Shown piece after piece: positions 1 through 47,605 of a stretch of 47,605 bases of DNA (the stretch's first letter is position 1; each line of letters starts with the position of its first letter). Position numbers and translations under genes: made by a program. The notes under the pieces were generated by a model. That model saw only the letters and a program-made list of their open reading frames with translations, did no database searches and was not told the DNA's origin. The stretch is from an uncultured Verrucomicrobia subdivision 3 bacterium (GTDB lineage Bacteria > Verrucomicrobiota > Verrucomicrobiia > Limisphaerales > UBA11358). The stretch covers positions 1-47,605 of the forward strand of contig CAILMI010000004.1 of assembly GCA_903835255.1 (NCBI GenBank), written 5' to 3'.

Positions 1-312
1 CCCACCCGTCAAAGTCGAACTCGCCAGCGTCTGGCCATAGGTGATCGCCGTGCGGGTCGGCACTGTCTCCACCACAGTCGTCTGCTTAGCCACTGCCACG
101 CTCACCGTGTTCGTCACCGCGTTGTAATTCGCCGTGTCCGCCGGCGTGAACGTCACGCTATATACGGCGGTGCCTGCGTTAGGGGTTGTGCTTGAAAGCG
201 TCCAATCAAACGTGCCTGGCGTTGCCGCAGCGCCCCCCGTTAGAGCGGATGAAGCCAGTGTCTGGCCATAAGTAATCCCGGAAGCCGTGGGCCAAGCCGT
301 TACGGTCGGCGT
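1..312 (-). repeat. Tandem MBG/Ig-like domain repeats
   Basis: Two copies of a beta-domain beginning with a Val/Pro-rich strand followed by ITYGQTLASS and LTGG are encoded back to back. The second copy is cut by the window edge. Such repeats usually continue in series in giant bacterial surface proteins, so more copies probably lie outside. Confidence 0.6.
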
Positions 313-2145
313 GGATTTAACAATGTAACTGACGATGACCACACCTGATCCGCCGATGCCACCTGTGAATGTCGTCGTAGTTGCGCTGCCGCCGCCGCCG
401 CCGCCGCCGCCGGTATTTGCGGTGCCAGATGTGCCATTGCCATTGCTGTTGCCAGCCCCAGCGCCGCCGCTTCCAGCAGTCCCCGCCGTCGTCCCACCCG
501 CGCCGCCGCCGCCCGCATACGTCACCGCACTGCCCGTGATGCTGCTTGATGTGCCTGCGCCGCCGTTCTGGGCGCTGCCGATAGCACCCGCACCACCCCC
601 GCCACCCCCGCGAGGAACAGTGCCAGAAATTGCTCCCGCCACACCGTTGCTGCCTTGCCCAGCGGTTCCGGCACCAAACGTCCCAGCGGTAGTGTTCGCG
701 CGAACCGCTCCACCACCGCCCGACCCACCATTCCCACCCGCCTGCGCCGTCGCGCTAATTGCTGAGCCACCACCGCCGCCGCCAGTCGCAACCGCAACAG
801 CTCCAAACGAAGAGTTCGTGCCGTTACCGCCCGCCGTGGTCGAATTTCCGGCAATACCTCCACCGCCAACGGTCACCGCATAGGCCTGAACTGTCAGAGC
901 GGCTCCGCTTTGCGCCACCAGTCCACCGCCGCCCCCGCCGCCGCCGTAGTAGCTCGCCGTCCCCGCCTTGCCGCCACCCCCGCCGCCGCCCGCCACCACC
1001 AAAAGATCTGCCGACACGCTGTTTGACGGCGTAAATGACCCACTCGCCGTGAATCTATAAATCACATTATTGTCAAGCTGCGTGATCGTCGGGGAACCCG
1101 TCGCGGAGGCTGTGGCATTGGCAGCAAAGGCAGCCGAAATCGTATGGTCCGCCGTCACGTTGGTGAACGTGTAGCTCGTCTTCAACCCCACGGAAACCCC
1201 ATCCACCAGCACATCACTGACCAAGTAGCCGGCATTGGGGGTGATGGTGAACGTCTGGTTGGTGCCCTCGACAATCACGGTAGAACCCGAGGGGCTAATC
1301 GAACCGTTTGCACCTGCCGAAGCGGTGAGGGTGCGCGTAACGGGCATCAAACTAACCACGCTCATACTGTTTCTTTCTGCAACGGTTACCGTCATGGAAA
1401 CAGTTTCAGCAGAAGCCGCGGTGACGGCGTTTCTCACACCAATGCCGCCGTAATAGGCACCCGCAGCGGGGGAAGTACATGTGTTGCCGCCAAACAGGCT
1501 CGCGCTTCCTGTCCAACCACTGACAGTGCTGCCGTAGGCGGTAGCCGTCGCAGAATTCAATCCGAATGCCGCAAGGAAGATGCCCTGGTCGCCGGCGGTA
1601 AAATTTGCATTGATTGATGTCGTGGTAGACGACGTGGTTGTAGAAGCGAGGCTTACGCCGTTTCTCACACTCGTCGTTTGATCAACACCTTGATATACGG
1701 CAGCGAAGGTGACGTAGCCGTAGGTAGTAGATGCCCCCAATCCGCCCATTGAAACTACCAAGGTGTTATTAGTACCTGCGGTGATATCGGCTTCCTTCAA
1801 ATAGAAGAAATACGCAAATACTCTGTTACCGGTGGACGGGTTACTTGCCAGAAAAGTAAGCGGCTTGCCACCCCAAGTAACGGTCTTAGTTGTTGGCACT
1901 TGAGTGGAATTTTCCCCTATAGCTACCGCAATTACCAACAACCTGTTTAGGCCGGAATTGATTGTGTAGTTTGTCGAATATGTAACCGGGTCACTGGTGA
2001 GGCCGGCTACCGTAGCGACCTTCGTCCAGTCATTGCCACTGACAGGTGCAATGGCCGCCGAGGCCGCCGGAGCAACAAACACCGCCAGCAGCAGCAGTAT
2101 GATGAAGAACGGGAATGACAGTCCGAGTTTGATATTCATTTTCAT
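1..2145 (-). CDS. Large secreted glycine-rich protein, 5' part (runs off left edge)
   Basis: An uninterrupted reading frame of 715 codons runs from an ATG at 2145 to base 1 with no stop, so the gene continues outside the window. A second in-frame ATG lies at 2139. Residues 1-35 form a signal peptide (Lys, then a hydrophobic core rich in Phe, Ile and Leu, then Ala-rich). Next comes a roughly 230-residue Ser/Thr-rich beta region. After it is a segment like the bacterial repeat domains with NAGY, V..V.VDG and Y.FTNV.ADHTI signatures, at about nt 1150-1340. A long glycine-rich domain (nt 330-1020) opens with DLLVVAGGGGGG. Two MBG/Ig-like repeats containing ITYGQTLASS follow at the window edge. 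The architecture fits an exported adhesin or cell-envelope protein; no enzymatic motif is visible. Ribosome-binding signals are weak. Frame, signal peptide and domain order are seen directly; the adhesin role is inferred. Confidence 0.85.
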   Translation of the reverse strand, partial: MKMNIKLGLSFPFFIILLLLAVFVAPAASAAIAPVSGNDWTKVATVAGLTSDPVTYSTNYTINSGLNRLLVIAVAIGENSTQVPTTKTVTWGGKPLTFLASNPSTGNRVFAYFFYLKEADITAGTNNTLVVSMGGLGASTTYGYVTFAAVYQGVDQTTSVRNGVSLASTTTSSTTTSINANFTAGDQGIFLAAFGLNSATATAYGSTVSGWTGSASLFGGNTCTSPAAGAYYGGIGVRNAVTAASAETVSMTVTVAERNSMSVVSLMPVTRTLTASAGANGSISPSGSTVIVEGTNQTFTITPNAGYLVSDVLVDGVSVGLKTSYTFTNVTADHTISAAFAANATASATGSPTITQLDNNVIYRFTASGSFTPSNSVSADLLVVAGGGGGGGKAGTASYYGGGGGGGGLVAQSGAALTVQAYAVTVGGGGIAGNSTTAGGNGTNSSFGAVAVATGGGGGGSAISATAQAGGNGGSGGGGAVRANTTAGTFGAGTAGQGSNGVAGAISGTVPRGGGGGGAGAIGSAQNGGAGTSSSITGSAVTYAGGGGAGGTTAGTAGSGGAGAGNSNGNGTSGTANTGGGGGGGGSATTTTFTGGIGGSGVVIVSYIVKSTPTVTAWPTASGITYGQTLASSALTGGAAATPGTFDWTLSSTTPNAGTAVYSVTFTPADTANYNAVTNTVSVAVAKQTTVVETVPTRTAITYGQTLASSTLTGG
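388..411. repeat. GCC triplet microsatellite (8 units)
   Basis: Eight perfect GCC triplets on the plus strand encode eight consecutive glycines (GGC codons) in the minus-strand glycine-rich protein. Slippage here would change length in whole codons without breaking the frame. Confidence 0.9.
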
Positions 2146-3091
2146 CCGCAAAGATAACGGGCTTGGCCCTGTCCCAGTGTGCCCTGTCCCAATGTTGAAT
2201 GAGCCGGCATCCCATGCCAATCCCGACGCAAGCCCCCCGCCTTTTAGACCGGACACACCCTCCCCATTCCTGGAGGGACGCCCCCGCGCCCCATCGGAAA
2301 AAAATGAGAAAAAAGATATCAATTGCATCATTAAATTAATTTCCGACTCAATTAAAAGCTCTCATCATATAAATACAAAGCCGACACCCAGACGCATTCA
2401 AAATGCAAATCGGCCGCTTTCCCATGTTTCAAAAGGAACGAGATTGTCCCACACTAGTACATTTTTGTCCAATCCAAACCATCCCTTAAAAAGGACAACC
2501 CCATCGAGTTCCGCTGAAAAAGCGCACCTAAAACTATCATAACTCGTTTACTATCAGTCATTATAGTTATAAAACCGCCGTGCAATCCACCCCGGCCCCA
2601 GCTGGACCAATCCCTCGACGCAACCCACTCAATTTAAGTTATCTGCCTTGAACAAAGCAGATTACATGCCACGGACTGCTGCAAGGGTTAGCGAGTCCAT
2701 TTCCCGCACTTCATACCCGCTCTATAAATAATACAAGATGCTTTACAATAACGACTTAACAAATAAAAAGTCCCCGCCTGACCGTCATCGCACCCTTGAT
2801 CCTGTTTGCAATCGACATCCCTCTGATTAAAAATCAACAGCTCAGTTTGCCTGGAGGAGATCCGGGATTGCCTTGTCATAATTGCATTCCGTCGCCTGGC
2901 GCTGCGCTCGGCGAACGGGACGGCGCAGCGCGCCATCCTTACCCTAATTGGGAATTGGGATTTAATAGAACAGGGCAAATTCGCGCTCCCTGATTTTTTT
3001 CAATGGGACAAATTAGATAAGAAGCGGCAAGGAGAAACCAGGAAAGGCGCTGTCGGTATCGTCCCCTCCCGCGGGAAGGCGCGGCCCAGCG
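2146..3091. other. Intergenic stretch without a convincing gene
   Basis: About 950 bases separate the start of the glycine-rich gene from the stop of the efflux channel gene. The part at 2300-2800 is clearly more AT-rich than its surroundings and probably holds the promoter of the secreted protein, but I could not pick a convincing -35/-10 pair. Short open frames here (for example 2688-2978 minus and 2796-2993 plus) have no recognisable protein features. No tRNA-like fold or strong terminator was seen. Confidence 0.5.
2166..2195. repeat. 15-bp tandem direct repeat upstream of secreted-protein start
   Basis: Two adjacent 15-bp units (2166-2180 and 2181-2195) match at 14 of 15 positions, each containing GCCCTGTCCCA. 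They sit about 20 bp upstream of the ATG at 2145, in the leader or core promoter of the minus-strand gene. This placement would suit a repeated binding site, but nothing in the sequence identifies a binding protein. Confidence 0.6.
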
Positions 3092-4519
3092 TCAGGGGTG
3101 CAACGAACCCTTTGCTGGTTCCTGCCATCCGCCGCCGAGCGCTTTATAGAGTTGGATCACGGCCAGCCACTCGCCCACCTGCGCCTGGACCTGCGCGCGC
3201 TGGGTGGGATAAAGATCCTGCTGGGCCTGCAACACCTCAAAGTAGCTGGATTTTCCATTCAAATAGCGCTGCGTGGCCAGGTCCACCGAAGAGGCGAGCG
3301 CCACCGCTGCCTGGCCGGTATGAACGCGGACCTCGGCCACCTTCTGACGGGCCAGGAGCGCGTCGGAAACTTCCGCCATCGCCCGCAGCACGCTCTGGCG
3401 ATAAGCCGCGCGCGCCTCCTCCGCCTTCGCCCGCGCCGCGCGGTAGCCGGCGCGCAGACGGCCGCCCTGGAACACTGGACCGGACAGCGTGCCGCCCACA
3501 TCCCACAGGTTGCCGGCCCCTCCGGTGAAGGACGACAGCTCGGGGCTGGCGCGCCCGAGAAAGGTGGTGAGCCCGATTTGCGGAAAGAAATTTGCCACGC
3601 TCACGCCCACGTTTGCCGTGGCGGCCATCAGCTGCTGCTCGGCAGACATCACGTCGGGCCGGCGCCGCAGGAGATCGCTCGGCAGACCGGCGGGCACTTC
3701 CGGCGACAGGGCTGGCTGGTCAAGAAGCGATCGGCGCGCCACGGGCCCCGGAGCGCGGCCCAGCAGCAGGTTAAACTGGTTCTCCGTCTGCCCGATCTGG
3801 AGTTCCAACTGGGGAACTAGGGCGGTGGCGTTGGCCAGCGCGGCGGAGGCGCGGTCCGTCTCCAGCTTGGACGCCACACCATTGATCAAGCGATCGTTGA
3901 AGATGCGGTAGCTGCCGGCGTAGTCATTGGTGGCGGCGCGGACAATTTCCATTTCCTGATCCAGCTCCAGCAATTGGAAATAGGTGGAGGCAACCGCACT
4001 GACCAGCGTGAGGGTCACGCCGCGACGGGCGGAGTCTGTGGCAAGATACTGGGCGCGGGCGGCTTCGCTCGACCGACGGATCCGACCCCAGAGATCCACT
4101 TCCCAGGCGGCGCCCAGGGTGAGTTGCGCCGAGCTGGCCGTGGAGCTGCCCAGCGACGGCGCCGGGGCGTTGTAGAGGGCATTGCCGCCATGGCCGACGT
4201 CGCCGCCATAGCCGATCTGTGGAAAAAAGGCCGCGTTTGCCGCCACCGCTTGATTGCGCGCCTGCTCCACCCGCGCCACGGCTTGCTGAAGATCGTAGTT
4301 GTTCGTCAGAGCGGTGCCGATCCACCCCTGCAAAACCGGATCTTGGAACACCTGCCACCACGGCAAATCCCCCAGGGACGCCGCCGGAGAACTCTGCGCA
4401 AAGCGGAAGTTATCCGTATGCGCAACGGCGGGGCGATGATAATTCGGGCCCACCGCGCAGCCGCCCCAAAAGACCGCGCCGGCAGCCAGAATCAGATGAG
4501 AAAGGGACTTTATTTTCAT
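3092..4519 (-). CDS. RND efflux outer-membrane channel lipoprotein (NodT/OprM family)
   Basis: This 475-residue protein is the outer-membrane exit duct of a tripartite RND efflux pump. The N-terminus is a lipoprotein signal peptide with the lipobox ending GGC (Cys21), followed by VGPNYHRP, the hallmark start of NodT-family channels. Two outer-membrane efflux repeats follow, each with the long helical hairpins that build the periplasmic tunnel; the typical LGRAPG and GLPSDLLRRRPD blocks are present in the middle. Length is normal for the family. The gene starts 13 bp after the stop of the pump gene and is the last of three genes on the same strand (adaptor, pump, channel). Substrates cannot be deduced. 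Confidence 0.93.
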   Translation of the reverse strand: MKIKSLSHLILAAGAVFWGGCAVGPNYHRPAVAHTDNFRFAQSSPAASLGDLPWWQVFQDPVLQGWIGTALTNNYDLQQAVARVEQARNQAVAANAAFFPQIGYGGDVGHGGNALYNAPAPSLGSSTASSAQLTLGAAWEVDLWGRIRRSSEAARAQYLATDSARRGVTLTLVSAVASTYFQLLELDQEMEIVRAATNDYAGSYRIFNDRLINGVASKLETDRASAALANATALVPQLELQIGQTENQFNLLLGRAPGPVARRSLLDQPALSPEVPAGLPSDLLRRRPDVMSAEQQLMAATANVGVSVANFFPQIGLTTFLGRASPELSSFTGGAGNLWDVGGTLSGPVFQGGRLRAGYRAARAKAEEARAAYRQSVLRAMAEVSDALLARQKVAEVRVHTGQAAVALASSVDLATQRYLNGKSSYFEVLQAQQDLYPTQRAQVQAQVGEWLAVIQLYKALGGGWQEPAKGSLHP

Positions 4520-4532
4520 ACCAGTCTGGGTT

Positions 4533-7500
4533 TCAGGGCTGTTCCGGTGAGTGCCCTGCTCTGTCAGGGGAATGGGGCGCAGCGTGGGCCGACTGTTTTC
4601 CGGCGCCCCATTTGCCGATGAGATAAAAAATAACCGGGATCAGAAAGATGGCGAGGAAGCTGGCTGCCAGCATGCCGCCGATGACGGTGAAGCCCATGAC
4701 TTGGCGGGAGAGAGCCCCGGCGCCGCTGGCTTTGGCCAGAGGCACGCATCCGAGGATGAACGCGAAGCTGGTCATCAGAATCGGACGCAGGCGCAGGCGC
4801 GCGCCTTCAAGGGCGGCCTCCTGGAGCGACTGACCCCGCTCATACCCCATCTTGGCAAACTCGACGATGAGGATGGCGTTCTTGGCCGACAACCCGATGA
4901 GCATGACCAGTCCGATCTGGGCATAAACGTTGTTCTCATAATGCCCGACCATCATGCCCGCGAACGCCCCAAACACAGCCACCGGGGTGCCCAGCAGCAC
5001 GCTGAACGGGAGGCTCCAGCTTTCGTACTGGGCGGCGAGGATGAGGAACACGCACACCAGAGAAAAACCGAAGATGACCATCGGGGAAACGCCTTGCTGC
5101 GCTTTTTTCTCCTGATAGCTCATGCCCATATAATCAAATCCCATGCCCGCCGGCATGGTCTCCGCAAAGACCTCCTCCAGCGCTTTCATGGCCTGGGCCG
5201 AGCTGTAGCCGGGGCGTGCAGAAGCGTTGATCTGGGCGCTGTCGTAAAGGTTGTAACGCATGGTGAACTCGGGCCCCTGCGTCTCCTTGATCTGGGTCAC
5301 CGCCGCCAGAGGCACCGGATTGCTGGACTGATTCAGCACGTAAAACTGGCCGAGGTTCTGGGCTTCCGTGCGGTAGTCGCCTTCGGCTTGCACATAGACC
5401 TGCCATTGGCGGCCGAAGCGGTTGAAGTAGTTCACAAAGGCCCCGCCCATGAAGCATTGCATCGTCTGATACACGTCCTGAAGCCGGACGCCCTGCTGGA
5501 GAACCTGGTCGCGATCCACATTCACCTGCACCTGCGGGACGGAGGGGAGCGCGGTGGTGAACACGCCCGCCAGCTCCGGCCGTTTTTTTGCCGCCGCAAT
5601 AAAGGTTTGCAGGTTGGCGGCGAGGAAGTTGCCGCCCTGCCCTGTGCGGTCTTCGAGAATGAAGGTGACGCCGCCGGAGGCGCCGACCCCGGGGATGGCG
5701 GGCGGGGAAAAGGCGAATCCCATGGCGCCGGGAACGCGGCTCAGCTTGGCGTTCAGGTGGGCCATGATCGCCCGATAGTGTTCCTCCGGTTTCTGGCGGA
5801 GAGCCCAATCCTCCAGCGTGATGAAGAAGAATCCGCTGTAGGTGTTCTGCACGCCGCTCAGCATGCTGTAGCCGACCACTGTGGAATAATACTTGATGCC
5901 CGGCGTGGCCTGAAGAATCTCCTCCGCCTCGCGCATCACCTCGCTGGTCCGCTGTGCGGAGGAGGCGTTGGGCAGCTGCACACCGGCGAAGATATAGCCC
6001 TGATCCTCATCCGGTAAAAACCCGGAACGGGTGGATCCGCCCAGCACCCCGGCCAGCACCGCGAACCCGGCCAGCAGCAGAAGGGCCACGGAACTTTTCC
6101 GGATCAGCAGACGGCACACGCCCACATACCCGTCCGTGGCGCGGCCAAACCAGCGATTAAACCCGTCGTAAAAAGCCTGCAGCGGCCCGGTCCCGCGCTT
6201 TTTGGGCCTCAGCAGAAGGGCTGCTAGCGCCGGCGACAGCGTGAGCGCATTGAACGCGGAAATGGCCACCGATACCGACACCGTCACCGCAAACTGCTGG
6301 TACAGGCGGCCGGTGATTCCGGGGATGAACGCCGTCGGCAAAAATACGGCCGTGAGTATGATGGCGATGGCCAGAACGGGTCCGGCCACCTCCGACATGG
6401 CCTTGAGCGCGGCTTCCTTGGGCGACAGGCCTTTTTCAATGTGATGTTCCACCGCCTCGACCACCACGATGGCGTCGTCCACCACCAAGCCGATGGCGAG
6501 GACCAGTCCGAACAGCGAGAGGGTGTTGATGGAAAAGCCGAAAAGCGGAAACAGGGCGAAGGTGGCCACCAAGGACACGGGCACGGCCAGCAGCGGAATG
6601 AGTGTGGCGCGCCAGCCCTGCAGGAAAATAAAGACGACCAGGATGACCAGCACAATGGCCTCAAAGAGGGTGTGTATGATTTCCTTCATGCCCTCCGTCA
6701 CGGCCAGGGTCGTGTCCAAGGCGACCACGTAATCCAGATCCGGCGGAAAGCTCTCTTTGAGCTGGGCCATTATTTTTTTTGCGCCGTTGGCCGCTTCCAC
6801 CGCGTTGGAATCCGGCAGCTGATAGAGGGCCACCAGGGCGGAGGGCTTGCCGTTCAGACGGGCCTTCATGTTGTAGTTCTGGGCGCCGAGCTCCACGCGG
6901 GCCACGTCCTTCACCCTCAGCACCGCGCCGCCGGGCGCCGCGCGCAGGACGATCTCCTCAAACTGCGCCTCGGTCTCCAGCCGGCCCTGTGCCCGCACGG
7001 CATAGGTGTTTTGCTGGCCCTGAGGGATGGGTTCGCCGCCGATCTGGCCGGCCGGGTTCACGGTGTTTTGAGCCTGGATGGCGTTAATGATCTCGGGCAC
7101 GGTCACGCCCATCTGGGCCAGCCGGTCCGGCCGCACCCACAGCCGCATGGCATAATTGCCGGCACCGAACACCGACACGCTGGCGATTCCCGGCACCCGC
7201 GTCATAAGATCGTTGATATTAATGACGGCGTAGTTGGCCAGAAAGACGCCATCGTAGGTGTTGTTCGGCGAAAAAAGCGCGAACATGATCAGCGGCGCCG
7301 CGGTGGATTTCTGCACCGTCACCCCCTGGCTGGTGACTGCGGCCGGCAGTTGCGAGGCGGCCTGGCTCTGCCGCATCTGCGCCAGAATCTGATCGGTGTT
7401 GGGATCGGTCTTGATGTTGAAATCCACTATCAGCTTGGTCGTGCCGTTATTGGCGTTCAGGGAATACATGTATTCCATGTTGTCCACCCCGGACATCTGC

Positions 7501-7700
7501 TGCTCAATGGGCGTGGCCACCGACTGCTGCATGGTGATGGCATCGGCGCCCGGGTAGGTGGCGTTTATCTGGATCTGCGGATCGGCGATATTGGGGAACT
7601 GGGCGATGGGCAGGCCGGAGAGGGCCACCAGGCCGAGGATCACCATCAAGATGGAGATCACCATCGCAACGATCGGACGATTAATGAAGAATTTTGACAT
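4533..7700 (-). CDS. RND multidrug efflux pump, HAE1 family (AcrB/MexB-like)
   Basis: This 1055-residue inner-membrane proton/drug antiporter has the full family layout: an N-terminal membrane helix starting FFINRPIVAMV, a large periplasmic porter loop, a central block of helices, a second porter loop and six C-terminal helices. The proton-relay aspartates are present as the DD pair at residues 408-409 within GLVVDDAIVVVEAV. The matching lysine appears in GLSAKNAILIVEFA near residue 945. The length is typical (AcrB is about 1049 residues). It lies 29 bp downstream of the adaptor stop and 13 bp upstream of the channel start, so the three are surely co-transcribed. No local TetR- or MarR-type repressor gene is visible. 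Confidence 0.97.
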   Translation of the reverse strand: MSKFFINRPIVAMVISILMVILGLVALSGLPIAQFPNIADPQIQINATYPGADAITMQQSVATPIEQQMSGVDNMEYMYSLNANNGTTKLIVDFNIKTDPNTDQILAQMRQSQAASQLPAAVTSQGVTVQKSTAAPLIMFALFSPNNTYDGVFLANYAVININDLMTRVPGIASVSVFGAGNYAMRLWVRPDRLAQMGVTVPEIINAIQAQNTVNPAGQIGGEPIPQGQQNTYAVRAQGRLETEAQFEEIVLRAAPGGAVLRVKDVARVELGAQNYNMKARLNGKPSALVALYQLPDSNAVEAANGAKKIMAQLKESFPPDLDYVVALDTTLAVTEGMKEIIHTLFEAIVLVILVVFIFLQGWRATLIPLLAVPVSLVATFALFPLFGFSINTLSLFGLVLAIGLVVDDAIVVVEAVEHHIEKGLSPKEAALKAMSEVAGPVLAIAIILTAVFLPTAFIPGITGRLYQQFAVTVSVSVAISAFNALTLSPALAALLLRPKKRGTGPLQAFYDGFNRWFGRATDGYVGVCRLLIRKSSVALLLLAGFAVLAGVLGGSTRSGFLPDEDQGYIFAGVQLPNASSAQRTSEVMREAEEILQATPGIKYYSTVVGYSMLSGVQNTYSGFFFITLEDWALRQKPEEHYRAIMAHLNAKLSRVPGAMGFAFSPPAIPGVGASGGVTFILEDRTGQGGNFLAANLQTFIAAAKKRPELAGVFTTALPSVPQVQVNVDRDQVLQQGVRLQDVYQTMQCFMGGAFVNYFNRFGRQWQVYVQAEGDYRTEAQNLGQFYVLNQSSNPVPLAAVTQIKETQGPEFTMRYNLYDSAQINASARPGYSSAQAMKALEEVFAETMPAGMGFDYMGMSYQEKKAQQGVSPMVIFGFSLVCVFLILAAQYESWSLPFSVLLGTPVAVFGAFAGMMVGHYENNVYAQIGLVMLIGLSAKNAILIVEFAKMGYERGQSLQEAALEGARLRLRPILMTSFAFILGCVPLAKASGAGALSRQVMGFTVIGGMLAASFLAIFLIPVIFYLIGKWGAGKQSAHAAPHSPDRAGHSPEQP

Positions 7701-7729
7701 GCGTCAGAGGGTGAGGCGGAAGCAACCCG

Positions 7730-8866
7730 TCAGGGGTGAGCACCGGATGCGGCGGCCGGCTTTTCCCCCAGCGGCGTAGGATGAACCACCGACCCGTCCC
7801 GCACTTTCTGCACGCCCTCAGCCACCACCCGTTCCCCGGCTTGGATCTTGCCTTGCACGACCCATTGCGTCCCCACTCTCTCCCCCGTTACCACCGGCCG
7901 GAGACTCACCTTGTTGTCATCGCCCACGACAGCGATGAGGGCATGTCCCTGCATATCCATCACAGCCGACTGCGGCACAAGCAGGGAGTCTTTGAGCGTG
8001 TTTAGCAGCGCGCGCACGCGAATGAACATTCCCGGCGACAGCAATCCCTGCGGGTTTTCAAATTCTCCCACCACCCGGACGGTGCCGGTCTTCACATCCA
8101 CCTGATTGTTCGCGAAACGCACCCGGCCTTTGAGCGGATAGACCGCGCCCGAGGCCAGCGTCAATTCCAGTTCCGGCCCCTGATAATCACTCCCGGAGCC
8201 CCGTATTTTCTGCCCCGCCGCCAGCATTTGCTCCTGAATCTCGGTCATCAATTGCTGTGACACGGAAAAATAGGCTCGGATGGGGTGAATCTTCACCACG
8301 GTGGTCAACGCCCCGGATCCGGGCCCGATCAGGTCGCCCACCTGCGCCTGCGCCAGGCCGGCCACGCCATCCACCGGGGAAAGTATTTTACAGAACTGAA
8401 AATTGAGACGCGCGGCATCGGCGGCGGCTTGATTCTCCAGATTCGCCTGGATGGCGTCGTCGAGTTCCTGCTGGCTGATGGCCTGCGTCTTGGCCAGCGG
8501 CGTGTACCGCTTCACGTCGAGCTCGGATTTCCCCAGCTTGGCCAGCGCCTGATCCAGCGCGGCTTTGTAGGTGCGGTCGTCCAACTGGAACAGCACCTGC
8601 CCATTAGTTACCAGCCCTCCCTCCTCATAGTCCCGGCTCATCAGATACCCGCTCACCTGGGCCGAAATCGTCGCATTGACCTCGCCCTCCAGCGTGCCCA
8701 CCCAGTCGCGGTAGATCGGCACATCCCGCTGTTCCACAGCCACCACCCGCACGTCGGGCGGCAGGGCTTCGGGTAATACGGGTTTCTTGCAGCCGATCCC
8801 AGTGACGACCAGTCCCGTCAGAAGCAAAACCGGCCAGCCCATTTTATGAATATATCCACGAGTCAT
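7730..8866 (-). CDS. RND efflux periplasmic adaptor (AcrA/MexA-like lipoprotein)
   Basis: This membrane-fusion protein links the RND pump to the outer-membrane channel. The frame is open upstream to 8923, but I choose the ATG at 8866 (378 residues). It gives a clean lipoprotein signal peptide with the lipobox ending TGIGC and is preceded by a GGATG-like ribosome-binding stretch. The mature protein shows the lipoyl half-motif ISAQVSGYL, an alpha-helical hairpin (about residues 85-145), the second lipoyl half around ILSPVDGVAG, then the beta-barrel and membrane-proximal domains. It is the first gene of the efflux operon, 99 bp downstream of pgl, a gap large enough for its own promoter. Confidence 0.93.
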   Translation of the reverse strand: MTRGYIHKMGWPVLLLTGLVVTGIGCKKPVLPEALPPDVRVVAVEQRDVPIYRDWVGTLEGEVNATISAQVSGYLMSRDYEEGGLVTNGQVLFQLDDRTYKAALDQALAKLGKSELDVKRYTPLAKTQAISQQELDDAIQANLENQAAADAARLNFQFCKILSPVDGVAGLAQAQVGDLIGPGSGALTTVVKIHPIRAYFSVSQQLMTEIQEQMLAAGQKIRGSGSDYQGPELELTLASGAVYPLKGRVRFANNQVDVKTGTVRVVGEFENPQGLLSPGMFIRVRALLNTLKDSLLVPQSAVMDMQGHALIAVVGDDNKVSLRPVVTGERVGTQWVVQGKIQAGERVVAEGVQKVRDGSVVHPTPLGEKPAAASGAHP

Positions 8867-8965
8867 GTCATCCGTATCTTGTTTTGGAAGCGCCCTTGGG
8901 GCAAGAAGTATCCTTGCAACCACAGCGAGGCGAATGCCGGTTTCATCCCCTGCCCCCTTCTTGGC

Positions 8966-9664
8966 TTAGCGGACTTCGGAATGTCCGACGGCGGCGCGAT
9001 CGGCTAAAATCAGGGCGCTGGAGCAACGGATTCGACCGGCGGGAATCGACGGGTCGCCGCTGCGCAGGCGCGCCAGCATCCCGGCTTTTTCAGCGCCGGT
9101 CACCACCCAGAGCACCCGCCGCGACCGGTTCAGCAGCGGATAGGTAAGCGTCATGCGCCGCCGGTTCTGATAGAGCCCGGTCAATCCCACATCCGCATCC
9201 GCCACTTCCAGGACCGGATCCCCCGGAATGAGCGACGCCGTATGGCCATCCGCACCGAGTCCAAGGTGGACGAGGTCCAGCTCCGCCGGCGAACCCGCCA
9301 GCTCGCGGAGCTGGGCCGCATAGCTTGCGGCGGCCGCAACCAGATCTTTTTCCTCCACCGGCATGGGGCAAATCTGTTCAGGCCGCAATGGCGCGTGCGA
9401 CAACAGGCTGTCGCGCAGTTGCGTGAGGTTTCGGTCCGGGTCCCCCGCAGGCGCGATGCGCTCGTCCACCTGCACGACGAACACCCCCGCCCACGGCACC
9501 TCTTCCCCCGCCAGCGCGCGCAGCATCTGCCAGGGCGTGCGCCCGCCGCTGACGGCTAGAATAAAACGTCCGCGCGCCATCACCGCCGCCCGGGCCTCCG
9601 CGGCGATGATTTGGGCGGCCGCCCGGGCCACGGCCTCCGCGTCGGCCAGAATGTTAATTTCCAT
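8966..9664 (-). CDS. pgl: 6-phosphogluconolactonase
   Basis: This enzyme hydrolyses 6-phospho-D-glucono-1,5-lactone to 6-phosphogluconate in the cytosolic oxidative pentose-phosphate pathway. The 232-residue protein matches the DevB/Pgl type of the glucosamine-6-phosphate isomerase superfamily: LAVSGGRTPWQML near the N-terminus binds phosphate, VVQVDERIAP follows, and the LGLGADGHTASLIPG block carries the catalytic His. Length is normal. It lies 54 bp downstream of pgi in the same orientation, so the two sugar-phosphate genes probably form one unit. Glucose-6-phosphate dehydrogenase is not in the window. Confidence 0.95.
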   Translation of the reverse strand: MEINILADAEAVARAAAQIIAAEARAAVMARGRFILAVSGGRTPWQMLRALAGEEVPWAGVFVVQVDERIAPAGDPDRNLTQLRDSLLSHAPLRPEQICPMPVEEKDLVAAAASYAAQLRELAGSPAELDLVHLGLGADGHTASLIPGDPVLEVADADVGLTGLYQNRRRMTLTYPLLNRSRRVLWVVTGAEKAGMLARLRSGDPSIPAGRIRCSSALILADRAAVGHSEVR

Positions 9665-9718
9665 ACGATTTTTATTTTAATGGGGAGTGATCCCGTCCGC
9701 AACGCGTGGGGCTCAGGT

Positions 9719-11362
9719 TTATGGACGGGCTCTCAGGGCGCGGTAACGGCGGATCAGCTGATTGGTGGAGCTGTCGTGTTGCAGGCGAGGCAGCTTCCGG
9801 CTTTCCAATTCAGGAACAATGCGCTGCGCCAATGCCTTGCCCAATTCCACGCCCCACTGGTCGAAGGGATTCACGCTCCAGATGGCGCCCTGAGTGAAGA
9901 CGATGTGCTCATAAAGCGCCACCAAGCGGCCTAGGACCGCAGGCGTCAGGCGCGCGGCCAGCAGGGTATTGGACGGGCGGTTGCCTTCGAATACGCGATG
10001 CGGCACGAGCGACTCCGCCACGCCCTCGGCTCTGACTTCCGCGGCAGTCTTGCCGAATGCCAGCGCCTCGGCCTGGGCAAAAACATTGGCCAAAAGCAGA
10101 TCGTGGTGCGCGCCCAGCGGTGTCAGGGCATGGGCGAAGGCAATAAAATCGCACGGGATGAGGCGCGTGCCCTGATGAATCAATTGATAAAAGGAATGCT
10201 GGCCGTTGGTCCCGGGTTCGCCCCAGTAAACCGGGCTGGTCTGATAATCCACCGTCCGCCCCTCGAGCGTCACATGCTTGCCATTGCTCTCCATCGTCAG
10301 CTGCTGGAGATAGGCGGGAAACCGTTTCAGATAATTTTCGTAGGGCAGCACCGCCACCGTCTCGGCGCCGAGAAAATTGGTGTTCCAAACCGAGAGCAGC
10401 GCCATCAGCACCGGCAGGTTCCGCTCAAACGGCACGGTCCGGAAATGCTCGTCCATCTCGTGGAAGCCGGCCAGCATGGCCCGGTACTGTTTAGGGCCAA
10501 TCGCCAGCATCGTGGACAGGCCAATGGCCGAATCCATCGAGTAGCGCCCACCCACCCAGTCCCAGAAACCGAACATGTTCGCCGGATCAATGCCAAAGGC
10601 TTCCACCTTGGCGGCATTGGTCGAGACCGCCACGAAATGCTTTGCCACCGCCCGGGGATTTCCGCCCAGCCCGCGCAGCAGCCAGCGTCGCGCGCTTTGC
10701 GCATTGGTCATCGTCTCCTGAGTGGTGAACGTCTTGGAGGAGACGATGAATAGGGTCTCGGCGGGATCGAGGTCGCGCACGGCCTCGACAAAATCCGCCC
10801 CGTCCACGTTGGACACGAAGCGGAAGTTCAATCCGCGCTGGCTGTAGTGCTTGAGCGCCTCATAGGCCATCACCGGCCCCAGATCGGAACCGCCAATGCC
10901 AATGTTAACAATGTGGCGAATCCGCTTTCCGGTGTGCCCCGTCCACGTTCCCCTCCGGATGCGCTGCGCAAACGCCTCCATCTTGGCAAGGACGGCGTGG
11001 ACATCCGGCACCACATTTTTGCCGTCCACTCGGAGGACGACTCCCCGCGGCGCACGCAATGCGACGTGCAGGACAGCGCGATTCTCGGTCAAATTAATTT
11101 TCTCCCCCGCAAACATGGCGTCGATCCGTCCCCGCAGGCCGGATTCGCGCGCCAGTTTCAGCAGCAGCGGCATCGTTCCGGAGGCGATGCGGTTCTTGGA
11201 ATAGTCCAGGAAAAGTCCGACGGCCTCCAGCGACAGGCGTTTGGCGCGCTGCGGATCGTCGGCAAACAGGTGACGCAGAGTCCGGCCCTGGATTTTTTTG
11301 TGATGCGCCGCAAGCGCCTTCCAGGCCGGACGTCGGGTGAGTGAGAGGGTTCGGGTGCTCAT
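9719..11362 (-). CDS. pgi: Glucose-6-phosphate isomerase
   Basis: This cytosolic enzyme interconverts glucose 6-phosphate and fructose 6-phosphate. At 547 residues it is the long bacterial/eukaryotic type. Recognisable blocks are [11 protein letters not shown] (sugar-phosphate binding), [11 protein letters not shown], the WDWVGGRYS signature, [12 protein letters not shown], and the C-terminal [13 protein letters not shown] signature carrying the catalytic lysine. The start at 11362 (MSTRTLSLT) lies about 39 bp downstream of a candidate sigma70 promoter at 11401-11429. The following gene is pgl, so glucose 6-phosphate handling is grouped here. Confidence 0.97.
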
Positions 11363-11400
11363 TGGATTGATGGTTTTGATATTACAGTATCCGTCCGCTG

Positions 11401-11429
11401 ATTAAAAGGGGGCGCCGACCGGGAATCAA
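11401..11429 (-). promoter_or_regulatory. Candidate sigma70 promoter for pgi-pgl
   Basis: On the minus strand TTGATT (11429-11424) and TTTAAT (11406-11401) are separated by exactly 17 bases. They match the -35 and -10 consensus at four and five of six positions and would give a leader of about 30 bases before the pgi ATG. This is a reading of the sequence only. Confidence 0.4.
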
Positions 11430-11478
11430 GTTTTCGCGCCATCGCGTCAGGGATTCACCCTCTGGTGCCGAACGGATT

Positions 11479-12555
11479 TCAGGGTTCCAATGACGGCGGG
11501 GGAGTTTGACGGATGACCGCCCATTGGTCCACCAATCGGTAGACGACGGCCAGCAGCGTGGGTCCCAGGAAGACGCCGATGAATCCGAACGTCAGAGCCC
11601 CGCCCACCACGCCGAAAAAAATGAGGATAAACGGCAGGTTGCTGCCCTGGCTGATGAGCCACGGCTTGACGACGTTATCGATGTTGGCAACCCCCACGCC
11701 CCAGACCAGCATGAAGATGGCCCAGCCCGTGGAGCCCTGATGAAACAGCCAGAGCGAAGCCGGAACCCAGGTCAACGCCGTGCCGACGATGGGGACGACA
11801 GACGAGAAAAAAGTGAGCAACGCCAGGAGCGCCACGCCCGGCACCCCGGCGATGAGGAAGCCGATTGCCGCCGCAGCCGCCTGCGCCAGCGCCGTGCCAA
11901 GAATTCCGTAGACCACGCCGCGAACCGTGTTGCCGGCAACCAGGAGCAGATGCCTCCCCCGCTCGCCGCCGATGCGCTCCACGGCAATCACCAGGCGTCC
12001 GGCCGCTGCCACGCCATCCCGAAATAGGAAAAACGCGATAAAAATACTGAGCGCCATCTGCACCACCCCGCCGCCCAAGGCGATCCCGCCTTTGAGCAGC
12101 CATGCCCCGCCCGGCTCGATCAGGCGCTGGGCTTCCGACCAGAGTTTGGAGGAATCCGTCGAAAGGCTTTGCCAATAATCGGATGCCGATGCGCCGACGA
12201 CCGGCAAGCGGGCCAGCCACGCAGGCGGGTCGGGGGGGCCGTCCTGAATCAGGCGCCGGGCCGCCGACGTCAGTTCTTGCACATTGTCGGCCAGCGTTGC
12301 CCCCACGACCAGAAATGGCAGGAGCAGGACCAGGATCATGGCCAGGGACATAACCAATGCCGCCAGGGTGCGCCGGTTGCCGAGCCAGCCCAGCAGGCGT
12401 CGGTACAGCGGCCAGCCCGAGGAACACAACACCACCGCCCAGAGCAGCGCGGAGAGGAACGGGCGCAGCACCAGAAGGCAGCCCGCCAGCAGCAGCAGCA
12501 GGACCGCCCAGCCCAACGTGCGTTCCAGAGTTGAATTCAACGGGGATGATTTCAT
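11479..12555 (-). CDS. AI-2E family transporter-like membrane protein
   Basis: This 358-residue integral membrane protein belongs to the AI-2E (PerM/TqsA/YdiK) family. Hydrophobic helices occur near residues 14-50, 65-90, 150-180 and then almost continuously from 205 to 340. The family pattern of two N-terminal hairpins, a soluble helical insert (about 90-150) and a C-terminal bundle is clear, as is the conserved segment around SSVVPIVGTALTWVPA. Members have been linked to autoinducer-2 export, Na+/H+ exchange or small-molecule transport, so a specific substrate should not be assigned. It stands between pgi and the phosphohexomutase gene on the same strand, with gaps of 116 and 117 bp. Confidence 0.9.
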   Translation of the reverse strand: MKSSPLNSTLERTLGWAVLLLLLAGCLLVLRPFLSALLWAVVLCSSGWPLYRRLLGWLGNRRTLAALVMSLAMILVLLLPFLVVGATLADNVQELTSAARRLIQDGPPDPPAWLARLPVVGASASDYWQSLSTDSSKLWSEAQRLIEPGGAWLLKGGIALGGGVVQMALSIFIAFFLFRDGVAAAGRLVIAVERIGGERGRHLLLVAGNTVRGVVYGILGTALAQAAAAAIGFLIAGVPGVALLALLTFFSSVVPIVGTALTWVPASLWLFHQGSTGWAIFMLVWGVGVANIDNVVKPWLISQGSNLPFILIFFGVVGGALTFGFIGVFLGPTLLAVVYRLVDQWAVIRQTPPPSLEP

Positions 12556-12672
12556 GGTTTTTACATCGGCCCTGACGGCTTTAAAAATTTTTCTGTGTGT
12601 TGGAATTAATAGTGTCGCCCCTGCTGACGGCTGCCATCGGGTGCAAAGCGAGTCATCAAATAACCCGCAGGA

Positions 12673-14190
12673 TTATTTAATCAAGCCCAATCCCATTTCC
12701 CCAGGAAGACGCTTCATAAAGACCAGGGCTGCCGCGTTCAGCGCTGCCGAGCGCTCCTGGGTTGCCGCTTCCGTGTAACAACGGAACTCCGGCGCGTTGC
12801 CGGACGGGCGCAGATGCAAGACCTCCCCGCTGACAAAGGTCGCGCGCAGGCCGTCCGTGCGGTCGATCCCAGACACCGTCCCGCACAGCGTGCCGAACAC
12901 CCGCTCCAGGGCCGCCCGGTCGGCGGTCTCGTTTCCGCAGGAGAAGGACGCAAGAAGGGCGCGGCTGCTTTCCGTCGGAAAATTTTCCAAGCGGGCGCTG
13001 GCAGTAAAGCGGGCGGGCAATTCGGCGACGAGTTGGGAAACTGTCTTTCCGCGCCGTTTTGAGGTCAGGAGAATGCTGAGCAGGACGATGACGGCGTCGC
13101 GGGTGGGCAAGGCGCGCAGCAGTTTGCCTTCCAGGGTTACATCGGTGTTGAGCAGAAAACCCCCATTGGCTTCATAGCCGACCACCCTCGTCGCGCCGGC
13201 GCGGCAGGCTTCCTGCATGGAGGCGATCACGTAGGGCGAGCCGATGCGGGTGCGGCGGACGGATGGAAACCAGCCGCATTTTTCCACGGCGGTGTTGCAG
13301 CTCACCGGCGTGCTGATGGAGTCGGCTCCGAGAAACCTCGCGCACAAAATCCCCGCCACATCGCCCCGCAACCATTCGCCCCGCTCATCGCTGATCAGTG
13401 GACGATCGCTGTCGCCGTCGGCGGAGACCAGCGCATCAAAACGGCCCGTCGCCACCCAATCACGCGCCAGCTGCACGTCTTCCGGACGGATGGCTTCGGT
13501 GTCCACGGGGAGAAATTTCTCCGAACGGCCCAGGGGCGTGACGTCGGCGCCAAGGCAGGAAAGAATTTCCACCAGCACGTCGCGCCCCACGGAGGAATGC
13601 TGATAGACCCCGACGCGCAGCCCGGCCAGCGAGTTGCCGTCAAAAACATTCAGGTAACGGGCGATGTAATTCTTCCGGGCATCGTCGAGGACGATTCGGG
13701 GCGTTGACGAAGACGGAACAAACCGGCCGGTGACATCGAAGAGGGAATCGGGCCACGCAACCGTTTGACCCGTCATGCCACGCTCGTCCTCCTTAAGCAT
13801 TTCTCCTGAGGGCTTATTGAACTTGATCCCATTGCGGTCATCGGGAATGTGGCTGCCGGTGACCATAATGGCGGGAATTTTCTGCTCCAAGCCCAGCAAG
13901 GCGACGGCGGGCGAAGGGATTTTACCGCAAAGGAGGGCGCGATGCCCCATGTCCTCTGCCGCGCGGCAGACGGCTTCCATCACGCGGTCGGTGCTGGGCC
14001 GGAAATCGCCAGCCACCGCGACCGCATCCCCCGTCGGCTTCAATTCCCCCACGGACACCAGGTATTGGAGGAAGCCCTGGGTGTAGGCGTAGCAGACCTG
14101 ATCGGTCATAGCGGTCGCCAGGCCGCGGGCGCCGCTGGTGCCGAAAGCGACCCCGCTGCGGTCCATAAGTTCACGCACGGAAATTTTCAT
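12673..14190 (-). CDS. Phosphohexomutase (phosphomannomutase/phosphoglucomutase family)
   Basis: This 505-residue cytosolic enzyme of the alpha-D-phosphohexomutase superfamily moves phosphate between C6 and C1 of a hexose. All four functional loops are visible. The phosphoserine loop is TGSHIPDDRNG (Ser113), with Gly in place of the usual Ala before Ser and Ile in place of Asn. The metal loop is DGDSDRP (Asp258, 260, 262). The sugar loop is GYEANGGF (Glu340). The phosphate loop is RPSGNAPEFR near the C-terminus. Which sugar (mannose or glucose) it prefers cannot be read from this. It could feed nucleotide-sugar synthesis from the fructose 6-phosphate pool made by the nearby pgi. It starts at an ATG at 14190. 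Confidence 0.9.
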   Translation of the reverse strand: MKISVRELMDRSGVAFGTSGARGLATAMTDQVCYAYTQGFLQYLVSVGELKPTGDAVAVAGDFRPSTDRVMEAVCRAAEDMGHRALLCGKIPSPAVALLGLEQKIPAIMVTGSHIPDDRNGIKFNKPSGEMLKEDERGMTGQTVAWPDSLFDVTGRFVPSSSTPRIVLDDARKNYIARYLNVFDGNSLAGLRVGVYQHSSVGRDVLVEILSCLGADVTPLGRSEKFLPVDTEAIRPEDVQLARDWVATGRFDALVSADGDSDRPLISDERGEWLRGDVAGILCARFLGADSISTPVSCNTAVEKCGWFPSVRRTRIGSPYVIASMQEACRAGATRVVGYEANGGFLLNTDVTLEGKLLRALPTRDAVIVLLSILLTSKRRGKTVSQLVAELPARFTASARLENFPTESSRALLASFSCGNETADRAALERVFGTLCGTVSGIDRTDGLRATFVSGEVLHLRPSGNAPEFRCYTEAATQERSAALNAAALVFMKRLPGEMGLGLIK

Positions 14191-14502
14191 GCACCAGATT
14201 GACTGCGGACTTCAGTTGGATTCAAGCCTATTTGCGCGTGTCTCTTCGGGTGGAAAAGCTCCAAAGGTCGCCCTGGAGCACAGACCGGTCCGGCAGTGTT
14301 GCAAAATTCATGGTTGCCGCCCCCGAAACGTCTGCCCAACTGAAAAACTCTTCGAACGCGAACATCCCCCTGCCCTCCGTGTCGCCATGACTAGCGACTC
14401 GCCGGAAACCTGAGATGTTGGGCACTTTTGGCATTGGTGAATCCGGAAAGTGTTTCGGCAGGGACGGATTCAAAGAAAGCCATCGCGCGTAGTTCTCATC
14501 GG

Positions 14503-14535
14503 AGGCCGGAGAGTGTCCGGCCTCTTTTCTTTTTT
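14503..14535 (+). terminator. Rho-independent terminator without an obvious upstream gene
   Basis: A perfect 8-bp inverted repeat (AGGCCGGA / TCCGGCCT, 14503-14510 and 14516-14523) with a 5-base loop is followed by a T-rich tract, CTTTTCTTTTTT. The T tract is only on the plus strand. Every annotated gene to the left is on the minus strand, so it must end some unannotated plus-strand transcript. Confidence 0.75.
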
Positions 14536-14665
14536 ACCAACGGACTTTGCTGCGGGGAAACGGTGGCAACCAGAACCCGACCGACCCTCAATTGATATCC
14601 CAGTAAAACGAAACGGACATGGCTGTCAGCCGGGAACCGAACGGAAAATGCGGGCGCCGCGGGGA

Positions 14666-14678
14666 GGGGGGGGGGGGG
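14666..14678. repeat. Homopolymeric tract of 13 G
   Basis: Thirteen consecutive G residues (preceded by GGGGA) lie about 105 bp upstream of the plus-strand ATG at 14782. Such a run is prone to replication slippage and to sequencing error. It could alter promoter spacing, but no promoter could be fixed around it. Confidence 0.85.
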
Positions 14679-14781
14679 CAAGCCTTGGGGCGTTCCGGAG
14701 AATTCCTCGTCCGTCCACAAAAATTTACTTGAGGATGCACTGGAAATCAGGCGGGCAATTTGGCAAGTTGGGGCAACTTTA

Positions 14782-15855
14782 ATGGCACGCCGCGCGACCC
14801 AGCCCAAGACCCACGGTCAATCCGCTGCTCCCGTTCACAGGGGCAGCCATTGCCGTGCGATGATACGGGTGGACAGCTCGGGTATCCGGAAAAAAAACAA
14901 GAAGGACTACGAGAAGGCGCTGCGTGATTTGGAGAAATCCCGCCGGTTGCTTAACCAGTTTCAGCAGTCGGATCAGCCGCAATTCACGCGCTGGTTGAAC
15001 CGCCACTTCGGGGCATTGCTCACGGAACTCCGGGAACTCAATTTGAAGTTGGCTGCAGATGACGCCCTCATTTTCAGTGTCCAGACCGAGATGATGTTCG
15101 GCTGCCGCTCCTTCGCCCGGGCTTACAAGCGGGTGATGGACCTGCGGGATAATCCCGAACCGCCCCCGCCCCCGACCTCCGGTGACGAACGCGACGGGAA
15201 TTGGGATCCGTTTGGGGCGGGTCCGGACAGGGCCAATCCGGACGATCCGGACAATCCGCTGAAAGCCATTTTCGAGGAGATGTTCGGCGAGAGCGGGCCG
15301 GAGGTGCCACCCTGGGAAAATCAGGGGCGCCACACCGGGAAGCCTTTCCCAGCCGCCGCGCCGGCGCCGGTTTCGAAACGGCTCAAGGAACTGTACCGCG
15401 CCGTGGTGCGCCGCTTGCATCCGGACAGTCAGAGGAAGATGTCGGCGCAAAAAACCGAATGGTGGCATCAGGCGCAGTCGGCCTACGAAGCGGGCGATGC
15501 GGAGCAGTTGGAAGTGATTCTGACGCTCTGCGAGATCGACGAGAGCGGCACGACGGAACAGACGAGCGCCTCGCTGCTGCAGCGCATCACGGCTCAGTTG
15601 AAAAGTTCACTGCGCGAGATCAAGCGGCAGATTGCCCAGGGACGGGGCGAGCCGGCGTGGAATTTTTCGGGACGCGCAGATCACGCGGCGATGGAGGAGC
15701 AGATGCGGCGGAATTTGACGGGTGAGTTGATGGCGATGCAGGCACGGTGGGCGAACACACAGAAGCTGATCGCGAAATGGAAAGCGGCGGCGGAAGGCGG
15801 AAGGCCGGCACGGCGGCGGAAGCCATCGTCGCAGAATTCAGAGTTTTATTTTTAA
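14782..15855 (+). CDS. J-domain-like protein of unknown function
   Basis: This is a 357-residue soluble protein. No signal peptide is seen. Residues 40-120 are helical and highly charged. A Pro/Asp/Gly-rich linker covers 124-195. Residues 199-252 look like a degenerate J-domain: LYRAVVRRLHPDSQ supplies helix II and the HPD tripeptide (213-215), and a second helix with AYEAGDAEQLEVIL follows. The C-terminal third is again helical and basic, ending in an Arg/Lys-rich tail. J-domains stimulate DnaK-type chaperones, and the HPD tripeptide is the key contact. An internal ATG at 14860 would remove 26 basic, poorly structured residues and may be the true start. No dnaK partner is in the window. The J-domain reading rests on HPD and helix pattern, not on overall similarity. 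Confidence 0.65.
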   Translation: MARRATQPKTHGQSAAPVHRGSHCRAMIRVDSSGIRKKNKKDYEKALRDLEKSRRLLNQFQQSDQPQFTRWLNRHFGALLTELRELNLKLAADDALIFSVQTEMMFGCRSFARAYKRVMDLRDNPEPPPPPTSGDERDGNWDPFGAGPDRANPDDPDNPLKAIFEEMFGESGPEVPPWENQGRHTGKPFPAAAPAPVSKRLKELYRAVVRRLHPDSQRKMSAQKTEWWHQAQSAYEAGDAEQLEVILTLCEIDESGTTEQTSASLLQRITAQLKSSLREIKRQIAQGRGEPAWNFSGRADHAAMEEQMRRNLTGELMAMQARWANTQKLIAKWKAAAEGGRPARRRKPSSQNSEFYF

Positions 15856-16181
15856 TGAGAGGCCTTCGGCGAGCTGCAAATGAATCCCCTAACTGAAACC
15901 CTGCAGTCCGAATGAACTGCCAAGGCACCCCGGACGCCAAGGGGCAAGAGCTGAGCCGGATTCATGCCGTCATGGAAGTAAGCCGGCTTACAAAACGGAT
16001 CGGGCGCTATTTTTATGCCCCTCCGATTGGATCGCCAAATAATCGCCAAACCGCGAGGAAATCCTGTTGCAATGCCGTGGGATTGGATTCTGCAATGGGT
16101 TGACGCATTCAGAGTTGTCTTGTTGAATTCAGCCGGCGTTGCAGTTCCACTGCAGGGTTCCAGCTTAACCTGAAGTCAATC
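15856..16181. other. Convergent intergenic region, nothing recognised
   Basis: About 325 bases lie between the stop of the J-domain-like gene and the stop of mnmA. Only short weak hairpins are present, none followed by a T-tract, and no open frame shows protein character. Confidence 0.5.
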
Positions 16182-17267
16182 CTACCGCAGAATCCATCCG
16201 CCGCCGACCACCAAGTCATCCTGATAAAAGACCGCCGCCTGCCCCGGCGTGATGGCGCGCTGCGCCTGGTGCAACTTCACCTGAACCCGCCCTCCCTCCA
16301 GCGGCGTCACCGTAGCCGCCGCGCCGGGATGGTTGTAGCGGATTTTTGCCGTCACTTCGATCGGCCCCGCCAAAGTCTCGAAAGGATGCCAGTTGCAGCG
16401 GTCGGCGATGAATTCGTCCCGGTCCAGCGCCGCATCGTCGCCCACGATGACCCGGTTATTTTCCGCGTCCAGCTCGATGACGTACACCGGCTTGGGCGTC
16501 GTGATACCGAGGCCTTTGCGCTGGCCGATGGTATAAAACTCGATGCCGTCGTGGTGGCCGAGCACCGTGCCCCGAAGGTCCACGATCTCCCCGCGGTGAG
16601 CCTGCGCGAGGTTCGAATCCCGGAGGAATTTCCCGTAATCCTTATCCGGCACAAAGCAGATTTCCATGCTCTCCTCCTTGTCGGCGGTTTTGAGCTGGCA
16701 CTGGCGCGCCACGTCGCGAGTGTCGCTCTTGGTCTTTTCGCCCAGGGGAAAGAGGATACGCGCGAGCTGGTCCTGCCGGAGCGAGAACAGGAAATAGCTC
16801 TGATCCTTCCGGGCATCGCGCCCCCGCTTGAGCAGATGGCGCGAGCCGTCCGCGCTTTTTTCCACGCGGGCAAAATGGCCGGTGGCGATGTAGTCCGCGC
16901 CCAGCTGGTCGGCGCGGTCGATCAGCCGGCCGAACTTTAAATTCTGATTGCACATCACGCAGGGGTTCGGCGTGCGGCCGGCCTTGTATTCATCCGCAAA
17001 ATACCGGATGACGTGCTTCTGGAATTCCGCCGCCTCGTCGATGAGGTAATAGGGCACGCCGAGCTTGTCGCAGACGGCCCGCGCATCGGTCACCGCCTGC
17101 GGGCCGCAGCACTTGTCCTCCGCCCGGTTCACGCAATCCTGCGGCCAGAGCTTGAGGGTGATGCCGACCACCTCGAACCCCTGCTCCAGCAGCAGAGCCG
17201 CGGTTGCGGAGGAGTCCACCCCCCCGCTCATGCCGCAGACGACGCGCTGACGCTTTTGTGAATTCAC
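16182..17267 (-). CDS. mnmA: tRNA-specific 2-thiouridylase MnmA
   Basis: This enzyme makes the 2-thio group of U34 in tRNA Lys, Glu and Gln in the cytosol using ATP and sulfur relayed from cysteine desulfurase. The 361-residue protein has the PP-loop GMSGGVDSS (residues 12-20), NPCVMCNQNLKFG with Cys103 and Cys106, and MEICFVPD with Cys204. Cys103 and Cys204 occupy the catalytic pair positions, and the extra CxxC cysteine resembles enzymes proposed to hold an iron-sulfur cluster. The C-terminal beta-barrel domain (YTIGQRKGLGI onwards) is complete. The start is a GTG at 17267, only nine bases below a near-consensus promoter, so the message may be leaderless. Confidence 0.96.
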   Translation of the reverse strand: MNSQKRQRVVCGMSGGVDSSATAALLLEQGFEVVGITLKLWPQDCVNRAEDKCCGPQAVTDARAVCDKLGVPYYLIDEAAEFQKHVIRYFADEYKAGRTPNPCVMCNQNLKFGRLIDRADQLGADYIATGHFARVEKSADGSRHLLKRGRDARKDQSYFLFSLRQDQLARILFPLGEKTKSDTRDVARQCQLKTADKEESMEICFVPDKDYGKFLRDSNLAQAHRGEIVDLRGTVLGHHDGIEFYTIGQRKGLGITTPKPVYVIELDAENNRVIVGDDAALDRDEFIADRCNWHPFETLAGPIEVTAKIRYNHPGAAATVTPLEGGRVQVKLHQAQRAITPGQAAVFYQDDLVVGGGWILR

Positions 17268-17275
17268 AGAAGAGG

Positions 17276-17303
17276 ATTATACAAGGCGCGGGCTTCCTGT
17301 AAA
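17276..17303 (-). promoter_or_regulatory. Strong sigma70-like promoter of mnmA
   Basis: On the minus strand TTTACA (17303-17298) and a perfect TATAAT (17281-17276) are 16 bases apart. The expected transcription start, about 7 bases below the -10 box, falls one or two bases before the GTG at 17267, implying an almost leaderless mRNA. Confidence 0.6.
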
Positions 17304-17404
17304 TTGGTTTGCGACCCGGTTTTCAACCACTATTTTCAGACGCTTAGACAGCATTCCTCTGCTTTTTTATCGGCTACGGCCCACGGGGATTTCCCCCCGC
17401 CCAA

Positions 17405-17443
17405 AAACAAAAACCGCCGGGCGAAAGCCATTTCGCCCGGCGG
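17405..17443 (-). terminator. Rho-independent terminator of ppnP
   Basis: A perfect 13-bp inverted repeat (17414-17426 and 17431-17443, containing CCGCCGGGCGAAA) with a 4-base loop is followed on the minus strand by TTTTTGTTTTT. It begins 14 bases after the ppnP stop and separates that gene from mnmA. Confidence 0.92.
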
Positions 17444-17457
17444 TCGGGGGAAATATT

Positions 17458-17736
17458 CTAGCGCTTATAATAGCAAAGGTAGGCGACATCGCCCGCGGCC
17501 TCGACTTCAAACTTCACGTTCGCGGGCACGATAAAGAACTGGCCCTGGGCAAAGGTCTGCCAGTCGCCGCCGGGCAGCTTGGCTTTGATCGTGCCCGCCA
17601 CGATGTGCATGTGTTCCACGCAGTCGGTGCCGAAGCTGTATTTGCCGGGCTCAATCACGCCCACCGTGGCCGGCCCATCGGTCGTGCCGACGGCCAGGCT
17701 TTGAACTTTGCCTTCAAAATAGGAATTATGTTTCAT
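17458..17736 (-). CDS. ppnP: Pyrimidine/purine nucleoside phosphorylase PpnP
   Basis: This 92-residue single-domain cupin protein is of the DUF1255/YaiE family. It catalyses phosphorolysis of several nucleosides (uridine, adenosine, inosine, guanosine and others) to base and ribose 1-phosphate. The family's conserved run is seen: N-terminal YFEGKVQSL, VGVIEPGKYSFGT, EHMHIVAGTIKAKLPG and FIVPANVKFEVEA, ending CYYKR. Length is exactly that of the family. It is a single-gene unit closed by a strong terminator and is divergent from RNase D. Confidence 0.95.
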   Translation of the reverse strand: MKHNSYFEGKVQSLAVGTTDGPATVGVIEPGKYSFGTDCVEHMHIVAGTIKAKLPGGDWQTFAQGQFFIVPANVKFEVEAAGDVAYLCYYKR

Positions 17737-17905
17737 GCGCCGTTTTAATGCCCTTTTTCAGATCCAAAGACAATACAAACTGCAGGGAGGCTGGGGACGG
17801 TTTGAGCCAGGCTACCCCCTTCTCTGGGGCTCTGGACTCCTTTTTTCGCATCCGATTCTTGAAATCTTTGCTTTTGGCTGGCGGTTAGGCAGACTGTGCT
17901 CAGAC

Positions 17906-18961
17906 GTGATTGATACTGACGCAAAACTGGCGGCGCTGCTGCCGCAGCTCCGCGCCGCCCCCTGGCTGGCGCTGGACACCGAAGCGGACAGCCTTCACGC
18001 CTATCCGGAAAAGGTTTGCCTGATCCAGATCAGCACTGCCGACAGCGACGAGCTGGTGGACCCGCTGGCCCCGCTCGCTCTGGATTCGCTCTTTGAGGTA
18101 TTCAACGGACGCGAGCTGATTTTTCATGCGGCGGATTACGATTTGCGCCTGCTGGAAAAGCATCACCAGTTCCGGCCTTCCACCATCTTCGATACGATGC
18201 TGGCCGCGCGGTTGCTGGGGGAACGGCAGTTCGGCCTGAGCGCCCTCGTGGAGCATTTTCTAGGCGTGACGCTGGACAAGGGATCGCAGAAAGCGGACTG
18301 GGCCCGGCGGCCGCTCACGGAGAAAATGGAGCTCTACGCGCGAAACGACACGCATTATCTCCAACCGCTCGCCGTAAAATTAAAAGCCGCACTGGAGGCC
18401 AAAAGCCGTCTGCCCTGGCACCGGGAATCATGCGCCCGCCTGATCGAAGACTGCTCGCGACCCGCGGCGGTGGACCCCGATGCCGTCTGGCGCGTCAAGG
18501 GCAGCTCCCATCTGGGCCGGGCCGCGCTGGCTGTTCTCCGCGAGCTGTGGAAGTGGCGCGAGCAGGAAGCCATCGCCTATTGCCGGCCGCCCTTCTTTAT
18601 TCTGAGCCATGAACGCCTGGTGGACCTCGCCGCGGCGGCCGCAGCCCAGCAGCCCTTTGACGAGATACTGCCTCCCAAGATGTCGCCTCGCCGCCGCGAA
18701 ACCCTGTCCCAAGTCATCCTCACCGGTCTCGCGGTTCCCGCCGACCTCCACCCGAATGTTTTGCGGCACGAATTTCATCGGCCGACGGAGGCGCAATTCC
18801 GCCGCTTTCGCGAAATTGAAAAACACCGCGATTCCCGCGCCCTCGCGCTCGGCATCGACCCCACCCTGATCGCCAGCAAGGCGGTCATCGGCGATCTGGC
18901 GCGCGACTGGGACCGGCATGCACCCGAGTTGATGCAGTGGCAGCGGGATCTGCTCCAATAA
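17906..18961 (+). CDS. rnd: Ribonuclease D (3'-5' exoribonuclease with HRDC domain)
   Basis: This DEDD-family exonuclease trims 3' ends of tRNA and other small RNAs. The frame is open from an ATG at 17735, but its first 57 residues have no family similarity and that ATG overlaps the ppnP start. I prefer the GTG at 17906 (VIDTDAKLAALL, 352 residues), which leaves about 170 bp for divergent promoters. Exo I is DTEADS (Asp24, Glu26), Exo II is HAADYDLRLL (Asp79), and Exo III is YARNDTHYL (Tyr144, Asp148). The HRDC helical domain follows at about 205-285. The C-terminus (LMQWQRDLLQ) looks complete. Its 3' end abuts the truncated rhaB. Confidence 0.9.
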   Translation: MIDTDAKLAALLPQLRAAPWLALDTEADSLHAYPEKVCLIQISTADSDELVDPLAPLALDSLFEVFNGRELIFHAADYDLRLLEKHHQFRPSTIFDTMLAARLLGERQFGLSALVEHFLGVTLDKGSQKADWARRPLTEKMELYARNDTHYLQPLAVKLKAALEAKSRLPWHRESCARLIEDCSRPAAVDPDAVWRVKGSSHLGRAALAVLRELWKWREQEAIAYCRPPFFILSHERLVDLAAAAAAQQPFDEILPPKMSPRRRETLSQVILTGLAVPADLHPNVLRHEFHRPTEAQFRRFREIEKHRDSRALALGIDPTLIASKAVIGDLARDWDRHAPELMQWQRDLLQ

Positions 18962-19027
18962 CTCCCCCTGCCCGCCTCCCCCCGGGCCATCGCTGTCCCC
19001 AGGAGTTTTGGCGGTTCGATCCCCACC

Positions 19028-19216
19028 CAAACCTTCATGCTGGATTTCCGCCCACAGCCGCAGCACGTCCCAGCGATACGTATCACCGAGAGAGACGCCG
19101 CCGTTGGCAAAACGATGAATTTCTTCCAGACGGAGCTTCCTGCCGTTCCAAAGACCCGCCATGACCCGGCCGCTTTCCGCGCCAAGGTCAATGGCCAGAT
19201 AAACTTTTTCTTTCAT
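19028..19216 (-). pseudogene. rhaB: Truncated L-rhamnulokinase gene (first ~63 codons)
   Basis: The frame starting at the ATG at 19216 encodes a clear FGGY-kinase N-terminus: VYLAIDLGAESGRVM (the phosphate-1 motif of rhamnulokinases), then EIHRFANGGV and YRWDVLRLWAEI. After about residue 63 all similarity stops. The frame stays open to 18428, but from 18961 onward it is simply the antisense of rnd. A normal rhamnulokinase is near 480 residues, so roughly 420 codons are missing, including the rest of both kinase domains. The start is 10 bp after the aldolase stop, as expected for the last gene of a rha operon. A deletion or rearrangement that joined rhaB to the 3' side of rnd is the simplest reading; a chimeric assembly is the alternative. 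Confidence 0.85.
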
Positions 19217-19226
19217 GGTGGGTCAG

Positions 19227-20525
19227 TTACATGTTGGAAAAAGCGGCCGTCAGTTCTGCGATCACCTCATCCGACATGGGAACAACGTTCCCGAGCGGCC
19301 GGCTATTGACGATGGCTTCGGCAGTCGTTTCCAAAACTTCCAGCCGGTCAAAAGCATCCAGCACGCTCGTGCCGCAGACCAGCACGCCGTCGTTCTCAAT
19401 CAGCGCTACAGGATTTTCCGGCGACAGCCGTTCCGCTACGGCTTGGCCATTTTGGTATTGTTCGCCGAACGGCACGCGCGCCACATCCTTGAGGAAAAGA
19501 TAGCTCTCGGGAATGGTGCGGCTGTCCAGATGGGAGTCGGTGACGCTGAAGGCGGTTGCGTTCACGGGCAGCGCGTTGACGATGGCCCGCACCTTCGCGT
19601 GTCGCCGGTAAATCGCGGCGTGCAGTTGCGCCGCCCGGCTCGGCATCCCCCCCGCTTCCGCCGCGCCTTCGCGCACCAGCACCAAGTCGGCGATACCAAT
19701 CAAGCCGCGATCCGCGCGCGAGGGCGTGATGAGCATCGAGCCATCGGCAAGCCGTGCCGAAAAACTGCCTTCGGTGCTGATCAGCAGCCGCTGCCGATAG
19801 CCGCGTTGCAGGAAGATGGCAAGCTGGCGTCGAAGTTCGTTTTCCTCCTCGCTTGCGGCATCAGGCGTGAACTGCGGCAGTTCGATTCCATGACGCTGCT
19901 CCACCTGCTCATCATTCAGATAGCGAACGTCCCCAAGCTGGCTGGCTTTGATGATGGTCTTGGCCGTGAACTCCAGCGTTTCGAACCGCTCGAAGGCGCG
20001 CTGGAGGTTTTCCCCGGCGCAGACGACGCCGTGGTTCTCCAGCACCACACAATTGAAACCCTCGGCGAAGGTTCGGGCGATATTCGCCCCCAGCGCCGCG
20101 CTGCCCGGCAAGGCGTAAGGAGCAAATCCAGCTGCGCCACAAACATGGCGCGACTGCGGAAACAACCGCGTGTCGGGCACCCGGCGACAGACGCTGAAGG
20201 CCACAAGCGCGACGGCATGCGCATGCACAATGCCGCCAAGATCAGGTCGCTGCTGATAGATGGCCTGATGAAAAGGCAGTTCGCTGGACGGCGGATGCAA
20301 TCCCTCGCGCCGCCCGTCTGCGCGGACGCAGACGATGTCTTCGCGGCGCAGGCTCCCTTTGTCCACGCGAGCAGGCGTAATCCAGATGTCGCCGTTGGGT
20401 TCACGAATCGAGAGATTGCCGCCGGACGTGGTGGTCATCCGATAGCGATAGATGCGTTCCATCATGCGCATGATCTCGTCGCGGGGATGGAGAAATGTGC
20501 GAGGAGCCGTCGGAATGATGTCCAT
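19227..20525 (-). CDS. Tandem class II aldolase (rhamnulose/fuculose 1-phosphate aldolase type)
   Basis: This 432-residue protein is built from two class II aldolase/adducin domains (about 1-210 and 225-432). In this operon the expected reaction is L-rhamnulose 1-phosphate to dihydroxyacetone phosphate plus L-lactaldehyde; related enzymes also take L-fuculose 1-phosphate. The N-terminal domain has the zinc-aldolase set: SGGNLS, Glu82, His101 and His103 in IVHAHAV, and His165 in ENHGVV. The C-terminal domain aligns along its length but has IVNALPV in place of the HxH and ENDGVL in place of ENHG, and lacks the glutamate, so it cannot bind metal the same way. It is probably structural. The gene is the fourth of the rha operon, 36 bp after the Mqo-family gene. 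Confidence 0.85.
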
Positions 20526-20561
20526 GTGAAAACAGGTATTCTGGCGCGGGGGTCTTTGAAA

Positions 20562-22067
20562 TTAGGGCAACCTTAGTTCAAGAATTTCATCCGCACGCTG
20601 GCTGACTTCACGGAAGCGCGCGGCGTTCTCGGGCAGCTTGATATCTTCGTCGTAGGTCGGGATCATCGCCTTCATCCGCGCCCGGCCATCACGGCTGGTC
20701 AGCAGTTGCGGGAAACATTTTTTGATGACTTCGAGTACAATGTTCACCGAGACGGAGGCTCCGGGGGACGCACCGAGGAGCGCAGAGATCGAGCGGTCCG
20801 CGTCGGTAATCACCTCGGTGCCATAATGGACGATACCGGCCTGGCCATCGGTCTTTTTGATCGCCTGCACGCGAATCCCTGCGTCAATTAATTTCCAATC
20901 CTTGGCCTGCGCCGCGGGATAGAAGACGCGAAGGACTTCCAGGCGATCCGCCATGCTTTGCGTACCTTGCTGCACGAGGTAGCGGACGAGATCAAAATTG
21001 TGGATTCCGATATTGAGGAGCGTGGCAAGATTGTCCGGACGGACCGAGAAAGGGAGATCTGTGACGCTGCCTTGCCTGTGGAGAAACTTCGTCGTCCACG
21101 CAGCAAACGGGCCGAAAAGCAGCGTCTTTTTTCCATCGAGAATCCGCGTGTCGAGATGCGGCACGGCCATCGTCGGCGCAGTGTCGAGGGCCTGTCCATA
21201 GACTTTCGCCTGATGCTGCCTAACGATCTCCGGGTTATCGCAGACGATCCATTGACCGCCGATGGGAAAGCCGCCCAGCCCCTTGGCTTCCGGGATGCCG
21301 GATTTTTGCAACAGCGACAAACTGCCGCCGCCGGCACCGACGAAGACGAACTTTGTCCGGTTCGAGCGGACTTCCTTGGTCGCAAGATTTTTTACGCGAA
21401 CTTCCCAACCCGCGCTGCTTTTCTTAAGGCCGACGACACGATGGCCGGACGCGATACCGCATCCCTCCTGCTGGCCCAGCCAGCCAAGAAGCTTTCGCGA
21501 AATCTCGCCGAAGTTCACATCCGTCCCCGCGTCCATCTTCGTCGCGGCGATAGGCACGTCGCTGCGTCCTTCGAGCAGCAACGGAGCCCAGCCCGCGATG
21601 ATGGCGCGGTCGGTGGAGTATTCCATTGCGCGGAAGAAATGGTGCGCCGTCATTCCGGCGTGACGGGCTTTGAGAAAGTCAACCTGTGACTCGCCATGCA
21701 CGAAACTGATATGCTGGACGGAGTTAATGAACTCCCGGGGACGATTCACCATGCCGCTCGAAACGGCGTAACTCCAGAACTGCTTCGAGTGCTCGAACTG
21801 CTCGAAAATCTCGATCGCCTTGCTGACATTCACCGATCCATCCGCCTCCCGCTTCGGCGTGTAGCTCAGCTCGCAGATGCCCGCGTGTCCGGTGCCTGCG
21901 TTGTTCCAGCCATTGGAACTTTCTTGGGCGAGTTCGTCGGTGACTTCATAAAGCTGAATCCTTAGGCCCGGGTCGAGGCGCCTGAGCAAGGCCCCGAGAT
22001 TGGCGGACATGACGCCGCTGCCGATCAGAATGACGTCGGGGTTTTCAATATGTGTCGAGGAAGTCAT
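20562..22067 (-). CDS. Malate:quinone oxidoreductase family protein, possibly L-lactate oxidising
   Basis: This FAD-dependent peripheral membrane dehydrogenase is of the Mqo family. The ATG at 22067 (501 residues) is preferred over the longer frame to 22220, which would overlap rhaT by 121 bases. Family motifs are DVILIGSGVMSANLG (FAD-binding), SSNGWNNAGTGHAG, FVFVGAGGGSL, GLGGFPIGGQW and the C-terminal LLGASPGAS. Mqo normally passes electrons from L-malate to quinone. Its place between the rhamnose transporter (32-bp gap) and the aldolase is unexpected. Rhamnose cleavage yields L-lactaldehyde, hence L-lactate, and a Staphylococcus aureus protein once called Mqo2 was shown to be an L-lactate:quinone oxidoreductase (Lqo). 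The same role here is an inference from context. Confidence 0.88.
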   Translation of the reverse strand: MTSSTHIENPDVILIGSGVMSANLGALLRRLDPGLRIQLYEVTDELAQESSNGWNNAGTGHAGICELSYTPKREADGSVNVSKAIEIFEQFEHSKQFWSYAVSSGMVNRPREFINSVQHISFVHGESQVDFLKARHAGMTAHHFFRAMEYSTDRAIIAGWAPLLLEGRSDVPIAATKMDAGTDVNFGEISRKLLGWLGQQEGCGIASGHRVVGLKKSSAGWEVRVKNLATKEVRSNRTKFVFVGAGGGSLSLLQKSGIPEAKGLGGFPIGGQWIVCDNPEIVRQHQAKVYGQALDTAPTMAVPHLDTRILDGKKTLLFGPFAAWTTKFLHRQGSVTDLPFSVRPDNLATLLNIGIHNFDLVRYLVQQGTQSMADRLEVLRVFYPAAQAKDWKLIDAGIRVQAIKKTDGQAGIVHYGTEVITDADRSISALLGASPGASVSVNIVLEVIKKCFPQLLTSRDGRARMKAMIPTYDEDIKLPENAARFREVSQRADEILELRLP

Positions 22068-22099
22068 CCGCTTTTGTTTTTTAAAGTTCTGATCTGTGT

Positions 22100-23278
22100 T
22101 CAATTTTCGCTGCCAAGGCCTTTCAAATAGGTGCCGAAACCGATGACGATGGTCGAAAGGATGAGCGTGCCAATACCTCCGGCAATGAGCAAGTGCGCCT
22201 TTTTGCTGGAGCCTTTCCATTCATGTAAAATCCAGCCCCACATGGTGCTGAAAATGATGATGCTCGCCATGTGTAGCGTCCAAGAGGCAAAACTAAACTT
22301 GCCCATCTGCGTCTCGCCCATTGTGTAAAAGAAGAATTGGAAATACCAACACGTCCCGGCCAATGCGGAGAACAGGTAGTTGGCCAGCGCAGGAATCTTC
22401 AAGTCCGCCACAATGCCGCCAGCCGCCCTTGCCTCAGCGCCGTGTTCACTGCCTCCCAGCCCGCCGTGATGCGCGTGCTCTTCTTTGACCTGCGAGGCGA
22501 GATATTGGTAGCCGATGCGGTTCTTGATGTTCAACAGCACACACCAGATAAAGTTTGTTGTAAAGCCGCCCGCCAGCACGACGCACAATTTCGGCAGGCC
22601 GGTCCACAGTATTGAAGTTCCGGCGGCCTTGGCCGCGTCACCGATGGGATTGCCCGCCGTCAGGGCAAACGAAAAACACGCGCTCATGATGCCGGAGAAC
22701 GTCGCCACCATCAGGCCCTTCTTGAAATTGAATTCCTTGATGACCAATTTTTTTTGGGCTTCGGGCATTTCCCGTTCCTTCGTGAAACCGGCCAGTGCCG
22801 CGATGGCAATGCCCAGCAAACAAACGCCCACGCCCGCAAGCGTAACCTGGCCCGGCAAGGAACTGGCAATCTCCGAGATGCCCGCCCCAACCGGCAGGCT
22901 CGGCATGAACTGCTTAAAAATCGGCGGCACCAGCGTGCCGAACGCCGCGCAGTAGCCGAGCGCCACGCCCATGCCCAAGGACATGCCGAGATAGCGCATC
23001 GTCAACCCGAAGGTGAGCCCGCCAACACCCCACAGCGCGCCGAAGAAATAGGTCCACCAGAGCGTGCTCGCGGTCTGCTGCTTCAGTACCCCGAACACAT
23101 CATTTGTCATGATCAGCGCAAAGACCCACGGGCAGATGATCCATGAGAAAAAACCGCCGACGAGCCAGTAGGTTTCCCAGGACCATTTTTTGACGCCGCG
23201 ATACGGCACATAAAAACTGCCGGAAGCCAAGCCGCCCAGCCAGTGGAAGATGACGCCAAGAAGAGGATTCGGTTGCAT
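22100..23278 (-). CDS. rhaT: L-rhamnose-proton symporter
   Basis: This 392-residue inner-membrane protein of the RhaT branch of the drug/metabolite transporter superfamily brings L-rhamnose in with protons. About ten hydrophobic helices are visible. Family-specific segments include FHWLGGLASGSFYVPY at the N-terminus, WETYWLVGGFFSWIICPW, and GLTMRYLGMSLGMGVALGY. It is somewhat longer than E. coli RhaT (344 residues) because of extra loop residues, including a His/Gly-rich loop near residues 270-290. It follows rhaA by 22 bp and precedes the Mqo-family gene by 32 bp on the same strand. Confidence 0.95.
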   Translation of the reverse strand: MQPNPLLGVIFHWLGGLASGSFYVPYRGVKKWSWETYWLVGGFFSWIICPWVFALIMTNDVFGVLKQQTASTLWWTYFFGALWGVGGLTFGLTMRYLGMSLGMGVALGYCAAFGTLVPPIFKQFMPSLPVGAGISEIASSLPGQVTLAGVGVCLLGIAIAALAGFTKEREMPEAQKKLVIKEFNFKKGLMVATFSGIMSACFSFALTAGNPIGDAAKAAGTSILWTGLPKLCVVLAGGFTTNFIWCVLLNIKNRIGYQYLASQVKEEHAHHGGLGGSEHGAEARAAGGIVADLKIPALANYLFSALAGTCWYFQFFFYTMGETQMGKFSFASWTLHMASIIIFSTMWGWILHEWKGSSKKAHLLIAGGIGTLILSTIVIGFGTYLKGLGSEN

Positions 23279-23300
23279 GATTTTTGGTATGTTTTTTGGT

Positions 23301-24566
23301 TTAGTTCCGTTTGCTCAAAACATTTTTCTCATAGCTCTTTACTTCGATAAGCCAATGGTCGCCGACGGGGACGCCCTGTTGTTCGCAGTAATAATCCCAG
23401 ACCGCGCCGAAGGGCAGCGTCTTGGCTTCTTCCTGCAAAGCGAGGCGGGTGGTCAGGTCACCACTGGCTTCCGCCGTGCGGATGAGCGGCGTCTCCAGCA
23501 GCGCGATGAGCAGCGCGCGCAGCATGTTGCGCGTGCCAATCGTCCATGCGGCAACGCGGTTGATGCTCGCATCGAAATAATCCAAACCGATGTGCACGCG
23601 ATTAGTAAAGCCATTCACCACGATTTCGCGGGCAATAGCCTGCAGGTCGTCGTTGAGGATCACCACATGGTCGCTGTCCCAGCGGACGCCGCGGCTGACG
23701 TGCAGCAGAATCTCCGGCATGAATTGCAGGACGCTGGAAATTTTGTCCGCGATGCCCTCGGTTGGATGATAATGACCCGCGTCGAGCGTGAGCAGCTTCT
23801 TCCGGCTGACGGCGTAGCCCAGGTAAAACTCATGCGAACCGACGACGTAGCTTTCGCTGCCGATACCGAATAATTTGGGTTCCACGGCGTCGAGGTTAAA
23901 TTTCGGCGAAATGGCTTTCTTGAATACGGCGTCGAGCGACTCAGCCAAACGGGCTCGGGGTCCGACGCGATCCGCGGGCGTGTCTTTGTAACCATCGGGA
24001 ATCCACACATTCGTCACGCAGGTTTTACCAAGGGCTTTGCCCATGGCGGCGCCGATTTCGCGACTGCGGATGCAATGCTCAATCCAGAATTTACGAATGC
24101 CTTTGTCCGCATTGGATAGCGTAAAACCATCCGCCGCTTTCGGATGTGAAAAGCAGGTGGGATTAAAATCGAGTCCAAGGCCGTTCATCTTCGCCCAGGC
24201 AATCCAGTTCGCAAAATGCTTTGGCTCGACGGCATCTCGGTCCACTTTCTTACCGCCGAATTCGCCGTAGAACGCGTGCAGGTTGAGGCGATGTTTGCCA
24301 GGAATCAGCGACAGCGCTTTATCGAGGTCGGCGCGGAGCTCGTCCGGCGTGCGCGCTTTGCCTGGGTAATTGCCGGTGACGGCGAGGCCGTTTCCCAATG
24401 CGCCGCCTAAATTTTCAAAGCCTCCCACGTCATCGCCCTGCCAGCAGTGCAGCGAGATGGAGATTTGCCCGAGAAGTTCAAGAGCGAGCGCGACATCCAC
24501 TCCGATGGCGGCGTAACGCTCCTGAGCGAGCGAGTAGCCCGATTCGATATTATTAATTTTGGCCAT
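23301..24566 (-). CDS. rhaA: L-rhamnose isomerase
   Basis: This cytosolic metal-dependent isomerase converts L-rhamnose to L-rhamnulose. From the ATG at 24566 the protein is 422 residues, matching the family (about 419); the frame is open to 24710, but that would run through the promoter region. Diagnostic segments are [58 protein letters not shown] and [15 protein letters not shown], which include the metal-binding and catalytic residues. It is the first gene of the rha operon (rhaA, rhaT, Mqo family, aldolase, rhaB fragment) and is divergent from an AraC-type activator. Confidence 0.97.
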
Positions 24567-24632
24567 AAAAAGCTGTTGGTAATAAAAAAGAGTAAAAGAA
24601 AACCACTGCCGATTCCTTGACAATACAGCCAT

Positions 24633-24662
24633 ATTATAGCACGATTTCGCCAGCATTTTGGC
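24633..24662 (-). promoter_or_regulatory. Candidate rhaA promoter with palindromic operator
   Basis: On the minus strand a perfect TATAAT lies at 24638-24633, about 67 bp before the rhaA ATG. No -35 match exists at the right distance. Instead an inverted repeat GCCA-N6-TGGC (24649-24662) occupies that position. A strong -10 without a -35 but with an overlapping dyad is what an AraC-type, activator-dependent promoter often looks like. The adjacent divergent regulator is the natural candidate. Confidence 0.45.
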
Positions 24663-24697
24663 AGAGCGCTCAAGTTGTGAGTTCACATGGTTTTCCA

Positions 24698-25573
24698 ATG
24701 CCGCATCCAACGTTAAAACGCAAAGACTGGTTTCATCCGGATGGATTTCCTATTTCTGTTGAAAGACGGGAGCCACAGGCTCCCTTTGGGCTGCACGCCC
24801 ATGAATTTGCTGAAATTGTCATCATTACCGCCGGCCGTGGTGTCCATGTGACCGGCACAGAAACCTATCCTCTGAATGCGGGCGACGCTTTCGTTATCGG
24901 CGGCTCACGGCAGCACGATTATCACAGCATGGAAAATCTATGTCTGATGAACATTCTATTTGAACCCGACAAACTAAACCTGCGAACGGATGATCTGCGC
25001 ACTCTGGCCGGCTATCATGCCCTCTTCACCTTGGAACCCACCTGGCGCAAGCGACATCAGTTCAACGGTCGGCTGCGATTGACATCCTCCGAGTTAAGCG
25101 CGGTCATGACCTACGTCGAGGCGCTGGAAGCGGAACTAGCCAGCCGCAAGAGCGGTTTTAAATTCATGGCCACCGCCGCGTTCATGCAGATTGTCGGCTA
25201 CCTGTCGCGCAGTTATGCCCAGGCCAAACATCCGGATTCACGCGCCCTGCTTCGCATCGGTGCCGCCATCAGTCATCTGGAGTCCAATTATCAGGAACCC
25301 ATCACCCTGGACCAGCTCGCCACCATCGCCCATATGTCCAACCGAAATTTTGTGCGCAGCTTTCAAGCCGCGATGGGGAGTTCGCCGATTGCTCACCTGA
25401 TCCAGCTGCGCGTGAATCGCGGCGCTTCGCTGCTGCGCCGCACGGAGCAAACCGTGACGGAAATCGCGTTTCAAGTCGGCTTCGGAGACAGCAATTACTT
25501 TACTCGCCAGTTTCGCAAAGTTCTTGGTGTCACCCCCGGCCAATACCGGCAGCAACAAGGCCTGCAAAAATAA
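24698..25573 (+). CDS. AraC-family regulator of the rhamnose operon (RhaR/RhaS-like)
   Basis: This 291-residue cytosolic transcription factor starts at the ATG at 24698; a GTG at 24677 is an alternative start. The N-terminal cupin domain (about 20-110) has [22 protein letters not shown] and [10 protein letters not shown], the sugar-sensing fold of RhaS/RhaR-type proteins. The C-terminal 100 residues hold two helix-turn-helix motifs: [21 protein letters not shown] and the signature [32 protein letters not shown]. It is transcribed away from rhaA with 131 bp between the starts, so it very probably responds to L-rhamnose and activates rhaA and the genes behind it. Whether it also controls the glycosidase operon is unknown. 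Confidence 0.9.
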
Positions 25574-25697
25574 GCGCGGGCCAGCGTCCTCAACCAATAT
25601 GCTCAAGGGCGGCAGCCGCAATTCATCTCATCCGACTGACTTTTAACCCGCAGCGCTTACACCGCCCCGGACTTACAGTGAGTCAATTCAGATTTGG

Positions 25698-28007
25698 TCA
25701 TGGATCAAAAGTCAGCGCTACTTTTTGTCCTGCCGGAAGCTTCAGCGCCGAGAGCGTCGCCCACCCCTCTGCCACCTGCACCCCTTTTTCGGGATGGCGC
25801 AAACGGGTTGTGCCGTTCGGCAGCCGCACGCGCAGAATGCGGGTGCAATCGGCGCCCGAACAATTTTCCAGCGTCACGCATACTCGATTCGTTTTGAATT
25901 CAGCCGAGACCAGAATGCCCCCCTTCGCGGCCAGTTTATCAAAGGCAACTCCCCGCCGTTCCCACTCGGCGGGAATCGCAGGAAAGACTGCGATCACTTT
26001 TTCGTCGTCGGGATCTAATAGCATCTGGGTCAGATTGCAGATCAAGGCGGCATGCGCTGCCACTTCTGGAGTCTTCTTGAAGTCCTCAGTGTCACTGACC
26101 AACTCGCCGAAACAGGAATCGTCGAAAAGGGCGACGCCCGGCTGAAGGAAGTTTCTCGCCCAGCGAATCGCCTCATCGCCCTTGCCCAGTTTCGCCGCGA
26201 TCACCCCCATCCATCCGTTGTTGAATATGTAATTGCCTGTCTTTGAAGTGCGGAACAGCGAGTAGCTATTGCTGACTAGCGGAGCCTGCGCCGCCACCAC
26301 CGGGTAATACCAAACCGGACTGAGCCAGGTGGCATCGCCGGAATTCTCAGCCGGTGTCGCACCCGGGCCCACCGTGAGGACTTTATTTCCTTTGTAATCC
26401 GCGGTAGGCAGCAAAACTTTAGAGGCCATGTCTTTCCACTCCGGCTCTGCCACGCCACGCCGAACCGACTCCCGCAAACCAAATAGCGTTCCGGCCTGCT
26501 GCACTGTGGCAGCCATGTTTTTGTTTAAATAGGCGTTGAGGTCAGGACGCCATTGCAGATCTTCCACGGATACCTGGGTGGTCTCTTTGAGAATCCGCTT
26601 TGCGAGTGTTTCGTAATGGCTGTCGCCGCTCCAATCGACATAGTTGACCGCCATAAGCGCCGCATTGTTTCCGGAGAAATCCTCATGCGCCCAGACGCCT
26701 TCGCCTTCCGTCGGGGGCACCAGAATCGTGCCGTCGTAGCCCATGAGGGGACCGAACTTCGCGCCCCCGCTATATTTCGTCGAGACGTTGTGCAACGCGA
26801 GTCCTTCCGTGGCGTAGCGCTCCGCCCGCGGCAGCGCGCGTTCCACCCAGCCCACGACCCGCCGGGCTTCCTCAAAATGATTCCCGTAGAGCAGTGCCAT
26901 CTGATTTAATACCAAGTCATACTCGGGACAAATCGCTCCGGCAAAACTCTCCACGCTCGTGCCGTTACAACCCGGAGGAATATCCGTTTTGCCGAAAAAA
27001 ACTCCCATGTAATACGTGGACCGGGCGAACCAATTCGCCAGATCGCGGTCGGGCACATCCACTGCGGATCGCGCATAAAACTTTTTCCACCATTTTGCCG
27101 TTTCCACACGCAAGGATTCGAATCCACGCGTTTTAGCTGATTCCGCTTTTTGCCAAGCCGTCGCGACCGGGTCGGCGCTTTCGTAGGAAGAACCGGGTGC
27201 GATGTAAAAAGTGACGGTCTTTCCCGGCTTCGTGGCACCCAGCCGCAATTTTTCAGGATCCAAGAACGCGTCTGCGCCTTCGCACGCTAGGGCGAGTGTG
27301 GCCACGCAAGATTTCGGGCGATTCGCCACCACCACCAATCCCTCGGTTTTGGAAACGCCCGACCCCATCCAAGGCGCGTGTTCTTTGGCGTAGACACCGC
27401 CATTCAGATAGATCCGGACGTTTGAGTTGACGTCCACGCGCACCTGAAATGGCAAGGGGGCATTCGTGGAATCGCTGATGCGAATCACCAGCACACCTTC
27501 GGGCGTGACGAACATCTCCCGACGGCTTTGAAACGTCTTCGTGCCCGCCTTGGCAGAATTCGTTTGAACAAAATCCGCCTTCAGTCCCAAATCAATCGTG
27601 AGCAAACCCGTGGCAATATCCAAGTGATGGCGGAAGTTTTCCACCTGTCCATGCTGAAGATTCGGCCCGTAACCGCCGACCAAATCAAAGGGAAGATGAC
27701 GGTGTGCTTCCTCGTCCCACCAATATTGATAGGAAAGATAAGGCAAGTGCTGGAGCCAGCCATTGGTGGCAACCGCCATCGCTCCCGGCTGGGTAAATCC
27801 GTCGGGGCCGACCCGCATCACCGTCCCCCCCAGGCCCAAACATTCATACTCATACTGTGGATTCCGAAAACGTTCCAAGCCGTCCTTCACAAAGGCGGCC
27901 TGTTGAATGGTTTTCCCCCAGACTTCAGTGACCTGATCGCTTGCGTTTGCCACTTTAGAAATGACCATCGCACTGAGCACCAAGGCAGAAAGCAGACACG
28001 GATTCAC
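25698..28007 (-). CDS. Secreted (alpha/alpha)6-barrel glycoside hydrolase, GH95-like
   Basis: This is a 769-residue exported protein. I place the start at the GTG at 28007: it overlaps the GH78 stop in a GTGA quartet, is preceded by GGGAGGCGG, and gives a signal peptide (LLSALVLSAMVISKVANA). An N-terminal beta-sandwich (about 30-300) is followed by a helical toroid (about 310-680) with GYDGTILVPPTEGEGVWAHEDFSGNNAA. A C-terminal beta domain contains VFPAIPAEWERRGVAFDKLAAKGG, the kind of tail seen in GH95 enzymes (alpha-L-fucosidases and alpha-L-galactosidases). Assignment to GH95 is by layout and tail only; another six-hairpin family such as GH65-like is possible. It is the last gene of the polysaccharide operon. 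Confidence 0.6.
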   Translation of the reverse strand: MNPCLLSALVLSAMVISKVANASDQVTEVWGKTIQQAAFVKDGLERFRNPQYEYECLGLGGTVMRVGPDGFTQPGAMAVATNGWLQHLPYLSYQYWWDEEAHRHLPFDLVGGYGPNLQHGQVENFRHHLDIATGLLTIDLGLKADFVQTNSAKAGTKTFQSRREMFVTPEGVLVIRISDSTNAPLPFQVRVDVNSNVRIYLNGGVYAKEHAPWMGSGVSKTEGLVVVANRPKSCVATLALACEGADAFLDPEKLRLGATKPGKTVTFYIAPGSSYESADPVATAWQKAESAKTRGFESLRVETAKWWKKFYARSAVDVPDRDLANWFARSTYYMGVFFGKTDIPPGCNGTSVESFAGAICPEYDLVLNQMALLYGNHFEEARRVVGWVERALPRAERYATEGLALHNVSTKYSGGAKFGPLMGYDGTILVPPTEGEGVWAHEDFSGNNAALMAVNYVDWSGDSHYETLAKRILKETTQVSVEDLQWRPDLNAYLNKNMAATVQQAGTLFGLRESVRRGVAEPEWKDMASKVLLPTADYKGNKVLTVGPGATPAENSGDATWLSPVWYYPVVAAQAPLVSNSYSLFRTSKTGNYIFNNGWMGVIAAKLGKGDEAIRWARNFLQPGVALFDDSCFGELVSDTEDFKKTPEVAAHAALICNLTQMLLDPDDEKVIAVFPAIPAEWERRGVAFDKLAAKGGILVSAEFKTNRVCVTLENCSGADCTRILRVRLPNGTTRLRHPEKGVQVAEGWATLSALKLPAGQKVALTFDP

Positions 28008-31000
28008 AAGCCGCCTCCCACAACTTGAAAGTGATAAGTGCCGGAACCCACTTGCATCTCCACGCGGTCCCCGTTCATGGCGGCACCGGAGATTCCCGTC
28101 ACCCCGCTGACGTAAGCCCCATTTGACCATACCGATTTGCCACCTTCATGAACTGAAAACGGGCCGGTTCCGCTGCCCGGCAGGCTTACCGTGGCGGACG
28201 TATTTGCTGGAATCGTCACGTTCACAGCCAAAGCTCCGCCGCTTTTTTCCCATCTCACCTCAATTGTTCCATGAATGCTGTCGTAGGACGCCTGCGCCCA
28301 GGTCAGCCCCGCCCCGACAGCCGGTTTGATAACAAGGTTTTGAAAACCCACGCCCTTCTGATCGATGCCTCCCACATGGCAAAACAACCATTCAGTGATC
28401 GAGGCCATGAGGTCGGGCATGCTGAACGAATTCATGCGATAATCTTGAAATCCTTTTTCCGGAGTCCAACTGTCCCAACGCTCCCAGGTGGTGGTGGCGC
28501 CGATTGTAACGGGATAGAGCCATGACGGATAGGTATCCTGCAGCAGCAGCGAATAGGCCACGTCGTTGCGTCCGTAGGTGCTCAGAACCGGTAGCAGCGC
28601 ACCGGAACTGTGAAACCCGGTGCTCAAGTGGCCCGGCGGTATGATGGGGTTTTTCCCCAGCGCATCGGCACGTGTCTGCTGATGGCTCTTATTCTGAATA
28701 TCATTGACCAGATTGGAGACCGCCAAGGGGATTTTATCGGGCGGGATAAATCCGTAATACAATGCCAGAGCATATTCCATCTGGCTGTCATCACGCACCA
28801 CTCCCCGAGAAGACACATACGCTCTGTCAAAGGCAACACACATGTTCGTGAACAGGCTGCGATACGCTGCGGCGTCGGACGTCCGGCCAATGGCGGCGGC
28901 CATCTCCGCCATCTTCTTAACCGAGGCGCCATTCAACAGCGTGTTGAAAATATCGGCGTCTCGTTCCCTGTTTTCGGCGACAGCCACCCAGTCCCCGTAA
29001 CCCACAAAATTGGTGTCCCCGGGGTAAGGTGTGTGCAGGTTGGCCGGACGCAAGTTGCCCACCAGCTTGCTTTGGAGATAGCCGATGTATTTTGCCATGG
29101 CATCGTAGTGTTTCTCGATGATGCCCGTATCGCCATAAGCCTTGTAGAGGCCGTAAGGAACGGAAATGCCGTCGTCCGACCAGCCAGGCGAATCGACATC
29201 GCCCCAGAATGGCGCACACTGCTGGAAGACGGCGCCATTATGGCTGCGGGATTGAGAATCCACCTGATCCACCTCCCACTTGGAGAGGAAACCGGCGATG
29301 TCGAGGGCATACGTCCACGTTTTAATCATCGGCGTCTTGGCACACCAACCAATTCGTTCTGCGCGATCTGCGTCGCCCGTGGGGACGGATAATAAATTGC
29401 CCCACATTGTCCGCAGAATATTGCTGTAAAGCAGGTTGACCCGTTCATCGGAACACGTGAAAGTGCCCGTTTGGAGCGCGGTGGTGTTGGCTGCCACCCC
29501 CCTGAGATCGTCCAGGGTGGGCGTCCCCGGATAGCCGGTAACTTCCACATAACGGAATCCGCGCCAGGAAGTGCTCGGCTCCCAGACTTCTCTGCCATCC
29601 CCCTTCAGGCAATAGACGTCAATGGGGCGTATGCCTAACAAATTGTCGGTGTAGAGGCTGCCATCAGGATTGAGAACCATGGAATAGCGCAGGGTAATTT
29701 TTGCGCCCCGTTGGCCGGAGGCTTTAATCCTGGCCCAGCCGGAAATGCCTTGCCCGAGATCAAATACAAATACTCCCGGGCTGAGGTTCGTCACGCCCAC
29801 AGGAACGATTTCCTGCTGAACTTGGATCGGATTCGCTGGCGAAACGCCGATCTGGATATCCGGTGCCGGCCAGACATGCACGGGTTTCCAATTGGCATCA
29901 CCGAACGCGGCCGTGTCCCAGCCGGGCATTTCCAGCCGCGCATCATAGAGCTCGCCTTGCTGCATATCTCCCTCGCGAATCGGCCCGTACGCGAGCTTCC
30001 ACGAATCATCCGTGACCACGGCCTGCCGGGTTCCGTCGGCATACTCGATTTTCAGCTGGGCGCACAATTTGGGCACGGTGCCGTAGACGTTGGGGGACGC
30101 ATAGCAATACCCGCAATACCAGCCGCCGGCCAAAAGTGCGCCCACCGCGTTGGTGCCATTCCTCAGCAATCCGGTGACGTCATAGGTCTGGTAATTCACC
30201 CGCTTGCTGTACTCCACATAGCCCGGATTGAAATAGTCCCGCCCCACCCGGGAACCGTTCAGATGCATCTCATAATTTCCCAGGGCGGTGACATAGAGAA
30301 TGGCCCGCTGCACCGGTTTAGAGACGGCAAACACAGTCCGCAAATAGGGCGGCGGCGGCAGATCCCACTTTTTGGCATCTCCGTCTCCGAACGAAACGGC
30401 ACCCCACGGCGCCATACCCAGCGAACCTAGCACTATAGGTGCCACCCAGTCGCGATCATCGAAATTCGGGGTCTTCCAGTGAGCTCGTTCCTGACTCGAA
30501 GTTTTCCAAGACGGATCGACAAAAATTTCCACCGTCGTGTGATCGTCAAATTGCACCGTCAATTTGCCGGTGAGGCCAGCCGCACTGTCCGTATTGGTTG
30601 CGGCAATCGCTAGGGTGTTCACCCCCGGGGTTAGAAATTCCTTCAAGTTGAGCTTCGCCGGTTGCGACCAGTTCTCGCTCTGACCCGCCTGAATTCCGTT
30701 GATAAATAATATGAAGCCGTTGTCGCAAGTCAGATTAAAGGTCGCATTCGTCATTTGTTTTCCCGCCGCCATCGTGAACTGCCGTCGAAAATAGCGCGTG
30801 CCGGCTGCCGCAACTTCATTGGGTTTTCCCTCCGGATACCAGATCCATTGGTATCCTTCGGCGTTGGGGTCAGCCGTCCGATTCTCTTCGCCAATCCACC
30901 GGGCCGCCGCCCACTCCTCTGGCTTGAGCAGGCCCATCGTCCAGAGCGCCGCCTCGCTCCAGGCGGAGGGCTGGCCGTTCACATCCCAGGCGCGCACCTT

Positions 31001-31366
31001 CCAGAAGCATTGTTGACCTGACTTCAGCGGCACACCTGGGTAAGACAACAGCGCCGACTGATCCGACAGCACTTTTCCGCTGTCCCACAGATCCCCCGTA
31101 TTTTGTTTCAGCAACGATTCGCTGGATGCCACGAGCACCTGATACGCGGTCTGTCGCTGCCCCCGTTCGGACGACGTCAGGATCCAGCTCAGCCGCGGAT
31201 GGGCCGCATCGAGGCCCAGCGGGTTTTCCTTATATTCACAGCGCAACTTCGCTGTCGCCAGATTCGGCGCGGCCAGCGCCTCGCCGTTTGTCAACAGAAC
31301 CAGCAGACCCAGCAGGGAAACCACGTTTTTCCGGAATACTTGGATGCGATCTAATTTTAATTTCAT
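28004..31366 (-). CDS. Secreted alpha-L-rhamnosidase, GH78
   Basis: This 1120-residue exported enzyme releases terminal alpha-L-rhamnose. After the signal peptide (LLGLLVLLTNGEALA) come an N-terminal Fn3-like domain (about 40-145), carbohydrate-binding beta-sandwiches (about 185-500, with LGNYEMHLNGSRVG), a second sandwich, the helical catalytic barrel (about 635-1000) and a C-terminal beta domain. Within the barrel DADRAERIGW carries the general-acid Glu670, WSDDG (Asp731, Asp732) is the conserved substrate-contact loop, and TTWERWDSW carries Glu962, equivalent to the catalytic base. Family length and order are normal. Its stop overlaps the GH95-like start by four bases. The product matches the adjacent rhamnose catabolic operon. 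Confidence 0.95.
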   Translation of the reverse strand: MKLKLDRIQVFRKNVVSLLGLLVLLTNGEALAAPNLATAKLRCEYKENPLGLDAAHPRLSWILTSSERGQRQTAYQVLVASSESLLKQNTGDLWDSGKVLSDQSALLSYPGVPLKSGQQCFWKVRAWDVNGQPSAWSEAALWTMGLLKPEEWAAARWIGEENRTADPNAEGYQWIWYPEGKPNEVAAAGTRYFRRQFTMAAGKQMTNATFNLTCDNGFILFINGIQAGQSENWSQPAKLNLKEFLTPGVNTLAIAATNTDSAAGLTGKLTVQFDDHTTVEIFVDPSWKTSSQERAHWKTPNFDDRDWVAPIVLGSLGMAPWGAVSFGDGDAKKWDLPPPPYLRTVFAVSKPVQRAILYVTALGNYEMHLNGSRVGRDYFNPGYVEYSKRVNYQTYDVTGLLRNGTNAVGALLAGGWYCGYCYASPNVYGTVPKLCAQLKIEYADGTRQAVVTDDSWKLAYGPIREGDMQQGELYDARLEMPGWDTAAFGDANWKPVHVWPAPDIQIGVSPANPIQVQQEIVPVGVTNLSPGVFVFDLGQGISGWARIKASGQRGAKITLRYSMVLNPDGSLYTDNLLGIRPIDVYCLKGDGREVWEPSTSWRGFRYVEVTGYPGTPTLDDLRGVAANTTALQTGTFTCSDERVNLLYSNILRTMWGNLLSVPTGDADRAERIGWCAKTPMIKTWTYALDIAGFLSKWEVDQVDSQSRSHNGAVFQQCAPFWGDVDSPGWSDDGISVPYGLYKAYGDTGIIEKHYDAMAKYIGYLQSKLVGNLRPANLHTPYPGDTNFVGYGDWVAVAENRERDADIFNTLLNGASVKKMAEMAAAIGRTSDAAAYRSLFTNMCVAFDRAYVSSRGVVRDDSQMEYALALYYGFIPPDKIPLAVSNLVNDIQNKSHQQTRADALGKNPIIPPGHLSTGFHSSGALLPVLSTYGRNDVAYSLLLQDTYPSWLYPVTIGATTTWERWDSWTPEKGFQDYRMNSFSMPDLMASITEWLFCHVGGIDQKGVGFQNLVIKPAVGAGLTWAQASYDSIHGTIEVRWEKSGGALAVNVTIPANTSATVSLPGSGTGPFSVHEGGKSVWSNGAYVSGVTGISGAAMNGDRVEMQVGSGTYHFQVVGGGL

Positions 31367-31574
31367 GATTTTTTTTGTAATGGATGAGTGAAAAGTTTTC
31401 AGGGTAAATTGGCTGTTTACAGCTAATGCAAACGGCGTACGGCGTCGCCAAGGAGTTGTGCCGCTGTCGGCTCTAGAGCTTCCGCCCAGAAACGGTAGCC
31501 CATTTCGTTTGGGCGACCCCCCTTTGAAAGGAGGAGTTTGGATAATCTGCCGTCATTCCATCTCAAGCTTATTT

Positions 31575-32969
31575 TCAAAGCGTTTTCGGAGCCGGTCCTT
31601 TAAGGGGTTGGCCGCGGCGCATCTCATCCGCGGCTGAGCCAGAAAGTGTCAGCTCAATGACCGTACCGCTTTTGTCCTGTTGGCTGACAGGCAATGTGAG
31701 GGTGATGCCGTCCGCAGTTTGTTTGAATGCGATCGAACATTTGACGATCTTTGCCTTTAGCGGCGGCAGCACTAAACGGTCTCCGCCCCACTGAAATACA
31801 TGCAGATAAACCAGGTTGTCCTTGTAGGTGGATCCCCCCCACGCACCGTTGTGGAAGGGGCCGCCGCGAGTGCCGCAGATGCTCTCTCCGTGCTTACGCA
31901 TCCACTCGCCCATTTCCCTGAGCCGCCCCGCTTGATCCGCGGGAATCTCGCCCAGCGCGTTCGGCCCCACATCCAGCAGCAGGTTGCCATCCCCGGTTGC
32001 GCAGCTAGCCAGCATCTGAATACATTCGTCCAAAGGTCGGATGAAGTTCTGGTCCGAACGATATGACCAGGCGTAGCCACCGGGAGTATGGATGATCATG
32101 TGGCACGTTTCCCAGGGACGATTATTTTGAAAGGAACCGACGGTTCCTTCCGGCGTGTCATGGTCCCCAAGCGAGGAATAAGCCGAGATGGTTGTATTTG
32201 TGTTGCCGGGAAACCATATGTTCGCCAGGCGATTATTGATGATCACCTGAGGCTGCAGTTTCTGAATCAGGGCCAGCATCTCATCCGCATGCCAAAACGG
32301 GATCGAGTCGCCCGCTCCAAAACCGTCGAACCACAGGCAGTCGATCTTTCCGTACTGCGTCAGCAACTCGGTCAACTGGCCTTTCATGTAAGCGGTGTAT
32401 TTCGCATTGTCACCGACGCCATAGTCCGGCTGGTGCCAGTCGCGCGGAGAATAATAGAGGCCAAAACGCATGCCAGCCTGATGGCAGGCCTCGGCCAACT
32501 CCTTCACCACATCCCGCTTGAAGGGAGTGTGCATGATCGAATAATCAGTCAGCTTCGTGTCCCACATGCAAAAGCCGCCATGATGCTTCGCGGTGAAGAC
32601 GATGTACTTCATCCCGGCGGCCTGAGCCAGGCGCACCCACTCTTTAGCATTAAAGTGGGTCGGATTGAACCGCTCGTAGAGATGGTCATACACGGGGTCT
32701 TCCACATAACCGGCAGGGGATTTGTCCACGTCCAGCGGCCGCGCGGATTGGCGCGACCAGCTGATTTCCGTTCCCGCGATGCTGGACATGTCCCAGTGAA
32801 TGAACATCCCGAAGCGGGCCTCGGTCCACCATTTCATCCGGGCGGCGCGGGCGGCATCCGTCTCAGCGGCAAAGGGAGGAGGTGATGCCGCCGTGGTTTG
32901 CGCGAGGAGGTTGGTAGATGGCAGTGCCAAGAAGAAAATCAGCAGCGCTCGCAGAATATGATTTTTCAT
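31575..32969 (-). CDS. Secreted alpha-L-fucosidase, GH29
   Basis: This 464-residue exported glycosidase has a signal peptide ending near LLAQ. The TIM-barrel contains WWTEARFGMFIHWD at the start, FNAKEWVRLAQAAGMKYIVFTAKHHGGFCMWDT (the substrate His pair at 129-130) and CLWFDGF, where Asp215 is the expected nucleophile. The LLLDVGPNALGEIP block near residue 330 is typical of GH29. A small beta domain closes the protein. The position of the acid/base residue is variable in this family and was not assigned. The product would be L-fucose or a related 6-deoxy or L-galacto sugar. Gaps are 64 bp from the esterase gene and 208 bp to GH78; the latter could hold an internal promoter. Confidence 0.94.
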   Translation of the reverse strand: MKNHILRALLIFFLALPSTNLLAQTTAASPPPFAAETDAARAARMKWWTEARFGMFIHWDMSSIAGTEISWSRQSARPLDVDKSPAGYVEDPVYDHLYERFNPTHFNAKEWVRLAQAAGMKYIVFTAKHHGGFCMWDTKLTDYSIMHTPFKRDVVKELAEACHQAGMRFGLYYSPRDWHQPDYGVGDNAKYTAYMKGQLTELLTQYGKIDCLWFDGFGAGDSIPFWHADEMLALIQKLQPQVIINNRLANIWFPGNTNTTISAYSSLGDHDTPEGTVGSFQNNRPWETCHMIIHTPGGYAWSYRSDQNFIRPLDECIQMLASCATGDGNLLLDVGPNALGEIPADQAGRLREMGEWMRKHGESICGTRGGPFHNGAWGGSTYKDNLVYLHVFQWGGDRLVLPPLKAKIVKCSIAFKQTADGITLTLPVSQQDKSGTVIELTLSGSAADEMRRGQPLKGPAPKTL

Positions 32970-33033
32970 GATTGTGGATATTTATTTTTTGATGCTATCC
33001 GTTATTTACGCTAAGAAATTAAATTGTTTACCG

Positions 33034-33903
33034 TCATTTACCAACGGCTGTTACTTCCTTGTAGATCAAAGGCCATTGCTGGAGGAATGTCTTGGCCATG
33101 ATTTCATGGCCAACACTATTAGGATGTACCCCCTCAGTGCCTTCGTAAGCCGCTTTCACATCGGCCAGCATGGGCGTTCGCAGATCAATGACATGGACAT
33201 CGTTGCGGTCATTGAGCGACAGCAACCACCCGGCATACTGCCCCATGACGTAGTCGTAGTAGGGATAGATACAGATATACCCGAACTTGCCGGGATTTTT
33301 CTCGGCATCCACTTCCCCCTCTGCATTCAACTGGGCAAGCAGCTCGGTCACATCCTGCGCACTGGTCCCCTTGGGCAATTCCAGTCCCGGACGAGCATAG
33401 GGCGGTGCCGTCAGTAAAACTAAATGAGCTCCAGAGGCGTGCACTTTTTTGATGAGTGTCTCGATGCCAGCCTGGTAAGCGGAGAACCTTGTTTTGTTGA
33501 ATGGGTGGTAGATACCATCATTGATCCCGTAGCAGGCAACCACCCAGTCCGGTTTTACCTCCGCCAGTTCCTGATCAAGGCGTGCGAAAAGGCAAGGTCT
33601 TGGCCCCGGCGGGTGGTTCGGTTCGCTCAAGCCGGAAACCGTTTCGCTGCCCCGCCCGCGATTGACCCCCTTCCATGAATTTAATGGCAACTGCTTAGCC
33701 AGTTCAGCCTCAATGATCCGGACATATCCTCCGGCTGCCGTAATGCTATCGCCCAGGAAAAGTACGGTCTTAACCTCAAGGTTGCCCGCTAATCGGATAT
33801 CCCTGTTCTGCCAGTGCGTGACTTCAATCTGGTTGGTCGAGCCATGGGCTTGAGTGCTAGTGATCAGGATGAGGGCTGCAAGGAAAGGGATGGGCTTTTT
33901 CAT
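33034..33903 (-). CDS. Secreted SGNH/GDSL hydrolase (probable carbohydrate esterase)
   Basis: This 289-residue exported protein (signal peptide ending near TQAHGS) has the four SGNH blocks: VLFLGDSITAAGG (catalytic Ser), a Gly-containing RGRGSETVSG, ACYGINDG (Asn in the oxyanion hole) and EGVHPNSVGH (Asp-less form with catalytic His). In polysaccharide loci such enzymes often remove acetyl or other ester groups. The exact ester cannot be inferred. It starts 20 bp after the sulfatase stop, so the two are tightly coupled, which suggests that the target glycan carries both sulfate and ester groups. Confidence 0.88.
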   Translation of the reverse strand: MKKPIPFLAALILITSTQAHGSTNQIEVTHWQNRDIRLAGNLEVKTVLFLGDSITAAGGYVRIIEAELAKQLPLNSWKGVNRGRGSETVSGLSEPNHPPGPRPCLFARLDQELAEVKPDWVVACYGINDGIYHPFNKTRFSAYQAGIETLIKKVHASGAHLVLLTAPPYARPGLELPKGTSAQDVTELLAQLNAEGEVDAEKNPGKFGYICIYPYYDYVMGQYAGWLLSLNDRNDVHVIDLRTPMLADVKAAYEGTEGVHPNSVGHEIMAKTFLQQWPLIYKEVTAVGK

Positions 33904-33923
33904 TTTGGGCCGGGAAATATTTT

Positions 33924-35459
33924 TTACCGCGCCAGGTTGCTTCGGTAGGCTTCGAGTTGCAGACGCATTTTATCCGCAACACCAGCGCAATCGCCATCCG
34001 CGATGCGGTTGACCCTTTCGTCCGGATCCACTTTCAGATTAAATAACTGTACCACCACCGGCGTTTCGCCGGTGTAACGCACGTATTTCCATTCCGTCGA
34101 GCGAACCGCCTCGCTCGGTGCAATCCGTCCGTCAGCGGTCCAGGTGTGTTCATAGAACCAATCGCTCCGCCACGCGGGATGCTCACCGCGCAGCAGCGGC
34201 GTGAGGTCCTTGCCTTGCATCTCACCCGGGATGCGGCAGCCCGCGAGCGCCACCAGGGTGGGCGCCCAATCGATGTTGAGCACCATCTCCTCCCGCTTCA
34301 CACCACGCCGTTCCGCTGGCAGTCGAGGATCATAGACCAGGAACGGAACCCGGATGGAGCCCTCGTAAGGCAGCCACTTTCCCCAAAATCCATGTTCCCC
34401 GAGAAAGTGGCCGTTGTCGGACGCAAACAGGATGATTGTGTTATCTGCCACGCCTTCCTCCTTCAGCAGACGACGCAATTTCCCGACGGCGGCATCCATG
34501 GTTGAGATGGAGCGGTAATACTTCCGGATTTCACCCGCCAAGGCATTGGAATCTCCGACCATTCTCATGCCGTGCTCGGAGCCCATGGACTTCCGCAGGA
34601 ACTCCGGCTGAAGCAGCGCGTCCGCGCGGGTGGCAGTCTTCGGAAGGGGCATGGCAGCCGTTTCATAGTAGCGGGCGTAATTTTCAGGGCAATCGCCCCA
34701 AGGGTCTTTGGGCGCGCGAAAGGAAATTGAGAGAAGAAACGGTTTGTCCTTGTCGCGACCGGCGAGGAACTGCTTCGCCTTCAGGGGGACGATATCCAAA
34801 TCGGTGGGAATCGGGTCCTTCATTCCCCCATGCCCGGTGCGCGGCATCGAAGCATCCGGCGGGCAGGTGCAGCGAATATCCTCCTTGGCCTGCGTCCCGC
34901 TGTTCGTCACGAAGGGACAATCTCGTTCGTGCCAATAGTTGCCATGAAAGCGATCTCCTCCCCAGTAATCAAATAATTCTGTGCCAAACCGGAACCCGTC
35001 TTCCCCGGTACCCACGTCCCACTTCCCAATGTGTCCCGTGTAATAACCCCCGCGCCGCAGCACGGCCGGATAGATGGCGGAAGGGCTATCGGGCGTTACG
35101 ATCTTAGGCAAGTCACCCACGCCTCGCCGTCGGGCGTATTGACCGGTAACAATGGATACCCGGCTGGGACTGCAAACCGATGTGGTGACAAAAGCGTTCT
35201 GGAAAATCACTCCCGCGTGAGCCAGAGCATCTATTTCAGGTGTGCGAACGACCGGATTGCCCATGCATCCCAGTGTGTCCCAGCGCTGATCATCTGTTAA
35301 TAGGAACAGGATGTTAGGCCGGCGAGAGTTGTTGTCGTTCGCCGTCAGAGATTGGGCTGAGCTACAGGAAACCCAACAGACCCAGCCGATGGCCAGCACA
35401 AGACTCAGAACATGTTTTAAAAGTTTGCTGGGCGTCTCGCGTTGCGAGTGAAGTGTCAT
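33924..35459 (-). CDS. Secreted sulfatase, type I (formylglycine-dependent)
   Basis: This 511-residue exported sulfatase follows a signal peptide (about residues 16-35). RRPNILFLLTDDQRWDTLG supplies the metal-binding Asp pair (56-57). VCSPSR (95-100) is the C-x-P-S-R motif in which Cys96 is converted to formylglycine. ASDNGHFLGEHGFWGK near residue 340 supplies the second metal-binding Asp-Asn. It would desulfate a polysaccharide or oligosaccharide. The Cys-type motif needs either FGE or an anaerobic maturase, and neither gene is in the window. It lies 51 bp after the beta-helix/propeller gene and 20 bp before the esterase gene. Confidence 0.94.
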   Translation of the reverse strand: MTLHSQRETPSKLLKHVLSLVLAIGWVCWVSCSSAQSLTANDNNSRRPNILFLLTDDQRWDTLGCMGNPVVRTPEIDALAHAGVIFQNAFVTTSVCSPSRVSIVTGQYARRRGVGDLPKIVTPDSPSAIYPAVLRRGGYYTGHIGKWDVGTGEDGFRFGTELFDYWGGDRFHGNYWHERDCPFVTNSGTQAKEDIRCTCPPDASMPRTGHGGMKDPIPTDLDIVPLKAKQFLAGRDKDKPFLLSISFRAPKDPWGDCPENYARYYETAAMPLPKTATRADALLQPEFLRKSMGSEHGMRMVGDSNALAGEIRKYYRSISTMDAAVGKLRRLLKEEGVADNTIILFASDNGHFLGEHGFWGKWLPYEGSIRVPFLVYDPRLPAERRGVKREEMVLNIDWAPTLVALAGCRIPGEMQGKDLTPLLRGEHPAWRSDWFYEHTWTADGRIAPSEAVRSTEWKYVRYTGETPVVVQLFNLKVDPDERVNRIADGDCAGVADKMRLQLEAYRSNLAR

Positions 35460-35510
35460 TGCCGTTTACGAGTCACTCAATCAATGCGGAGAAGTTTCAA
35501 CCTGTCCAAA

Positions 35511-38417
35511 TCATTTCACCAAACGATAAAAGCGCGCCCCGCTGCTGCGCGTGTCGTAAACCACGTTCTCACTGCTTTCCACCGTCACTGACAAGCTGGG
35601 GCTAGTGTAGCCAGCGTTCACCGTTGCAGACCGCTGCAGGGCGTAACCCGTGGCTGTCGTCGGCCAGGAGATCCGCACCTGATTGCCCGTCCACGGCTGA
35701 ATCTTCAGCGCGGGTGGAGTAACGACACTGACGTAAACCAGATAGGATACCGGCTTCTCAGCAAAGTCTGGAGCGGGCGTTTCCGATGCGCCGCTGCCGG
35801 GATTCGTCATCGGCCAGCGGCAGCGTTGATGTTCCCGAAGCGGCACGACGCTCACCGTCTCCACTCCATAGGCCCAATCCACGGAAGCCGCCGGCAATTG
35901 GAACGCACCTGTATTGGTATTGCCGGCGCTGTTGGTGAGCTGCACCAGACTGATGTGTAGGTTCGTGACCGGAACATTAAACCACATGCTGATTTTTCCT
36001 GCACCCGGCGAAACCCGGAGATACCCTGGAATAGTGATTGCGTCAGATGGACTCGTTGTATTGGTCAAGTGCAGCTGGAAGGGATAGTTGCCTCCGGAAG
36101 TCGGCTGCCACGTCGCGCCTTCGGCCGTAAGCGCGACTCCAGGCTTGGGTGCCGACTGGAGCGTAAAACTATTCTGCGGATCGTAGCAGACGAGCTTGTT
36201 GTCGCGGGCGAGCGTGCAATAAACCTTGCCGTCGGGCCCCGCCGAGGGGAACTGAGGATAGTCTATGCCAGACACCACGGTGGTCTTGACGCCGTTGGTC
36301 GTAATTTTAACTAGCACGCCCGAATTTCCATTGTCCCACACATTGGCCTCCGCCGCGACATAGAGGTCGCCGTTGGGAGCCAGGGCAATGCCCCGGCCGC
36401 GCCCAAATCCGCCCGCGAGCGGTCGGGTCACGCCGTTCGTCTCGCACACCCACACCGCCCCCTGCGTCAGGATCGTTCCCGTGCCGCCGGGCCGGGCATA
36501 AGTGCAATAGTAAATTCGACCATCGGGCGCGACAGTGACACCTTCTAGCACCGGCGGCGTCTGCATCAAAAATCCGGCCGCTCCCGTGTTCTTGGTCCAT
36601 TTAAAAATTCCGCCCCATTCTTGAACCACATACACATTGCCCGCCGTGTCCACCGCCACCTGTTTGGGACACGAAATCCCACTGATGATATCCTGCTCGA
36701 CGCCGTTGGGCTTCCGCCACACCACCTTGCTGGCACCCGCGCCAAAATCTTGGGCATAAAAAAGGTTTCCGACCGGATCAATGGCCACCCCAAAAAGACC
36801 TGACCGATTTGAGACAACGGTGGTCATCGCGCCGCTGGCGGGATTGTATTTTTGAATTCTCTGATTGCCAAATTCCGTGAAATAAACCTCCCCATTGGTG
36901 GCCACCGCGCTGCCGAAACTATAGTCGGCATTCGTCGGGGATTTCAGCCCTGTGGGGACCCAAGCCATGCCTTGATCTAAACTCGGATTCAAGTTGGTGA
37001 ACACCTCGGGGTTCCACGCTGTGAATGCGGGCATGTCGAACCCAGGATAGAGGGCGGTGATCACCGCGCTACCAGGGATGAGCGTCTGATTGATGTTGAA
37101 GCTATTCGTGCTGTCAGCCAGACCATAGGCGGAAATGGCCCCGTCGTTCATCCAGAACCGGGCATTGTCAAGCTGACTGTTTGGCAGCACCAGCGTGCCG
37201 CCCGCAATATTCAGGACCGTCGGATGAGTCTCCGTAATGAACAGGCTGCTCGCTGCCAGCGTGCCGCCCGTGAGATACAACTGTGAACCTCCTACCGTGA
37301 TATTTGTGTCCCCGTTGGAATTCAAAAGCAAGCTACTAACGCTGACGGAACCAGCGGAAATATTCATGATAGCCGTGGCCCCATTGCAGCCGGCGACATC
37401 GAGAGAATTGCTGACGGATAGCGCTCCCCCGCGGACGTTTAGAGTGGCTGAAGTCGATTCTGCCAGCTTTAACGTCGCCGCCGCCAAGGCCCCGCCGTTA
37501 GTGACGGTCATGCTCTTGTTCACGTGAACGTCGTTGAGAACGGCATTGCTGCTGCTGTTGATGAGGGGTTCGCGCACGCCCCAGGAATACAGATAGAGCG
37601 TGTTGCCGGTTTCCGGAACCCCCGGCAGATTGGCGCCGTCCGATTGAAAGTTATTGGGATTGGCCCAGCTCTGGGAAACATTTCCGTTCCAATAGCGAAC
37701 GGTTACCGGCACCCCGGTAAGCACCAGGTTTCCCGGATTGGAGGAGCTATCCACGTTCACCGTACCCGCGCCCCCATAACCCTTGATATTGCCGCTATTT
37801 ATCCAATAGGTGACGTTGGTGGAGTTGCTGTCCGGGAGAATCAGCGTGCCGCCGGCAAGATTCAGCACGGCGGGATGCGTCGAATTGATTGAAAGCGGCC
37901 CCAACTCTGTGATCGTTCCACCCGTCAGGTTGAGATAGGAAGCTCCCGTGCTGGCCCCGCTCAGGTTCAAATAAAGTCCCCCGACCGTGAGAGCTCCCGC
38001 CGACATGTTCAGGGTCGCGGTCCCGCCGCTATAGCCGCCAACATCCAGATGATTGATGGCCGATAATTCTCCTCCAGTAATAGTGAGGGTAGCCGATGCG
38101 TTTTGCGCCAGCTTTAATAAAATGGATTCCAACTTCCCGCCTGAGGCAATCGTGAGGCTCTTACTGACATAAATATCATTGACCGGCTCATTGCTGGAAG
38201 TGTTGATGAGCGGTTCCCGCGACCCCCAGGACTCCAGCGCAACGGTGTCATAGGCTTGAGGGACGCCCGGGAGATTGGAGCCGCTGGCTTGGAAATTGTT
38301 CGGGTTCGTCCAGTCCTGTGATACGTTGCCGTTCCAGTAGACCGTAGCTCCTAAACAGTGGAACAGGCTGGCGCCCCATACCATGAGCGCAAAGTAGAAT
38401 TTCCGCATGCGTTTCAT
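35511..38417 (-). CDS. Secreted protein with two beta-helix modules and a beta-propeller
   Basis: This 968-residue exported protein is of unknown function. After the signal peptide (ending near HCLGA, residue 24) it has two successive modules of about 215 residues. Each starts YWNGNVSQ.W.NPNNFQ and continues with many TLN.SAG and LNLAGGTL turns typical of right-handed beta-helices. Residues about 495-770 form an NHL/SMP-30-like propeller with repeated VA.D..GN.Y turns. The C-terminus is an Fn3-like stretch and a tail ending GARFYRLVK, a form common at the ends of verrucomicrobial secreted proteins. No catalytic motif is evident. It sits between GH127 (41 bp) and the sulfatase (51 bp), so a role in binding or scaffolding the glycan is likely. 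Confidence 0.85.
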   Translation of the reverse strand: MKRMRKFYFALMVWGASLFHCLGATVYWNGNVSQDWTNPNNFQASGSNLPGVPQAYDTVALESWGSREPLINTSSNEPVNDIYVSKSLTIASGGKLESILLKLAQNASATLTITGGELSAINHLDVGGYSGGTATLNMSAGALTVGGLYLNLSGASTGASYLNLTGGTITELGPLSINSTHPAVLNLAGGTLILPDSNSTNVTYWINSGNIKGYGGAGTVNVDSSSNPGNLVLTGVPVTVRYWNGNVSQSWANPNNFQSDGANLPGVPETGNTLYLYSWGVREPLINSSSNAVLNDVHVNKSMTVTNGGALAAATLKLAESTSATLNVRGGALSVSNSLDVAGCNGATAIMNISAGSVSVSSLLLNSNGDTNITVGGSQLYLTGGTLAASSLFITETHPTVLNIAGGTLVLPNSQLDNARFWMNDGAISAYGLADSTNSFNINQTLIPGSAVITALYPGFDMPAFTAWNPEVFTNLNPSLDQGMAWVPTGLKSPTNADYSFGSAVATNGEVYFTEFGNQRIQKYNPASGAMTTVVSNRSGLFGVAIDPVGNLFYAQDFGAGASKVVWRKPNGVEQDIISGISCPKQVAVDTAGNVYVVQEWGGIFKWTKNTGAAGFLMQTPPVLEGVTVAPDGRIYYCTYARPGGTGTILTQGAVWVCETNGVTRPLAGGFGRGRGIALAPNGDLYVAAEANVWDNGNSGVLVKITTNGVKTTVVSGIDYPQFPSAGPDGKVYCTLARDNKLVCYDPQNSFTLQSAPKPGVALTAEGATWQPTSGGNYPFQLHLTNTTSPSDAITIPGYLRVSPGAGKISMWFNVPVTNLHISLVQLTNSAGNTNTGAFQLPAASVDWAYGVETVSVVPLREHQRCRWPMTNPGSGASETPAPDFAEKPVSYLVYVSVVTPPALKIQPWTGNQVRISWPTTATGYALQRSATVNAGYTSPSLSVTVESSENVVYDTRSSGARFYRLVK
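37053..38348 (-). repeat. Intragenic duplication of a ~215-residue beta-helix module
   Basis: Residues 24-236 and 238-455 of the encoded protein align along their whole length. Examples are YWNGNVSQDWTNPNNF against YWNGNVSQSWANPNNF, SWGSREPLINTSSN against SWGVREPLINSSSN, and matching AGGTL.LP segments near each end. The copies have diverged at many positions, so the duplication is not recent. Confidence 0.88.
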
Positions 38418-38458
38418 CTTCTGATTTTTTAAGTCATGTCCGCTTTTTAATTTACGAG

Positions 38459-40465
38459 TTATTTTCCGGGCGATTCATCTAGCCGGAGCGGAAACTCCAC
38501 CCGGACATCTTTACCCACGCCGTCCTCGGAATAAACATTAAACACGCCCTCCTTGGGAGGCGGCACCGGCTTGTCGCTTACTCCGCTATACGTGTAGGGC
38601 GTTACAACAAACGACGGGCGGGGCGCTTTTCCGCCGGCCGTAACATTTGTAGAAGCAGCGGCACGGAATCGGGCTGTGCTCGTGTTGACCGCCTTCAGCT
38701 TTGACAGCGGTTCCAGCTGAAGAATGCCATTTGCGGCAACGACGGGAGCAATCGCTTCTAGGTTGACACCTGGATTGAGCTTCGCGGTCGCGGCGAGCAG
38801 CAGCGGCCCGCGCTCTAAAGTCATGACCTGATGTCCGGGATGGTTGGCGAAGTCGCGCCGGACAGCGTGCCCGGGCATATCCAAAACCAGTTCCACCGTA
38901 TTGCCAGTTTTCCATTGCCGGCTGATTTTAAAGAGCGTTCCCGGCATGGGCGCCGCACCGTCAACCCGTTTGCCGTTCACCAGAACACGCGCGCCCTGAC
39001 ACCACTTCGGGATGCGCAACAAAAGATCAAACTGGGCCGGACGCTCCGGTTTGATTTTAAGTTTTACCGTTCCATCCAGCGGATACTCGGTGGTTTGCTC
39101 AATTTTTACCGGCACATCCCCGATGCGGGTGGACAGCACTGAAGATTCATAAAGATTCACCAGAATGCCGTTGGGGGTGTCAAAATAGGCCCAGTTGGGA
39201 ATATAAGACAGGCCGACCACCAGCATGCTATAGCAGCAATGAAAGATGTTGGTCTGCGGCACATCCAGCCCCGGCCACACACTGCCATCCGGCAGATCGC
39301 GCGAGAGCAGCGCGTTGTAGAGATTCCACTCCACCGCATCGAGGTATTGGGAATCGCCGGTGATGCGGCTCATTTCCACATACCACCGAATCATCGGCAC
39401 AATGTCGCAGGTCTCCAGAAAGCCATAGTAGGTATCCGGGACTCGCATTCCTGGCGGCGGGGATTTAAAACCGTGCAGGGAAGCGGTCGCGTTCAATGGC
39501 GCGAAATAACCCGTGTAGAGAGTTTGCGGTGTTGCAAAGAATTGAGGGTCGCCGGTGCCGCGGTAGAGCTGGCACATCCCGGCGAGGCAGAGCTCAAATT
39601 CGCAGTGCTTGATCTGCGCCCACTCCGGGAACGGATATCCCTCCTTCGAGGTCGCTGTCATTTGGATGGGAACTTTACCCTGTCGACCGTATTGGGTGGT
39701 GATGTAGTTGGCAAAATCACGATACCGCCCGTCGCCGGTCAAAAGATACAATTCGGAAAACGGAAAGATTCCCACCCCGGGCCCAAATCCATGATCATGG
39801 TTGATGAGCATGAGATCCTGCTTGCCCTCACCAAACGTGGCGATGATCAAGTCAGCAATCTTCCGAACTGCGTCCAACGCCGGCTGGCTGCCGGTGACTT
39901 CGTAGTAGCGCATCAGCCCGCCCATGGTGAGATAATGACACCAGATGTCGTAAAACGGCCCGTTGTAGAACGGCACATACTTTTTATCCACATTCGCCTT
40001 CCAATCGTATTTGTGGAAACGGTATTCCGGGGCGTAGGATCCCAGCCAGCCGTCGGGCTGCTGCAGCTGGATGAGGCGATCCACTGTTTGATCCACTAAT
40101 AAGCGGAGTTTTGCGTCATGGGTATAGGCCATCGTGTTGCAGGCGCTTTCCAGCCATTTGCCGATATGTTCGGCCTGCCAGATATTGGTGTCGGTCGGAT
40201 GCTCAAACACGTTGAGATACGTCTCGCGCTGACCCTGGAAAAGCCGACCGGGAACTGCCGCAACATGTTTACCCAGCAACCCAGTCAGCTTCACCTGATC
40301 ACTCTCCACCGGCGTGAACTGGTCGCTGATGACCGGCTTAAATGTGTTTGGAGACAACGCATTCTGACCATGGCTTGAATTTGAACTCTCCGCCGCAGGG
40401 GCGGACCAGCCTTGGAGGAGTGCAACAGCCACCCCAAAAACACCCAATAAGTTGTGCCTTTTCAC
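38459..40465 (-). CDS. Secreted beta-L-arabinofuranosidase-like enzyme, GH127
   Basis: This 668-residue enzyme is of the former DUF1680 family. I choose the GTG at 40465 because it is 26 bp after the previous stop and gives a signal peptide (LLGVFGVAVALLQGWSAPAA). The longer frame to 40609 would overlap the upstream gene by over 100 bases. The (alpha/alpha)6 barrel shows IGKWLESACN and PDGWLGSY. The zinc-thiolate active site described for GH127 is intact: FLETCDIVP gives Glu351 and Cys353, and FHCCYS gives Cys410-Cys411, one of which is the nucleophile. A C-terminal beta-sandwich follows. GH127 relatives act on beta-L-arabinofuranose, but some homologues have other specificities, so arabinose is the best guess. 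Confidence 0.87.
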   Translation of the reverse strand: MKRHNLLGVFGVAVALLQGWSAPAAESSNSSHGQNALSPNTFKPVISDQFTPVESDQVKLTGLLGKHVAAVPGRLFQGQRETYLNVFEHPTDTNIWQAEHIGKWLESACNTMAYTHDAKLRLLVDQTVDRLIQLQQPDGWLGSYAPEYRFHKYDWKANVDKKYVPFYNGPFYDIWCHYLTMGGLMRYYEVTGSQPALDAVRKIADLIIATFGEGKQDLMLINHDHGFGPGVGIFPFSELYLLTGDGRYRDFANYITTQYGRQGKVPIQMTATSKEGYPFPEWAQIKHCEFELCLAGMCQLYRGTGDPQFFATPQTLYTGYFAPLNATASLHGFKSPPPGMRVPDTYYGFLETCDIVPMIRWYVEMSRITGDSQYLDAVEWNLYNALLSRDLPDGSVWPGLDVPQTNIFHCCYSMLVVGLSYIPNWAYFDTPNGILVNLYESSVLSTRIGDVPVKIEQTTEYPLDGTVKLKIKPERPAQFDLLLRIPKWCQGARVLVNGKRVDGAAPMPGTLFKISRQWKTGNTVELVLDMPGHAVRRDFANHPGHQVMTLERGPLLLAATAKLNPGVNLEAIAPVVAANGILQLEPLSKLKAVNTSTARFRAAASTNVTAGGKAPRPSFVVTPYTYSGVSDKPVPPPKEGVFNVYSEDGVGKDVRVEFPLRLDESPGK

Positions 40466-40491
40466 GTCGTTGAATGAGTTAAAATTGACTT

Positions 40492-42267
40492 TTATTTTCC
40501 CGTCGCAGGCACCCACTGGCTCCAGTCCACCGTGGCGCGGCTTTCGTGTCCGGGCAGGTCCTTGAATACGGGAGGCATGCGTTGCGGATTGAAATTCGCC
40601 TCCACCCACGCCTTCGGATCGCGCTGGAATTCCGCAAGCTTCTGCGCAACGACCCCGTTGCCCGCTTGATTCTCCACATCCTTCTTGAGCAGGGCCTCCA
40701 ATCGGCTGGTCACGAGGGCAAAGCGCTTGTCATTGTCCTGCGCTAGGCGCGCATCCTGCGCGGCGAGCGTGAGCTGGAAGTGCAGCCCCTTCGCCCGAAG
40801 TGAGCGCGCAGTCTTCCAAACAATTTCGCGCTGCATGCGGATGTCATCGCTCTTTGGCCCGCCCGCGGCAATGGCCTGGTCAAATAAACCGACCGCCTTG
40901 TAACCCAGCGCCGCCGAATCTTCAAATCGCAATGCCGCGTCTTCAAACAGCCAGGGATGCGCGGTCTTGTCCTGCGTGAGCATGAAATTGCCACGGCGGT
41001 TGGCTTTCCAGATCGGCGTGTCCCAGGTGGCGTTGGGAATATTTGCCGGCTCCCAATCGTGCGAGCCATCCCAATGCCGGTCCAAAGCCATCGGCCCGAT
41101 CAGATAGGTGGTATCCCAAGGATACGCCTGCACATGCTGCGAGACATAATCCCAGGCCTGAATCATCAGCGGCGCGGCTTTGGCGCCATAAGGGGCGGCA
41201 ATTTCTTTCAGCAATTTGCTGAGCGGCGCTTTGGGGGATTTCATCCACGCTTTCAGCATCGCCGCGTTTACGGAGAACACCGTAGGCGAAAAACCGTAAT
41301 ACTCCTTCACGCCCACGACGCCTTCCATTTCCTTCCAGCCAATCATCTGTTCGTAAATGAGCTGCGGGAAAAAATCCTCCATCATGTAGAGCGGCTTGTA
41401 GAGCGTGTGATCGAACTCGCCGATCACGGGAATATTGCGCTCCTTGGCCAGCTGCACGAAGCGTTTCACGCCGAGATCGGATTTGAACGAGCGATCGTTA
41501 AACGGATACACCTCGTTGCTGGTGGAGGGATTCAACACGAGGCCGAAGTGCGCGGGGTTGACCTTGTCGAGAATCATCACCACTTGGCCTTTGGTCAGCT
41601 CCCACGGCTTCCACCAGAGGCGCGTGTTCGGGCGGCACTTTTGCATGGTCGCATTGAGCATGTTTAGAAAGCCCGGCACACGGTCGTCCAGCGGCACGCC
41701 GCTGCAACGCGGGCACGGACCAAACTCGCTGCACAGCCACGACTGCTGGTCAAATGTGTAAACCAGCACGTCGTCCACCTCGGGAAACGACGTCATGAAA
41801 TCGGTGAGTTGTTCCTCCGTCTTCTTGAGGATGGCCGGGTCAAGAATGCACGCCGGCTGAAGCGGATTATAGGAGATAAAGCGCGGGACGCCGAACTGGG
41901 CAATAGTTTTCAGACCGTGCTTCTTGGCCTGCTTGATGCGGAACGCCCACTTGGCGCGCTGCTCGGCATCCAAATCCTCCAAGTTGAGAACCTCGTTTGC
42001 CGGCTTGCCGCCCCACGCAATGCTGAGCTGCACCATATTCACGCCCAGCGCCTTGATTTGCTCCAGCTCCTCGTCGCTCCAGCTGATGTCCGGCACGGAC
42101 GGATTACCGACGATGCCGACGAAATATTGGAAACCGCCGGGCTTGGAATTCACTGCGGAAGAAGCGGCAGAGATATTCAGCGCTCCCAAAAGAGCAGCGG
42201 TCGCAAGCATGCGTGCGGCGAATCTTACTTGAGGGAGACAGGGGGTGGAGTCACAGGGGATGGACAT
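40492..42267 (-). CDS. Secreted TIM-barrel-like protein of unknown glycosidase family
   Basis: This is a 591-residue exported protein that I do not recognise at family level. A signal peptide (LATAALLGALNISAASS) precedes a region that reads like a beta/alpha barrel: GVNMVQLSIAW, HGLKTIAQFGVPRF, DDVLVYTFDQQSWLC, HFGLVLNP, IPVIGEFDH and VVGVKEYYGF fall at regular spacing. Cys179, Cys185 and Cys188 form a C-x5-CPRC cluster that resembles metal-binding loops in DUF4838/GH20-like proteins. Glu284 at the end of a predicted strand and Asp173 are possible catalytic acids. The last 150 residues are helical. It is the first gene of the eight-gene polysaccharide operon and has its own candidate promoter just upstream. 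Confidence 0.75.
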   Translation of the reverse strand: MSIPCDSTPCLPQVRFAARMLATAALLGALNISAASSAVNSKPGGFQYFVGIVGNPSVPDISWSDEELEQIKALGVNMVQLSIAWGGKPANEVLNLEDLDAEQRAKWAFRIKQAKKHGLKTIAQFGVPRFISYNPLQPACILDPAILKKTEEQLTDFMTSFPEVDDVLVYTFDQQSWLCSEFGPCPRCSGVPLDDRVPGFLNMLNATMQKCRPNTRLWWKPWELTKGQVVMILDKVNPAHFGLVLNPSTSNEVYPFNDRSFKSDLGVKRFVQLAKERNIPVIGEFDHTLYKPLYMMEDFFPQLIYEQMIGWKEMEGVVGVKEYYGFSPTVFSVNAAMLKAWMKSPKAPLSKLLKEIAAPYGAKAAPLMIQAWDYVSQHVQAYPWDTTYLIGPMALDRHWDGSHDWEPANIPNATWDTPIWKANRRGNFMLTQDKTAHPWLFEDAALRFEDSAALGYKAVGLFDQAIAAGGPKSDDIRMQREIVWKTARSLRAKGLHFQLTLAAQDARLAQDNDKRFALVTSRLEALLKKDVENQAGNGVVAQKLAEFQRDPKAWVEANFNPQRMPPVFKDLPGHESRATVDWSQWVPATGK

Positions 42268-42296
42268 AATAGTGTTCGATTTTGGATGTTTTAAAA

Positions 42297-42325
42297 ATTA
42301 CAGCGCAAGAGTTGCATTCACTGAA
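42297..42325 (-). promoter_or_regulatory. Candidate promoter of the polysaccharide-degradation operon
   Basis: On the minus strand TTCAGT (42325-42320) and TGTAAT (42302-42297) are 17 bases apart, about 30 bp before the ATG at 42267. The -10 is good and the -35 poor. It lies just after the terminator of the upstream gene, as expected for the start of a new unit. Confidence 0.35.
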
Positions 42326-42340
42326 TAAAATAACGCTCGA

Positions 42341-42377
42341 GAAAAATTCGGGGCGCACCCAGCGGGCGCGCCCCGAA
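42341..42377 (-). terminator. Rho-independent terminator after the beta-helix gene
   Basis: A perfect 10-bp inverted repeat TTCGGGGCGC / GCGCCCCGAA (42347-42356 and 42368-42377) with an 11-base loop is followed on the minus strand by TTTTTC. It begins 17 bases after the stop of the 804-residue protein and separates that gene from the glycosidase operon. Confidence 0.85.
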
Positions 42378-42394
42378 GCGAACCTTAATATTGT

Positions 42395-44809
42395 TTACGG
42401 GACCACAACCTGAAGCGTCACGTCGCCACCCGAGTAGCCGACCGTGGCCGTCGTGCCGTTGACGGGGAAGCCACTGACATTCACCGTTGAGAACGTGCCA
42501 CTGAGGGACGCGCCATCGATGAGCGTGTAATTATAAGTGCCGGTTGCACTCGAAAAACCAGTCCCGCGAATGGTGATCTTACTGCTGGAAAGAAGGCTCA
42601 CGCCACCCGAAACAGTGATGGTTTTGAGCGTGTTGCCGCTGGCGAAGTCAAAAATCAACTCGCCGGCGCTGCCAACTTCGAGTGCCCCTGCGGTGATCGT
42701 TCCCGCACTGCCAGGCAGCACGAAGAAGGATTGACCCGCAGAAAGATACGATCCCAGGCGCAGGGTTCCGCCGACCGAGAGCGTGCCGGGTCCGGCAAAT
42801 TCCGCGTCCGCCTTGCCACCGTTGCAACCAAAGGCAAGATCGCCCGTCGTGGTCATATCGCCAGTGCTCTGACGGTAGTAGCTTCCATAATTATTGGGCG
42901 AAGCGTAGGCCCCGCCGACGATCACAGAGACACAAGAATTGCTAAAACTAATCGAGCCGCCGTAGACAACGTTGAACGCGCCACTGCCGCTGCTGTCGCC
43001 GACCACGAGCGATCTGACGGTGCCCGCCGCCGAAGTGACAAAGGCTCCGCCAACAACCACGGTGTCATCCAACGCGCCCGGCGTGCCATCCGGATTCCAA
43101 TTCGACGCAGTCGTCCACAAGTTGTTGCCGGATTCATTATCCCAGCGGTACAGATTGCCGAACAACACGGCCCGGTAAAACTTATTACCGCTGGCGGCCA
43201 CTTCAATCAGCGGCGAATGGGCACATTCATCCAACTGCCACGGACCGGTGACATTCGTTGCCGTCATGAGGTTGCCAAAGCTCCAGGTGACCTGGTTCGT
43301 GGCGCCGCCTAGATGAGCGACGCTCAAACCAAAATTCGGCTGACTGGCCACAATCGAGAGCTTCACGCGTGTCGCAGTATAGGTCACGCTGGGGGTGATG
43401 CCGCTGGGGAAGTTTGTGAACAGCGCCGTGGCAAAAGTGCCATTGACGGCGGAACCTTGCAGCAGAGTCAGATCGCCGGAAGAGCCGGCAAACCCGGTGC
43501 CATCGACAACCAGCGCAGCCCCGGCGGACAGAGTGACTACTCCCGCCGATGTGAGCGTCTTGACGGTGCTGCCGCCATTGAATTCGTAGGCGAGCGTACC
43601 CGCATCGCCAATCTCAATGCCGCCGGTCACCGAACCGAAGCCGCCACTGTTGCCGATGAGGCGCAGCGAGGCGTTGGTGGCGGAAGCCGGGGACGTATAA
43701 AGATAGGAACCGAGGCGAAGCACCCCGCCGATGCTAACAGAGCCGCCGTAATGGCGGGCGTCGGCACGACCGTCGTTACCTCCGATGATGAAATCGCCCA
43801 GCGTGCTAATGGTGCCGCCGTTGAAGATGCAGTAGCTCGGATAGACGCCGCTGTTGGTTGCCCCGCCGACGACGAGCGAATTTGTTGTATCCCGGAATGA
43901 AACATTGCAGCCGGTATTAAAGTTCGCTGCGCCTTCGCCGTTCGCGCCCCCGACAGATAAACGTCCCACGTTGCCTTGATTTCCTGCACTCAGAGTCACA
44001 GACAAGCCCCCCGCGACGGTAGCGGTGTCGATGACGCCGGGCTGACCATCGGGATTCCAATTGGATTGATTCGTCCAATTGTTATTTCCGCCGCCGTTGT
44101 CAAAAATAAAATTGGTGGAAACGGACGGGGGCGCCGTGTAGACCGCCGTTAGTTTGAGTTTATTAGAAGTAGAATTAGAATCTACATAATTAGTATCCAC
44201 ATTAATGGACCATCCAATGGCATTGCCATTGGCGGTGATGGCATTGTTGGCAACCCAATAAGTAACGTTGCCCAACTGGGTGTTCGTTGTGATATAAATT
44301 CCCGTGCCCGTGATATTCATCTTTGCTCCGCCGACGGTATTAATGGAAAGTCCCACTGATTGAACCGTCCCGCCGGAGGCAATGGCAATATCCCCATCTT
44401 TATTACCATTGCCAATGTAAAGAGTTCCATTGACGGCCAGCAAGCCCGACACATCCACAGGAAGGCAGTCGTTCCACTGTCCGGTGATGAAATTAATGCC
44501 GATAGTCAACTCGCCCCCGTTCGTCACACTCAAGCCGGTGACGGAAAGATAGCAATCGCCGGATGTCGTATTTCCTGTCGTGCTGACGATACAGGGGTAG
44601 CTGCCGGGATTGATGACGGTGGCGCCGCCCGCATTGGCGGGATTGGCAGGAACACCGCCGTCCCCAAACCAGTTGTTAGTATTGGCCCAGTCTGAGTCAT
44701 AGACGCCGCCCCAATAGGCTGCCGCCCTGGCCGCTCCGGCCGTGGCCAGAAGCGCCGTCGCCACCCCAGCTAATGCAATCCATTTTTTGATGTTCAATTT
44801 TATTTTCAT
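42395..44809 (-). CDS. Secreted three-module beta-helix protein
   Basis: This 804-residue exported protein is of unknown function. The signal peptide (IALAGVATALLATAGAARAA) is followed by three modules, beginning near residues 32, 233 and 554. Each opens with a Trp-rich ...W.N..NW..DG.PG motif and continues with repeated GG, VGG and LRLGSYL beta-helix turns. Between modules two and three (about 500-549) there is a stretch NQVTWSFGNLMTATNVTGPWQ ending NKFYRAVLF, which looks like the C-terminal tail found at the end of other proteins of this group, here trapped inside the chain. It shares the Trp-rich opening with the propeller protein downstream. Surface attachment or glycan binding is inferred. 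It is followed by a strong terminator. Confidence 0.83.
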   Translation of the reverse strand: MKIKLNIKKWIALAGVATALLATAGAARAAAYWGGVYDSDWANTNNWFGDGGVPANPANAGGATVINPGSYPCIVSTTGNTTSGDCYLSVTGLSVTNGGELTIGINFITGQWNDCLPVDVSGLLAVNGTLYIGNGNKDGDIAIASGGTVQSVGLSINTVGGAKMNITGTGIYITTNTQLGNVTYWVANNAITANGNAIGWSINVDTNYVDSNSTSNKLKLTAVYTAPPSVSTNFIFDNGGGNNNWTNQSNWNPDGQPGVIDTATVAGGLSVTLSAGNQGNVGRLSVGGANGEGAANFNTGCNVSFRDTTNSLVVGGATNSGVYPSYCIFNGGTISTLGDFIIGGNDGRADARHYGGSVSIGGVLRLGSYLYTSPASATNASLRLIGNSGGFGSVTGGIEIGDAGTLAYEFNGGSTVKTLTSAGVVTLSAGAALVVDGTGFAGSSGDLTLLQGSAVNGTFATALFTNFPSGITPSVTYTATRVKLSIVASQPNFGLSVAHLGGATNQVTWSFGNLMTATNVTGPWQLDECAHSPLIEVAASGNKFYRAVLFGNLYRWDNESGNNLWTTASNWNPDGTPGALDDTVVVGGAFVTSAAGTVRSLVVGDSSGSGAFNVVYGGSISFSNSCVSVIVGGAYASPNNYGSYYRQSTGDMTTTGDLAFGCNGGKADAEFAGPGTLSVGGTLRLGSYLSAGQSFFVLPGSAGTITAGALEVGSAGELIFDFASGNTLKTITVSGGVSLLSSSKITIRGTGFSSATGTYNYTLIDGASLSGTFSTVNVSGFPVNGTTATVGYSGGDVTLQVVVP

Positions 44810-44901
44810 TTTGATGTTTGGTTTTGGTTTTCTATTTACGGGATCGGTTCACATTTCATTTCGCTGCCTGGCATCGACAGCGACAAGGTTTTGGTGACTC
44901 A

Positions 44902-45168
44902 TTACTCGTCCACCAAAACAACCAGATGTTTTGAGTGGTCTATCACCAGTTTTTTTCCTGGCGAAGCGGGTAAAGATTTTCCTTGGAGGGTGGGGAAATT
45001 CATCAGGTCAGAAACGCTGACCGGCGCATGTTTCCCTCCCATGGACATGATGGACAATGCCTGATTGAGATCATCCACCGTTGCCACGCCGGAATTTGCC
45101 GTGGTCTTTTTACCGCACCCGCAAAGGGCGGCGGCTAAAATCACCATCATCATCCAGTTATTTTTCAT
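44902..45168 (-). CDS. Small lipoprotein next to pseudopilin
   Basis: This 88-residue lipoprotein has the signal MMMVILAAALCGCGKK with Cys at 17 or 19. The mature part has a helical DLNQALSIMSM segment, a SVSDLMNF segment and a C-terminal PGKKLVIDHSKHLVVLVDE. From memory, verrucomicrobial genomes contain many small proteins with this same pattern (DLN-helix, DL-x-LV segment, PGKK-hydrophobic-LV end), often beside pseudopilins; this could not be checked here. The gene lies 35 bp after the pseudopilin stop and 92 bp before the beta-helix gene, so the three are probably one unit. The function is unknown. Confidence 0.72.
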   Translation of the reverse strand: MKNNWMMMVILAAALCGCGKKTTANSGVATVDDLNQALSIMSMGGKHAPVSVSDLMNFPTLQGKSLPASPGKKLVIDHSKHLVVLVDE

Positions 45169-45203
45169 AAAATAATTCCGCCTGAGTTATTTGCCCGCAC
45201 CGC

Positions 45204-46118
45204 CTAGTGGTTTCTGGCCCAATAGGCCGATTCAGGCTGAACCGCGCCGACGTTATAATATCCGGGGTTATAAAATTGGTACCCCGCCGAGCTGTTCTTG
45301 GCGCTTTCGGCGTGGCCATCAAAGAATCCGAAATTGCAGCGCCGGCCGTGTCGCGGCACCGACCGGGTTCCCACCTGATACGTGCCCGTGTCACTCGGGG
45401 TCCGAAAATAGCCAATCCCCTGCCCTGCATACCGGGCAGCGGCATTGTCCAGGACGTAATCCGGCACCCAGTTGTCGGGATTGGGATCGCTGCGGGTGGC
45501 GCTGGTAATGTTCCCGGCATCCGCGAAAATGATGAAGGTGCTGGGTTTGCGGACCATCGTCTCCTTAACCCACGCCACCGATGAAGCGCCCGCCGCAGCG
45601 ATGGTGGACGCCTCCTGCCAGTTCATCCCAATTCCCAACGAGTGGTTGACGTTGACCGAGCCGGCGAGCTGCTGGGCTTCCGTCGGACAGTTGTAGATTT
45701 CTTTGGCGGAGCAATACCCCTTAGCCCGAAGCAGGTCCTGCCACCAAAAATTACTTGCATCCAGCACGACGAACGTATTGGTGTCGTATTTAAATTCAGC
45801 CGGCATAAACGGGCTGCCATTCTGAAAATAGAGCGGGTGAAGCGTTCCCTGGCTGTCATTGATATACATGGCCGTGCCGAGCGATATTTGCCTCAGGTTA
45901 CTGACGCACGTGATGGTCTTGGCCTTTTCTTTCGCCTTGCTGAGCGCGGGCAACAACATGGCCGCCAAAATGGCAATAATGGCAATGACCACCAGCAGCT
46001 CGATCAAAGTGAACCCTCGACGCCCTTGACAAAGCGCCCCCCGCGCCCGCTTGAATCCGACTTGGAATCCATACTTCGGACACTGAGACGCGGCAGTAGA
46101 TTGACGCACAATTTGCAT
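45204..46118 (-). CDS. Type II secretion/type IV pilin-like pseudopilin with H-X9-DG motif
   Basis: This 304-residue protein has the prepilin signal [35 protein letters not shown] compressed into its first 67 residues: cleavage is expected after Gly35, with Glu at mature position 5 (Glu40). The body carries [17 protein letters not shown], typical of planctomycete/verrucomicrobial pseudopilins, and ends with the H-X9-DG signature (RHG...FFDGH). The 35-residue leader is longer than usual; no better start is visible. Such proteins occur in very many copies in these phyla and often stand next to secreted enzymes. None of the other secretion-machine genes is in the window. Confidence 0.92.
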
Positions 46119-46238
46119 GGGTTTTATAGGAACGACTCTAACGCAATTTTTCGGCGGGTGTTAGGACAGAGTTGCCTTATTTTAGCACAAAATTGAAATT
46201 TCTTTTGCAGGCTCTTCAGCGACGGTTTAAAGTAGGGC

Positions 46239-47162
46239 ATGCGAACCCCTCCGATTCCAAATCATCTGAACTGGACGGATTACCATCAGTCGGTCCGGCG
46301 TATTGCAGCCAAATTCAATCCTCATCACGGCAATTACCGCATCCACGATCACGAATTTGTTGAAATGGCTTTCGTGGTCTCGGGAACCTGCTTGCATCAC
46401 ACGGTGCTAGGAGATTGCCGCCCTGGACCGGGCGATGTGTATTTGTTCCGGCCCGGCGCCTGGCATGGCTATTCTGAAGCCAAAAAATTTTCGATGTACA
46501 ATTGCTGCTTCGACACCGCCCTGCTGGGGCGAGAGCTGAGCTGGCTGGCCGATGAACCCTATCTCGGGCGGTTGCTGTGGGGCATTCCGCTGTCGACCCA
46601 GCAACAGGGGATGGTTGCGCTCCACTTATCCCCTCCCGAGTTTAAGCGCTGCTCTAAATTGTTGGATGAACTCTGCAGATTAGCCAAGAAAGATTACCTC
46701 AGCCATTATGGGGATCATCTGGGACTCTTGTTGAACATTCTCAGCATTCTAGCGCGCAACGCTGCCGCTAAATCGGGAAACAAGACAATGACATCGCACC
46801 GGGCCGTGGTTTCGGCCATCAAAATGATTGATGACGCTCCCCGTGAGGTATGGACTCTGACCACCCTTGCGGCGCGGGTTCACATTGAACCCACCTATTT
46901 TTCCCGTCTTTTTCATACAGCGGTTGGGTTACCGCCCATGGCTTACCTGACTCGCCGACGTCTGGAACTCGCCACCTCGTTATTGCGCCGCGACGATTTG
47001 CCCGTGGGCGAAGTGGGCGCGATGGCGGGATGGGAGGACCAGAATTATTTTAGCCGCTGCTTCCGTAAATATTTCGGGATGACCCCCTCCCGCTACCGCG
47101 CCCGTTTTATGGAGGGAAAAATACGTCCTCCCGTTGCGATCAAGGAAGCGGTCAACCGGTAG
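46239..47162 (+). CDS. AraC-family transcriptional regulator
   Basis: This 307-residue regulator has an N-terminal cupin-like sensing domain (about 30-120: RIHDHEFVEMAFVVSG, GPGDVYLFRPGAWHGYSE) and a C-terminal AraC DNA-binding domain (about 190-290). The second helix-turn-helix signature is VGEVGAMAGWEDQNYFSRCFRKYFGMTPSRYR. The ATG at 46239 follows AGTAGGGC, a usable ribosome-binding site. It is divergent from the pseudopilin gene with 120 bp between the starts, making that gene and the ones behind it likely targets. The inducer is probably a sugar from the polysaccharide. It is distinct from the first AraC-type regulator at 24698. Confidence 0.9.
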   Translation: MRTPPIPNHLNWTDYHQSVRRIAAKFNPHHGNYRIHDHEFVEMAFVVSGTCLHHTVLGDCRPGPGDVYLFRPGAWHGYSEAKKFSMYNCCFDTALLGRELSWLADEPYLGRLLWGIPLSTQQQGMVALHLSPPEFKRCSKLLDELCRLAKKDYLSHYGDHLGLLLNILSILARNAAAKSGNKTMTSHRAVVSAIKMIDDAPREVWTLTTLAARVHIEPTYFSRLFHTAVGLPPMAYLTRRRLELATSLLRRDDLPVGEVGAMAGWEDQNYFSRCFRKYFGMTPSRYRARFMEGKIRPPVAIKEAVNR

Positions 47163-47337
47163 AGATCTGGTAGTTCGACTGAACCTTGCCACATCGGCGG
47201 GCCGTGTGGTCAATCCCCTGCCCGCCGCCGTTGGCAATCTACGCGGGCGGGTTTACTGCGACGGCGCGCACGGAGCCCCCCCTTTCACACAGTTGCCAAG
47301 AACAACTCGAGTTGCGATTGGTTTCCGTTTTTTGACT

Positions 47338-47605
47338 TCAGCACACCCTTGCCACCTCAATATTTAAAAGGTGACCCAGTTTTAGGAGTTTCGTTGCAAT
47401 ATGTCCCACGCCCACGGCGCAGTGGTGGGCCGGGCCGTGCGCGTTCCAGTCGTTCACAAACTGCCGCGCCCCGATTGCAAACCGGTACCGGCTGTTCGTA
47501 TTTCCAATCTCCAGTATCGGCCCGGGCACGCTCTCGCCCTCCGCCACCAGCAGCTTGATCTTCCCGGCCGCGGTCTCCACCACCGACAGCAGCGTCACCG
47601 GACCA
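47338..47605 (-). CDS. L-arabinose/L-fucose isomerase family protein, C-terminal end
   Basis: The frame is open at the right edge and ends at a TGA at 47338, giving the last 89 residues of a longer protein. The segments LLVAEGESVPGPILEIGNTNSRYRF and NDWNAHGPAHHCAVGVGHIA look like the C-terminal region of araA-type sugar isomerases, where a conserved Gly-x-Ala-His-His precedes the final helices. The start and active site lie outside the window. In this context (GH127 and GH29 nearby) it may isomerise L-arabinose or L-fucose. Its 3' end faces the AraC-type gene with 175 bp between; no clear terminator was found there. Confidence 0.78.
   Translation of the reverse strand, partial: GPVTLLSVVETAAGKIKLLVAEGESVPGPILEIGNTNSRYRFAIGARQFVNDWNAHGPAHHCAVGVGHIATKLLKLGHLLNIEVARVC

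Follow-up and report, generated by a model that had tools for sequence, protein, structure and literature searches.

What kind of protein stands at the head of a polysaccharide operon, carries an export signal and has the strand/helix rhythm of a beta/alpha barrel, yet matches no glycosidase family? This question is raised by P0001, which is encoded in the window analysed here (the whole stretch of 47,605 nucleotides from an uncultured Verrucomicrobia subdivision 3 bacterium, with a source genome of 3.17 Mb in 70 contigs). The original prediction of an exported barrel outside the named families appears largely right at the family level, as judged from sequence comparison. The N-terminus of P0001 carries a hydrophobic export signal. 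No Pfam model matched the protein above its family cut-off (best E 0.029), NCBIfam gave 0 family matches, and the single sequence had no sequence match in the PDB. Partial Pfam matches to AvrPtoB and GH35 (E 0.03) lay below the cut-off and were regarded as chance. The coordinates of the protein, its predicted elements and its neighbours are given in Table 1.

Table 1. Features of P0001 and of the surrounding gene cluster, with positions in the window.
Feature	Position	Strand	Remarks
P0001 gene	40492..42267	(-)	clade I, 591 aa, ATG start; predicted exported (beta/alpha)8 barrel with helical C-terminal domain
Signal peptide, approximately residues 1-36	42160..42267	(-)	predicted from sequence: basic, then hydrophobic stretch; pLDDT < 50
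(beta/alpha)8 barrel, residues 48-322	41302..42126	(-)	predicted; AlphaFold2 and structural matches
Helical C-terminal domain, about residues 333-558	40594..41271	(-)	predicted; AlphaFold2 model
Cys140	41848..41850	(-)	proposed zinc ligand 1; invariant 15/15; 13/13 in wide set
Asp173	41749..41751	(-)	end of strand 4, candidate acid/base; invariant 15/15; 11/13 in wide set
Cys179-x5-Cys185-Pro-Arg-Cys188	41704..41733	(-)	proposed zinc ligands 2-4; after strand 4
Glu223	41599..41601	(-)	end of strand 5 (WW-x-PWE); invariant 15/15
Glu284	41416..41418	(-)	strand 7, candidate nucleophile or base; invariant 15/15; 7/13 in wide set
Glu322	41302..41304	(-)	end of strand 8; invariant 15/15; Glu/Asp in 11/13 of wide set
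Intrinsic-terminator-like hairpin	42347..42377	(-)	14 pairs (11 G-C), TTTTTC tail; between P0001 gene and upstream gene
Repeat-rich surface protein, 804 aa	42395-44809	(-)	upstream of P0001 gene
Prepilin-like protein	45204-46118	(-)	upstream of P0001 gene
AraC-family regulator	46239..47162	(+)	divergent; relatives (65-70%) near family in L017 and C16 (L022)
GH127-type protein	38459..40609	(-)	Pfam PF07944 E 2e-31, PF20736
968-aa protein	35511..38417	(-)	C-terminal half NHL/Vgb-like beta-propeller; recurrent family partner
Sulfatase	33924..35459	(-)	CSPSR motif; 51% relative adjoins family in L018
GDSL-type esterase	33034..33903	(-)	
GH29 alpha-L-fucosidase-type protein	31575..32969	(-)	Pfam PF01120 E 5e-81
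GH78 alpha-L-rhamnosidase-type protein	28004..31366	(-)	
GH95-like protein, 810 aa	25698..28130	(-)	recurrent partner; C-terminal sub-threshold Pfam match, E 0.018
L-rhamnose isomerase RhaA	23301-24710	(-)	
L-rhamnose symporter RhaT	22100-23278	(-)	

The proposed barrel was recovered in two AlphaFold2 models, built from 8 and then from 11 sequences. In both, eight strands (residues 48-52, 78-82, 120-126, 166-170, 216-220, 241-245, 281-285 and 317-322) alternate with helices and are followed by a helical C-terminal domain. Model quality is only moderate (mean pLDDT 67 vs 69, pTM 0.67 vs 0.70 with 8 vs 11 sequences), and the cysteine loop is poorly modelled (pLDDT < 50 at residues 172-184). VIA-align gave Z 18-20 to many barrel glycosidases, a likeness at fold level only. 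The best solved match in Foldseek was the GH138 structure 6hze (E 1e-9, TM 0.51), and the matches spanning both the barrel and the C-terminal helices were to GH138, GH84 and GH67. The GH67 structure 1l8n aligned over 383 residues (rmsd 4.5). The overlap with these three families reaches TM-scores of 0.34-0.52, and scores no higher than about 0.5 indicate a shared fold only; identity is about 10% and PDB searches gave no sequence match to them.

P0001 is a member of a family with two sister clades, with a mean identity of 72% in clade I, 53% in clade II and 32% between them. Relatives at 62-86% identity to P0001 occur in bins labelled Verrucomicrobia, Hydrogenedentes, Chitinophagaceae and Sphingobacteriales. 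Contig C16 of the P0001 genome itself has another copy at 78% and, in addition, two at 33%. The 33% copies are not stray paralogues, since the neighbourhoods show the second clade beside the first: clade II members adjoin clade I members in L018, L019, L020 and C16, and the C16 locus L021 (3873-7537 and 14090-15850) holds one clade I member and two clade II members in tandem. This second cluster also contains GH43-like proteins, DUF6786 and an arabinose/fucose isomerase-like protein. In L020, SusC and SusD directly precede the clade I gene. The family is rare and patchy in its distribution. BLAST and HMM searches found true members in 3 of the 288 genomes of the phylum, and 2 of 59 close relatives have them, one being the genome of P0001; no relatives were found in viral contigs and plasmids. 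Identity between phyla (63-67%), together with this patchiness, points to horizontal transfer. L016 lies on a 7-kb contig whose sample series is that of L014, and mis-binning is possible in its case. Both members in L018 (5750-7417 and 7464-9104) lack a signal peptide, in contrast to the exported copies, and from its signal peptides the family seems to be active in two compartments.

On one point profile-profile comparison corrects the original prediction: P0001 does not stand alone. The searches of the 288 genomes also returned proteins of about 25% identity (L008, L009, L010, L013 and L035-L037). Such intermediates are matched from the family at E 2e-9 (BLAST) and 4e-10 (HMM), a reverse search with four of them recovers clade I at E 1e-19 to 1e-22, and their profile-profile probability with the family is 98.7-98.9%. 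Against DUF4838 (an alignment of 20 proteins) the family reached 93%, rising to 96% with the intermediates added, and the controls (DUF4838 reversed or with its columns shuffled, and five further proteins from the window) all stayed below 1%; these pairwise hhalign probabilities are uncalibrated against a database, and it is the controls that carry the argument. The family profile gave 1.8% with GH42 and 3.9% with GH20, and the intermediates profile 90-93% and 95%, respectively. The best PDB match of a wide profile was the Thermus GH42 beta-galactosidase 1kwg (E 1.7e-5), with C...CPRC aligned. Taken at profile level, these comparisons place the family as a probable distant branch of the DUF4838/GH163 superfamily, linked through the intermediates. 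DUF4838 is annotated as GH163 (PMC9870897), and the characterised GH163 member strips N-glycans of their LacNAc antennae (PMC10154615).

Membership of the named families themselves was rejected. PF16126 (DUF4838) matches neither P0001 nor 11 relatives, even at E values up to 1, and is absent from the whole genome of P0001, and the Q-N-D motif of strand 4 is not present. Neither PF02449 (GH42) nor PF00728 (GH20) matched P0001 or 11 relatives; moreover, the Asn-Glu of GH42 is absent at strand 4, and the Asp-Glu dyad of GH20 is replaced by Asp173-Gln174. GH67 was suggested by structure, but the profile comparison gave 0.1%. The uncharacterised Verrucomicrobiota proteins of the L008/L009/L013/L044 type share strands 2-8, C140, C179, C185, R187, N334, W372 and Asp173 with the family. 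They differ from it in their low identity (about 25%), in an extra N-terminal domain of at least 130 residues, in the absence of Glu284 and in Asp for Glu322. DUF4838 has the barrel and four cysteines in the same order as P0001, but with the spacing C-x-C instead of C-x5-C; its strand 4 reads SQND in most proteins read, in contrast to TFDQ in P0001, and its N-terminal domain is missing from P0001. In GH42 enzymes with a Cys-Zn site (1kwg; Gal42, PMC8573354), one cysteine likewise precedes strand 4 and a C-P-R-C-type cluster follows it, but the catalytic Asn-Glu is not conserved at strand 4 of P0001, which has Asp173-Gln174 followed by a variable residue.

Where would the active site of such a barrel lie? 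The segments FDQQSW and IGEFDH had been proposed as conserved, and Asp173 and Glu284 had been singled out. In 15 homologues both acidic residues, and the cysteines of the cluster, are invariant, so that the two named residues hold up inside the family. The segments around them hold less well: FDQQSW reads [FY]-D-Q-x-A-W in relatives, S176 being found only in P0001, and Glu284 is the sole universal residue of IGEFDH. Inside the family we found neither a confident match to an existing family nor loss of the acidic residues, the two observations named beforehand as speaking against the original prediction. Four of the five acidic residues near the C-terminal ends of strands (Asp173, Glu223, Glu284 and Glu322) are invariant, compared with 6 of 30 elsewhere in the barrel, a conservation exceeding chance (Fisher p = 0.017). 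Of the clan GH-A pattern the barrel is present in the models; the invariant Asp173 after strand 4 and Glu284 on strand 7 would be candidates for its acid/base and nucleophile. The acid/base Glu of GH42 maps near residue 175 in an HMM alignment in which shifts of one or two residues are possible, and Q175 varies (Q/R/N/H/D). The family-wide invariance favours an active site at Asp173 and Glu284, but across the wider superfamily Glu284 is not kept. We tentatively regard the two as the best candidates for the catalytic pair, at somewhat less than even odds.

The same residues could also serve an inverting exo-glycosidase in the style of GH67 or GH138, such as a uronidase, in which Asp173 would be the acid and Glu284 or Glu322 the base, instead of a retaining, GH42-like enzyme. 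Such a mechanism would suit the GH138, GH84 and GH67 structures that match through barrel and C-terminal helices, the 383 aligned residues of 1l8n and the Glu or Asp kept at position 322 in 11 of 13 wide-set sequences; however, the null profile comparison with GH67 argues against it, and we consider it possible but doubtful.

P0001 might, furthermore, fall into an existing CAZy family that Pfam and NCBIfam do not cover. Pfam models are lacking for many recently described families, and the best Foldseek match, 6hze, comes from the RG-II enzyme family GH138. However, its TM-score denotes fold only, and a set of 12 members, P0001 and its relatives, again gave nothing credible against Pfam and the PDB. 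This leaves no candidate among the families that have a close member of solved structure, and we consider the assignment rather unlikely. Judged against Pfam, NCBIfam and the PDB, a new glycoside hydrolase family is plausible.

The cysteine cluster provides a second handle on the protein. A four-Cys zinc site is present in only part of GH42. The C-x5-CPRC cluster was correctly located after strand 4, but the motif was incomplete: C140 belongs to it, and C140, C179, C185 and C188 are the only invariant cysteines among 15 family members from Verrucomicrobiota, Hydrogenedentota and Bacteroidota. In a wide set of 13 sequences that takes in the intermediates, all four are present in 11, and in the remaining two (L009 and L044) Cys188 is replaced by His (CPRH) with the other three kept; the 288 genomes of the phylum held no further close intermediate-type sequences for this comparison. 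DUF4838 has four equivalent cysteines (C...C-x-C-x2-C), and an Asp as well, in 20 of 20 proteins. In GH42 of this type a structural zinc is bound through Cys113, Cys153, Cys155 and Cys158, with the acid/base Glu148 preceding the last three by five to ten residues; this zinc stabilises the fold but takes no part in the reaction (PMC8573354). The analogy to GH42 rests on the intermediates, because the direct profile comparison was not significant. The original prediction had left open whether the loop is held by a metal or by disulfides. Disulfides alone would agree with the export of most members, as they are common outside the cell, and four cysteines allow two pairs. However, the copies whose N-terminus leaves no space for a signal peptide (L007 and the two in L018) keep all four, the exchange of Cys188 for His is typical of metal ligands and would break a disulfide, and the corresponding GH42 site binds zinc (PMC8573354). 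We regard disulfides as unlikely, and the four cysteines are most likely a structural zinc site as in GH42, probably without a catalytic role. A non-catalytic, glycan-binding barrel is improbable: strand 4 does have Asp-Gln in place of the canonical GH42 Asn-Glu, but four strand-end acidic residues are invariant across clades that are 32% identical.

The surroundings of P0001 agree with the polysaccharide operon that had been proposed, as GH127, GH29, GH78 and GH95-like proteins, a sulfatase, a GDSL esterase, RhaA and RhaT follow downstream on the same strand. The next upstream gene on this strand lies about 130 bases away and is separated by the terminator-like hairpin, so that P0001 is plausibly the first gene of its transcription unit, in support of the earlier assignment. 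A sigma-70-like promoter (42295-42266) shares bases with the start codon and is of chance frequency; it was set aside. Relatives of the upstream 804-aa surface protein and of the prepilin-like protein also stand beside the second cluster on C16 (L021), and those of the surface protein occur in L014 and L017 as well. The listed GH127 reading frame begins within the P0001 gene (118-bp overlap); judging from its signal peptide, translation probably starts internally, further downstream; a 72% relative adjoins the P0001 orthologue in L014. The 968-aa propeller protein has relatives in L017, L021 (54%), L019 and L020 (35%). It accompanies the family in both Verrucomicrobiota and Bacteroidota, the Bacteroidota relative having a Por secretion tail, and could act either as a lyase-like enzyme or in binding. 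The GH95-like protein, another poorly assigned enzyme of the cluster, has 71-72% relatives beside the family in L014, L016 and C16 (L021). Other family loci contain GH106-type proteins (L014, L018, L023) and GH43-like proteins (L014, L017, C16). The GH78, GH29, GH127, sulfatase, RhaA and RhaT genes centre the cluster on L-rhamnose, other neutral sugars and sulfate. From this gene content we infer a rhamnose-, fucose- and arabinose-type, partly sulfated polysaccharide as substrate. In the literature, Verrucomicrobiota are said to specialise in algal sugars that are sulfated and contain fucose and rhamnose (PMC8857213).

On balance, we think it probable that P0001 represents a two-clade family of secreted, zinc-stabilised barrel glycosidases with predicted activity on the polysaccharide of its cluster. 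The enzyme would consist of a (beta/alpha)8 barrel with a helical C-terminal domain, and its family would form a distant branch of the superfamily that includes DUF4838/GH163 and, further off, GH20 and GH42. Cys140, Cys179, Cys185 and Cys188 around strand 4 would hold a structural zinc and shape the strand-4 loop. The active site would be formed by the strand-end residues Asp173 and Glu284, the likeliest pair, with Glu223 and Glu322. Together with the GH78, GH127, GH29 and GH95-like enzymes and the sulfatase, P0001 may dismantle the polysaccharide, and freed rhamnose would be taken up by RhaT and metabolised via RhaA. It is tempting to go further and to regard the two clades as a new glycoside hydrolase family of zinc-stabilised barrels, with Asp-Gln replacing Asn-Glu at strand 4, whose paired sister enzymes attack adjacent linkages in a single rhamnose-rich polysaccharide and which spread horizontally among Verrucomicrobiota, Hydrogenedentota and Bacteroidota; we give this extended proposal an even chance.

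New in this study are the placement in a superfamily, the fourth cysteine with its reading as a zinc site, the co-travelling sister clade and the rhamnose-centred cluster. The cysteine signature allows a single zinc-site hypothesis to be framed that links GH42, the intermediates and DUF4838 within a superfamily that is large and mostly uncharacterised, and the CPRH variants in L009 and L044 are a natural test case for zinc coordination. The recurrent pair of sister clades beside SusC/SusD, GH127, GH78/GH106 and the propeller protein offers a handle on the substrate. If active, P0001 would add an enzyme to the means by which lake and bioreactor bacteria break down sulfated glycans rich in rhamnose and fucose, which are resistant to degradation.
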